NCBI RefSeq assembly: GCF_003576645.1
Contig: NC_044929.1
Location: 4,866,753-4,930,752, forward strand
Length of the DNA stretch: 64,000 nt
DNA from: Ipomoea triloba
Taxonomy: Eukaryota > Streptophyta > Magnoliopsida > Solanales > Convolvulaceae
Direction: 5' to 3'
Part shown: piece after piece, positions 1 through 64,000 of the stretch
Position numbering within the stretch: the first letter of the stretch is position 1
Layout: each line of letters starts with the position of its first letter
The notes under the pieces: generated by a model
The model's database searches: none
Told to the model about the DNA's origin: nothing
The model's input: the letters and a program-made list of their open reading frames with translations, nothing else
Program-made: the position numbers and the translations under genes

Positions 1-120
1 AATCAAGTAAAAGAAGGAATAGCGGCTAGATGGAAGTCGTGTCAGCAAAAAGCATATCATCGCACTAGGTGCTTTATGCTAGGCATTTCTAATTTTTTAT
101 TAAAAAAATATTAAAAGATA

Positions 121-182
<62 letters not shown>

Positions 183-2209
183 ATTGGTTCATAGATTTGA
201 CTAAAGTTATTTTTAATTTAATTTTTTATAATATTAAAGTTAGTATTAATATACAAAATTTATATATTTAGAAACTACAATAAAAATACTATCAAACATA
301 AAAAATTAAATTTAAAAATAAGTAAAAAATGATAAAAAAAATAAATAAATAAAAAATAATTGATTTCACCAGTTAATTGTAAATAGGACCGTAAAATATG
401 ACAAAAAGAGTAATTAGGACAGATAAATTGTGTTCTGGACCCAAAATATTAGAAATATAATAAAATTGATATAACTAATCATTAAAATGTCACATCATTA
501 AACCCTTCTCTTTATACGGGAGGTGGTGGGTTCGAGTCTCAGTGGAGGCAATACTGACTCGTTAGTAGTATTCAAAAAAAAAAACACGGCTTCTAAAGGG
601 GTGTGTTTCCCTTATTTGGCGGCCATGATTTGGAATCCAATTTAAAAAAGTGTGTCTGACGAAGTAATAATATCCATCAGACGCAGGGTTGGTGGTTGGT
701 ACAAATACTTTATAGGCCTAATAATGCGAAATTAAAAAAAAAATCATATATTGAAAAGTTAAAATTAAAATTTAATAATATTAAAAAATAATAATATCAA
801 ATAACATAAAATAATATTTGAAAATTTTCAACAATAGAATTAGACTGCAAAAAATGAAACTTCATTGAAACTATGATAGACATGCATAAATCTCATTTAA
901 TGAGAATAGTATATATGTATACTAATTTTTTATTTCTCCATATCCATTTGCAACTATGGTCATTAAAATTTTGAAGTTTTATGTGTTCAATATTCATTTG
1001 GAAACAATTGAAGTTAATTCGCATTATTTGTATTCATTATTATTTTAAAAGTTAATCATTGTACCATTCATTCGCAAAGCTATAATTGTGAGGAGGGGTC
1101 CATGCATGGGGATTTGTATCATGACGAATCTGTGACAAAAAGATTTGTTACCTAAAATTAAATCGACACTTTAATTTGACACGAACGAGAATGTCCTTAA
1201 TTGGGGATTTGGGGTCCCTCTCAAAACCAGAACATTGCCTTGTAAATTGTAATTATTCCATCTCCGTCAATCATGCTTCAAAAAGAGAAAAGATAAAGTG
1301 AAATTAAATAAATAATGTTAAAAAATTGCAAATAAAGATAATAAATAATAAAAGGCTAGATAGCGTCTATTGATGTCGGATATCATGCATGAGTGGTTGA
1401 AGTGATAAAGGTAGGTGGGAAGTTGATGGAGTATATTATTTCACCCGTGATTTACACATCTGCATGAAAACCCCTATTTTCATTAATTTTCACCCATTTT
1501 ACATTAATAAGTTAGCAATTTATATGGCTACATGCAGAGCGATTGTTGTTACTATCAAGTAAACAAGATATGAAATTAGAACAAGATGTATTATTCATAA
1601 ACCTTCTATAAATATAATAAGTATTAATATTATATTTTATTCGATCAATACCTTCCCATGAGAATATACGACACACATCTTACAACACATGAAACATATA
1701 GGGAAAAAAAACTACCACTATCAAATATCAACAAATGCTTGCATGATCAAAAGTTCATAGTACAACTAAGGTCCCAGTCATATACACAACAAGACAAATT
1801 CACAACTTCCTACACCATAATTTCATTGCATGACGCTGCCCTCTATTCTACCATCAGTAACCAATTGCACATGACACACTACCAATAAAAAGAAGATGAT
1901 AAGTACGGAAGATGAAGACATTGACAATGCTACCCATCAAAAGAGAATTAAGAAGATTTAGAGAAATTCAAATCAAAAGTAGTATTTATTTAGACTAGCA
2001 TTATTATAGAATTGTAAATATTTATTTTAGTGACAATTATAATCAATCTCTACTATATTATATTGCATTCATATACTTTGAATTACTGATTCAAATAAAC
2101 AAATTTAACATTCAATTATATATGCATGAACATCCACTATATAATATTGCATTGATATACTTTGAAATTAAATAATTATTTAAAAATAGACATTGAACAT
2201 TATTCCATT
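1..2209. other. AT-rich gene-free stretch
   Basis: I see no supportable gene here. The DNA is strongly AT-rich with poly-A/T runs, a long (TA)n tract at about 124-175 and scattered short open frames that lack codon structure or recognisable motifs. Nothing on either strand resembles a conserved protein. Confidence 0.7.
124..175. repeat. (TA)n microsatellite
   Basis: An essentially uninterrupted TA dinucleotide run of about 50 bp. It is one of several long (TA)n tracts in the window, some of which sit exactly at the edge of other repeat blocks. Confidence 0.9.
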
Positions 2210-2959
2210 CGGGTGCGGTTAAAGATTATCGTGCGGTTGTGCGGCAAATTCGGCAATCAATGCTATTTAAAAAAAATTCTAAACTGATTGCACCTTAAGC
2301 TTCTAATCTACGCACTTAAGTTGGATTAATATAAATATGACTTTGTAGAGAAAATCTTATCAAAAATGTTGGTTGTACGTGTTTTGGAACTGCAAAAAAA
2401 AAAAAAAAAAAAGTGTGTCCTAAAGCTTCGGACTGACGCACCTTAAGAAGGAAAACAACGTACCTCAAGAAGGTACACCACGCATTTAAAGTCTTAGGCC
2501 AACGCACCTTAAGTTTCAACAACTGACGCACCCCACAAACCACGCACCTTAAGAAGGGAAACCACGCACCTTAAGGATTAAACCACACAAGAAGAAAAAC
2601 ATGCACCTTAACTTTCAACAACTACTTATCTAAAGCAAAAAATCACACACCTTAAGCAAAACAATTACGCGCCTTAAGCACGAAAACCACGCACCTTAAA
2701 TTTCAAGAACTACTCACCTTATGCACCCAATTTACGCACTTTAAGTACAAAATCACGCAAATTAAACACAAAAATACACACCTTAAAGAAGGAAAAAACG
2801 CACCTTAAATTTTGATCTAAATACAAAAATTACTAAATTGCCACAACATTTTTTTTAATAAAAATTTTGGTAATTCTGGAAGTTGATTTAAGCAAAATCA
2901 ATGGCTCATATTTAACTGTACAATCGCACGGGAGGCACCCAACCATACGGGAACTGAAT

Positions 2960-3019
<60 letters not shown>
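2210..3019 (-). repeat. (TA)n-anchored repeat with GGTGCGT-type motif array, copy A
   Basis: About 18 degenerate copies of a CGCACCTTAAG-like motif (CTTAAGGTGCG on the minus strand) lie at irregular 20-30 bp spacing between about 2285 and 2810. A less repetitive segment follows, then a (TA)n tract at 2963-3019. Read on the minus strand, the order (TA)n, a segment starting near GCCATTGATTTT, and the GGTGCG array matches the block at 59385-59760. This is therefore a dispersed repeat family and not simple local low complexity. No coding capacity is seen. Class unknown; a non-autonomous element is inferred. Confidence 0.6.
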
Positions 3020-3024
<5 letters not shown>

Positions 3025-3062
3025 TTTTAAACTTATTAAGGAAATCTACACGAATACGTTTA

Positions 3063-3540
3063 CAGGGCGTTTGGTTGGGATGAGGGAATTAGGGGGGAAA
3101 AGAATTGTAATTCGGTAGAATTGCAATTCAATGAATAAAGTAGGAATTGAAATTACAGTGTTTGGTATGCAGAAATAGGAGTACAGGGAATTGAAATGTA
3201 AGAAGTGAAAAAATGATTAAAATGCCCTTATGTTGTAATAGACGTTGTAGTAATAGTAGTAGTAGTAATAATAATAATAATAATAATAATAATTAAGTAT
3301 AATAATAATATTTCATTCAAACAATAATAATAATAATAATAATAATTCTTTCAAAATAATAATAATAATAATAATAATAATTCTTTCAAATTAAAAAAAA
3401 AAAAAGACAAAGGGTATGGGAAGAGGGGCAAAATTGTCTTTACACCAACAAAATGGCCCTCCTCTACTCCTCATAAATTGTAATTCCCTCCAAAATTCAC
3501 TGAATTGCAATTCGCCCCATCTACATCCAACCAAACAAGC
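3063..3540. mobile_element. Tourist/Harbinger-like MITE
   Basis: The left end carries GGGCGTTTGGTTGGGATG and the right end carries its imperfect inverted complement (CATCCAACCAAACAAGC). The trinucleotide TTA flanks both sides, as expected for a PIF/Harbinger target duplication. The 478 bp interior includes an AAT microsatellite at about 3255-3380 and no coding frame. The subterminal motif GGAATTGAAATTACAGTG recurs near 13145-13175, so at least two relatives exist in this window. Confidence 0.7.
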
Positions 3541-3789
3541 TTAATGCTCAAAGGATGTAGCTTCAACCTTTTTGATCAGTTGGTGTTATGGTGACACCAA
3601 AGATAAGTCTAGAAAATGAAACCGATAAAAAGGCTAATATTAAATATTTGCTTTAATTAATGAAAGTAGTCTAATCACATCTTGTCTGTTTATCCTATCG
3701 GTTATTTAAAGCATACATCAATTGCCCATCCACCTTCTTCCTACCAAAAGTTGCAAAACCCCAATCTCATCTCATCTCATCAGTTAATA

Positions 3790-4053
3790 ATGGAGGCGTT
3801 CAAGGAGATGAAGGTGGAGGTGAATCAGGCGACGACGGAGCCGGAAATGGCGTCACCGGTGGCAGCGACGGGCGGGCTAAACAGGCAGGGAAGTATGAGC
3901 AAGAACAGTTGCCTTTGCTCTCCGACCACCCATGCCGGTTCTTTCCGCTGTAGGCTTCACCGAACACCGGCGACACCCGGACCGGCCCTCCATCGGACTA
4001 AGAGCGTTGAGTCCAAGCCTAATCCCAATGAAAATCAGACCGGCTCCGGGTAG
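3790..4053 (+). CDS. Small serine-rich-like plant protein (CLCSPTTH motif)
   Basis: A single-exon gene of 87 residues. The start is the ATG at 3790; an in-frame upstream ATG at 3682 would add a less plausible leader. The diagnostic feature is the block CLCSPTTHAGSFRCRLHR at about residues 41-58, which marks a plant-only family usually annotated as serine-rich-protein-related; its biochemical role is unknown to me. A second short conserved patch (LHRTKSVES) follows, with a polar, disordered-looking tail. No signal peptide or membrane segment is visible. From memory, Arabidopsis carries a gene of this family next to a close relative of the NPH3-type gene found here at 9.2-12.2 kb. The pairing may therefore be conserved microsynteny, which an alignment would have to confirm. 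Confidence 0.8.
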   Translation: MEAFKEMKVEVNQATTEPEMASPVAATGGLNRQGSMSKNSCLCSPTTHAGSFRCRLHRTPATPGPALHRTKSVESKPNPNENQTGSG

Positions 4054-7000
4054 GCTACGGCTTCTTTTTTCGGTGGTTGTACTATACGACGTCGTCGACC
4101 AACCTACGGCTTTTTTTCTTTTTTTTTTTTGGTTTTGCAGCACACTGGTCCTATGTATTAAAAAAATATTAGAAACTTTTGCATGAATACACTGTTGTTT
4201 TGTGTGTAATTATGTTCAATACTACTTCGATATCTAATGTGTCCAAAACCCAATTGAGTAAGTCTGGTGTAATTTTTTTTTTACTTTAATCCGAGAAGTA
4301 TTAATTTCAAAATGTTGGTGGAAGTCAAACTTAACTTTAGGTCATGTGGTCTATTATTTGAACTAGTCCACGGGGCATTTGGGACTTAATTTATTGATGA
4401 GTATGTTGTTGATGATCTATGTATGTATACCTACTACTGGCTTGTAATTTATGCTCGTTGGTATGCAGCATATGTTGTAGCTAGTGAACTCTAAAATGGA
4501 TTGTGGTTGTAATACTTAAGTACTAGTTAATTGTTTGTATTATTGCATGTTTGCCTTTGCAAAATCCCAATTTCAAATTTTTTTTTTTAAACGTGTATCC
4601 ATCTTTTATTTTCTACATTAAGTTTATGTGGTAGTGCTTTACATATGCACAAAGGGAGTTTATGTGGTAGTGCTTTTCAAATACACAAAGGTGATATCTT
4701 AGTATCCACAAAGGGAATTTGGTGTTTTATCCACAGACAAAATTTATTTGTCCCAAGTATTCAAACAAGTTACAAAAGTTTGGGTCCGCAATTATTTTAT
4801 TTTCCTAGACTTAGGAAATTTTACATGTAATTTCGAAAGGTTCACTGAGAGGATGAACTTTACTAACCAAAACGTTAAAAATTGGAAAGTAAACTAAGTT
4901 CGAAAAGTAACATCATGATAGTTAAGTCTCTGAAGGTCAGTATAGTAACTTCTGAAAGGTCTATCTCTGAGAAGTCAAGTTCTGAAAAGCTAAAGAATTA
5001 AGAAGTTCGTTAGAGATTGAAAACTGGAAAGTTGTAGACCGAGAGGTTAAATGGTCAAATAATAGAAGGACCAACCTTGACCGAAAAGTTGGGAAAACGG
5101 AAAGTTAACTTAGCGAAAAGTTAACACTTCCAGAAAGTAAAGATTTGATTCAAGGAAAGTCAAATACGAAAGGTTGATGAGGAATGATGATACGAAATGT
5201 TACCCACGAGAAGTCAATGTAACTTTACGAGTCAACTGTTCAGACGTTTTCTGAAGGAACAGTAAGCTTCTGTAAAGTCAAACATTGCACAATGAATGTT
5301 ACGAAAGGAAAATGAGTCCTAGCTCCATTTTTCAAGAAAGATCACTTCCCAAAAAGCCAAGACAAAAGGTGTAGTTCATAAAGAAAAATGCATATCGACA
5401 CCAAAAGTAGAGACAATAATTGGAAATCTGAGCAAAAGCAATTTACGCATTACACACTAAGCTAGTCAATACATGAAGGGTACGATAATAAACATTTGAA
5501 TTTGCTCCCTCAGACAGACATATTCAAATGGATCTATAAATACCTCCATTCAAAGTCGAATGAGGTGCTAGTTAATTTACAAGTGCTAAGAGAGAATTCA
5601 TAAGCATTGAAGCAATCAAACCCTTGACCAGTAATAGAGAAATTAACTCGAGCTAAAATTCCATATATATCATATCAAGCTCAAGACTTAGGCAAACATC
5701 AAGAAGATCTCAAGCCAAGTCTGCATCAAGTTGAAGATTCAACATAACTTTTATGATCAACCAACCCTCTTTTACTTGGAAAAATAAAAAGAAACGGAGT
5801 AACAAATTGTTTATACTTTTGAAAAATCTGAGAGCTGAGGTCAGGATTGTGATCAACACTTATGCAAGTGCTATTTTTGAAGTTGTCATTTTCATGTGTC
5901 TCAGATCCCATTTCACATTTTGCATTTTCTAATTTTCTATGCTATCAATATGATATACAGAAGAATCGAATTGACATTATACTTTTGCCTAGAAATTTCG
6001 TTATATTATTTTTAAAAATAATATTAAATTAAAAACAATTGTAATGGAATCAAATGATACGTCCAGTTCAGCTATATTATTTATCTGGAGTTAGTGAATG
6101 AATTTAGACCAAAAAAAAAAAATGCCGTCAGAATCCGAGCTAGTTTGCTGGAAACTGGAAAGTCTGGAAAGATACATTGCTTTACTACAAACATGTGGAC
6201 TCAAATTATTGCTCCCATTACCCACATGTTTCGCACACATATTATTGAAAAATAAAATAAAATAAATTAATACCACTGCCTCCGATACTTCATATCAAAA
6301 TAAAAAATAAAAAATAAAAAGAAAAGAAAGAGCCCCGAGACTTAACATCGTCTGACTTGATGTTACGATTGAAGGCGACAGTGTTGGCGGGTTTGAATTT
6401 CAATTGAAAATATGAATTGAAAAAAGGTTAAGGAAGATGCAAGGTGTGGATTATTGAATTCCTTGTGCGTGCATGAAAACTAGGTCTGACCGGTGAACTA
6501 ATTGTGTGACTTATGATTTACCTCTACAGTAACTTTAGGAACACAGTCATGTAAGCTTAGGATTAGTTCGAAAAAATTGGAATCACGTACTAAATATAAT
6601 AAAATAAAACAAAATACATAAGGGATAGATTAATTGTTTCAAGTGTTTTGTTTTTTCTTTTTAGAGGAAAATATGTTATTTCTTTCAAAATTGTTTCTCC
6701 TTATTCCTTTTTAGGCATGGTAGCACTTGATTGTTTCACTATATATATAGGCAACTTCAAATAAGAATAATGCCTCCTAGAAACGTGTAAAATATATTCG
6801 TCTATTTGGGATGATCAATAACTTCAAATAAAAGAAAAATGTGTTAGCATGCAATTTTTTAGATATTACAAATTCCGAACATGCAATTAAAAATTTTCAG
6901 TGTTTCACGATTCATTTGTTGCAATCTACTTGAGTGAACTTCTACAGCTCATGAGTTCATTGTCACATATCAATAGATGCACTACTTTGTCCGATGCATT

Positions 7001-9185
7001 TTTAAATTTTGTAATTAGAAGAATGGCAGCACATTTTTTCCTTGTTTTCTAACTCTTTATAATCCAGATAAATTGATGAAATTATTCCACATTTTTAGGA
7101 GAAGATCTATATATGATCTTAATTCTATACATAAAAATACATGAAAATTTTACAATATCTTAAATTATAATATTATGAGTAAATTTTGTTTTTATAGAAT
7201 TATATTAATTTTTCTCTATATGTTTCTAACAAAGTATAAAATTATAACTTCATAAAATATGCCGTAAACAAAAAATGTAAAAATCACGTGTTATGATAAG
7301 TTGATGTAACTATTTTATTGTACGGATAAGAAATCTTTGTATAATTGAGTAGGTAACACCCCAGCATTAAATGACATGGTATTTTAATGATTTCACAATA
7401 ATCCTCTTTTGTTGGGATTTGGGTCGTGAATTGGTGGTTGCATCTTATTCATTGGAAAAATTATCGTGTTATTTTGATTTACAAATCAAATTTATTTCTT
7501 CAATGTAATATCTGTTTATAATATACCGAAGCATAAAAAGTTAATGCTATTTTCGCAATTGAGACTTGTCGAATTCATAGCCTCTTATATGGGAGGGTTA
7601 CTTCATACCATTAGACCACAATGTTATTGACAATTTATAATCATATTTAAAAGTGTGCTTTGAATGAAATCTGTTTTGTAATCATATTTTAGTCTTTTTT
7701 TTTTCAAAAATTTTAATTTTAGTCTTAATATTATTGTGACATGATCATTTTTTATCATCAACATGATAGGAGGACTCACTTATGGGTAAGACGACTAGGA
7801 GAGTTTACTTTTATGAAGTTAATAATAACCATGATATTATTGGATTATTAAAATAATAAAATAATTAAAGATTCTCGAATTCATCATGCTCGTGGACCAT
7901 CAATTATTAGTAGTTAGGGCATATTATTCTTATCCGGCCTTACAATAATCGATACTAGAGTACTAATTATACTCTACGGATTTACTTATTATAGATATGT
8001 TATCATGTTCCCTTCTCGTCTATTATTATTATTATTATTATTATTCATTTTTATTATTATTTTAAATATACGATAGTGTATTTTAATTTGGACCTGTGTT
8101 TCCGCGGACACATCTACTATACTAATAAGAGCTAATGAAAGTTAGGCATATAATGGGTAGAAAAAATGATGGTGAAATTATTAAATCAAATGGATGGTTC
8201 AGATTGTTTAGATTTATATTGTCTATATTTTCTACAATGCAAAGGTTCTTTTACCTTCAAATTTATTAATTAATTATATTTACTACATTGTTTATTGATT
8301 TTTTTTTACACTATCTTGTAATTAAATATCAAAGTTATACTAAAAAATAATGTTATATATTTATTACCAAGTATTATGTTAATAACATGGAAAAAAAAAA
8401 GTTTGAATCCAATCATATTAACTACTTAGTGAGGATTTAATAATAAACCTTACGCATTAGAAAAATTAGTACATTTTAGAAAAAGTTCGTCTAACACATT
8501 CTAGTACATTTCCACTTATCCTTTGATCATTGATTCAATAATGGCGATCACATACTTCTTTTTGGCCTTGTTTCGTAAATGGCTGTTAACTGATTGGGTT
8601 GACTGTTTGGATTAGAAAGTATGATTTGTTGATAACATTAGCTGATTGTAGAAAGTTGTTTGATATGTTAGATGTTAGCTGATAGCTGTTTGGTACAATT
8701 TCTTTTCTCAAAAGCTAATTGAAAAGGCTGCTTTGAGTAGCCTCTTGAATTTTAGCATTTTGGAGTTACAAAAAGCTTATTAACCAAACAACTAATAGTG
8801 GTCAAATAAGCTAAAATTGACTGATAGGCTGATTATTTACCAAACAGGGTCTTTTATCTTTTTCTTTTTCATGTCTAACCAATCAGCACAAGTCTTGTGT
8901 TGGAAATATATACTTTAATTAATTCATAGACTTAATAGAAGAAGAGCGAGTATATTTTCCAATTAATTAAGAAATATATTGTTTTCAAGTACAAAAAAAA
9001 ATCCCCAATTTAAGGTTACAGTGTTACACTGCACCAAGAATTGAAAAATGGATTTCTCAATTTTTTTTTCTAAAGGATTACAGAGTTTACATTTGCTAAT
9101 TGCATAATCTTTCATCATCTATGAAGGTAAAGAATATTAAATGGTCACAGAAAATGATACAAAGCTAAAGAATATGTTTTGTTCT
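4054..9185. other. Gene-free intergenic DNA
   Basis: No supportable gene. The stretch at about 4830-5400 is purine-rich and repeats short GAAAAGT/GAGAAGTC-like words every 15-30 bp without a fixed period, possibly a decayed transposon interior. TAT microsatellites occur near 8020-8060. A MITE at 8574-8851 is listed separately. Remaining open frames are short and have no recognisable motif. Confidence 0.65.
8574..8851. mobile_element. MITE with GGCCCTGTTTGGTAAAT-type ends, copy 1
   Basis: The left end GGCCTTGTTTCGTAAAT and the right end (reverse complement GACCCTGTTTGGTAAAT) form terminal inverted repeats. TTT flanks both sides. The interior has no coding frame. The same family recurs at 17370-17675. 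Confidence 0.65.
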
Positions 9186-12100
9186 TCAGTTCCTATCATT
9201 CTGTGAATTTCGGTTGATAGACCATAACTTACTGAAAATCCTTTTAGACCGATTGGGAAGAACACAAATGGCCTTAATCCTCGAAGATTTCCCAACGCCG
9301 TCGCCATAGATTCCGTCCAGATCGTAGTCTTCGTCTTCATCTTCAGCCAGTCTCATTTTCAGGGTGGTTTTGGGAGTTTTAAGCCCCGTCGCACTCCACT
9401 GGTCCTCAGGCGGGCTCAGTTTCTTCTTGGCTATATTTTCATTTTGTGGAGCGTTGGCTAGTAATGCTTTGAGGTTGCCAGGGAGCTCCACCGTGTGGCC
9501 GCCGGACACGGCGGCGCGTGCTTGCTCGAAGAAGAGGACCTGAACTACTACCCTTAATGGCAGTAATTCATTCTGCGCTGCATGCATGCAGGCCTCCATT
9601 GACAGCTTTTTGCAGTCCAGGATCCTGCATATTCGCTTTCTCTCGCTCTTGTTCAGCTCTGGATGAGCCTGTAAAAGAATAAAGTCATCAGTTGAGCTTC
9701 AAAGAAACAAAAAGTGAATTAGGGGCTCTAGGGACCGGCAGTGTTTTAAAAATCTCACTTAGGCACTTGATTAATCGGTGCCTAGGTGTTAGGGCTGGTC
9801 AGCGGCCTAGCTGATCACTATAATTGGAGGTTTAGGCAGTGGATTAGGCTATTTAAACGCTGCCTAAGCCTCTGATCGCCTAAGCCTCTTAGGCATCGAC
9901 TAGGTCACTTAGTCGGCGGATTAGCTATTACTCCTTTCTTTTTTTTTTAAATGAGTTATTTCACTCAAAACAATATAATAAAAAAAAACCTAAATTGTTT
10001 AAACTGTTTTTTAGGTTAATATTTAATATTTTAGTATTAATTGTTAAAATATTAAATAGTTGATAATTATCGAAGTCTTAAAATATAATAAAAAATTAAA
10101 CAAATTTTTAAAAAATAAAAAATACACTGACGCCTAAGCGCGGTTAATCATAGCTTAGGAGCGCTCAGGCACCTATTAATCGCCGCCTAGGCGCCCCAAG
10201 CATCCTAGAAAGGCCTAGCGATTTTTTGGACAGGTTCTGGATTTAAGATTAGTCTGACAAAGTTGGACGGGTTGTGGATTTAAGATTAGTCCGACAAAGT
10301 TGGGCTGGTTGTGGACTTAAGATTAGTCCGACAAAATTGGACAGGTTGTGGATTTTAAATTAGTCCAACAAAGTTGGAATTATATATGTATAAATAAAAA
10401 CAAAAAGTGAATTTAATCAGGGGAAATATGCACCTTGAGGTAGATGTCAATAGCCTTGTAGAGATCATCATGGTCAGGCCGGGCAAAATCCGGGAAGGAT
10501 TCAGCAATTTTGATGAACTTAGAAACTGGGAAATTGGCATCCGAGGAGATCTCCTGGAGATACCCATCCAAAAGCTTAGCCACCTTGAGCTTAGAGCTAT
10601 GCGAGGCCGAAGAAGATCTCCTACTCTCTTGAAACTCAAGATCAACATTCTCTGCAGATCTCGATCTTCTCCTCTCAAAATCCCCTCTGCTCCTCCTAGG
10701 CGGACTGGTTGCAGGGCTCTTCCCCTGCAACAAGAACTCCTCAAGCATAAACATCACTATATCAACATCATACACCGTCTCGCTCGTCGACGAAACCGAG
10801 GGGATCAACAAATCACCCACGCTAGCATCCTCTAGCCGGATCGCCACCCGCCTCGCCACCTCCATTTTCGACGAATTCGAAGCTCTGAGAACGCTGGCGG
10901 CTTTCAGGAGCTTTAGCAGAAAGGTGCAGGAAACGGCTCCCTTTTCTGCTGGCAATAGGCTGATAATTGACTCCAATACAAGCCTGTATTTCGAGGAAAT
11001 AGAATCCGGGTCTGAATCTTTTTTAATCCGGGTAAAACTTGTAATGTTTGGTAGCCAGCGAGACGCGTATATCCTGAGTGAATCGCCGATCACGTTGGAC
11101 GGGACCCTCCCGGCGGATTTGATGGCAATCATGGTTCTCCAGTACAAATCCAGGTTCAATTCTGCCAAATCTTCAGCCCACCAGCTCTTATGTCTTTGGG
11201 GTTCTGACCCATTAAACATGGATTCTTCTACTCTCCTAGAATGGCTTTTGGAGAGATTGATTTTGGTGGGATTTGCCAAAACTTTAGAACTTATGGCGTC
11301 GATGCATCGGGGGGTGATTCCCAGGTCCTCGGAGCAGGCCTGGAACGCCTTGGTGCTCTGTAACGCCACGATGGGGTCCTTCCAGCCCTGGAGAATGCAG
11401 GAATTGAAGAAGGTTTCGAGTTTGGAGATTAGGTTCCCTTTTTCGGTCTCCTCTGTCATCTGGAGATACTCGGCAGCGCATCGGGCCGAGACGAGGTTGT
11501 GGGCGCTAAGAGTGATGGTGAAGCCATAGCAAAACTTTGCGCAGAGCTCGAAGGCCTCGATTCCTCCTGGGAAATCAGGGAGCTTGACCACTATGTGCTG
11601 GCCTGATGAGGCTTCAGGGCTGTCTGAATAACACAGCTTTTGCAGCCTCAAGCACTTGGAGAACAGGGGAAACTGTTCCACAAAATCAAGAACAAATATC
11701 ACAACCAAAAACAAATTGGAATCGCCAAGTTACTCGTGCTCAGATGGCATGTAGTGACTCTTTCATATGGGAGGTCATGAGATAGAATCTCTAGCTATAA
11801 CTTTTGACATAGTAATAAATGCTTAATGCTAATGAGTGGTATCAGAGATATGTCACAGGTGGCCAGAAACCGGTGAAGGGTCAAAGCAGGAATGGTAAGT
11901 GTTTGATCCTAACAGGATCCCCAGAAACCAAAGAAAAGCTAGGCTATACTAGAACTGTACCTTGTGGAGTAAGTATCTGATTCCTTCCACTTCTACTGCA
12001 AGATCACTTGAAACTTCAGAGGAAACTGATCTGCATATCAAGTAATTAAGCTTTAAACTCCCCTGGTAGCACCAGAATCTATAATCTTGATTCTGGGAGA

Positions 12101-12196
12101 GAAAGAATGGGAAAAAAAGCAAAAAGAGAATTACCTAACACCATCATCTATGATGCAGAAAGTATCAGGGCGAGATCCGAGTTTCATAAACTTCAT
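9186..12196 (-). CDS. NPH3/RPT2-like BTB-domain protein
   Basis: Four exons on the minus strand: 12196-12135, 12030-11961, 11672-10434 and 9668-9186. All have GT-AG introns and phases that join into 617 residues. It starts [20 protein letters not shown] domain covers roughly residues 30-130 and the NPH3 domain roughly 208-506, from WWAEDLAEL to [10 protein letters not shown]. It includes the conserved [14 protein letters not shown] stretch that carries the family's tyrosine. A basic, serine-rich linker ([19 protein letters not shown]) lies in the middle. Family members are plasma-membrane-associated CUL3 substrate adaptors in phototropin or auxin-transport signalling. Closest by memory is the Arabidopsis At1g67900 type, not NPH3 itself, so its exact pathway is inferred. 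Intron 3 has acquired repeats (9721-10397). No lesion is seen. Confidence 0.92.
9721..10397. repeat. Repeat insertion in NPH3-like intron 3, flanked by 16 bp direct repeats
   Basis: The 16 bp word AAACAAAAAGTGAATT occurs at 9705-9720 and again at 10398-10413, bracketing the block like a long target-site duplication. Inside, 9750-10210 contains multiple CCTAGGCGCC/GATTAATCGGCGCC-like inverted motifs, followed by a 37 bp tandem repeat. A 14-16 bp duplication would fit a SINE-type insertion, but I see no clear A-tail or pol III box. Confidence 0.55.
10228..10375. repeat. 37 bp tandem repeat, 4 copies
   Basis: Four imperfect copies of a 37 bp unit beginning GGACAGGTTGTGGATTTAAG lie head to tail inside intron 3 of the NPH3-like gene. 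They differ by point changes only. Confidence 0.85.
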
Positions 12197-12654
12197 GGCA
12201 AGGCAACTTTAGGGGATTGATTTTTGCTGTTTTGGGGAAGGTGGGGTTTGGGGGGGAGTTAATTAGCAGAAATGGAAGGGAAAGAAGCAAAAGCAATGCA
12301 GAGCCAGAGAGACAAAAGACATTGCCACGAGAAACGTTGAAAACTCCACTTTTTAGGACAGTGTTACCTTGGAAAGTTCCTTTCTCCAGCTGCGAGCAAT
12401 GCATTTTGTCGGGAGACCAAAACCCCTGTTTTTTTCCCATCTTCCCACTGTGGTCATTAAATTCTTTTGACTCGATTAGTCAATGAAGTAAAGTATGAAT
12501 ACCGGATCTAAAGTAAGCATAATTAGTGACTGTTGAACCTCATGACCTTAGAATATTGAACCCCTTTTGGTGATGTTATGCTTATGTTGTACTCTTTATG
12601 GGTTGAGTTTACTATTCACTAATCAAATCTATTTATAATGGTAGAATTCATCCC

Positions 12655-13245
12655 TAATTGTTGATCGCGCTCACTTTTTGTCTCTAAGTTATAATTGATG
12701 TTGCAAATTTCGTCTCTTTACTAACAAAACATCAGGGATGGAATTTGCAGCGTTAGTATAGCTTAGGAACGAAAAGTGAGCACGACCTGTTATTAATCGG
12801 ACATTTGGTTGGAAGGAAGGAATTATGGTGGAAAAGAATTATAATTCGGTAAGAAAAGAATAAATTGAGAATAAAGTAGGAATTCAAATTACATCGTTTG
12901 GTAGTGAGGAATAAAATTATTGAAAATGGGAAGGGAAGAAGTGATATATAAAGACTAAAATGTCCATATGAGTAACAACAACAACAATAATAAAGGGTAA
13001 AAAGGTCATTTTCTTATCTTTTTTCCTTTCCATGCTACATTGAATTGAAATTCACAGGAGATGTATGAATTCCAATTCAACAAAAAGAGAGAATCGCAAT
13101 TTCCTCCAACCAAACAATGTAATTCGACATGCCAAAGAATTACATTGTAAAGGAATTGCAATTACAGTGTGCCAACACCCTATAAATATTAATTATAACT
13201 TAAGGACAAAAAGTGAGCACGACCAATAAATAAGACGAACTTTAC
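12655..13245. mobile_element. MITE interrupted by a second, Tourist-like MITE
   Basis: The outer repeat carries the phrases CACTTTTTGTCTCTAAGTT and AAAAGTGAGCACGACC, which also characterise the blocks at 51229-51440 and 58760-58972. At about 12796-13180 it is interrupted by an element with ATTTGGTTGG/CCAACCAAAC ends related to the one at 3063-3540. The phrase AAAGTGAGCACGACC appears on both sides of the inner block. Exact ends are approximate. Confidence 0.5.
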
Positions 13246-14324
13246 AATTACCTAAAAAAAATGTAATTTTTCCATTAATTTAATAATAATAAATATAAAC
13301 TAACTATGATACTTTTTTTTTTTTTTTGAAAACACTATGATACTTATTATACGCCACAACATTATTAAATAAAATATTTGTGAATAAAACATTTTTGTAT
13401 TAATAAAGGATTTTCGAGACATGGGATTTGGTTTTGGGCATAGGTTGCTAGCCACCAAGCCAGAGTGGAACCAATAAGAGAAGGGCAGCGTCCACGTGCT
13501 TATCTGGTAACCACTAGTAATCATCAATACAAAGCAATTGTAATTTATTTTTAGGTTATGTTGTTGATCCATCTTTAATCTTTTATTGAAGTAATTAATT
13601 TAACTTGTGATTGGTGTTTATAGTTTTAGATATGGTTTTGTAGTAAAAATAAAAATCAAATCAGAATAAGTACACAAGACATATAGGTTGTGGATCATTT
13701 GATACGAGAGGTTGATATAACATATATACATGATAAGACATTTATGGATATTCATGTCCATTCGTGGTATAATAATACTTATTTTATTTATATAGTCGGA
13801 GTATTTATATGATTGATAATAAAGAGCTACTAGTATTAGATTTCATCTTAGAATAATGTTGAAATAATATTATGTTCCAACTATTAGTTTTTTTTTTTTT
13901 TTTTTTTTTGAATTCCAACTATTAGTTTGATTGGTCTTTCTATTATTTATTTATTTATTTTGGGTGACGAGAGAAATTCAATTCACAGTCACTATCCGAG
14001 AGTGAGTGTACATTATTGAATAAATTCTACTTTTTTATACTAACTTGTAAACCATACAAAAAAGATATACTGCTCTAAAAAAATATTTTATTATTAACTT
14101 ATTATTATTATGTGTGGGGTTTTACCTAGACGTTTTCGCATTAATACCCCAAACATTGACTTATTTATTTTCTGACTTATTCATTATTCTTTGTATAAGA
14201 AGAAAAATACACCATATATCATGCATTTAATACAAAGAAGACTATAGCCACTCAATAACATATGCATAATAGTTTCATGTCGGCCTATTTTGCATTAATT
14301 GGGCTCGCATTCTGAAAAGAACAC

Positions 14325-14325
<1 letters not shown>

Positions 14326-14384
<59 letters not shown>

Positions 14385-14847
14385 GGGTTCGGGTGAGAAG
14401 AAAGCCGGAAGTGAGAAGTGACTATCTCAATCCTAGATCAAAACAAAATTCGCCACCTACGAACTTCAACAATGTGCACTGGAAGAAGGAACGATGTGCA
14501 CTGTATGGCATAACAATGTGCACTGGAAGAAGGAACGATGTGCACTGTATGGCATAACAATGTGCACTGGAAGAAGGAACGATGTGCACTGTATGACATA
14601 ACAATGTGCACTAGAAGAAGGAATAACGTACACTGTATGGCATAACAATGTGCACTAGAAGAAGGAACAATGTGCATTGGAAGGCAAAAGAAAATTAACT
14701 TATACAAAATTACAATAATGCCGTTTTTTTTTAAATCTCCAATATGGACCTTTGATCTGGACTCAATCTACAGATATAATTTTATCCTATTTCACACCTA
14801 AGTCAATTGTTTCACATGATCCTTTATATATATATAGGATCTTCAAC

Positions 14848-14891
<44 letters not shown>
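14326..14891. repeat. Repeat block flanked on both sides by (TA)n
   Basis: A (TA)n tract of about 55 bp (14326-14382) and another of about 40 bp (14852-14891) bracket roughly 470 bp of unrelated sequence that contains a 44 bp minisatellite. This is the layout expected when an element inserts within a TA microsatellite. No terminal inverted repeats are obvious. Confidence 0.6.
14469..14680. repeat. 44 bp minisatellite built from two 22 bp half-units
   Basis: About 4.5 copies. Each 44 bp unit is itself a dimer: AACAATGTGCACTGGAAGAAGG followed by a related 22-mer ending ACTGTATGGCAT. The shared core is ATGTGCACT. Both strands stay open over the array, which produces repetitive but meaningless frames. 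Confidence 0.88.
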
Positions 14892-14893
<2 letters not shown>

Positions 14894-15439
14894 ATAACTA
14901 CATAACAAAACAATTGAACTTCAAATCTTTAATTCTCAAATAGTCAAATTTTCAACTCTTAAGGCTCAAGTAGTGATCCTCAACTAGCCAATTCTTCCTT
15001 AATAACTTGAAAAAATAATCTCCGTAATAATTTGAATAATAAAATTATAATTAAGATATAGACATCAAAAGCAATAAAATTAATCAAGTATATGTGGGCA
15101 TGTAACATGAAGGTAATTGCTTAGTTAGAACTTTCAATCCACCTATTCTCAAAGGGAATGTTTAAATTGTATGAATAATCATATGCTTTTTTACAATTAA
15201 TTAAGCCTGCAGCTTATAAGAATTAGAATTTCTGTTCCTATAATTCTTTGCCCTTTTACAATTAATAAAGCAGCTTACAATTAATCCTACAATGGATTAT
15301 GAATTTTCTAGCTATAATATACATTGCACATGTTTACATAATCACATATACATACATGTTCACAGAATCACAATTAATCCTAATTTTTAAGCACACTGCA
15401 ATGGATTCTACCGGCCACTGGAGTTGTTATTATGTTTTG

Positions 15440-15491
<52 letters not shown>

Positions 15492-15715
15492 ATAAATATA
15501 TATATTATATACGTAGTAATATTTAACGGGGATTCAGGGTCGAGGATCAGGGATCGAGGTCGGGGTTGGGACAGGGAATGCCCTCCACGTCTCCATCCCC
15601 GTCCCTGGTCGGGATTGAGAAATTCCCCATCCCCGTCCCCATTTCCCAAAAAAATCTGCAAATTTGTTCCATTCAGGCGGGAATCAATTTTTCCCGTCGG
15701 AACAGGTTAAATTAC
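15440..15715. repeat. (TA)n tract followed by a GC-rich GGGGATC/CCCCGTCCC repeat
   Basis: A (TA)n run (15440-15485) is followed at about 15526 by a sharp switch to GC-rich sequence made of short GGGGAT, GGTCGGGG and CCCCGTCCC words in opposite orientations. It resembles a dispersed low-complexity plant repeat. No gene is supported. Confidence 0.55.
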
Positions 15716-15949
15716 CATCCCTAATTGTGAGTAAATTGATCCTTTATCTATCTTTCCAATCAAATAGATTACATCACCTTTTCTCGACAATCAATTTTAG
15801 TCAAATATTCTATTATTAATTATTGTGTATAAGTTTTGACTGGTAATTTTCACATTAATGCACAAACATTGACTTATTTATTTTCCCTAACAACAAAAGT
15901 ACACCATATATCATGCATTAAATACCAAGACGACGATAGCCACTCAATA

Positions 15950-16318
15950 AAATAAACATTTGTATAATTGTATATTTGTGCGAAAACGATAAAATAGTTT
16001 CATGTTGGCTTATATTGCATTATATAAAATAGGGTGACACTTCATGAAAGAAAACATAGATAACTAATAATTTAATCAATAAAAATTATCCTTTCAAAAA
16101 GAATACGATAATGAATAAACATGTAAAATAAACATTTGTATAATTGCATATTTGTGCGAAAACGATAAAATAGTTTCATGTTGGCTTATATTGCATTAAA
16201 TAGGGTGACACTTCATGAAAGAAAACATAGATAACTAATAATAGAGTAATCTAATTTACGAATAATTAATCAATAAAAATTATCCTTTCAAAAAGAATAT
16301 TATAATGAATAAACATGT
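15950..16318. repeat. Tandem duplication with a 176 bp unit
   Basis: The segment beginning AAATAAACATTTGTATAATTG is repeated with an offset of 176 bp. The copies share CGAAAACGATAAAATAG, the phrase GGGTGACACTTCATG and a common end near GAATAAACATG. A more diverged relative of the preceding sequence lies at about 14140-14305, so the wider region has been duplicated more than once. Confidence 0.8.
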
Positions 16319-16738
16319 AAGTAGATAATGGTGATATATAGTCAAATAGATGATAGGGATTCTGTTTAATATTAAAAAAAATAATTTTTAAAAATTCTTG
16401 AATTTTCTAGAAAACTAGAAAATATTTTTAATTTTTAAATTGAAAATCAGTGCTAGTAAACATGGTTTTTATTTTATATTATCAAAATTTTTAATTTTTT
16501 TTTATAAGACTAGAAAAATTTTCTAGTTAGTAAACGGGGCTAAAGTCTTTCAATTACTCAGTTCTTTTCTTCTTTCTTGGACTCAATTCTATCTTAATGT
16601 GGAGGAAGGTCCAACCCTTTTCGGGCCAATAGGCTACAAATCAGACCTGGTATACTAAGCCCAATATAACCATACCACTTAGTACGTTAAAAGTCTTATA
16701 TGTTGGGCCTCTCTTTCACACACCTTCTTGCCATTTAA

Positions 16739-17038
16739 GGGTGTGTTTGGTTGGTGAGTTTAGGCATAAGGAATGTGTATGAAAGTGATTGTTTGTGTTT
16801 GGTTGATAGGTTTTGTGAATGCTACTATGGGTTTGGAATACCCCATTAATGACAAAACCCATACCCTTATTACATATGGGTTTCATCTCCCTTCCTCCTT
16901 TCTTCCTCACTATTAATAATCATTCTCATTCCACCCAATTACCAAACATGTTAAATACTTTCACCAAAATCCATTACCATTACCAAGTATTTGATACCCA
17001 TTTCGATTCCGATTCCCATGTGCGAACCAAACGCACCC
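16739..17038. mobile_element. Tourist-like MITE with TAA target duplication
   Basis: A 300 bp element with terminal inverted repeats GGGTGTGTTTGGTT and AACCAAACGCACCC, flanked on both sides by TAA (16736-16738 and 17039-17041). This is the structure of a PIF/Harbinger-derived MITE. It holds no intact transposase. Confidence 0.85.
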
Positions 17039-17369
17039 TAACTCTTCTTTGTGCAGTAATGGTGTCATTCTTTTTAGGACTTGGAAGGTGTTACTGCAGT
17101 CTGCTGGTTGTACATTAGTTTACACTTTATTTTACAAGAAAACTCGTAACCGCTACCAAAAAATACATACTAAGTGAAATCTGTCATCGAGTCCCGAAAA
17201 TAATGAGTAATGACGGTAAGATTAGAGTGGTAGTTGGATCAACAAATAACATTAAAATTTATGTAGGTTTGAGTAAATAACACTAACGTGCAATAGAGAT
17301 CTCAATTCCGTGTGTTCGGATGATATGAGATTGATAAATGATTGAATTTTCATAAGTCCATTAGTCTAA

Positions 17370-17675
17370 GGCCCTGTTTGGTAAATAATTAGCTTATCTT
17401 ATTTGACACCATTAATTGTTTAACTTGGTTAAAAAATTCATTGGAGTGTTTGGTTAATAAGCTTTTTGTAATTCTAAAATACTAAAATTCAAAAGGCTAC
17501 TCAAATCAATTTTTTCAATTAGCTTTTTGAGAAAAGAAATTATACCAAACAGCTATCAACTAAAAGCTAATTTACCAAACACCTTTCTACAATTAGCTAA
17601 TGTTATTAAATAATCATACATTCTAACCCAATCATCTAACAGTTATCAGCTAACAACCATTTACCAAACCGTGCT
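17370..17675. mobile_element. MITE with GGCCCTGTTTGGTAAAT-type ends, copy 2
   Basis: A 306 bp element. The left end is GGCCCTGTTTGGTAAAT, the right end is its imperfect inverted complement, and TAA flanks both sides. Same family as 8574-8851; internal phrases such as AAAGCTAATT and TTTTGAGAAAAG are shared. Confidence 0.75.
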
Positions 17676-20600
17676 TAAGTGTTTTTCCCATATAAGTAGA
17701 GGGGAGCATCATTTCGGTTATCCTTACTTGAATATGCCATTAATTATTGCTTCATTATACTTTTACTTCTAGGTTATTATTGAACAATTATTTCAACTCT
17801 TTATTTTAAAAATGTTTTGAGTACTGAATTACAAATTTATTGAATGAAACAATATTTATTGAACATCATAATATAGTAAGGACACTTTTTAATATAAACA
17901 CACAAAATTTAAAAATTAATTAATTCATTAATGAAAAAATATATAAAATAGGCCTTATGTTGACGCGCTCAAATATTCTCACAGTTGTGTTACCCAATGC
18001 GTCTAAAAACCTCTAGACAGATTTCAATCACTCCAAACTCCTTGTTTAACAATATGGAGTTATTCCTTTGAAAGCTAAGGATGATCAAGTGAGTGAAATA
18101 TAATTATTGTATATTAATGTTACGAGTTTAATTTTTGTCATCACCTTCTTGTTCGAGTCTGTCATACAAAATCTTCAAATTACAAGATCTTACACATGAG
18201 CAGAATTTATTTCATACACATATTCAAATATTTGTTACGATTTTTTCTAGAATATACAATTATATTGTTCATGGATGAGACCAGGTCCACCCATGTGTTT
18301 TTTTAGTAAAAGTTGTTAAACCACTTGCTCATTAGTCATTTCCAATTCAATGCCTATATGGTTGGAGGCCAATTGGCCAAATAGCAACTCACAACATGCA
18401 TTTGCAATTAAGAAGAAATTGATTGAAACAAACAAAAATAAAATACGGAGTAAGACAGAACAAAAACAGACAACTTTTAAAAATTTAGACAAAACATATT
18501 AACATAGTTTTCCAACTAAATGTGTTTCATTTAGATTTTTTAATTTGTTTTACTTTTATTTTCATATATATATATATATATATGGGACGGAAAGTGTAAT
18601 TTTCCCTAAAATTGATATGACCCATTTTTCCTTTACCTTTCAACAACTATCAACTGTTGATCTACACAAGTAGATGGATCAAATTAGTCCTAACTTTTTA
18701 CCTTGGAGCTTATTGTCAAATTAGTTGAGCCCGTTGCATAGAGCCTTCCTAGTACAGTTTCCTCATCATCCAAAAACATGCTATTTAAATCACAATTTTT
18801 ATCAACTATTTTATCTAATGATGTGATATGCAACAATTTTTTTTATATTTAATTTGTTAACTATTTATATATTGAATGAATTGTGTACACAAAGTCATCA
18901 GATGATAATAAACGTTAGTTCAAATAATAGAATTTAAAAAAAAATCATTATACTTGAGTATGATTATATCTCATTTTGTCAAAAAGTAAAGGCCAAGACA
19001 AAAACAAATCTAAATAATAATATATTGATAACAAATTAGAGTACAACATCTTAGAAAATCCAAATTCTCATACTAAAATATTTTTAAGAATTATTTGTTT
19101 TTTTTTTTCAAATTTGTAATAAATTCCCTCGTGGCTTCGTTATCTTCATCTCTAGTTTAGTAGTTTTCACTTGTCGGGAACCAATGCCACAAGGCTGTCA
19201 TCCACATCTCAATTTCCTACTCACTAATTTTATACCATAATCAATAATTATTATTAAGGACCCAACATAAATTTCCTACCTACTCTTTTTAAAATCAAAT
19301 AATTGTGCTATCAAGTATAAGTCTAAAAGGTTAAGTCCACATTTGGTTGACAGATATTCACTCGTTATATGACACTAATTTAATTAAAATACATGTATAA
19401 GAAATTAAAATAAAATTATACATTCATGATCAATTATATCTTTTGATGCATGAGTAAGCGTTTAATTTTGACATATATTTAATAGATTTGTTTGTTACAA
19501 AGTTGTAAAAAACAAAAAGAAAATGTACGACAAATTTGTATGAAACTGTTTTACATTTGGATTTCGAATATATAATACTTTTGTTAATGAAAAGGTAATA
19601 TTTTATATGAGTCATCAAGCATTACGTTTTCATTGAAAAGTATTAGTTATTTCATTTTTAAAAAAAATATTACAGTTTTTAGTGAAAATATAATAGTTGT
19701 AGACTTATAGAAAAATACTATATTTTCGTTAAAAAATAATATCGGTCTCATGTAAGATGTTTTACACGAGATCAACTGCAACTCTTTATAGACAATTTGG
19801 CACTTGACACAACGTCTCGATCAATTATGTGTCACACTGTTAGTTCCTTGAGTAGTTAAATTATTAGTATGGTAGTGAAATTGATCCTCAAAATGATGAA
19901 AGTATTAATTTTGACAGTTAAAGACACACAAACACACACACATAATGCGTATGAGTATGTCATATAGAAATAGACAATAGTAGAGTATAATGTAAAGTAT
20001 AGAATGGGTTTGGGCGATAGCAAATTGTCCTGTTCCTTCTATAGCCTACTTTCCTTGACTCACCGGAAAATGATGTCATTTAATTTTCTATTATCCCCTT
20101 TCAACACAAACACATGGATGACAAAGATGGTTAACTAATGACCTTGTTATTATTATTATAGGCAAGAGTTGTCCAGCAACTTGTGTTAAATTGATATTTT
20201 TGTAATTTTTCTTTAATAGAAAATTGGTCATAGGATTGAATCTGCTTGGTGAATAGATACTACAATGTAATAGAGTCGATAGTACTCAAAAAAAAAAAAA
20301 GAAGAAGAAGAAGAAGAAGAAGCCAAGGGTCAATAATAAATTTGTCAAGTAAAATAAAAATGTACTCCGTAATATAAATCATTATTCTTTTAAAAAAGAA
20401 TAAATATTAAATTGTATAGTTGGGGGTTTTTTTTTTTTTTTTGGTTTATTTCTCCTTTTGGTTTCATGATTATTAAACTATTTTTCACATTTAACCCATA
20501 AGTATTATTTTTGTCACATTTGGTCCTTTTGATCAAATTAAATACCGGAGTAACTTATAAAAATAATTGGAATGCATAATATTTTTATTTTAGAACTATA

Positions 20601-20913
20601 CATTTTTTTCAAAAGTATTAAGACATTCAAGCTGGTACGATTTTAGATTGAAAAGGTAACACATCACGATTTTTTATTTTATTTTATTTTTTTTACATAA
20701 TATTTAGCGGGAATTACTAAATTTGGTAAAAACAATACTTTTGAATCAAATATGGTAGTGACCTAATACTTGTGAACAAAAAGTTGAAATAAGTTACATA
20801 TATTTTTTATATTGTACATGTCACAAGTTAATAATTGATTTGTTCAAATTGAATAAAAATAAAACAATTAATATTATTAATAAATGGGTTAAACTGAATA
20901 AATATTTATTAAC

Positions 20914-20931
20914 TATATATATATATAGAGA

Positions 20932-20962
<31 letters not shown>

Positions 20963-21495
20963 TTAGAATGAGTAGGCATTGAATGAGAAGAAAAGTTGGA
21001 CTCTCTCCTTATCTTTTTAGTACTTTGGTTTCACGGACTAATTTACCTTTATGACTAAATAAGGGTAGTTAAGGATTCATAATTTCTAATCATTTTTTCA
21101 AAAGGGTCACATTTGTGTGAGACCGTCTCACGGATCCTTATTTATGAGACGAGTGGGGTCAGATTGAATCAACATGTAAATGTCATACTTATATGCGCAA
21201 ATGTCATACTTATATGCTTAAATGTAATACTAATCAGGAATAAAAATTTTGTCATTTATAAGGAAAAATGTAATACTTTTGAAGAAAAATGTATAGTAAT
21301 AATTTTACATTTTAAAGTGTTATATTTTCCATCAAAAGTATTACATTTTCCATAATAAGTAATGTTCCCCCTACTTATAAGGAAAAATATAATACTTTTG
21401 AAGAAAAATGTAATACTTTTAAATCGAAATGTAAAAGTATTACATTTTTCCTTAAAAAGTATTACATTTACCATTATAAGTAACAAAAAATTTAT
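20914..21495. repeat. (TA)n(GA)n-anchored repeat with AAATGTAATACTT arrays
   Basis: A short (TA)n then (GA)n tract opens the block. After a non-repetitive 150 bp it has GTGAGACCGTCTCAC, a perfect short palindrome at about 21117-21131. From about 21175 come roughly a dozen copies of AAATGT(A/C)ATACTT in both orientations, which could fold into long imperfect hairpins. No coding potential. The general build (dinucleotide tract plus short-motif array) recalls the blocks at 2.2, 14.3 and 59.4 kb. Confidence 0.6.
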
Positions 21496-21889
21496 TTCTG
21501 ATTAGGGGTTAAGACTTTTAGGTGGTTGGAAAATGGAATAAAAAAAAAAAGAATCTTTGAATGGGTAGTTGTTTATTTGAATGAATGAATGAATGAAAAA
21601 TTGAACATGTGGGCTTCCTTTGTGCAATCCTTTTATGGGGTTTCTTTGAATTTCTGAAATTCTGTCATCAAGACTCAATTTTTATCTTTTTTTTTTTTGA
21701 ATACTACTAACTCTATTACTCAATTTTTATCTAGTGTTTAGGTTTTCCATGGAGCCAATTCTATAAGGGTGTGTTTGAATTTGTGAGGAGGACTCTAGGT
21801 GTGTTTCGTCTCTTATGGGGTTTCCTGGAACAATCCTCACATGAGTGTGATTGGTTCTGGGGGAGTTTAGTTTTCTCTAGGAATTGAAT

Positions 21890-24800
21890 ATGCTTGGGGA
21901 TGAAGATAATGATAAAGATGTGTTATCCGTCGGCGGGAATCGGAGAACATATGCACGGTCTGCTTCCTGGACTAACCGGTCGCCTAGGAAATCGAATTTT
22001 GCAAAAAAAAAAAATGGAATAGTAAGGATAGAGCATGTTTGCCTCCCCTTCAACCACTTTCAATCAGCAGGCCAAAGGCTAAGGAGTGGCCTAGTGTTGG
22101 GTCAGAGGATCTAGGTGTGTGGCCGAAGTACCCGCCTATTCCCGGGGCACATCTTGGGCCAATTACCATCCAGGAGACTTCGACGCCCGAGCAGCCTCCT
22201 AAGAAATTTCACTTCAAGCGAGACAAGCTTGCTTTCTTTAATAAGGAATGCTCGAAGATTGTGGATCATATATACTTAGGGAGCGAGACCATTGCCAAGG
22301 ATCGTGAGATTCTTCGTCATAATGGGATCACTCATGTTCTGAATTGCGTTCGGTTTATTTCAGAATACTTTTAGGGTGATCTGGTGTACAAGACACTCTG
22401 GCTACAGGACAGCCCGTCTGAGGACATCACTAGCATTTCTATGATGTTTTCGATTACTTTGAAGATGTTTGAGAACCAGGTGGACGAGTCTTTGTTCATT
22501 ATTGTCAGGGGGTGTCCAGATCAACCTCTTTGGTTATAGCGTATCTGATGTGGAAGAAGGAGTAGAGCTTCGAAGATGCTTTTTAGGATGTGAAAGCAAC
22601 AAGAGGGGTGACAAACCTGGATATGGGTTTTGCGTGCCAACTTTTGTAGTGTCAAAAGCGGGTTCATGCTCTACCTATAAGCTTGACTTCTATTTGAGGA
22701 TGTATAGGATTGTGTCCCACTCTCCATATGATCTCCTCTATCTTGTTCCAAAAATGTTGGGCGAACCAGGAGTTAAAGCACTTGATTCTCGCGGAGCGTT
22801 CCTTGATCATGTTCCCTCGACTATTTATGTGTGGATAGGAAAACACTGTGTTTCAGTAATGTTAGACAATGCAAGGGCATTTGCTAATCAGGTTGTCCGA
22901 TCTGAAAACGCTCAGGGTTCAGTTCGAATCCTCAAAGAAGGCGAAGAGCCATATGAGTTTTGGGAGGTTCTTGGCAATGAAAAGTTCTTTGTTGATAAAG
23001 CGGAGATTAAAAAAATGAGGGAATTGTGTCTGCTAGGAATTATATGAAGGCTTCTAGCATCACTTCAAGTGTTGGTTTAAGGAAGGTGAGTGAATATGAT
23101 TTAGATTTTGAAATTTTCCACAAGGTTGTTGCAGATAGGGTTGTACCGCCATTTCCATTATCGGGGACCGGATTTGAGACTTGTGTTCCTGCTAGGGCAA
23201 ATGGCTGGAATAGATTGAGGCAGAAGTTTGCGAGTGGCGTTTTGAAAGAATTCATCTTGTCATCTAAAATGAGCAGTAACGATTTGAAAACAAGTCAGGG
23301 ACTCGGTATGATAAACGCCTCTTTAGAAATTTCTCCCGTTGAGCCTTTATCTCCTTCAAGTCCTCAGTGTGAGTTACCAGACTCATTTTCTTCTTATGCT
23401 ACCAGCAGTCCTAGTTGGCTGAAGGATCCTTGTAAAGGTACCGAGTGTGTAACTCCCGAGCCTTTACTATCACGTACACCTTCGTTCAGTTCGTTAGATT
23501 CTCTTTCTTGTTTTCACCCCAGTAAACCAAAGTCCAGCTCCACATCCCCGTCACTCTTACCGTCAACCTCGGACTACTCTAGTTCCTTCACTTTCTCTCC
23601 CACTTCTTCTAACTGGTCTGACTTGTCATACCTATCTGCACAGCCTTCACCCTCTGGATTGGAATCCAAATATCCATATGTGTTGAATGGATCCTTAAAA
23701 GAAGACCGGTGTTTACTTTGTAAAGGAACTTTGACACAAATCAAAGAATCATTCCCAACCACTCATATGGCTAGAGTAACAAACACTTGTTCATCGTGTC
23801 GAGGGGCTTCCCCTTCCCCCTCAATAGCGGAGCGTAGAGGAAGTCATCCTCCACCGCGCATGATGTTGACTTCTATCGATGAGACTCCTCAACTACCTTC
23901 CAATTTGGTAAGATCGTGGTCATTTTCTCGACCCGATGTAGAAGATGTTATAATGAGGGGTGTTGAGTGCAACAATTTCAAAGATGGTTCTGTTGAGTTG
24001 AGTAGCGAGGAGGCAATGGTAGACTCTGACACGTTGGTAACTTACAGTGAATTCCATGGCAGAGTTCAAGATTCAAACGAGGGCGAGACTGTGTATGCTG
24101 CCCCGGATGCCAATCACATAGTTCAAACAACTAATGTTGCCCTTTATGAGTGGCCTTCGATGCATAAATTTGAGTTGCCTTGTGAGCCTCTTGATTCAAG
24201 GGCTATCTATCTCATATTTGTTCTTGATGTGAGTATCGACTCCAAAAACAACAATTTTTTGTATGTTTAGATAGGGCGTGACGTGCCATGGAGTCAAAGA
24301 AACTGTCAGTTGATCAACAATGATAGCATGTGGGAGGATGGTCATATCTAGTGGAAAGCAGTTGGACACAATTTTCTTCTTGAAAAGCATCTGGTTAGAT
24401 ATGTTGTATAGGTACTTTTCCCTCATATTCTTATGTACTTTGTCTTCCAGCCATTGATTCTAAAGATAGGTTAAACATTAAAATAAGTAACAGTTTGTTT
24501 GTTCATATTGAGATTATTTTCTTCTTTATACCATTTGTAAGAGGCATTTTCTCTGGATATTTATTTTCGCCTACTAGGTCTTCCAAATTTATATCTATTC
24601 TTGAATGTTAATATGTGCATATGGGGTAGGTATGACTTTTTCAAAGTAACAACACATATTAATGGTATCTTTTAACTTAGAAAAAGTGGTCAAATAGGCA
24701 ACTAAAAAAGAGTTCAATTAAACCAGTAAAGAAAGTATTTCTACATCACGTGCCAACAACTGCATGACCTTGGAACAACCAGTTATATGGAAAAAATAGA

Positions 24801-25179
24801 TGGCTTTTGAATGTTGAGTGGTTTAATTGAACTTTTTTTTGGTTCAGTGGCCTATTTGGCCCTTTATCCTTTAACTTATACTCCGTAAGTAGAAGACTAA
24901 AAGAATGGACAGTGGGCGTGGTTAAAAGCATTTTCTGAAACTTGTTCATAGGCTTTATGATCTCTTCCAAGATTTGAGAATGTGATAACTATGTATTTTT
25001 CGCATTGTTGTTGCATACCAACATTTCATTTCTTTTGTATTTTCTAGTTTTAGCGAGCCAAATAATCAAAGCTAACTTCCAATACTTACTGAATTGCATT
25101 GCGGATAGTGAATCAAGGCAAAGAACCCGATCATCTCCTTAAAAACCTACCTACCTTGCCTCTCTCGAGAACGCATTGA
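21890..25179 (+). pseudogene. MKP1-type dual-specificity phosphatase, unit 1 copy (pseudogene)
   Basis: This copy keeps its own N-terminus (MLGDEDNDKD, then the family's RSASW motif), the phosphatase region, the gelsolin-like region and the serine-rich tail, so it was once full length. It is broken many times compared with the copy at 41377-44616. Lesions are a frame change at a 12-A run (22003-22014), a stop at 22372-22374, a 1 bp loss near 22436, CGA to TGA at 22470-22472, CAG to TAG at 22563-22565, a frameshift near 23008, TGG to TAG at 24268-24270, and CAG to TAG at 24349-24351 and 24409-24411. The acceptor before the last exon is GG where the other copy has AG (25103). The catalytic cysteine codon TGT reads TAT (Tyr) at 22500-22502. 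Most changes look like C-to-T or G-to-A decay. It cannot encode an active phosphatase. Confidence 0.93.
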
Positions 25180-25620
25180 ATGTTGCATTAATTAGGTGAG
25201 AGGTATTGTAATCTCAGGTTTTTCAGCCGTTGTGCATCACCTTGGGGCAAGCATCTTAGCAAATGGCGATGACACGAAACAGCTAATGGCATCTTAGGTA
25301 TATGTTCTTGACTTTCTGTCAGTGTGATGTGTGGAAGGAAATGATGGATCTTTCGTTCGAGGAGATACATGTATGTTACATGTACAGAGAAGAAGAAGAA
25401 ACTGATGTTGTCTTAGGAATTACAAGTAAATAATCTTTTCACTAATAAGCCTCCACCAACTTCTCTTAAAATTATTTTATGTTTGCCAACAGATACAGAT
25501 ACATTCAGTCTACTCTACCTATCTACCTCTGTTCCTTTCCATTTTCACTCAAGCTTTGTTTCTCTGCTACAGATACAGATATAATATAGCAGTAGTCTCC
25601 TAGACTTTGGTTATTCTGTG

Positions 25621-25951
25621 TGTTGTGGGCCCGGAAGCTTGAGAACGCGTCACTAAGCGTTGAACGGGACTTGAGGGACAAGCCGAGGGAACGGGGGTGG
25701 GTGTTGTTTCTCCCAACTGTCATCAGACAAATTCCAATTCAAATTCCAAAATTGATGTCCTAAACTCAAGCATTCAGCCCCCTTAAATACTAAGGTGGCA
25801 ACAGTAATAAACAGACATTAGCACAAGAAAGGAAAAAAAAAAAAAACCTTAACAGCTAAAAATTTTAAAAAAAAGAAATGAATTAGTATAAATTCTTCAT
25901 GTAGCAGGTGGTTTGTTGCGTCTATGATATGTTCATACAATGAATGCATCA
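25621..25951 (-). repeat. 3' LTR of the gypsy element
   Basis: 331 bp. Shares with the LTR at 31973-32304 the phrases GTGAACGGGACTTGAGGGAC (here with one change), AAATTGATGTCCTAAAC and GGTGGTTTGTTGCGTCTATG. The two LTRs differ by several indels and point changes, so the insertion is not recent. Confidence 0.82.
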
Positions 25952-25954
25952 TCA

Positions 25955-26780
25955 CACCCTCCCAAGTCAACAAGTTTGTCCTCAAGCTTGAAATTTGGAA
26001 AAAGGAGCCGAAATTTGTCCAAGAGCTCCCAGGAAGCATCTTTCGGAGCAACACCAAGCCAATGGACTAAAACCTCTGCGACTCCTCTATTCAAGCGAGA
26101 CTTGGACACAACATGAGGGCGGAACAAAACTCTACCATCGTGCAACGGGGGAAGGTCAGACGTAGAATTCGGCGAAGGGCCATTGTACAATTTCAATAAG
26201 GACACATGAAATACGTCGTGTATTCGACTCGTCGATAGAAGGGCAAGCTGGTAAGCAACATCACCAATACGCTGAGTGATACGGAAAGGATAAAAAAACT
26301 TCGACGATAATTTGTGAAACACACTACGATTAACAGACAGTTGGCGATAAGGGTGGAGTCTAAGCCAAACCCACTGTCCGACTGAAAATTCAACTTGTCA
26401 ATGTGAACGATTGTAAAACTTCGCCATACGTACCTGAGTCATCCGAAGATGGTCCTAAACCAAGTAAAAAAGTGCATCGCGATCTCGAAGTTGGAGACGC
26501 CAGGTTCGTATGACAAGAGGTGCGGAGGGTCACGACCATAAACAACATGAAACGGGGAAGTCTGTAGAGCCGAATGAAAATACGTGTTGTAGCAGTACTC
26601 GGCCTAGGGAAGGCAGTCGATTCATTTTCGCGGGCATTCGCCAACCAGGCAGTGCAGGTAAATGGCGATGGTCCGATTAGTCACCTCAGTCTGGCCATCT
26701 GTCTATGGGTGATAAGACGAGGAAAAGGAAAGTATAGTACCATGTAATTGAAATAGTTCCTGCCAAAAGGTGCTAGTAAA
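25955..26780 (-). pseudogene. Gypsy integrase C-terminus and chromodomain-like remnant
   Basis: On the minus strand, directly after the nested insertion, the frame resumes with integrase residues ending in the typical YHPxTDGQTE region (one in-frame stop), then enters the C-terminal part with RIGDVAYQLALL and IHDVFHVSLLK. It finishes with a chromodomain-like stretch (VLVHWLGVAPKDASWE and FPNFKLEDK) close to the 3' LTR. The reading frame is broken in several places. Confidence 0.8.
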
Positions 26781-27097
26781 CGTCACTGTAACACCCCGGC
26801 TCGGCTATACCGTACATCCGGAGTAGTTACCGCCACACCTAGACCAAACCCAGCCGAATCCACGCGGGGTTCACTCTAGGTGCACAGGCTAAGGGAGAGG
26901 AAAAACGTTTCACGACATCATCATTCCCCAACTTATATTTTCATGCATATATATGTAGATGAGCAAAAGGGGTAGCTGCACTAGCTACCACTATACACAA
27001 GAGTTTAAGTACAACTGACTAGCCAACTAAGTTCATCATGGCTACAAAAGATATATACACAAAAGAGTTTCCTCCCAGAACTTTCCCAACCAGCCAA

Positions 27098-27670
27098 CTA
27101 CTCTAAGAGGCGGTACACCGGTCCGGAGTACGTCCCCCACACTAGATGCCACTCACCTGCGAACCAGGTGATATGGTCCAAAAAGTAACAGGGAGTGTTC
27201 ACCATAGACCACTCATCCCAATGCTCCGAAGGACTGGGATCCCACGGATCGGGATAAAAGACCACAAACTCTAAGGGGTCACTCCCCTCTAACAACTCGA
27301 TGGGATAGAACCCAAACCTAGACTGGGCCCTATCTAGAAAAGTCGGCTCACTACTGCGAACCGGAATGCGAGAGGGTGTAGTCGGGTAAGCTGGAGGAGG
27401 ACTGTACTGCGGAGGAGGAGGAACAGGAGCATAGATCGGGTCCAAAGCAGGATCATAGACCGGGTCCAAAGCAGGAACATAGACCGGGTCCGGAGCAAGA
27501 ACCGAATCGGGAGTATAGACTGGAGCAGGAGGATCTGGAGCGAAGCCTGGGGCATACGGATCATCATCCGTCAACAAGTGCACATAGCCGTCATAGTCAT
27601 AAAGGGGAAAGTAAAACTCTGAGGAACCACTAGAGTTCCCCGGGCTACAAGAGCCCACACTAGACTCCAT
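27098..27670 (-). CDS. Proline/aspartate-rich open frame inside the nested element
   Basis: A 190-residue open frame beginning MESSVGSCSPGNSSGSS. Residues about 40-90 repeat PALDPVY/PDPVY-like units, followed by PPPPQYSPPP and a less repetitive C-terminal half with several tryptophans (WDEWSMV, GEWHLVWG). No known domain recognised. It lies wholly inside the solo-LTR-like element, so it is most likely transposon-derived and not a host gene; whether it is translated is unknown. I report it because its length and non-repetitive C-terminal half are unusual for chance. Confidence 0.35.
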   Translation of the reverse strand: MESSVGSCSPGNSSGSSEFYFPLYDYDGYVHLLTDDDPYAPGFAPDPPAPVYTPDSVLAPDPVYVPALDPVYDPALDPIYAPVPPPPQYSPPPAYPTTPSRIPVRSSEPTFLDRAQSRFGFYPIELLEGSDPLEFVVFYPDPWDPSPSEHWDEWSMVNTPCYFLDHITWFAGEWHLVWGTYSGPVYRLLE

Positions 27671-27956
27671 CTGGTAAAGGACACAATGAAGTGTAGTTAG
27701 CGCGACGGCTAAGTAAGGAAATCCATTGTCACTCGAAAGTAAACAAAGGTTTTGAGCACAATATAATAATTAGAAAAAGATAACCGTTACCCAACGGTCG
27801 CAATCTACCTGCAAGTATTTAACAGTAAAACAGTGCAGCGCAGTATATAAGTGACATCAGCACATAATACTTCTATTACTGAAAATTTTCATTTAATTCA
27901 AGGTGGGAAACACAACACGCATTTTAAGGTTCGGGACACACGACCTTTTCATTCCC

Positions 27957-28690
27957 ACTCAATCTCTCAGCGAATAGACTTCGCTCTGCAGTATGAACAA
28001 ATCATACAAATTCTCACACTTCACTCAGCGAATAGACTTCGCTCTGCAGTATGAATAAATCATACAAAATCTCACACTTCACTCAGCGAATAGACTTCGC
28101 TCTGCAGTATGAATAAATCATACAAAATCTCACACTTCACTCAGCGAATAGACTTCGCTCTGCAGTATGAATAAATCATACAAAATCTCACACTTCACTC
28201 AGCGAATAGACTTCGCTCTGCAGTATGAATAAATCATACAAAATCTCACACTTCACTCAGCGAATAGACTTCGCTCTGCAGTATGAATAAATCATACAAA
28301 ATCTCACACTTCACTCAGCGAATAGACTTCGCTCTGCAGTATGAATAAATCATACAAAATCTCACACTTCTACAAAATCTCACACTTCACTCAGCGAATA
28401 GACTTCGCTCTGCAGTATGAATAAATCATACAAAATCTCACTTCACTCAGCGAATAGACTTCGCTCTGCAGTATGAATAACACTTCACTCAGCGAATAGA
28501 CTTCGCTCTGCAGTATGAATAAATCATACAAAATCTCACTTCACTCAGCGAATAGACTTCGCTCTGCAGTATGAATAAATCATACAAAATCTCACTTCAC
28601 TCAGCGAATAGACTTCGCTCTACAGTATGAATAAATCATACAAAATCTCACCATTCACTCAGCGAATAGACTTCGCTCTGCAGTATGAAC
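27957..28690. repeat. 58 bp minisatellite, about 13 copies
   Basis: Each unit contains AGCGAATAGACTTCGCT, in which AGCGAA and TTCGCT can pair as a 6 bp stem around a 5-base loop. Spacing is 58 bp for the first seven copies, then 76, 56, 42, 56, 56 and 58, showing indels between units. The units are near-identical, so the array is young or homogenised. Every stretch between repeated cores is also conserved, which excludes a CRISPR array. Confidence 0.93.
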
Positions 28691-30653
28691 TATTCATACA
28701 GAACCCCTCACCATTCATTATATTCACATGACACAAACTCATCAACTTGTTCCAGTATATCTCCCAAAAATACACATATTAAGAAATGTCTTTTCTATTA
28801 CGAAAATCCAAGTACGAGAGTCACAATAATACTTAAAACACAATTTTTCTCCAAGTTAATAAGTATAATGCACAAAATAATAATATTCGAACCTTTCAAA
28901 AATTCACCCGATTGCCCGTAGGCCTTCAAAACATCGCAATATTCGGGATTAAAAACATCGGGGACAAGTTTGGTCAAAAACAAATCGAAAACGAGTCCGC
29001 GCCGCGCGGACTCGCGATTGGCCGCACCAGCGGACGCACGGCGGACGCAGGCGTCCGAGCCGCGTTCGCTGGTTCGGCGTTTCTCGCCGAAACTGGACGC
29101 CCACGGACGCGCGTCCGTGCCCGCGTCCACCCAAATCTGCCAGAAATTTCAGTTGGCGCAGTCCGAAAGATTGAGCCGGTAAAAATAGTTCCCGAACTCT
29201 TTTTCACTTGAAATTTTTATGGTAGAACCCCAACTTATAGTACTTGATGTCCATAAAAAGTTTTGGTCATTTTGATCCACGAATAAACACAGAAAATTCC
29301 CTTTTTGCCCTTGGCAGTGTGCTGTCTAGAATATTTTTCTCTCTGGACCAGTTTTGGAAAAAAATTCGAAAATCATAGTTATACTACTCCGATCCTTACG
29401 AAATTTTATATGCGGGTTCTACACTTATTGAACTACATGCCTAAAAAAAGTAGGATCAAAATACCTTACCAATTTTTCCCAATAAATCTCGGAAGTTACT
29501 GCCAGAATCTATCCTGATTTCTTTTCACTATTTTCACAAGTATAAGCCTATATGGGCATAAATTCAACATATACATGCATAAATTAGCTATGAACATGTA
29601 TATAAAAATTACCAAAAATCCAAAGTGTAGTTTCTTAGGCTAACTTGTAGATCCACGAACTTAACACATAATTTCACGTAAAATTTTCCTAGTCACGTAA
29701 TTTACTAGCATTTGTTCACCTTCAAGTGATTGAGCCAACTTAAGGGATTCCTTACCTTTGTAGAAACCTTAAAAACCGTACAAGTTGATGATGCCTTCCT
29801 TGGATTCCTTCACCAAAGATCCTAACAAAACACCATAATACAATGTTTTCATAAATCTTAAGTCCAAGCTTAAGTCTTAGGAGGGATTGAACCGAACAAA
29901 ACCGAAGTTCTTACCTATAGTAGAGTTCTTGGAGTTGAAGAAATGCCTAAGGAGTTCTTAGATCACAAATATGGAAAACTAATATTTTTCCTCCTCTTCT
30001 TCCTTGTGTGTTCGAAAGTGAGAGAGAAAGATGAGTGTGATAGTGTAGATTATGTCTTGAAGATCAAGCAACAAAGTGCAACATTCCCATACCTCATTAA
30101 TGCTAGCATTAAATGCTTCATTAATTGTGATCATCCACTTGGGGTTATGCCACATGTCAATACCCTATGGCTCCTCGAAGAAGAAAAAATCTAATCTTTG
30201 CCCGTTCGGGTTCAAATCAGATAAAAGTTCGGAGGATCATGGCTTAATTCGGGAAAATTCTAACACCAAAATTATTCTAAAAATAATCCCGTCACTAATC
30301 CCTCAAATTGGGAATTTTTCGGTATCTCGCGAAATATAGGTACAAGGTTCGTAACAATTTTACCCCTTTCAGTCCATTTAAAATTTTACTTGAACTAACT
30401 AGAAGTTCAGGCTTAATCGTATGATACTTAATAATCCAATTTCTAGGAAAAATTCGAACTGAATCTACATCCTTAAAAATGTTACGGTCCGTGACTGATA
30501 CGTAGTTCGCAGCTTATTAATAACTTAGTAAGGAAAGAAAAAAAAAATTCTTTCGATCACCGAGAGACCTTCTCCTAATATCATAGCTTAAAAAAAATAT
30601 ATCTATATTCTCGAACCTTAACTTTGTCGGAAAAACCGAGGGGTTACAGTCAC

Positions 30654-31880
30654 GTCTCGATCACTGACAATCGATTCAGGAATGCTGTGAAGTTTGACAA
30701 TATGAGCGAAAAAGAGACCCGTAACTGTAGCCGTCGTATAGAGGTGACCCAGCAGAATGAAATGTGCATATTTCGACAAGCAATCCACGACGGATAGAAT
30801 CACTGATTTGCTATGAACTTTAGGCAGGCCCTCAATGAAGTCCAACGAGATGTCGCTCCAAATAAGCGATGGGATGGGCAGAGGCTAGAGGAGGCCTACC
30901 GGGTGGAGATTCTCCCACTTGTAGCGCTGACATGTAGGGCACTTTCAGACGAACTCGCGAACGGTACCACGCAACCTAGTCCAAAAGAATTCCTGGGAAA
31001 CGCAAAAAAACGTCTTTTAGGCTCCTTCATGCGAATTGTCGTAAAAACCTGAAATAATAATCGGGATTAGTGGGGAATCTTGAAGAATAAAGAGCTTACC
31101 TTTGTAACGGATGAGCTCGTCATCCATGGACCAGTGGGGACCTGCTAGGCCGTCCATAATTTTCTTAATCAAAACCTGAGCGGTGTCCGAATCAGCGAGT
31201 TCACGACGGATAGACTCCAAAATTGGGGATACCGAGGCGGACAGGGCCATGAGTGAAGACACCTCCTCGTCGCGTCTAGATAATGCATCAGCCACGGTGT
31301 TAAGTCAGCCCGCACGGAATTCGACGTCAAAGTCATATCCCAGGAGCTTACTAATCCAATGATGTTGGGGAGATGTGGTGAGGCGTTGCTGCAAGAGGAA
31401 CTTCAGGCTATAATGGTCGGTGTAGACTGCGAACCGATGACCCTACAGGTAGTGTCGCTAGTGTCGAATGGCTTGAGAATATGAGATAACCCAATCAATT
31501 ATTGTTCGTACGAGGCTAGCTTGTGATGGCAGATAGCGAGGCGCCGGCTAAAGAAATCCACCGTGTGGTTATCTTGGTGTAAAACTGCGCCCACGCCTAC
31601 CCCAGATGCGTCACATTCAACCACAAAGGGTTTTGAAAAATCCAGAAGTTGTAACATCGGGGCTGTGGTAAGCGCGACCTTGAGCATTTGAAAGACCGTT
31701 GTTGCCTCCTTTGTCCACAAGAAATTGTGTTTCTGAAGTAGCGATGTTAAAGGAGCAGTTATGACGCCAAAGCCCTTTATGAACTTACGATAGAAGCTGA
31801 CGAGTCCAAGAAAGCCGTGAAGACCTTTTACAGATTGGGGTTGAGGCCAATCCAACACGGTTCGGACTTTGAGGCCAAAG
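30654..31880 (-). pseudogene. Gypsy RT/RNase H and integrase remnant
   Basis: On the minus strand: the end of reverse transcriptase and RNase H (LHGFLGLVSFYRKFIKGFG, then FVVECDASGVGVGAVLHQ), the MADALSRR motif that ends RNase H, then the integrase core with MDFIEGLPKV, VVDCLSKYAHF and SIVSDRDVT, where the nested element interrupts. Stops and frameshifts separate these segments. Upstream gag and protease are missing. Confidence 0.87.
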
Positions 31881-31972
31881 CTGTTCGTCAGAACATCTGC
31901 CGGAGCTCATCCTAGTCGGCCTTCATGGCTTCGACCGATGTCTCCCTTGACGACAGGCTCCAATACCAAATT

Positions 31973-32304
31973 TTTTGTAAGCCCATAAGCCTGAAAATGC
32001 GTCACTGGGCAGTGAACGGGACTTGAGGGACGAGCCGGGGGGATGGGGGTGGGTGTTTTTCTCCCTATAGTTGCAGGTAGAATGAACAAGGCTAGGAAAC
32101 AAATAAATAAATTGAAGACTACTGGAGTTCTTCTGCCAAATGTCATGATACAAATTCAAATTCAAATTCAAATTCCAAAATTGATGTCCTAAACTTAAGC
32201 CTTCAACCCCCTTGAAAAAAGAAATGAACTAGTATAAATACTTCATGCAGTAGGTGGTTTGTTGCGTCTATGATATTTGATATGTTCTTCCAATGAATGC
32301 ATCA
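31973..32304 (-). repeat. 5' LTR of the gypsy element
   Basis: 332 bp, read on the minus strand from TGATGCATTCATTGG to the primer-binding-site-like sequence just below 31973. Compared with the other LTR it carries an extra segment near 32090-32150 and lacks another. The CAAATT word is repeated four times near 32155-32178. Confidence 0.8.
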
Positions 32305-32629
32305 TTGTGTTCCATAAATTAGGCCATCTCTATTTTGTCACATCTTTACAACAGTTTACCCAGAAAGTGGATTACAGTGGTACCATAGATACCCACATGC
32401 ATACAGGAATGAAGAAAAAAAAAACCACACTTGGATAAATATATCCATAATGTTCTTTTGTTCATGTTGGGGCAACTAGATCACATGAATAGACAATATG
32501 AACACTAAAACTTTGGTTCTTGGTAGTTCTGTTTTGGGCTGTGAAATTAGTTCATCCTCGGCATTTCATTCACACAGGTTGCAAGTGATGGAGCATACCA
32601 GAGCATAGAATACCATTGATGTTTACCAT

Positions 32630-35600
32630 TCATCTCTTATTTTTCCATCGTGAGAAACCCTTTTTTCTAGGCGCATGTCCACTGCCTCTAGCTTCATATG
32701 ACCATGAAATCTTGCTTGGAGTCACCTTACCCCAACTACTTTGAAGTTGTTCCTTTTTCGCAGATAAAGCCTCGCTGAGTTGGTCCCAAAGGTTCACTCC
32801 ATTTTCTACCAATAGAGAGACATTATTAGGTTTTAAATAACATCTCAATAGGCAAAGATGTGACCAAGGTAATGATGGAACTGAATACAATTCATACCTC
32901 TGCTGCAAGTATGCATTTGTTTTTCATGGTTTACTTCCCCATTTTCTGGAGAAAACAAGACAATATTTTAAGTTCAGAATAACTTCCATCTGAATTGCTC
33001 GCTTCCAAAAAAAAAAAAAAAAAAAAAAGAAGAAGAAAGAAAATGCAAGTACCAGGAATAGTAGGTGTTTGCTTATCACTAGAGCCACTCGATACTGTTA
33101 ATGTGTTGCTGGAAGCACCAACACCAGTCCAAACAGAAACTTCTTTTGAAGGGTTAAATGTGGTAGCTTTTACAACACGAACATCAACAAGTGATGACAA
33201 ATCTATCTGCATACCACTTATAATTCAAATTTAGAGCAGCTGCACACGGTGGAGAGAGTTTACCAAAGAAATGGAGAGAGCTTACCTCCAATGATCCATC
33301 CTCTTTATAAAGAGAACTATCAGGTTGCATTGCGCATTCGTCTTCACCCGACTTTTTGGAATAAAATGGATATCCGGCAACTGGCATCAGTGAAGCTCTA
33401 CTTGATTCAGAATTGAATGATGATACTTTGCCAACCTTCAGTAAAAGGGAATGTCAAAACTTTTTTTCATGATCCTTATCAATAACCAAAATACAAAGCA
33501 TAATGCAATGAAATACATGGTACGGGGAGAGCTCAGCAGTCCAGTTGGATGATAACTTAAGCAGCCGATATGCAATCACATCGCCTTCCTATAATAGAGA
33601 GAATAACACTTGGGATGCATAAGATAGATATTGCAAAACAAAATAGTCTTAAGCTATGTGGCTATGTGTAGTAGGTTGCATATACCAATTCCATCAAAGC
33701 AAAATATTTATTGTGGATGAAAGGCACCAATTAAATTCAGTAATATACTCAAGCTAACCTTAGGTGTATTAGAGAGGGATGGAAGTTTAGCAAAGTCAAT
33801 TGATCCATCACAATGGGCAACCTTTTCAGCACTTGACATTTCAGATGATTCTTTGTTCAACTCATTAATTTCATTTCTTTGTGAGAATGAAATTTTCTCT
33901 TTGCCCAATTTCTGGCCATTTTTCTTGTTGATGACCCCATTCCACCTGAAATTTTCCTGAAGTAAAACTTGGAACTTCATCATTCATAACTTAAGAAAAC
34001 AAGAAAGTTTTCTAACAGATCCTCCAAATAAAAAGCTGAGAATTATCATGGCATAATAAATTAGCAATTGCAATAGAGTCAATAGACTAACAGTTCTCTA
34101 TAGATTTCAACTGAGTTGGAAAGCAGTAATGCACATCCAAAAAATATAAAATTTTACTAAAAAATTAGATTACTATACCGCTTTAGCTTGATTCTGTTGT
34201 ACAGCTTCTCCTGCATCAACCAGAAAAATCTGACATGTTAGGTATTCTATAATACAGCATACCATACATGCATTATTCCAAAAGGGATCTGGTCATATTT
34301 CTGAAATAGACATACTCATGCCTCTTATAGCACAACCCCAACCTCCACGGTGAGATAGAAGATAAGAAAAATCAGGAAACAAGATTCATATAAAATTAAA
34401 ATACAGGCAATAGTCCAAAAAATCATAGGTTCTAATATAATCTACAAATATAAATATGCATTATGGATCTAGGTAGCATTTTACAACCTTAGTAATGACA
34501 TTTAAGTGGATAAGCAAACAGAGGTGAGAAAAATTCCAACACTCATTCAGTCCAAGTGTCTAATAATTGAACTTCCAGAATCCAGATTATCATTTGAACA
34601 AAGATTGATAAGTAATCAGCTGACAGCTTTAAAAAGCAGAAAAAGCCACAGCACAAAAACTAGACATCTAAGAGAGTGAAAGAGAAAATGTCTGTAAAGT
34701 GAGTGAGAAATTATAAGACCTTTCCCTGGAATCTCAGAGTGGATGTGTCCCGGAGTTAGTTCAATTGGAACAACCCCATCTTCATTATCACTATTTTGAT
34801 CAGGCTCACTACAGGAAAGATTTTTAGAATTTGTACGTTCCTGTTTGTCCATATCTTTAGTCATATCGTTGAAAAGCAATCCCTTCCAATATAGCTGCAA
34901 AAAATGATATACATGTTTGTTGCGAATTATGTGACAGGAAGAGAAGATTTACATTTTTTCAAACTCACAAGTCCCTTGGGTTGACCAGGGGTTTCTTTGA
35001 TTTCATCTCCAGTTTGTCTCAGCTTCCAATGTTTCTGGATATTCACAATATGAGCTTTAAATGACAATACAGTATCTAATAGAAACAGAAGCTTTATATA
35101 TATTACTCACATGTCCTTTTGGTTGGCTTATATCCTCTTCTCTTTTGGCCCTAGCTTGTCCCTTCTTCCACTTCTGCTGCAAATTCAGACCATAAGTTGT
35201 TAATGGTGCCTATCCATGAAAAGGGGGAACTTTAAGCAAATTTATTTTACTTACACGTCCTTTTGGTAGCCTAACTGCCTCTTCGCTTCCATCTTTGGAT
35301 TGCGTGCCCTTCAAACTGTTCTGTAAAATCAGGAATAGAAGTAGGCAATAGAGGTCAAACTACTGAAAGGAAAGTGGGTTCTCTGCATATTATACTATAT
35401 TACATACAAGTGCCTTTAATTGAGAATCTGCATTTTCCTTTAGAATTTTAGCCATTTCCCGTATGAGCCTCCTCTTTGCATATTGTCGCCTTGAGCTCCT
35501 GCTTGGCTGCTGACCAAATCAAAAATATATAGACTATCATAACTTCAAGTGAATAACGTAAAACAATAAGAAATCAGCAATTTAAAATGAGATTGAAATG

Positions 35601-37486
35601 AAATCGCATTGGTGTTTGGTACTTTCCCATCAATTATATTTCTGGGAAAATATTTCCAAGGAATGTATTTGATGAGAATAACTGTGAGAGGAAAATTAAT
35701 TAACACATTTGGTGTTACCCTGGAAACATAAGAATTAAATTAGCTAGAAAGTTAATTAAGATGTTTGGTTCACTTAAGCTTAGAAATTTTTTTTAATACT
35801 TCAAGCATAATCTAGTTTAAATTGTATAACCAAAAAGCGACTATGCAGTATGTTTCAATGAATCAACTTCAATAAAATCTTAAATTTTGATTGAGAATAC
35901 CTTTGGTATTTCTTCCGGCTTGGCTGTCACATCCACGGATTCCTTCCCATACTCTTGAATGTGATCATTTCTAAGGTAACAACAAGGAACTATTACTTAT
36001 GCCCCCATGTACTTAGATAAAACCAGATAATTTCTAGAATATATAAGCAATAAAAGCAGATAATTTCTAGTCTGAAATATCAGCAACACTGGAGGGCCAT
36101 CAAATGAAAGTGAGGAGATAGTCATGCAATAAGAGTTCTAGGTATGAGTTGCCTATTTTTCTCTGGGGTCTAAAATCAATCCAAGAATCAGATTGGGGAA
36201 AAGTTTGAAAACATTTAGCCTCAATACAAATAAAAATAAAAATAAAAATAAAAACAAATGACAGATAAACTCATAATTTAGACTATGGAGATCAAACACC
36301 ATAAAACCATAGAAGAAAGACAAGGCTATTGAGTAATAACACATACTTCTTTGTGTTGGGCTTAGTATGATTGTCTTTAGTCATTTCCACAGTTTCGTTA
36401 TTATCTTCAGCCCCATCCATCTTAGATTCAGATTTTTGTTGTTCCTTTTTATTACTTATCTTGGCTGTCCGATCTCGTTTAGATTTCTTAGTCGGCTGAC
36501 TCGGCTCTGTCTGAGCATCAATGTTGCACTCCTCTGCAACTTGAGGGCACTGTTTCTTCTTCCTGTATTCACAGAAAGTGAGTTATCCATTGGCCCATTT
36601 GAAGCTGTAACTGCAACCGCCATACAATTCTCCCACAAATTTTTTTAAAAGAGGAATCCACATATGGAGAACTTAGTTCATACTTTGTGCTATGAAGTTC
36701 CTCGGATGCCTTCCTTTTCTTGGAGACTGCAACTCCATCCAGCAAATTCTTGTGTAAATTGTAATCATCCACCTGGTCTCTCCTCTCCTCTTCAGGTTTG
36801 TCACACTCATAGCCCCCATGTTCCTTGTTAAATGCCTCATTTGCCAAAAGCAGAGCTTTGGTATTTACAGATGGTTTCTCAACACTTTGGACATTCTCCA
36901 CCAAATTAGGTGTGTTCCCGACAATAACCAATGAACCTCCCTTCTTCTTTTTCTTCTTCTTCACACTAACATAATATAAAAATCACATTAAAAGTACACA
37001 TAATTCACCAAAACATAGTACAAGAAAATTAGCTATACTCACCTGATTACATCTTTATCTTTAAAGAAACAAGTTGACTCAAAAGGTGGCAGGACAAACC
37101 CATCCATCTGCACGCAATTAAGACCAACACAAGCTCAAAATAAATCTAATCTCATAATCACCAAAGTCTAATAAATATTCCCTAACACAGACGGTTTAAA
37201 TTCCATGCTTCATCTCACTGAATCCAATAAAACCCCCTTCTTCACTCACCCAAAGCCCCATTAACCCCTTTCCAAATTCTAGCCTTTTATTTACTTTTTT
37301 TTTTCTTCTCTTCCACTCGTTTCCAGAAATGGTAAAAGTATGTGAATCGAATTAAAGCAACAAACACATAGGCATTGTATAAAGGCATACCCACTAGTCG
37401 ATCAATTACCTACATTTCCAGATTATACATGAAAGTAGTATGCATTATGCATATACATACAAATACAAATACAAACATACATAGAG

Positions 37487-37537
<51 letters not shown>

Positions 37538-37744
37538 ATTTACAGAGAGGAGGATGCCATGGGGACAGGAGTTATGGAGTTTGAAGTTGTGGAAGAGATC
37601 GGAAGAGAATTGGGAGATTATTCTGTGGTGCGTGGGTTTGAGGAGAAGCCAGCTTCTCTGGAGACCCTGTGATTTCTGGGAATCACTGAGGATGTCACCA
37701 TCGTCGAACACCACTTTGATCCTTAAACCCTCCTCGTCCTCCAT
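32630..37744 (-). CDS. Coilin (Cajal body scaffold protein), intact copy
   Basis: Seventeen exons on the minus strand: 37744-37544, 37107-37043, 36965-36684, 36562-36347, 35970-35901, 35506-35408, 35320-35255, 35173-35111, 35034-34969, 34894-34720, 34210-34179, 33956-33759, 33588-33517, 33435-33286, 33206-33053, 32945-32898 and 32805-32630. Phases join throughout into about 710 residues. The N-terminal self-association domain carries CPHGILLS then MDGFVLPPFES, the middle is lysine-rich with nuclear localisation signals, and a Tudor-like region starts with EGDVIAYRLLKLSSNW near residue 512. The C-terminus has LWDQLSEALSAKK and ISWSYEARGSG. Coilin organises Cajal bodies for snRNP maturation. 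Exons 7-9 look like tandem duplicates. Exons 6 and 8 have tandem CAGCAG acceptors. It lies head-to-head with the chimeric gene at 38741. The last few residues differ from what I remember of the family. Confidence 0.92.
37489..37536. repeat. (GA)n microsatellite at coilin intron 1 donor
   Basis: About 46 bp of GA on the plus strand (CT on the coilin sense strand) begins a few bases inside intron 1, next to the donor at 37543. Confidence 0.85.
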
Positions 37745-38740
37745 CGCGCTTGCATATCACTGATTGATTGCTAACCTCCTCCGCCTTAAACCCTGGTACC
37801 ACCTCCGACGTAAACTTGGGAATACCCTCCTCTACTTCAGTACTTCGTTACTTGGTCGACCCCACAGAGAACCCCTCTAATTGGGATGAAGATCGAACTT
37901 AAAAAAACCTTTCTTATAAAAATTAATAGATAAGTTAAAAGTCAAAAAATGTTTCGTTAGTATTATTTGAGGAAAAATAATAATATAATAAAGATTAAAG
38001 AAGAAAAATCATTAAAGAAAAGAGTCATTTTCATTTTTGGTCCTACTGTTATTGAAACATTGCCAATTTTAGTCAACTTTATTAATTTTTGTCACTTTGG
38101 GGCCAGTTTTATTTAGTCCTTGCCAGTTGCCACTTTTAATTCACCGTTAAAATTTTTAATCAAAGCATAAAAATACCAAAACTACTCCTATATTGGACAG
38201 CCATTTGACGAAAATTTTAACGGTAGACTAAAAGTGGCAAGGGCTAAATACGATTGACCGCAATGTGACAAAAATTAATAAAGTGGACTAAAATTGGCAA
38301 TGCCTCAATAACAGTATGACCAAAAATGAAAATGGCTCAAAAAAAATTACTAAAATCAAAATAAGATGAATTATTCGCTTAACTAAATAATTACTATCAA
38401 CCTTTTCTGTTTCTCGTTAGAGCCTAACTTTATTATTATGTTATATATGTTATATATTACTCAGTATATTATTATTTGTGTATAATGGGAAGAAAAAAGC
38501 AAAATTCATGATAACACTTTTTTTATGCAAATTCATGATAACTTAGGAACGAAAAAACATGATTAACTCAGTAGACGAAAAATATAAATTTTTTTAAAAT
38601 AATAATAATAATAATTAACACCTTTTATTTTCAACACCTTTTATATATAAGTGTGAGTTTTAAAAGACAGTTTCTCTTTCCTAAAAAAAAAAAAAAGAAA
38701 AGAAAAAAAATACAGTTTATCATTTCTCGGATCTTCGGAA
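37745..38740. promoter_or_regulatory. Divergent intergenic region between coilin and the eIF4B-headed chimera
   Basis: About 1 kb separates the two divergent starts and must hold both promoters. A TATATAA word at 38643-38649 in the context CTTTTATATATAAGTGTG lies about 95 bp before the chimera ATG. The same context recurs before the intact eIF4B at 51475-51483, so the core promoter is shared by descent. A fold-back element (38022-38338) occupies the middle of the region and is absent from the equivalent unit 2 position. Confidence 0.6.
38022..38338. mobile_element. Fold-back MITE with about 70 bp inverted arms
   Basis: The left arm starts GAGTCATTTTCATTTTTGG and the right arm is its near-perfect inverted complement. 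Pairing continues through CTGTTATTGA, ATTGCCAATTTTAGTC and TTTATTAATTTTTGTCAC. 317 bp, non-coding. It lies between the divergent coilin and eIF4B promoters. The flanks are A-rich, so the target duplication is uncertain. Confidence 0.8.
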
Positions 38741-41700
38741 ATGTCAAAGTCTCCGTGGGGGAACATCGGCGACTGGGCTGCTGAAGCCGAGCGAGAGGAA
38801 GCGGAGGAGCGCGAGCTCGCTGTCTCCGCCGCCGCTGCTGCAGGGGACTCTCAGAAGTACCCAAGCCTTAGGGAGGCTGCCACCCCCAAGCAGAAGAAGA
38901 AGACGAAGATGAGCTTGCAGCAGTTCACGATGCAGAGCTCGTATGGCTCAGGCCATGGCTACGGCTCCACTAGCCGCTTGACGCCGGAAGAGATGCTCCG
39001 CCTCCCTACGCCTCCCAAAGACCGGTCCGCCCCGGAAATGCAACAAGGGTTCTCTAACTATGGGGCCAGGTCACCGGGTCGGATCCGAGATCGAGACCTC
39101 GATGGCGAGGCTTCCTGGGGCGGCGATCGGAGGCAATTTGGGGGATTTGATAATGAACAACGGAAGGGCCCACCATCTAGGGCTCCAGATTTCGATCAAC
39201 CCTCCAGAGCTGACGAGGTTGATAATTGGGCTTCCGCGAAGAAACCCTTACCATCGTACAATTCTACTCCTACTCAAGCTCCTGCTCGTTCAAAGTATGG
39301 TGAGAAGGGCATAGATTGGAGGAAGATTGATTTGGTCTCAGAGCATCAATGCAATGAAAGGTTTGTATTTTCTTTTTCCATCTTGAGATTTAGAATTGCT
39401 TGACTTTAGCCTTTATGAAGATGATGCTGATAATCTATGCATAGTATTAGTGCTGTTTATTTATTTATTTTATATAGAGGGAGGGGCCTGAGAGGTAACA
39501 GTGTAGTGAAACGCAGTTAGTGATCATCTTATTAGCTCTAGCCCTGGTTTTGTGTGTCTTGATTTTGTGTATTGTATCTATTTCATGGCTGGGATTGAGA
39601 ACATAGTTGAGTTGAGCTAGTGCTTTATAGAAGCTATGAAAGAGGATATGTCACAAAGAAGGCATATTAATTTTGTCTCAGCTAAAATTATCAACTTAGC
39701 TTTGCATAACTTACAGCATCTCCAACCCAATTAACACCAAAACACCAAAATCTCCACCAAATGTTGCGTCAAAAGGAATTCTCATACCAAATTTTATTCA
39801 TCTCCAAACCATTACACCAAAGCCCCAAATGTTGTTCTACACTAATATAATTTGGTTTCTCAAATTTTAAAACTTTATTAGTTCAAATTTAATTAGTTTA
39901 ATATAAAATATAATTTGTGATGTAAATAATATTATTTTAGTAACAATACTTTTTTTTTTCATAACATTATTTTGTTGTTATGTTTTATGTATTTTAATTT
40001 TTAATTATATATATTTAATATTAGTCTTGTTTCAATCGTCTCAATGAGATATTTAAAATGATGTAATTTATTTTTAATAATACATTTAAAATTTGAAGTA
40101 TTTAACAAAATAAAAAAATAGATATAAAACGAATAAAGGATACAATTGGAATTATATAAATAAGCAAGGGCAGAAAAGTAAAATTGCATCTCCTCTCACA
40201 TTTGCCGTGCGTGAACATTACATTTCATTCCATGATAATTAGGTTTTGCAGGTTTGAACATGATGAATGTCTTTAATATGTCTTGTGAACTGATAGGTGA
40301 GGTTTGCCTTATGAATGTTTGTTGTTGTCACTTGACAGCACAACGCTTTGTCCTTTTATGTGCTTAACTGTTGACTAATTTATTCATATGGATCTCAACT
40401 AACGGTTTGGATATTAAGTTTGACTTGCTCAAATGGTTTGGATGAAATCATCCTTATAATTATAGGTATTAAATTCCTTGTTTATTCATTGGTTTATAGA
40501 TATGTTTCATTGATTGTGTCTTTTATATAGGCCAACTGATTTTATTGTCTTAAGAACAAATATAAAGTGTAAAGTGGGAAAGAAGCATGTACATTACTAT
40601 CCCCCAACTTTGGATAAAGTACTTAATGATAATAAGGCAACAGTGAAATACATACACTTCCTTTCTAGAGTCATGCATATCAAATGCAATAACAAAAGAT
40701 TAATAATTCGCTTAATACAACTTTACTATATGTTTTGGAATTACAGTAGAATCATGCTACTTGCATTTTGGTTCAGGAGTGCACTTGGCTGTGTAATTGT
40801 CATGGGGATGAGCTGTGCTATATTGTGTCATAGGCCATGAATAGAATGAAAGTAGTTTTCTTATTCTTTTCTATTATCCAGTAAGGGAAGTGGAACTATG
40901 TATGTAGTTGTGTATGTAGTGAAGCAAGAATTAGAGGTATTCTTGTCTGGTTTTTAATTGTTCATTCTTCTCCAATAGGTTGTGTGAAGGATTTTTTTTA
41001 TTTTTTATTTTTTATTTTTTATTTTTTATTTTTTATTTTGTGCCTGTATTTTTCTCTTATACAAATTAAGCCTTAGTTATATTCAACATACAATATCACA
41101 CCAGTTAGATGACTTCTACCAAGACATGATACTTGCATTTGCATATTTGTAGAACCAGTTGGCTATTTGCTTGTATGAACATTGGTGTATTATAAGTTCA
41201 TTTTATGATTTAACTATCAAAGTTCATCTCATGAGAATAAAAATAAAAGAAGAAAATGAATAAAATATCTCTATATCTGGATGTGTTTAATTGGTGTAAA
41301 ATATTTCAGACCAGAGTCAGAAGAGGAGAGGAAATTGATAGAAGAAAGGGAGGCACTGCAGAGCTCTGGTGAAGGCAAAAAAAAATGGAATAGTAAGGCA
41401 AGGGCATGTTTGCCTCCCCTTCAACCACTTTCAATCAGCAGGCCAAAGGCTGAGGAGTGGCCTAGTGCTGGGTCAGATGATCTAGGTGTGTGGCCAAACA
41501 ACCCGCCTACTCCCCGAGTACGCCTTGGGCCAATTACCATCCAGGAGACTTCGACGTTCGAGCAACCTCCTAGGGAATTTCAGTTCAAGCGAGACAAGCT
41601 TGCTTTCTTTAATAAGGAATGCTCGAAGATTGTGGGTCATATATACTTAGGGAGTGAGACCATTGCCAAGGATCGTGAGATTCTTCGTCATAATGGGATC

Positions 41701-44616
41701 ACTCATGTTTTGAATTGCGTTGGGTTTATTTGTCCGGAATACTTTAAGGGTGATCTGGTGTACAAGACACTCTGGCTACGGGACAGCCCGACTGAGGACA
41801 TCACGAGCATTCTCTATGATGTTTTCGATTACTTTGAAGATGTTCGAGAACAAGGTGGACGAGTCTTTGTTCATTGTTGTCAAGGGGTGTCCAGATCAAC
41901 CTCTTTGGTTATAGCGTATCTAATGTGGAAGAAGGAGCAGAGCTTCGAAGATGCTTTTCAGCATGTGAAAGCAACAAGAGGGGTGACAAACCCGAATATG
42001 GGTTTTGCGTGCCAACTTTTGCAGTGTCAAAAGCGGGTTCATGCTCTACCTGTAAGCCCGACTTCTGTGCTGAGGATGTATAGGATCGCACCCCACTCTC
42101 CATATGATCCCCTCCATCTTGTTCCAAAAATGTTGGGTGAACCAGGAGTTAAAGCACTTGATTCTCGCGGAGCGTTCCTTGTTCATGTTCCCTCGGCTAT
42201 ATATGTGTGGATAGGAAGGCACTGTGTTTCAGTAATGTCAGACAATGCTAGGGCAGCTGCTGATCAGGTTGTCCGGTATGAAAAAGCTCAGGGTCCAGTT
42301 CTAATCCTCAAAGAAGGTGAAGAGCCATCTGAGTTTTGGGAAGCTCTTGGCAATGAAAAGTTCTTTGTTAATAAATTGGAGATAAAAAATGAGGGAATTG
42401 TGTCTGCTAGGAATTCTATGAACGCTTCTAGCATCACTTCTAGTGTTGGTTTAAGGAAGGTGAGCGAATATGATTTAGATTTTGAAATTTTCCACAAGGC
42501 TGTTGCTGGTGGGGTTGTACCGCCATTTCCATTATCGGGGACTGGATTTGAGACTTGTCTTCCTGCTAGGGCAAATGGTTGGAACAGATTGAGGCAAAAG
42601 TTTGCCAGTGGCGTTATGAAAGAATTCATCTTGTCATCTAAAATGAGCAATAACGATGTGAAAGCAAGTCAGGGACTCGGTATGATAGATGCCTCTTTAG
42701 AAATCTCTCCCGTTGAGCCTTCATCACCTTCAAGTCCTCAGTGCGAGTCACCAGACTCGTTTTCTTCTTATGCTACTAGCAGTCCTAGTTGGCTGAAGGA
42801 TCCTTGTAAAGATACCGAGTGTGCGACTCCTGAGCCTTTACTATCACCTACACCTTCATTCAGTTCGTTAGATTCTCTTTCCTGTTTTCTTCCCCGTAAA
42901 CCAAAGTCTAGCTCCACATCCCCTTCACTTTCATCAACCTCGGACTACTCCAGTTCCTTCACTTTCTCTCCCACTTCTTCTAACTGGTCTGACTTGTCAT
43001 ACCTATCTGCACAACCTTCACCTTCTGGATTGGAGTCCAAAGATCCATATGTGTTGCATGGATCCTTAAAAGAAGACCCATGTTTACTTTGTAAACGAAC
43101 TTTGACTCAAACTGAAGAATCATTCCCAACCACTCATATGGCTAGAGTAACAAACACTTGTTCACCGTGTCGAGGGGTTTCCCCTTCCCCCTTAATAGCG
43201 GAGTGTAAAGGAAGTCACCCTCCACCGCGCATGATGTTGACTTCTATCGATGAGACTCCCCAACTTCCTTCCAATTTGGTAAGAACGTGGTCATTTTCTC
43301 GACCCGATGTAGAAGATGTTGTAATGAGGGGTGATGAGTGCAACAATTTAGAAGATGGTTCTGTTGAGTTGAGTAGCGAGGAGGCCATGGTAGACTCTGA
43401 CACGTTAGTAACTGATAGTGAATTCCATGGCAGAGTTCAAGATTCAAACGAGGGCGAGATTGTGTATGATGCCCCGGATGCCAATCACAGAGTTCAAACA
43501 ACTAACGTTGCCCTTTATGAATGGCCTTCGATGCATAAATTCGAGTTGCCTTGTGGGCCTCTTGATTCAAGGGCTGTCTATCTCATATTTGTTCCTGATG
43601 TGAGCGTCGACACCAAAAACAACAATGTTTTGTATGTTTGGATAGGGCGTGACGTGCCATGGAGGCAAAGAAACTGTCAGTCGATCAACAATGATAGCAT
43701 GTGGGATGATGGTCATATCCAGTGGGAGGCAGTTGGACACAATTTTCTTCTTGAAAAGCATCTGGTTAGATCTGTTGTACAGGTACTTTTTCCCTCCTAT
43801 TCTTATGTACTTTGTCTTCCAGCCATTGATTCTAAAGATAGGTTAAACATTAAAATAAGTAACAGTTTGTTTGTTCATATTGAGATTATTTTCTTCTTTA
43901 TACCATTTGTAAGAGGCCTTTTCTCTGGATATTTATTTTCGCCTACTAGGTCTTCCAAATTTATATCTATTCTTGAATGTTAATATGTGCATATGGGGTA
44001 TGACTTGTTCAAAGTAACAACACATATTAATGGTATTTTTAACTTAGGAAAGAGGGTCAAATAGACCATTGAACCAAAGACCAAAGTCCAATTGAGCCAC
44101 TAAACCAAAAAAGAGTTCAATTAAACAAGTCAACATTCAAAAGTCATCCAATTTTTTCATATAACCGGTTGTTCCAGTTTCATGCAAGTTAAATTTTGAA
44201 TGGTTCATGAGATTTTATGCCACCAACAATCAATAAAATAAAGAAAGTATTTTCACATCATGTGCCAACAACTCTTCTTTAACATGCATGACCTTGGAAT
44301 AACTGGTTATATGGAAAAATTAGATGACTTTTGAATGTTGAGTGGTTTAATTGAATTCATGGACAATGGGCGTGGTTGAAAGCATTTTCTGAAACTTGTT
44401 TGTAGGCTTTAGGATCTCTTCCAGGATATGAGAATGTATTTTTCGCATTGTTGTTGCATACCAACATTTCTTTTGTATTCTCTAGATTTAGTGAGTGAGC
44501 CAAATAATCAAAGCTAACTTCCAAACTTAATTGCATTGCAGATAGTGAATCAAGGCAAGGAACCTGATCATCTCCTTAAAAACCTACTGACCCTGCCTCT
44601 CTCAAGAACACACTGA
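38741..44616 (+). CDS. In-frame eIF4B-MKP1 chimeric gene
   Basis: Exons 38741-39360, 41310-43782 and 44542-44616; GT-AG introns, phases 2 and 0; predicted 1055 residues. Residues 1-229 come from eIF4B: MSKSPWGNIGDWAAEAE, the DRDLDGEASWG region, EKGIDWRKIDL, then exon 2 up to codon 229. From codon 230, at a nine-A run (41377-41385), the frame is MKP1: ARACLPPLQPLSI, a dual-specificity phosphatase domain at about 308-455 with HCCQGVSRS (catalytic Cys 396), a gelsolin-like segment at about 490-560, a calmodulin-binding-like helix WNRLRQKFASGV near 630-650, and a serine-rich tail. MKP1 proteins dephosphorylate stress MAP kinases. The eIF4B portion has only in-frame length changes. The promoter, start and first intron are eIF4B's. 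Transcription and splicing are inferred. Assembly error is the main alternative. Confidence 0.85.
39712..40218. other. Sequence unique to chimera intron 1
   Basis: The chimera's intron 1 matches eIF4B intron 1 of unit 2 on both sides of this stretch but not within it. It begins ACAGCATCTCCAACCCAATT, is AT-rich and is probably an insertion or a replacement. The unit 2 intron has different extra DNA at about 52870-53890. No coding content. Confidence 0.55.
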
Positions 44617-45047
44617 ATGTTGCAGTAATTAGGTGAGAGGTATTGTAATCTTTGGTTTTTCAATCGTTGTGCATCACCTTGGCAAGCATCTTAGCAGTGG
44701 CGATTACACGAAATAGCTAATGGCATCCTAGGTAGATGTTCTCGACTTTCTGCCCGTGTGATGTGTGGAAGGAAATGATGGATCTTTTGTTCGAGGAGGA
44801 GATACATGCATGTTATATGTACAAAGAAAAAGAAGAAATTACTGTTGTCTTAGGAATTACAAGTAAATAATTTTTGTCACTAATAAGCCTCTACACCAAC
44901 TCTTAAAATTGTTTTATGTTTGCCAACAGATACATTCAGTCTACTCTGCCTACCTACCTCTATTCCTTTCCATTTTTAACTCTCAAGGTTTGTTTCTCTG
45001 CTACAGATACAGATAAAGTATAGCAATAGTCTCCTAGACTTTGTTTA

Positions 45048-45056
45048 TTCGTGTTT
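45048..45056. other. Empty site for the unit 1 gypsy insertion
   Basis: Here unit 2 reads TTATTC directly into GTGTTTCATAAATTAGG, where unit 1 has the 6.7 kb retrotransposon between TTATTCTGTG and TTCCATAAATTAGG. It shows that the insertion came after the block duplication, or at least affected only one copy. Confidence 0.8.
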
Positions 45057-45404
45057 CATAAATTAGGCCATCCCTATTTTGTCACATCTTTATAACAGTT
45101 TTCCCAGAAAGCAGTGGATTACAGAGGTACCATAGATACCCACACATGCTACGGTACCCACACATGCATACAGGAATGGAGAAACAAAACCACACACTTG
45201 GATAAATATATATAAATATATGCATATCTATAATGTTCTTTTGTTCATGTTGGGGCAACTAGATCACATGAATACACAATACATTAAAACTTTGGTTCTG
45301 GGTAGTTGTGTTTTGGGCTGTGAAACTAGTTCATCCTCGGTCACGCAGGTTGCAAGTGATGGAGCATACCAGAGCATAGAATACCATTGGTGTTTACCAT
45401 TCAT

Positions 45405-46676
45405 CTCTTATTTTTCCATCGTGAGAAACCCTTTTTTTCTAGGCCATATGAGCATGAAATCTTGCCTGGAGTCACCTTCTTACCCCAACTACTTTGTTGA
45501 GGAAGTTGTTCCTTTTTCGCAGATAAAGCCTAGCTGAGTTGTTCCAAAAGGTTCACTCCACTTTCTAGCAATTGAGAGACATTATTAGGTTTTAAATAAC
45601 ATCTCAATAGGCAAAGATTTGACCAAGGTAATGATGGAACTGAATACAATTCATACCTCTGCTGCAAGTATGCATTTGTTTTTCATGGTTTACTTCCCCA
45701 TTTTCTGGAGAAACAAGACAATATTTTAAGTTCAGAACAACTCCCATCTTAATTGCTAACTTCCAAAAAAAAAAAAAAGCTAGTACCAGGAAAAGTAGGC
45801 GTTTGCTTATCACTAGAGCCACTTGATACTGCTAATGTGTTGCTGGAGGCACCAGCACCAGTCCAAATAGAAACTTCTTTTGAAGGGTTAAATGTGGTGG
45901 TTTTTACAACACGAACATCAACAAGTGATGACAAATCTATCTACATACCAGTTATAATTCAAATTTAGAGCAGCTGCTCACAGTGGAGAGAGTTTACCCA
46001 AGAAATGGAAAGAACTTACCTCCAATGATCCATCCTCTTTATAAAGAGAACTATCAGGTTGCATTATGCATTCGTCTTCACCTGACTTTTTGGAATAAAA
46101 TGGATATCCGGCAACTGGCATCAGTGAAGCTCTACTTGATTCAGAATTGAATGATGATACTTTGCCAACCTTCAGTAAAAGGGGATGTCAAAACTTTTCT
46201 CTCATGATCCTATCAATAACCAAAATACAAATCATAATGCAACGAAATACATGGTACGGGGAGAGCTCAGCAGTCCAGTTGGATGATAACTTAAGCAGCC
46301 GATATGCAATCACATCGCCTTCCTACAATAGAGAGAATAACAGTTGGGATGTATATGATAGATATTGCAACACAAAATAGTCTTAAGCTATGTGTAGTAG
46401 GTTGCATATACCAATTTCGTCAAAGCAAAATATTTATTGTGGATAAAAGGCAGCAATTGAATACAGTAATATACTTGAGCTAACCTTAAGTGTATCAGAG
46501 GGATGGAATTTTAGCAAAGTCAATTGATCCATCACAATGTGTAATCTTTTCAGCACTTGACATTTCAGATGATTCTTTGTTCAACTCATTAATTTCATTT
46601 CTTTGAGAAAATGAAATTTTGTCTTTGCCCAATTTCTGACCATTTTTCTTGTTGATGACCCCATTCCACCTGAAAT
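45405..46676 (-). pseudogene. Coilin, unit 2 copy (truncated pseudogene)
   Basis: Homologues of coilin exons 12 (partial) to 17 are present in order on the minus strand with their introns. The last exon has a premature TAG at 45530-45532 where unit 1 has GAG, plus a deletion further on. Exon 12 has a 2 bp loss near 46498. Homology with unit 1 stops abruptly near 46676, inside exon 12, so exons 1-11 and the promoter are absent. It cannot make coilin. Intron-by-intron similarity shows a DNA-level duplication and not a retrocopy. Confidence 0.92.
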
Positions 46677-49144
46677 CGGTACATTTACATTTTATACAGC
46701 AGTAGAAGTGTGAAAGGAAACAACCTTAATGATAGCTAGATATTAATGGCTGAAATATCTAGCCAAAATACTTTGTTTTATGATTGAATTTTAAAGTTGC
46801 TTAACAATGTCTAAGACTTATAAACTAACACTCACAGCTATCTATAATCCACTGTATGCAGATTTTGTGGGAGTTTTTTTGCAGGAATGAATCTTCTAAG
46901 GAGGAAGACCTTAGGCATCAGGAAGAGTGGAACTGCCTTATGACTCAAGGATACTGCCTTAAGGAGGAAGAAAAGGATACTGCCTACGATGAAGACCAAA
47001 CATCAATGGTACAATTTCAAAGACATTGTACGTAGTTCACAGTATATGGAACTATGTTCCAATTGAAAGTCATCATATGTATGTACCATGTAGATATGTC
47101 AAGACACTGTTTTCATTTGTTTTTAACACTCAGTCATAAAAGACACAAATATTATAATTGTCATGATAAAATTTACACTAAAAAATGCTAGGGACATGTT
47201 TAATCAATCACCGAATATGGAACCTATAAAATATATAAGTAATCAAACAAATCAATTGTAAAATCATTTACCTACGCTGATGTTCTCAGAATGGAATATG
47301 AGTTTAAAATATATAGCATGTAGCAATTATATCTAGCAAATCCAACACCTGATGATTAAAAAATGATTTATATTAGATACAATAATACTGGGGAACTAAA
47401 AGAAACATACATATAGAAGTTGCATACCTTAAATGACAGGTTGGTCATACAAGGTAAGTCATTGGAGATTAGCCACAACTTCATACATGTATGAACTCTG
47501 TGGCAAAAGTATAAATCAAAAATAGTAAGGGTAACCAAGTCTTAACCAAATTTCATACCAAGTATGTGACAGTCTGAAATATATAGATTAAAGGTACATT
47601 ATGAAGTAAGCTTAGTTAAATGTAAAGATACACGTGAGACTACAGAAAAACCAGCTAAGTAATCCTACCCCTGAGGGTAGGACGCATCTTGCGGATAGAG
47701 TAGACAACTTAATAATGAATTCTCTATGAGGCATCAGAATTTCTTATCATCATTTGCACAAACTAAAAATAAATGTTAGACAATACATGAGAACAGGTAA
47801 TGAAATAAGGAAAGTAACACATATACTATGATTTTAATCATCAAGTACTGATATTATACAACAGGATTAAAGTTTAGAAAAAACTTATGCATAAGAAATA
47901 TAACTTATGATCATGATAAATAAATTATCACTACTTAATTTGATTAATCAATATTTGCTGGGATCACAACAGCATTTATTAACATCAAAATCTTTTAGTA
48001 TTCCAAGATGAAACTAGCCACCAATGATATTAACATGTTAGGGTTCTATGTATCTAACTCAAATTCTAGAGATCGGGAGTCTTAGAATAGACTTACCTTG
48101 GATGCCCGATCCAACCTAGAGAGTGAAGTATTGTGCTACCCGAACCGATCTGCATTAGGTATTGAAAAACCAACACAGACTAAGTCGTCAAACCATAAGC
48201 TTGAGCGATTTACAAGAATCGCCTGCGGGCTGTGGGAGATGGAATAGTATTCTATCTAAAATGGTTGAGTTTCAAATACAAGGACCAGAAATCGCTAAGA
48301 AGATTGAACCTCCTGTAAATGGATCGCAAAGCAGACGGGCGTAGTACATGGTGGAGATGGAGTAAAAAGGTAGATAAAATGGTGTAGTTGCCAAAGTGAC
48401 GGAACAGAGAAATGCAATTGGAAATTGGGAGCAGATGGTGGAGTGAAGCTTCTGGAATCGGATGGAGGGATTGACAGCCTAAAATGCAGTCCACACAGCC
48501 ATAATTAAAAACTACATTTTTTTAAAACAAAAAGTATATGAAAGTATATTATTTTTGTACATAAAATATATTGCTTTATAATATATTATTTAAGGTTGTT
48601 TCATACTCAAAGTTAAGGATCGAACCCTTAATCTTTGATTAAGAAGGGATGAATCCATTTCAAAACGCCAATGCAACACGCTGCTAATTGCTGCGTGTTG
48701 CAACTTGGCAGTTTGGAGCAGATCCGCTGCTCCGAACCGCCATTAACCAAATACTGTTTTCAGCGTTTTGACCAAGGTCAAAATGCGAAAAACGGTGAAT
48801 CCGCCAAAAATTGACGGATCCGCCAAGAACCAAACGTAGTCGTAGTAAGTATGCAACTTAATTCGTACATTTACATCTTACATGCAATTCATGGAAGTTC
48901 CTACAAATTTTTTTAATGAATTCTTCATTGTAATTACTAACGTGTTGACTAATTTAATGTGCAGGTGATAACTTAATCAAATCGAGTATTGAATGTATTC
49001 TTCTAACTCAGAGATTTATTAGTCGATGTTGATGGAGTGTTCTTTTGTTGCCCAGACCTAGATGATTGCCCAGATTTTGGACCAGTAAAATTGAATGTAT
49101 TCTTCTAACTCAGCTGATTTCCTGGCTTGAATTGATTTCTTCCT

Positions 49145-51045
49145 CTAGTTTGATTTTGACTTCTTCGATTGAATTCTTTGAGAATCTTTGTGAAGTTTTT
49201 TCGTCAAAAGAACCAAGGATTCATCATCAATATCTTCGTTATCAGACTCATCCTCAAGATCGGCCGTAAAAGCGATTGATTTACCCTTTTTTCCCTTAAT
49301 TAGGGTTTTCATCAGCGAGGACTTGAAGTTCATATGTGTGTAGGCTTATCATCGGTTTTCCAACTGATTTATTTTCTCATCCTTGGTTTTCCTAGATTGA
49401 TGTTACCTTCATACAAAATGGCTTAGGAAGTGATCGAATGATCTTTTTCACCACTCATAACTCAGAGAATGGTTTTCCCAAGATTAAAGCTCTATTCATC
49501 AAATCTTGCACCCTATTATGGAAATCTGTGATTGATTCTTCTTCATTCATTCTTAGTGCTTCAAATTCAGACAACACCATCTGAAGTTTAGACTGTTTAA
49601 CATCATTTGTTCCTTATAATCTGGTTTCTAGGATGTTCCATGCTTTCTTGGCTTCTCGCACTCTAGCAACAAGGGTGAATACGAATTCATGAAGTAAGCC
49701 AACGATGGAGTTCAACGCCTTATTGTTGTAATATGATTTACTGATTTCATCACCAGTCTAGTCAATCTTTGGCTTAATGGCTATTGTTCCGTCGTCATTG
49801 TTAACCTTTGGTGGTTCCCAGTCGGTGATCAACATACGCCAAACCCTTGTTCCTTAAGCTTGCAGATAAATCTCCATTATAGATTTTCAGAACGCATAAT
49901 TGGTACCATCCAACTCATGGGGTTTGATGTTGTTATCCATCTGTGAGTCAAAGTGCCAAGAAACAAACTACACACAAACTTTGTATTACACTTATTAAAC
50001 AAGAATATCAAGAATTATAGCAAAATTTAGAATTCCCTATGGATCAAGTCACTTTTTAGACTTAAAAGCTCGGATACCAAATGAAATTTCATTATATTTA
50101 TCCTAATATTCTATATTGTTTGACTTGGTTTATGCTAATATGCTTTATCTATACAAAATTATCTTTTAAGAATCTTAGATAATATTCACTCAGAACATGC
50201 GACAAAGTATAGATATCAAATGTGGAAAGTAAACGTATAAACTAAACTGACAAACAGTATTGTTAACCCAGTTTGATACCTTAGTACCTACGTTTAGGGG
50301 ACGGCTACAGTTTGTCCAATCCACTATACTTCAACCCCTACAGTACAGAAGGTAAGAGAAACTTTCTCACCAAAGTGATCCTCAAAAGGTAACTACCCGA
50401 CTGACTTAGGCTTACAACATATTGCCAATATCGAAAATCTATGCGTCAGAAGTCCAACGAAGTCCCCTTCTTAGAGAGCTATTCTAATGCAGTCTGTCTT
50501 GATGACTCACCCTTCACTGTTTCACAGTTGCATGGCCTTCACGTCTACAAATTAAGTATCAACAATTTTGCCTTCTCAAGTTCTTTAACTTTAAATCACC
50601 AGAACTTGATTTCTTGAGAAGACAAAGTATAGTCAGAGTGTATCTTTTTTAACTAAGGGGACATGGTTATTCTTTTGACTAGAACTTCAATAATTTCATT
50701 GTGTGTAATTCTTGAACCATCTACCACCTTTAAATAATACTCTAACTTAGGTCACACGGTAATCCTTAGAGATTTGAATCCATGTAAAAAAATTACCGTG
50801 ATACCATTTAAGGTGTTCAGAAGATAGGGACTTTCTTGTAATCACACCTCTTTGACGATAACTGCTCTGTTTAGCTCAGCAAAAATAAGTCAGTGAAGCT
50901 TAATGGATATACCTCGGACGCACTGTCGTAGAGTCTGATCAATCAGTCGTCTGACAGGCTCACGACTTATTCCTAACTAATTTGTCATAATAAAACAGCC
51001 AATTACATCAGTAGAGTTTAGAACTTTAGACTTAAAACACTAACA
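49145..51045 (-). mobile_element. Truncated Ty1/copia retrotransposon with 5' LTR and gag
   Basis: On the minus strand a 964 bp LTR-like region (51045-50082; starts TGTTAGTG, ends TTTCA) is followed by TGGTATCCGAGC at about 50079-50068, a primer-binding site of initiator-Met type. A decayed gag then starts MDNNIKPHELDGTNYAF near 49940 and continues to ESDNEDIDDESLVLLTKK near 49200. Stops are scattered through gag. Protease, integrase, RT and the 3' LTR are not seen, so the element is truncated. The LTR boundary rests on its TG/CA ends and the adjacent primer site, as there is no partner LTR to compare. Confidence 0.72.
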
Positions 51046-51228
51046 AGTTAAGTAGTTATTAGTTATTTGTTTGAAATGTATTGCTTATTGTGTTAATGTT
51101 ATTGTGTATTAATGTTAATATGTTAGTGACGTTGCTGCTGAATTTTACATTTTTATCCTTTAAAACTTTTTTTTTTAATCCTAGGTGTTAGTCGCTCTAG
51201 CAAGTTTCGCAACACTGATTGGCGTTGC

Positions 51229-51440
51229 ACTTTTCGTCTTTTATTAATTTTTCTTGCTTACTTTTTGTCTCTAAGTTATACTAACGTTGCTAATTTTGTC
51301 TCTAATGTTTTATTAATAAATAAATAGATGAAAAGTACAAAACTAATGATAATTTAGAGACGAAGAATGGACATTATCAATAATATGAAGGAATTCTACA
51401 ATTATTGCATAACCATAACTTAGGGGTTAATGGTGCAATT
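51229..51440. mobile_element. MITE-like repeat upstream of intact eIF4B
   Basis: Carries CTTTTTGTCTCTAAGTTATA and ATAACTTAGGGGTTAATGG in inverted arrangement and matches the repeat family at 12655-13245 and 58760-58972. It sits within about 250 bp of the eIF4B start and could contribute to its upstream region. Confidence 0.5.
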
Positions 51441-51474
51441 TTTCAAAAGAAAAAAGAGAATAATTAACACCTTT

Positions 51475-51483
51475 TATATATAA
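51475..51483 (+). promoter_or_regulatory. TATA-like element of intact eIF4B
   Basis: TATATATAA about 57 bp before the eIF4B ATG, in the same context (AACACCTTTTATATATAAGTGTG) as the element before the chimera. Homology between the two promoters extends from about 50 bp upstream of the TATA to the start codon, interrupted in unit 1 by an A-rich insertion. Confidence 0.6.
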
Positions 51484-51539
51484 GTGTGCGTTTTAAAAGA
51501 CAGTTTCTCATTTCTGGTTTAAGATCTTGATCTTCGGAA

Positions 51540-54500
51540 ATGTCGAAATCTCCGTGGGGGAACATCGGCGACTGGGCTGCTGAAGCCGAGCGAGAGGAAG
51601 CGGAGGAGCGCGAGCGAGCTGCACAACATGCTGCCAATAAGCCAGCAGCCGCCGCCGCCGTCTCTGCTGCAGGGGACTCTCAGAACTACCCAAGCCTTAA
51701 GGAGGCTACCAGCACCAAGCAGAAGAAGAAGACAAAGATGAGCTTGCAGCAGTTCACGATGCAGAGCTCGTATGGCTCAGGCCATGGCTACGGCTCCACT
51801 AGCCGCTTGACGACGGAAGAGATGCTCCGGCTCCCTACAGGTCCCAAAGAGCGGTCCGCCGAGGAAATGCAACAAGGACGTCTGGGCGGGGGGTTCTCTA
51901 ATTATGGGGCTAGGTCTATGGGCCCTCCACCGGGTCGGATCCGAGATCGAGACCTCGATGGCGAGGCTTCCTGGGGCGCCGATCGGAGGCAATATGGAGG
52001 GGGATTCGATAATGAACAACGGAAGGGCCCACCATCTAGGGCTCCGGATTTCGATCAACCCTCCAGAGCTGACGAGGTTGATAATTGGGCTTCCGCGAAG
52101 AAACCCTTACCATCGTACAATTCTAGTCCTACTCAAGCTCCTGCTCGTTCAAAGTACGGTGCACTCGGAGGCGGCGGTGGAGCATCTAGGGCTGACGGGG
52201 ACGACAACTGGGGCGCTTCGAAGAAACCCGTTCCCATTGCTTCACCGCCCGCCAGATCTTCGACTTTTGGCTCGGGATTCAGAGACTCGAGGCCTGAACC
52301 CGAGCGCTGGTCGAGGGATGGAGTTCAGAGATTGGTTTTGGAATCACCTAAGAACGAGCAGGGAGGTGACAATGTGAAGGTGAACAAGCCTAACCCATTT
52401 GGGGCAGCAAGGCCTCGGGAGGAGGTGCTGGCGGAGAAAGGTTTAGACTGGAAAAAGATGGATATGGAGAACGAGGTGAAAGTAGGTACTAGTAGACCAA
52501 CGAGTGCGCAGTCTAGTAGGCCTGGAAGCTCGCAGTCTGGCCGATCTGAAGGATCTGCATTGCAGGGTATGGTAGAGGAGCCGGTGATGGCAAAACCAAA
52601 GGTGAATCCTTTCGGTGATGCCAAGCCAAGGGAGGTATTGCTCGAGGAGAAGGGCATAGATTGGAGGAAGATTGATTTGGTCTCAGAGCATCAATGCAAT
52701 GACAGGTTTGTATTTTTTTTTTCTTTTCATCTTGAGATTTAGAATTGTTTGGCTTTATGAAAATGATGCTGATAATCTATGCATATCATTATGAAATGCA
52801 GTTAGTGATCATTGTATTAGCTCTTGCCTGCTTTTGTGTGTCTTGATTTTGTGTATTGTATCTATTTCATGACAAAGCAGTTTGAAAAAATGGAAAATTT
52901 TATGGTCGAGGAAGCAAAATGCTAATAAAGTCATTGTAGTGGTAGTAAGCATGTTTGGAGAAATGGTCATACTGAAAGTGAAAACATGAAAAAGTTGCTA
53001 ATTAGGAGTTAGGACTTTGTGGTTAATATTTTGATGTGTTGGATGTTTGGCTTCGCATCGTGACGATGGCTAATAGAAGAAGAAGTTGGGTTCCCTGTGG
53101 TGAAGGGAAGGCAGAACAAGAGAGAAAGAAGAAGCTGGAGGAAGAAACTTCCCTTTTGATTTTATTCAAATTCTAACTTACTAAGACAATGTAATACTTC
53201 TCCATATATATATAGGAGTAACAGCTTAAGACATAAGGAAACGATATTCTAAAATATGCTTACTTAAAGTAAAAAGAGCAACGGCTAATAAAAATATAAA
53301 ATAGGAAATAAGATAACTAAATTGATTCCAAATCAAATTGAGCAGATTGGGCAGCAAGATCTGTATCTTTGACCCAAGACTGTATCATATTTGGCATAGG
53401 CTTCTGGATGTCTTGTTTAGGATTAATAATTTGGTAATGATGGATGAGAAAGGAGCATACCAAGATAGAAGTATTTTCTTGGATAGTTGGATAAACTTTG
53501 TTAAGTTAGGCACGCTAGTTCAAGGATTTTAAGTTAACATTAAAGAGAGTTGGCTGAGAAATATTATAAGAATTAATACTGATTTTTGTCACTAGATGGC
53601 ATTTTCACTTTGTGTTTGACTATTAATTTGATCAAGTTTAGCCATTCCACTTTTTAAATTGACCAAATTTAGTCCAAAATGTCCTAACCTCTAGAAGGTT
53701 GAAATTTGGTGAAATGTCCAAAAAGTGGGGGTATTTTGGATTAAATTTGGTCATTTCAAAAGACCAAGTGATTAAGTTTTGTCAAATTGATAGTGTAAGA
53801 CTAAAAGTAGAAATGTCACTATAATCGAGGGATCAAAAGTGGTATTAATTCAATAATATTTACCAGACTGCCAGATACCAATAGATTGGGATTGAGAACA
53901 TAGTTGAGTTGAGATAATGCTTTATAGGAGCTATAAAAGAAGATATGTCACAAAGAAGGCATTTTAATTTTGTCTCAGCTAAAATTATCAACTTAGTTTT
54001 GCATAAAGGAATCATACACAAAACAGTTGCAAATGTAGTACTCTTAGAGTGACAATATGTATTAATGGGTGCTACTTATTTTCTGTAGTTTTCAACATAC
54101 ATTCTTAGTTAGTGTTAGTCAGTTGTATTCCTAAGTATATGTAATTGCACTTCATTCTATGATAATTAGGTGGAGCAGGTTTGAACATGATGGATGTCTT
54201 TAATATGTCTTGTGAACTGATAGGTGAGGTTTGCCTGATGAATGTTTGTTGTAGTCAGCACAATGCTTTGTCCTTTTATGTGCTTAACTGTTGACTAATT
54301 TATGCATATGGGTCTCAACTAACGGTTTGGATATTAAGTTTGACTTGATCAAATGGTTTGGATGAAATCATCCTTATAATTCTCGGTATTAAATTCTTTG
54401 TTTATTCATTGGTTTATAGTTCTGTTTCATTGATTGTGTCTTTTATATAGGCCAACTGATTTTAGTGTCTTAAGAACAAATATAAATAGTAAAGTGGGAA

Positions 54501-56246
54501 AGAAGCATGTACATTACTATCCCCCAGTGAAATACATACACTTCCTTTCTAGAGTCATGCATATCACATGTAATAACAAAAGATTAATAATTCGCATAAT
54601 ACAGCTTTACTATATTTTTTAGAATTACAGTAGAATCATGCTACTTGCATTTTGGTTCAGGAGTGCATTTGGCTGTGTGATTGTCATGGGGATGAGCTGT
54701 GCTATATTGTGTCATAGGCCATTAATTCTTTTCCATTATCCAGTAAGGGAAGTGGAATTGCGTATGCAGTTGTATATGTAGTGATAAAGCAAGAATTAGA
54801 GGTATTCTTGTCTGGTTTTTAATCGTTCATTCTTCTCCAATGATAACTACAATACAGAGTAATATGAAATTATATCTACTTCAACAGAAATCCATCAATA
54901 AGTTGTATGAAGGATTTTTTATTTTTTTTTTTGTTTTTTTTTTTTTTGTTTTGTTTTGTTTTTGTTTTGTTGTTGTGCCTGTATTTTTCTCTTTTACAAA
55001 TTAGGCCTTAGTTATATTCAACATACAATATCACACCAGTTAGATGACTTCTTTCTTCTGCCAAATGAGACATAATAATCGTTTTTCAAATGCATTTGCA
55101 TATTTGTATAACCAGTTGTCTATTTGCTTGTATGAGCATTGGTGTATTATAATTTCATTATATGATTTAACTATCAAAATTCATCTTGTGAGAATAAAAA
55201 TAAAAGAAGAAAATGAATAAAATATCTCTATATCTGGATGTGTTTAATTGGAGTACAATATTTCAGACCAGAGTCAGAAGAGGAGAAGAAATTGAAAGAA
55301 GAAATAGAGAGCTTGAAAAAGGAGGCACTGCAGAGCTCTGATGAAGACCAGGCTCACTTGCATCATCTGATAAATCAAAAAGAAAAAGACTTGAATGTGA
55401 TGGTCCATGACTTGGACAAAATTCATCTTAGTGAGAAAGGCATGGAAAGGCCAGGCTCAGGGTCAGGCAGAGTTTCTGGCTTTCCTGAGAGATCCCCTCC
55501 TCAGCGAGGAGGCCAAGGATCTGTTGGTGAACGCAGAACTGATGATTTTGTGGAGAGGCCTAAGCTGCATGGTACACAAGATGCATTGTCAAGGCCATTT
55601 GACGATAGAAGAGCCTTCCAAGCTGGTAGAACAGGTGAGGATAGAAGAGCCTACCAGGGTGGTAGGCCTGATGACAGACGATCTTTTCGAGGTGGTAGAG
55701 AAAGAGGATTTTTTAGCGGCAGGGACATGGAGAGGTACTACTCTCTCTATCTCTCTCTCTCTCACACACACACACACAATATTCACAGTTGCACACACCA
55801 AAACACATGCTTTGTTAGAGAAAACTAGAATGACATAAACATGTTACATGTAATAGATGAAGATGGAAATGACAAAATTTTATGAAATTTTTTGTAAGTA
55901 GTCAATAGGATTGTAAAACTAGTCAGATATATTGACCAAAATGATCCAATAATCAACAAATTTTATGCATTAGGATTGAGATATATTTTATGCTATGACC
56001 TTAGCTTTAGTGGAGAACAAGAGTGGAACTACATTTTTGATGCACTTAATATTATATAGCTCTTTTTTTTTTCTTTTTTTTTTTAAATGCTTTTTTTTCT
56101 ACATGCTTGAGATACATTTCAAATCTTTAGTCCTATGTACATGTGAAGTGTTTGAATGGAGTATATGTATTTAATTAATAACTCTAATACACTCTTTGTT
56201 TTAAATTTGATTAACATTAATTTTAGCTTAAATGTTTAATTGCCAA

Positions 56247-56280
<34 letters not shown>

Positions 56281-57004
56281 GGTTTGAAAATAATATAGTA
56301 TCTCCTATATTTTGTAAAATAACAATGCTGCGAATAAACAATATTCATTTTGTTTGAGAAATAATTCAAATTCATAGTTAGTTCATGAAGATAATGATAA
56401 TATCCTCTTTTAGTTTGAAATTATAATTCAACTGCCTAGAACTAAAGTAATTCAAAGAGTTTCAACCTTCAAGCATCTTTTATAGTTCATTATCAATACT
56501 TGTGTAAATAATCAATGTGGGGCTTAGAGAATAATTTATATAAACTTAAGAAGTGTTTAACTTTAACCAAAAACAATAAGATTCCAAAACAAAATGATGA
56601 GAGCATTATTTGGCTAGTAAATATATAGATTTTGCTTTAATAAGACTAAGAAGTGTTATTATGGTAACACACAAATTATGGCTGGTTTTGTAGTGGAACT
56701 ACTTGTGTATGTGTGTGTATGTGTAAAATGTAAATGTCACTCTTCCAAAAAGCGGAATAAGAAAGTGGATCATTTGTTGAAAAATGGGTGAAGAATTTTG
56801 ATTTTAGTTCCAGCTGAGGTCCACATCCTATGTGGATATGCTTTTTCTTTGCTCAACCTAGGGGCATCTCTGGGACTATTCTGTCCTTTTTTTTTGAAGG
56901 ACAAATGGGGGATAAGGAGGGGGGACTACAAAATATTATCCTCTGTACTTCAGAATCTAGCAAGTTGATCTTGGTACATATAGAAAACTATGCATTCTTG
57001 AAAG

Positions 57005-57042
<38 letters not shown>

Positions 57043-57760
57043 NTTTTTTTTTTTTTTTAAATAGTAATTCCACTTGATACTTAAGAGTAGGATACTAGGA
57101 TGAATGAGTTGCTTTGAGGAGGCAAGCAGTTGAACTCTGGACTTAATACCTACAGAGAACAATACATTCTGAAAGCTTTCTTTATTTTAAGTATTGGTAA
57201 TCCTTATTTGAAGGCACCGCCATGGGATTTAACCCCTTTATATAGAAGTGCCCTGTTGTGTATGTATAACATATCTACAAAGCTTAACAAAAGATATAAT
57301 CACAGGAAGATACTCTCCTTCACATCACCAAAAAGAAAAAAAAAACAATGCAAAATAGTTTTGTATAGGTGCCCTAGGCAGCTGTTATTATTTTTTAAAA
57401 TTTTGTTTGTATTATTTGTATGTGTTACGGTTAGAGTATTACGAGAGTATATGTTTTTAGAGTATTATGTGCTATATTTTGAATTTGTGGGGCTGGACTT
57501 CTTTATATAGCCTTGCCCTTTGGGCATATGGCTATGTTTCCAACTTAGGGACGAGCCATATCTCACAATTTGTATTTTATTCTTTCTGTACGAGAATTGC
57601 ACCAGAAGTGGTATCCATCGTGTGCCATTAGTCATTAATGTATAACGGGGAAGTTTCATTTATTTATCTCTAACTGTTGTTGATTGAGTGAAGTTCTTAC
57701 AAACCGTTAGTTTATTTTATCATATCGTTTGGCAGGTCAAGATCCGGTAACAGATGGTGA
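51540..57760 (+). CDS. Plant translation initiation factor eIF4B, intact copy
   Basis: Exons 51540-52705, 55267-55734 and 57736-57760, with GT-AG introns in phases 2 and 2, giving 552 residues, a usual length for plant eIF4B. It begins MSKSPWGNIGDWAAEAEREE, followed by an alanine-rich stretch, a glycine-rich middle and two copies of an NPFGAARPRE/EKGLDWKK-type repeat. Exon 2 encodes a charged helix, then a DRRAFQAGR/DRRAYQGGR/DRRSFRGGR triplet likely to bind RNA. The last exon encodes only RSRSGNRW and a stop; it is placed by its acceptor and phase and is the least certain part. eIF4B stimulates the eIF4A helicase and 43S recruitment in the cytosol. In Arabidopsis an eIF4B gene also neighbours coilin, by memory. 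Intron 2 is about 2 kb and holds homopolymers. Confidence 0.9.
53567..53852. mobile_element. MITE in eIF4B intron 1
   Basis: The ends GAATTAATAC and GTATTAATTC, with following sequence TGATTTTTGTCACTAGATGG against its diverged complement (CGAGGGATCAAAAGTGG), form terminal inverted repeats. About 286 bp, non-coding, absent from the corresponding intron of the chimera. Confidence 0.6.
57007..57058. repeat. Poly-T tract containing the only ambiguous base
   Basis: A run of about 51 T with an N at 57043, in eIF4B intron 2. A second poly-T of about 30 bases lies near 56250-56279. Length here is unreliable in any assembly. No exon is affected. Confidence 0.9.
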
Positions 57761-58566
57761 ATCTCAGCTGCAGTGGTTTCTCTAATATCTGACAAAGTTG
57801 GTGAATTTCATCTGCAGTGGTTTCTCTAATATCTGACAAAGTAGTACAGAATAATTTTTACCACGTCTCGACTATTTATCCTAATTTTACTGTGAGGATC
57901 GGAGCTAGAATGGGTGAACGCTGGCACACTTTTGCGGTAATTATGACACATCTTGAAGCCGCTTTGAATCCCAATTTTGCACCCTTTTCGCTTCTGTCTT
58001 AGAGGCTAAGAATGGTTTTGCTTATTGGTCAGAAACACTAATGTAACAACACCATATCTGCTCTTGCGGTCTTCTTTTTGGGTTTTACCTATACGAAGTA
58101 GTTCCATATTCTATTCTTTCCGAGTAGTTTACGTTGGAAATTTAGTTGTGTTTGGGTCTTAGGTTAGAATGCTGCATTGTACGGTAAGACATTCTTGAAA
58201 TGCTTTGTCTATCTATGGCTAATGAAATCATCAGTACATATTATATATAACTAGTGGAGTCCCACTGCTTGATTTGGAGAATTTCCTTTAAAACTTGCTT
58301 TGTATTGTTTGTTACTCCTAATTTTGGTAAAAATATATTAATCAAAGATGAGAGAAAATTATTACTAATAATAAAAGAACCTAGAAAATCATGGAAGATA
58401 ATAATAATGAGATATCGGAGAAGTAAAAATAATATGACAATGGAAGATTAAGAAAATTGAAAATAATATAACAGTAAATTATCATAGAGAATAATATAAT
58501 AATAAATTGTCCTCCGTAATAGAGGAGTGCAAAATAATGGGGAGTAGAAACTATAAAACCCAAATC
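57761..58566. other. eIF4B 3' flank and intergenic DNA
   Basis: Contains the likely 3' untranslated region of eIF4B; a direct repeat (CATCTGCAGTGGTTTCTCTAATATCTGACAAAGT-like) occurs twice at about 57765-57840. No further gene is seen before the tRNA. Confidence 0.6.
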
Positions 58567-58639
58567 CGACTCCACTGGGGATCGAACCCAGAATCTCTGG
58601 TTTCGTAGACCAGCGCCTTATCCATTGGGCCATGGAGTC
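58567..58639 (-). tRNA. tRNA-Arg (anticodon ACG)
   Basis: A 73 nt cloverleaf on the minus strand. The acceptor stem GACTCCA pairs with TGGAGTC, the D-arm region reads GGCCCAATGGATAAGG, and the anticodon stem CTGGT/ACCAG encloses the loop CTACGAA with anticodon ACG (first base A, presumably modified to inosine). The T-arm reads TTCTGGGTTCGATCCCCAG. No intron. All stems pair, so it looks functional. Confidence 0.96.
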
Positions 58640-58759
58640 AATTTGTTAATAAATTTGACTGCAAACGTATATCAATAATTATTATTTTTGAGTACTACTA
58701 AAAAAAACCAATAATTTTTAATTTCTCAACCATGTCATTTTTCATTTTTCATTTTCCAT

Positions 58760-58972
58760 ATAGGGTAATTGTAGAATTCATCCTTGAGTGTTGGGAATGC
58801 TCACTTTTCATTCCTAAGTTATCATTGGTGTTGCACTTTTCGTCATTTCGTGCTCACTTTTGGTCCTTGAATTATACTAAAATTGTAAATTTCATCCCTA
58901 ATGTTTTATTAGTAAATGGACGAAAAGTGAGTATCACAAACACTTGAGAACAAATTTTACAATTATCCTATA
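58760..58972. mobile_element. MITE-like repeat with inverted ends
   Basis: TAGGGTAATTGTAGAATTC at the left and GAATTTGTAAAATTGTTAGG-type complement at the right form imperfect inverted repeats that continue through CTCACTTTT/AAAAGTGAG. Third member of the family at 12655-13245 and 51229-51440. Confidence 0.6.
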
Positions 58973-59380
58973 ACTTAGGGACGAAACGTGCAATTTTACA
59001 TAAAATTTAATAAAAATTATTCATTATGGTCCATGGAAAAATGGTTCAATTTGGTAAAATATGTCTTCCTAAATTGTTTGTTGGAAGACATTTTCCAACT
59101 TTGTTATTTTTCATGTTTATCTTCTTTCTCATTTCTTTTCTAGTTTCCATATTATCATTATCACAACGATCCTAATGACCATCATCATCACCACCACACC
59201 ACCGCTACCACCATGACAACCACCGTGACACCCTGATATTTTAAACAATCTTATTTTAATAAAAGTACTCTCAAAAATAAAATGTATTTTATTTTCCTAA
59301 ATATTTTAGCAGAAATGTTTTCAAAACAATAAATAAATAAATATATAAATATATAAATAAATATATAAATATATAAATAA

Positions 59381-59384
<4 letters not shown>

Positions 59385-59468
<84 letters not shown>

Positions 59469-59760
59469 CCATTGATTTTACCTAAATCAATGTCCAGGAT
59501 TAACAATGATAAAAAAATACGATGACAATTTGGTATTTTTGCATCTAGGTCAAATTTGAGGTGCGTGATTTGTATATTTAAGTTGCGTCAATTGTTGAAA
59601 CTTAATGTGCACCATTTTAAAATTTTAGGTGTGTGATTTGTGTTCTTAAGGTGCTTTGTTAGTGTGCTTGAGGTGCGCTATTTTAAATCTTTAGGTGCGT
59701 GATTTATGTTTTTAACGTTCATGTTTGTGTACGTAAGGTGTGTTTTTTTGTGTTAACCGT
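59385..59760 (+). repeat. (TA)n-anchored repeat with GGTGCGT-type motif array, copy B
   Basis: An (AT)n tract (about 59385-59467) is followed directly by GCCATTGATTTT, CAATGTCCAGGATTA and then about eight GGTGCGTGATTT-like motifs to 59745. The order and words match copy A at 2210-3019 read on its minus strand. It is located between the two tRNA-containing units. Confidence 0.65.
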
Positions 59761-59795
59761 ACAATTGGACGGAAATAGAAAAAAAAAGCAAAAAT

Positions 59796-59868
59796 TGACT
59801 CCACTGGAGATCAAACCAAGAATCTCTTGTTCCGTAAATCATCGCCTTATTCATTAGGCCATAGAATC
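59796..59868 (-). pseudogene. Decayed tRNA-Arg copy
   Basis: Aligns along its full 73 nt with the tRNA at 58567-58639. The acceptor stem can still pair with wobble pairs, and ACG remains in the loop, but the anticodon stem (ATGAT against ACAAG) no longer pairs and the T-arm has changes. Not expected to be a working tRNA. Confidence 0.9.
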
Positions 59869-61470
59869 AATTTAATAATAAATTTGACCGGAAAGATAAA
59901 CGAATAATTTTTAATTTCTCAACAACGCCATTTTTCATTTATGGTCTGTTTGAAAACCTGAACAATGATTTTTGAAAGTCATTTTCTGTGTTTTCATGTG
60001 TTGAAAATAAATTTAATAGAAAATATTTATGGTCAATGAAAAAATGGTTCAGTTTATTTGGCAAAAAATGTCTTCCTAAAATTTTAATTCGAAGACATTT
60101 TACAAATTCATTATTTTTCATGTTTATCTTCTCTCTCATTTCTTTTATAGTTTCCATATTATCATTATCAACATGACCCTAACCACCAGTACCACCACAA
60201 CCACCACCACACCATCACTACCACCATGACCACCACACCACCACCTCTACGACCATCAGACCACTACACTACCATTGATGTGGTAAATATTACCGTACCC
60301 ACAAATACGTATAAATAGTATGGTTATTTAAGGGAAGAAAATAATATAATAGAGTGGTAAAGAAGGAAAATCATTAAAAAAAATACTAAAATTAAAATAA
60401 TATGAACCATTTATTTCAACAAGCGATTGCACCAACATTTTTTAGTTCCTAACCTAACTTTATTGACTCTTATTAAATTTGTAGAGATGTAGATTAGCTT
60501 TTAAGTAATTTTTTTCCTTTCATATTACTTTGTATAGATCTAACCCATCTAAGATTTTCTTTTGACAAATCATTTAGATTTAATTTTGGAATATGGTAAT
60601 ATTTTCTGATATAGTTTTAATTCATAATTTGGCCTAATTTTATATTTTAACTCCATTGGGTTTTTCATTACCAATTTCATCCCATTTTGTTGAAATTTGA
60701 GAATAAAAGATAAATTATTATCTTATTAAAATGTTTAAAATAGAAAATAAATTTATGATCCATTTAGAAACACGAAAAATGATTTCCTAAAGTCATTGTC
60801 AAGATTTTCCTATGTTTGGGTATTAAAAAAAAAAGGTAAAATATCAATGAAAAAAATGCTCAATTCGGAAGAAAATATCTTCCTAAATTTTTAATCAGAA
60901 GATATTTTTTGCATTCTTTATTTTTCCGTCTCCCTCTTATCTCTTATATATCTCTTCAAGCTTGTTTCCAAATTACCGTTTTATTATAACTCCCACCATC
61001 ACATCACCCCACCCCACCCATCACCACCATGCCACAACCATCACACCACCACTTATTATTGTTGTTGTTGTTGTTATTATTATTATTATTATTATAAAAA
61101 AAAATAATATGTTCATGCTAATGACCTTGTGATTTTGTGGCACGTGACTCTCCCAAATAGGAGGTCATGAGTTTGGTATTTGATCTTTGTGCTTCAGTAT
61201 GTTAAAGTTATCAGCTAAACAGGAAATAAAAATGAGTCATTTTTTGAAAAATATTTTTCATATTTTCAAACGTAATGTAGTTAAAAAAAATTAATATTAA
61301 TTCTTTGTGTTTCAGTAGGTTAAAAAAGTTATCAACTAAACGAAAAAAAAAAAGAGTCATTTTATGAAAAATATTTTTTATTTATATGTTCAATACTTCA
61401 ACGTAACGCAGTTATGGAAAGAAAAAAAGTAGGAATGAAAGAAATTTGATCTATTGAGAAATAAAAAAAA

Positions 61471-62840
61471 GAGTTAATTACCGATTTGGTCCATCGACTA
61501 TGAGGATTTCACCACTTTGATTCTTGACTTTAAAAATTGTTCAATTGCATCCTCAACTATGCAATTTCTTTCCGAAATGGTCCTCGGTCTAAACAATCGT
61601 TTATTTGACGTTAAAGCTAAGGATAGAAATGTAATTTCATTTACTTTTCCTTCTCAGGTGTTCCTTTTCATCTCAGTTTTTGGCTTCATTTACAGAACAA
61701 AGAAAGATAACTCCTAAATCCTAAAATCTCAATTCTCAGCGATGAACAGAGAAATGACAGCCATTTGACAACAACGACAAAAGGCAAAAGCACTTTGTTC
61801 TAATTTTGGGGTTCACCGACTAAATTAAGAACAAAAGCAATCGATGAATGAGTCGAAGAAAGCACTTCACCTCAATCGGATCTGGAATCTCAAGGGAGCC
61901 AACACCAAAAGGCAAAAGCAATCGTCGGTCCTCGAGCTCTTCCAAGAAAACTGCTCCAAAATAGAGAGCGCTGTGGTGGGACCCGACGGCAACGCTGGCA
62001 TTGGGTGAGGCGTCGGAGTGGGACTGGGCGGCGGCGCTGGCATTTGGTGCGGTGTCGGAGTGGGACTGGTAGGAGGTGTGGGTCTAGGCGGCGACGTTGG
62101 CATTTGGTGTGGCGTCGGAGTGGGACTGGGCGGCGGCGCTGGCATTTGGTGCGGCGTCGGAGTGGGACTGGTAGGAGGTGTGGGTCTGGGAAGCTCGCCA
62201 TGGAATCACCTCCGAGTGGCTTTTGGTGTGGGAATGGGGTGTAGTGTCGGATTCGGGTTTAGGGAGGGTTTGGGCATGGGTACATTGGAGTCTATGAGGT
62301 CTTGTTTGTTTCCTCCCAAAAAGAAATCCAGAATCGGAGCGCTAGGGTGAGCACTAAATCACCGGACCAACTGGCTCATCTAGCTCACCGCCGTGCACAT
62401 CGCTCAACCCTGTTGTCGATGACTGCGTAGCATTCTTCGACTCGTTCCGTGACCGCCATGTGCCACTGGAGCTGCCTTCGTTCCTCTACGCGGAGTTCCT
62501 CGGTGGCGCGATTGCTCTGCTCATAACCCTCCACCGCGGCGATTTCACCACGAAACAACTCTTCGACGACGTTTTTTGAACGGGGCAATGTGCGGCATCG
62601 GTGATCAGTTCAAGCCGTCGTGGCCGCAGGATTTCACAATTAGCGATCAGTGTATTATTAGGGAAGAAGATGAGTGCTATTTGATTTTCCTATTTTGCCC
62701 TTGAAAGTAGACGGAAAAACAGACTGAGGACCATTTTGGTTAACGTTTGCATAGTTGAGGATGCAATTGGACAATTTTTAAAGTCAAGGACCAAAGTGGT
62801 GAAATCCTCATAGTCGAGGGATCAAATCGGTAATTAACTC
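61471..62840. mobile_element. Mutator-like element (Pack-MULE-like) with GC-rich cargo
   Basis: Long terminal inverted repeats of at least 120 bp start GAGTTAATTACCGATTTG at 61471 and, inverted, end at 62840. They are flanked by a perfect 9 bp duplication TAAAAAAAA (61462-61470 and 62841-62849), diagnostic of Mutator-like transposition. No transposase is visible. The interior at about 61740-62640 is much more GC-rich than its surroundings and gene-like, as in elements that capture host fragments. The minus-strand frame at 61867-62145 is proline-rich (PAPPPSPTPTPHQMP repeats). Another minus-strand frame at 62385-62588 encodes a charged 67-residue piece (VEELFRGEIAAVEGYEQ). Source genes not recognised. 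Confidence 0.87.
61985..62190. repeat. 102 bp GC-rich tandem repeat in the MULE cargo
   Basis: A composite unit (42 bp plus 60 bp, both containing GGAGTGGGACTGG and GGCATTTGGTG) is repeated twice with few changes. The minus strand encodes PTPTPHQMP repeats and the plus strand glycine-rich frames; composition alone cannot tell which, if either, was coding. Confidence 0.75.
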
Positions 62841-62984
62841 TAAAAAAAAATTACCTTTTCATTAAATTTTACCAAAAACGAAACAAAAATTATAATCGAA
62901 TGATGAAATTAAACACACGCTAAAAATCATTTTTTAAAGACTAATTAAATCATCTCTTACAGTGCATTAATGCTTGGCACTTCT

Positions 62985-62996
62985 TTCTATATATAT
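62985..62996 (+). promoter_or_regulatory. TATA-like element before the GDSL gene
   Basis: CTATATATATAC lies about 110 bp before the ATG at 63103, in a pyrimidine-rich surround. Plausible core promoter by position only. Confidence 0.45.
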
Positions 62997-63102
62997 ACAT
63001 ATATCATATCATGCTATATTGCTATCCATTCTCTTGCTAATCTTACCACCAAGCACTAACTGTTTACTGTTCCATATATACCCTCTCCCCACCTTCCCTT
63101 TC

Positions 63103-63349
63103 ATGGAGTCTCAATACCTTCACACCACACTTCTTGCCCTGCTTCTGCTACTCCCAATCTCGATCTGCATTGCGAAGAAGCCGCCACCGCCGTGCAATTT
63201 CCCCGCCATTTTCAATTTCGGCGATTCAAACTCCGACACCGGCGGCTTGTCGGCGGCCTTTGGTCAGGCGGGCCCGCCGCATGGAGAGACGTACTTCCAT
63301 CACCCTGCCGGACGATACTGCGACGGCCGTTTGAAGATTGATTTCATCG
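63103..63349 (+). CDS. GDSL esterase/lipase, first exon only (gene runs off the window)
   Basis: Exon 1 encodes 82 complete codons plus one base, then a GTAAGT donor at 63350. The chosen start (MESQYLHTT) begins a typical signal peptide: hydrophobic LLALLLLLPISICIA then KKPPPP. An in-frame ATG at 62974 exists but would lie upstream of or across the probable transcription start. The block I motif FNFGDSNSDTGG follows, with the nucleophilic serine, then LSAAFGQAGPPHGETYF and the GRYCDGRLKIDFI block. These secreted plant enzymes hydrolyse cell-wall or cuticular esters; substrate unknown. Later blocks, including the catalytic Asp and His, must lie beyond 64000. Confidence 0.92.
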
Positions 63350-64000
63350 GTAAGTGCAGAATTCATTAATTTTCCAGATTTGAGGGAGAAATTTTTGTTT
63401 CATTTTTCTGCATTATTGATTAGGGATAAGAACAGAGTCCCGCCGACACTCAACTCTCTTGTCTACTTATTTGAATATACTTTAAATAGAAAGTTTTGAC
63501 ACGCTCTGATTGAATCAGAAGGAAGAAATTTATCATAATTTTTTTTCCTTCCTTTAATAAACTGGAGTTTTATTCCTGAAAGTGCGATGAACATTTATGG
63601 ATAAAATGCCTTGACATTTATTGCATCGCCATTTTTTGAATTTCGTTAGTATTACGGAGTATTTGGTTTAGATTTGTTTAACTTCTAACTTTTGACTATT
63701 TCCTGTAAATTATTAGTATTATTTATAAAAAAAAAAAACTAAAGATTGAAATTACCAATAAACTATTCCCTTTATATTATTTTATTTATCATATGTATTA
63801 TTTGTTGATTAGAATAATTCTCTTTTTTTTTCACTTATTTTTTGATATTTTTAAATAGAGTAATTCATTTTTTGTCTTAGATTCATAAGTGATAGACCAC
63901 TTTTACTCATTCTTTTTTAGAGCATCTATTTTTGGTCTTAGTATTGTTGTGACATGACTATTTTTGGTTATTCGTTGAAATGTTCTTAAATACAATGACA
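63350..64000 (+). other. Intron 1 of the GDSL gene (start)
   Basis: From the GTAAGT donor to the window end the sequence is AT-rich and shows no further exon of the family, so the first intron exceeds 650 bp. Confidence 0.7.

Follow-up and report, generated by a model that had tools for sequence, protein, structure and literature searches.

Chimeric genes born of tandem duplication are known from a population sample of Drosophila yakuba, where duplications yield chimeric gene structures and shuffle regulatory elements (PMC5460883). Among plants the nearest cases are the Type I fusion genes of Oryza, for which both parental copies can be traced. That study places both parents in the same region for two of 35 expressed Type I fusions; in its same-region scenario a segment is duplicated first and fusion then comes about by splice-site mutation or skipping (PMC9199173). 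Here we describe a likely further case of this class, tandem-duplication chimeras, in a window of 64,000 nucleotides (the whole stretch of DNA that was analysed) on chromosome C14 of Ipomoea triloba. The gene joins the 5′ part of the translation factor eIF4B to an MKP1-type phosphatase. Like the fly chimeras it combines a chimeric structure with shuffled regulatory elements, and as in the rice study both parents are traceable. In contrast to the fly sample, it is seen in the sequences of two plant species, looks constrained and has one decayed parent; in contrast to the same-region scenario of Oryza, its frame was joined inside exons.

Plant MKP1 proteins carry a DSPc domain with HCxxGxxR, an MPK1_gelsolin_C domain and a KxR docking-like motif, all common to the fusion, together with an ancestral RSxSW N-terminus in whose place the fusion has 228 eIF4B residues (PMC6255987, PMC11593807). 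With plant eIF4B (PF06273) it shares exon 1, intron 1 and the start of exon 2, but it is without the C-terminal half. Among the articles listed for Ipomoea MKP1 or an eIF4B–MKP1 fusion, no title or abstract opening describes such a fusion; one article on sweet potato names MKP1 once (PMC4157712).

Structure of the fusion gene and its product

The fusion gene (38741-44616, forward strand throughout) begins with exon 1 and intron 1 of eIF4B and the opening 65 bases of its exon 2, after which the phosphatase follows in frame. Exon 1 (38741..39360; 620 nt, or 206 codons plus 2 nt, hence phase 2) ends at the donor site AG|GTTTGT, and intron 1 (39361..41309) is that of eIF4B. Exon 2 (41310-43782) opens at the acceptor TTTCAG|AC and divides, by base comparison, into an eIF4B-derived beginning (41310..41374) and an MKP1-like-derived remainder (41375..43782), which holds the docking-like KARACLPP, the DSPc domain with HCCQGVSRS and the gelsolin-like parts. 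The MKP1-like last intron (43783..44541, GT..AG) and last exon (44542..44616, stop codon TGA) complete a gene model, read from the sequence, whose spliced frame is open over 1055 residues. A preliminary description had proposed such a chimera, with exon 1 in phase 2, the catalytic HCCQGVSRS and the last intron and exon of the phosphatase, and direct reading bears it out. It had set the join at 41376/41377, which base comparison shifts to 41374/41375, as the GC preceding the A-run already matches the MKP1-like copy. The eIF4B exon 1 that it reported is present and in frame but not whole: relative to intact eIF4B it is without 486 bases (162 codons in one piece) and further stretches of 30, 15, 12 and 3.

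Pfam finds eIF-4B in the fusion protein (best stretch residues 1-177, 1.3e-62), DSPc (residues 318-448, 4e-27) and MPK1_gelsolin_C (residues 944-1046, 2.7e-29). The eIF-4B match covers positions 1-178 of the 502 in the profile, against 1-499 for the intact eIF4B of the window. The HCxxGxxRS signature of plant MKP1-type phosphatases is present as HCCQGVSRS from residue 395, with Cys 396 as the catalytic residue. Ahead of the catalytic domain lies a K-x-R motif, presumably a docking site, whose K236 and R238 are invariant in 35 aligned rows from the 120 listed proteins. The N-terminal RSxSW segment is found in 115 of those 120 and is absent from the fusion, where an eIF4B start stands in place of the one native to the phosphatase. 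AUG codons occur at residues 1, 57, 64, 85, 100 and then 412. Since none lies between 100 and 412 and the catalytic Cys is residue 396, an active enzyme would need a start within the eIF4B part. The MKP1 identity given in the preliminary description holds at the level of an MKP1-type phosphatase; more narrowly, the domain falls in an MKP1-like clade, separate from another MKP1-type gene with an open frame that a whole-genome DSPc search revealed on C3. This search led us to drop the notion that the fusion is the only MKP1 of the genome, and the C3 gene weakens any claim of the fusion's indispensability.

Between the fusion and the start of the neighbouring coilin gene (37744, reverse strand) is a head-to-head interval of 996 bp (37745..38740) that presumably acts as the promoter region of the fusion. 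Only 38633-38740 within it has a homologue ahead of intact eIF4B.

Origin and age of the probable duplication

The window holds, in this order, an old MKP1-like copy, coilin, the fusion, a truncated coilin and an intact eIF4B. By sequence comparison the old MKP1-like copy (21890..25179, forward strand) keeps the ancestral start MLGDEDNDKDVLS..RSASW and is decayed. A full-length coilin forms the left duplicate (32633..37744, reverse strand, exons via tblastn), and the right duplicate (45404..46692, reverse strand) matches residues 447-715 of 715 only. The intact eIF4B of 552 residues lies at 51540..57760 on the forward strand (exons 51540-52705, 55267-55734 and 57736-57760, the last read by eye). 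Both parents flank the fusion head-to-tail and extend past the breakpoints, and it is precisely there that the fusion unites them. The decayed copy, the intact eIF4B, the coilin copies and an origin by tandem duplication all go beyond the preliminary description.

One tandem duplication of the block MKP1-like, coilin, eIF4B would set the 5′ portion of eIF4B before the 3′ portion of the MKP1-like gene with the reading frame preserved. One breakpoint would lie at the A-run where the MKP1-like gene starts and the other within exon 2 of eIF4B, and the junction of the repeat would thus be the fusion itself. Order, breakpoints and the similar noncoding divergence of both halves fit one such event, which we consider likely. 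The two introns of the fusion have the same K2P of 0.067 (the MKP1-like intron, and the 3′ half of eIF4B intron 1 compared with intact eIF4B), and the flank on the MKP1-like side gives 0.062 and 0.090. The 74 aligned sites immediately 5′ of the start reach 0.20, and coding dS (0.137 in the phosphatase part, 0.103 in the eIF4B part) is above the intron divergence. A retroposed chimera is ruled out, as eIF4B intron 1 and the MKP1-like last intron are both retained. About 4.7 kb in the middle of the block does not align: at word size 7, 33952-38633, which holds most of coilin, and 46676-51466 show no homology except at their ends, and a Pfam search of five pieces from the unaligned middle stretches gave no match. 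A later deletion or insertion in the right copy must therefore be assumed.

The three genes are old neighbours. The I. nil MKP1-like, eIF4B and coilin proteins each lie on a contig of 9773032 bases, and the sizes of 20 of 72 MKP1-like contigs recur among 94 eIF4B contigs. Equal size by itself indicates only the same scaffold or chromosome; in nine of the MKP1-like/eIF4B pairs with equal contig size, compared by eye, the locus tags are 3-9 apart. The ancestral N-terminus is retained by the I. nil protein (P0003) and by P0002.

Dating is less comfortable. At 7e-9, a K2P of 0.067 translates into some 4.8 million years and so exceeds the 3.6 million years published for the I. nil split (PMC6214957). 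This divergence, above expectation for the split at the published rate, and four sites that group the fusion with I. nil would suit an older duplication and fusion, since lost or unsampled in I. nil. We hold that history somewhat unlikely: the tree places the duplication after the split (support 90/92), nine sites unite the two window copies and none unites the old copy with I. nil. Moreover, of 889 hits the 120 that were listed include a single protein with both domains, from I. batatas.

Constraint, decay and possible function

That I. batatas protein (P0001) supplies what the preliminary description had suggested seeking in related species. It has 98% identity over 100% of the length, with the same join, the same length and the same 486-base loss, and 16 of 1055 residues differ from I. 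triloba without gaps. Its name in nr, 'protein-tyrosine-phosphatase MKP1-like' (a cluster of 9 members), omits the fusion, and either RNA or gene prediction may underlie the record. Duplicated sequence is easily misjoined, and the window holds an N base at 57043, far from the join. Given the identical I. batatas record, an artefact in which two loci were misjoined in assembly is nevertheless hardly credible.

The two phosphatase copies have fared very differently. At 765 sites, with I. nil as outgroup, the fusion has 14 derived residues and the old copy 73, with 4 unpolarised (binomial p 9e-11), and rough lineage dN/dS is 0.12 against 0.60. The old copy has 8 premature stops and 3 frameshifting indels, its ATG is out of frame across the A-run, and its last acceptor AG has become GG. 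By these sequence measures the fusion is, of the two phosphatase copies, the one under constraint. That the fusion is a dead or silent duplicate, with a frame kept open only by its youth, would be very improbable: the pairwise dN/dS of 0.52 in the eIF4B part would suit such a duplicate, but its equally old sister copy has decayed, and the 1055-residue frame is found in I. batatas too.

We think it quite probable that a tandem duplication made a predicted active MAP-kinase phosphatase with an eIF4B N-terminus, likely replacing the broken MKP1-like gene. The fusion would be transcribed from the eIF4B promoter, spliced and translated from the eIF4B AUG, and its product is predicted to be catalytically active on stress MAP kinases. 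It likely carries the role of the MKP1-like phosphatase, which it has likely taken over from the original gene. The preliminary description supposed that the fusion could alter both expression and binding partners of the phosphatase; the exchanged start, the missing RSxSW segment and the constraint on the fusion lean towards that conjecture. Most simply, the eIF4B part supplied a promoter and a start codon along with an N-terminal tail that is tolerated, and the fusion is not expected to work as eIF4B.

An eIF4B part with a function of its own would instead anchor the phosphatase on mRNA or on translation-initiation complexes, linking MAP-kinase shut-off to translation. Its frame has been kept, with 6 of 6 gap sizes divisible by three (13 of 40 in noncoding sequence), only 5 of its 228 residues differ between I. 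triloba and I. batatas, and plant eIF4B is described as interacting with eIF4G/eIFiso4G and PABP (PMC5790229). Nevertheless we regard this as unlikely, as the part changes faster than intact eIF4B (16 derived residues against 5), has lost the large piece of exon 1 and the entire C-terminal half, and is of low confidence in the AlphaFold model of P0001 (mean pLDDT 43, left unused; the alignment held no eIF4B relatives). Doubtful to a greater degree is a phosphatase rewired into translation in the sweet-potato clade, where the eIF4B N-terminus would lead it to initiation complexes, kinase shut-off would follow initiation and the ancestral gene would have been lost to the takeover. Were it true, stress kinases would be shut off at translation initiation and in step with its expression.

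With a phosphatase that likely took over from its broken parent, donors, breakpoints, junction product and dying parent all lie within about 36 kb, and the birth and takeover of a chimera can be traced stepwise. The fusion belongs to a staple-crop lineage and alters a class of regulators that tune immunity, wounding, salt and UV-B responses in other plants (PMC6255987, PMC11593807). Among the neighbouring genes, eIF4B of I. triloba and I. batatas differs at 16 of 510 residues (61 gap columns) and coilin at 34 of 618 (106 gap columns); against I. trifida coilin differs at 19 of 711. Rfam detected one tRNA.

The fusion gene and its neighbourhood

The fusion gene (38741-44616, plus strand) lies within C14:4866753-4930752 of an assembly totalling 461,989,178 bases. 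Its three exons join into an uninterrupted reading frame of 1055 residues, the first 228 derived from eIF4B and residues 229-1055 from an MKP1-like phosphatase. The origin of this gene is explained by the genes around it. Upstream is an older MKP1-like copy (21890-25179, plus strand), whose N-terminus is similar in the I. nil MKP1-like protein (P0003) and in P0002, a relative with the ancestral N-terminus. This copy is decayed: its frame is interrupted by eight premature stops and shifted by three indels (1, 1 and 2 bases), its ATG is out of frame, and a splice acceptor has been lost. A full coilin gene (32633-37744, minus strand) separates it from the fusion. Beyond the fusion comes a second coilin (45404-46692, minus strand), represented by its 3′ part, and further downstream an intact eIF4B gene of 552 residues (51540-57760, plus strand). 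The I. triloba coilin protein (P0241) is identical to the window over a first-exon stretch (64/64 residues) and a last one (58/58). From left to right the order is MKP1-like, coilin, eIF4B 5′ part joined to MKP1-like 3′ part, coilin 3′ part, eIF4B. This is a tandem repeat, and its junction is the fusion.

The genes for MKP1-like, coilin and eIF4B have long been neighbours: in I. nil, all are on a contig of equal size (9773032). Among the matches listed, 20 of the 72 contig sizes for MKP1-like recur among the 94 for eIF4B and 6 among the 57 for coilin, while 7 of the 94 eIF4B sizes recur among those for coilin. Locus tags are near each other for MKP1-like and eIF4B in Anisodus (K7X08_030817/030821) and Cinchona (ACH5RR_035559/035565), for coilin and MKP1-like in Penstemon (ACJIZ3_005200/005201), and for coilin and eIF4B in Sarracenia (U1Q18_029084/029085).

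A probable single tandem duplication and its age

One tandem duplication of an MKP1-like, coilin and eIF4B block would produce the fusion at its junction. Each parent extends beyond its breakpoint, and these are the very points joined in the fusion (41374/41375), which follows eIF4B through GAAG and then MKP1-like from GCAAAA; a base comparison with both parents found no clear microhomology at this join. The two halves of the fusion agree in noncoding divergence: 0.067 over 597 sites of the last intron of MKP1-like, 0.062 and 0.090 for the 3′ flank of that gene, and 0.067 for eIF4B intron 1 (1028 sites), the latter measured over the 3′ half, which blastn aligned in one piece. That half was used because global alignment of the whole intron forces unrelated insertions together, inflating the value to 0.35. 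Divergence is 0.20 over the 74 aligned sites immediately before the start codon. Synonymous sites have diverged further and less uniformly than noncoding ones, at 0.137 for the phosphatase part and 0.103 for the eIF4B part. Counting against a single event, a central stretch of about 4.7 kb does not align between the two copies of the block, so it must be assumed that the 5′ part of coilin has been lost from the right copy and that other DNA has been acquired there. We observe that the 4.8 kb 5′ of the intact eIF4B (46676-51466) has no counterpart 5′ of the fusion; the intact gene seems to have exchanged the region that faced coilin for new upstream DNA.

The fusion and the full coilin start head to head, 996 bases apart, and the upstream likeness of the intact eIF4B to the fusion is limited to a short stretch (51466-51539). 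Thus, judging by gene order, the older upstream region seems to have stayed with the fusion rather than with the intact eIF4B. A MITE-like inverted repeat of about 317 bases (38022-38338) also lies between coilin and the fusion.

We take the duplication to have arisen near the I. nil split, probably after it. The old copy, the fusion, P0001 (an I. batatas nr record of the same fusion protein) and P0013 group together in a tree, with I. nil apart (90/92). Nine site patterns favour grouping the window copies, against four and zero for the alternatives, although two of the nine come from the last exon, a region in which the I. nil isoform is different. At 7e-9, the rate used in PMC6214957, the noncoding divergence corresponds to about 4.8 million years. 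This exceeds the 3.6 million years that paper gives for the I. nil split, and is well over its 2.2 for I. trifida-I. triloba; PMC9434287 has another, older calibration within the genus. P0013, a 588-residue MKP1-like record from I. trifida, is near the fusion in the tree. By eye, its first 60 residues resemble the same gene read out of frame, and it is perhaps another partial duplicate.

Constraint on the copies and the fusion protein

With I. nil as outgroup (765 sites, 4 unresolved), 14 changes fall in the fusion versus 73 in the old copy. The counts are 23 versus 71 with P0002 (794 sites), 14 versus 68 with both (689 sites), and 9 versus 54 when two Solanaceae are added (492 sites). Rough lineage dN/dS values are 0.12 for the fusion and 0.60 for the old copy, with dS assumed to split equally between them. 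Seven of the eight premature stops in the old copy (22015-24411) are of the C-to-T/G-to-A type relative to the fusion, five being CAG to TAG, a pattern as expected if that copy had been methylated and silenced.

By these sequence measures, the eIF4B part of the fusion is under weaker constraint than the phosphatase part. Its pairwise dN/dS is 0.52, and it has 16 derived residues versus 5 in the intact eIF4B with I. nil as outgroup (17 versus 5 and 12 versus 7 with two others). All six of its gaps are multiples of three in size, versus 13/40 in noncoding sequence. The I. triloba and I. batatas fusions differ at 16/1055 residues with zero gaps; the I. batatas eIF4B (16/510) and coilin (34/618) records differ more, with many gap columns, and are possibly poor predictions.

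Past the join the fusion retains the KARACLPPLQPL stretch, whose K and R are invariant in 35 aligned rows, the catalytic domain and the gelsolin-like parts. About 37 residues are lost at the join, including an RSxSW motif present in 115 of 120 listed relatives. Removing residues 1-133 from wheat TMKP1 moves it from nucleus to cytoplasm, according to PMC6255987, and by likeness an altered cellular location of the fusion protein is plausible. In-frame AUGs fall at residues 1, 57, 64, 85 and 100, and then at 412, beyond the catalytic Cys (396). Thus, considering AUG starts, translation would have to begin in the eIF4B part if the phosphatase part is constrained as an enzyme.

Related genes and other elements

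Searching all six frames of the genome for DSPc, with 30 candidates scored, yielded 20 matches, of which eight loci were compared. Besides the fusion and the old copy, one of the eight, a gene on C3, is MKP1-type. Two further loci match the I. nil MKP1-like protein at only 28-36%, three have no match to it, and the remaining 12 DSPc matches score 38 bits or less. The C3 gene is about 61-62% identical across some 420 residues and, as traced up to its last exon, has an open frame of 898 codons; it is a more remote paralogue of MKP1 type and sits on a long branch. It rules out the fusion as the sole MKP1 of the genome. Among the eight loci compared, the fusion is the sole intact member we found of the MKP1-like clade.

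The nr database already contains the fusion protein, labelled as a phosphatase (P0001, a cluster of nine members with one name displayed), and P0001 alone has both domains in the Pfam column among 120 listed of 889 matches. We found no description of this fusion among the listed matches of our paper searches. Such a mechanism has precedents; what is new is the pairing of eIF4B with MKP1-like and the likely replacement, by the fusion, of a parent that has decayed.

A large insertion (25621-32307) lies in the old copy's 3′ flank and is missing from the flank of the fusion. It hosts a tandem array of a roughly 58-base repeat (27963-28717) and two minus-strand ORFs (25933-26397 and 31499-31906), which we take to be RNase H- and integrase-like. 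Rfam annotates a tRNA gene on the minus strand at 58567-58639.
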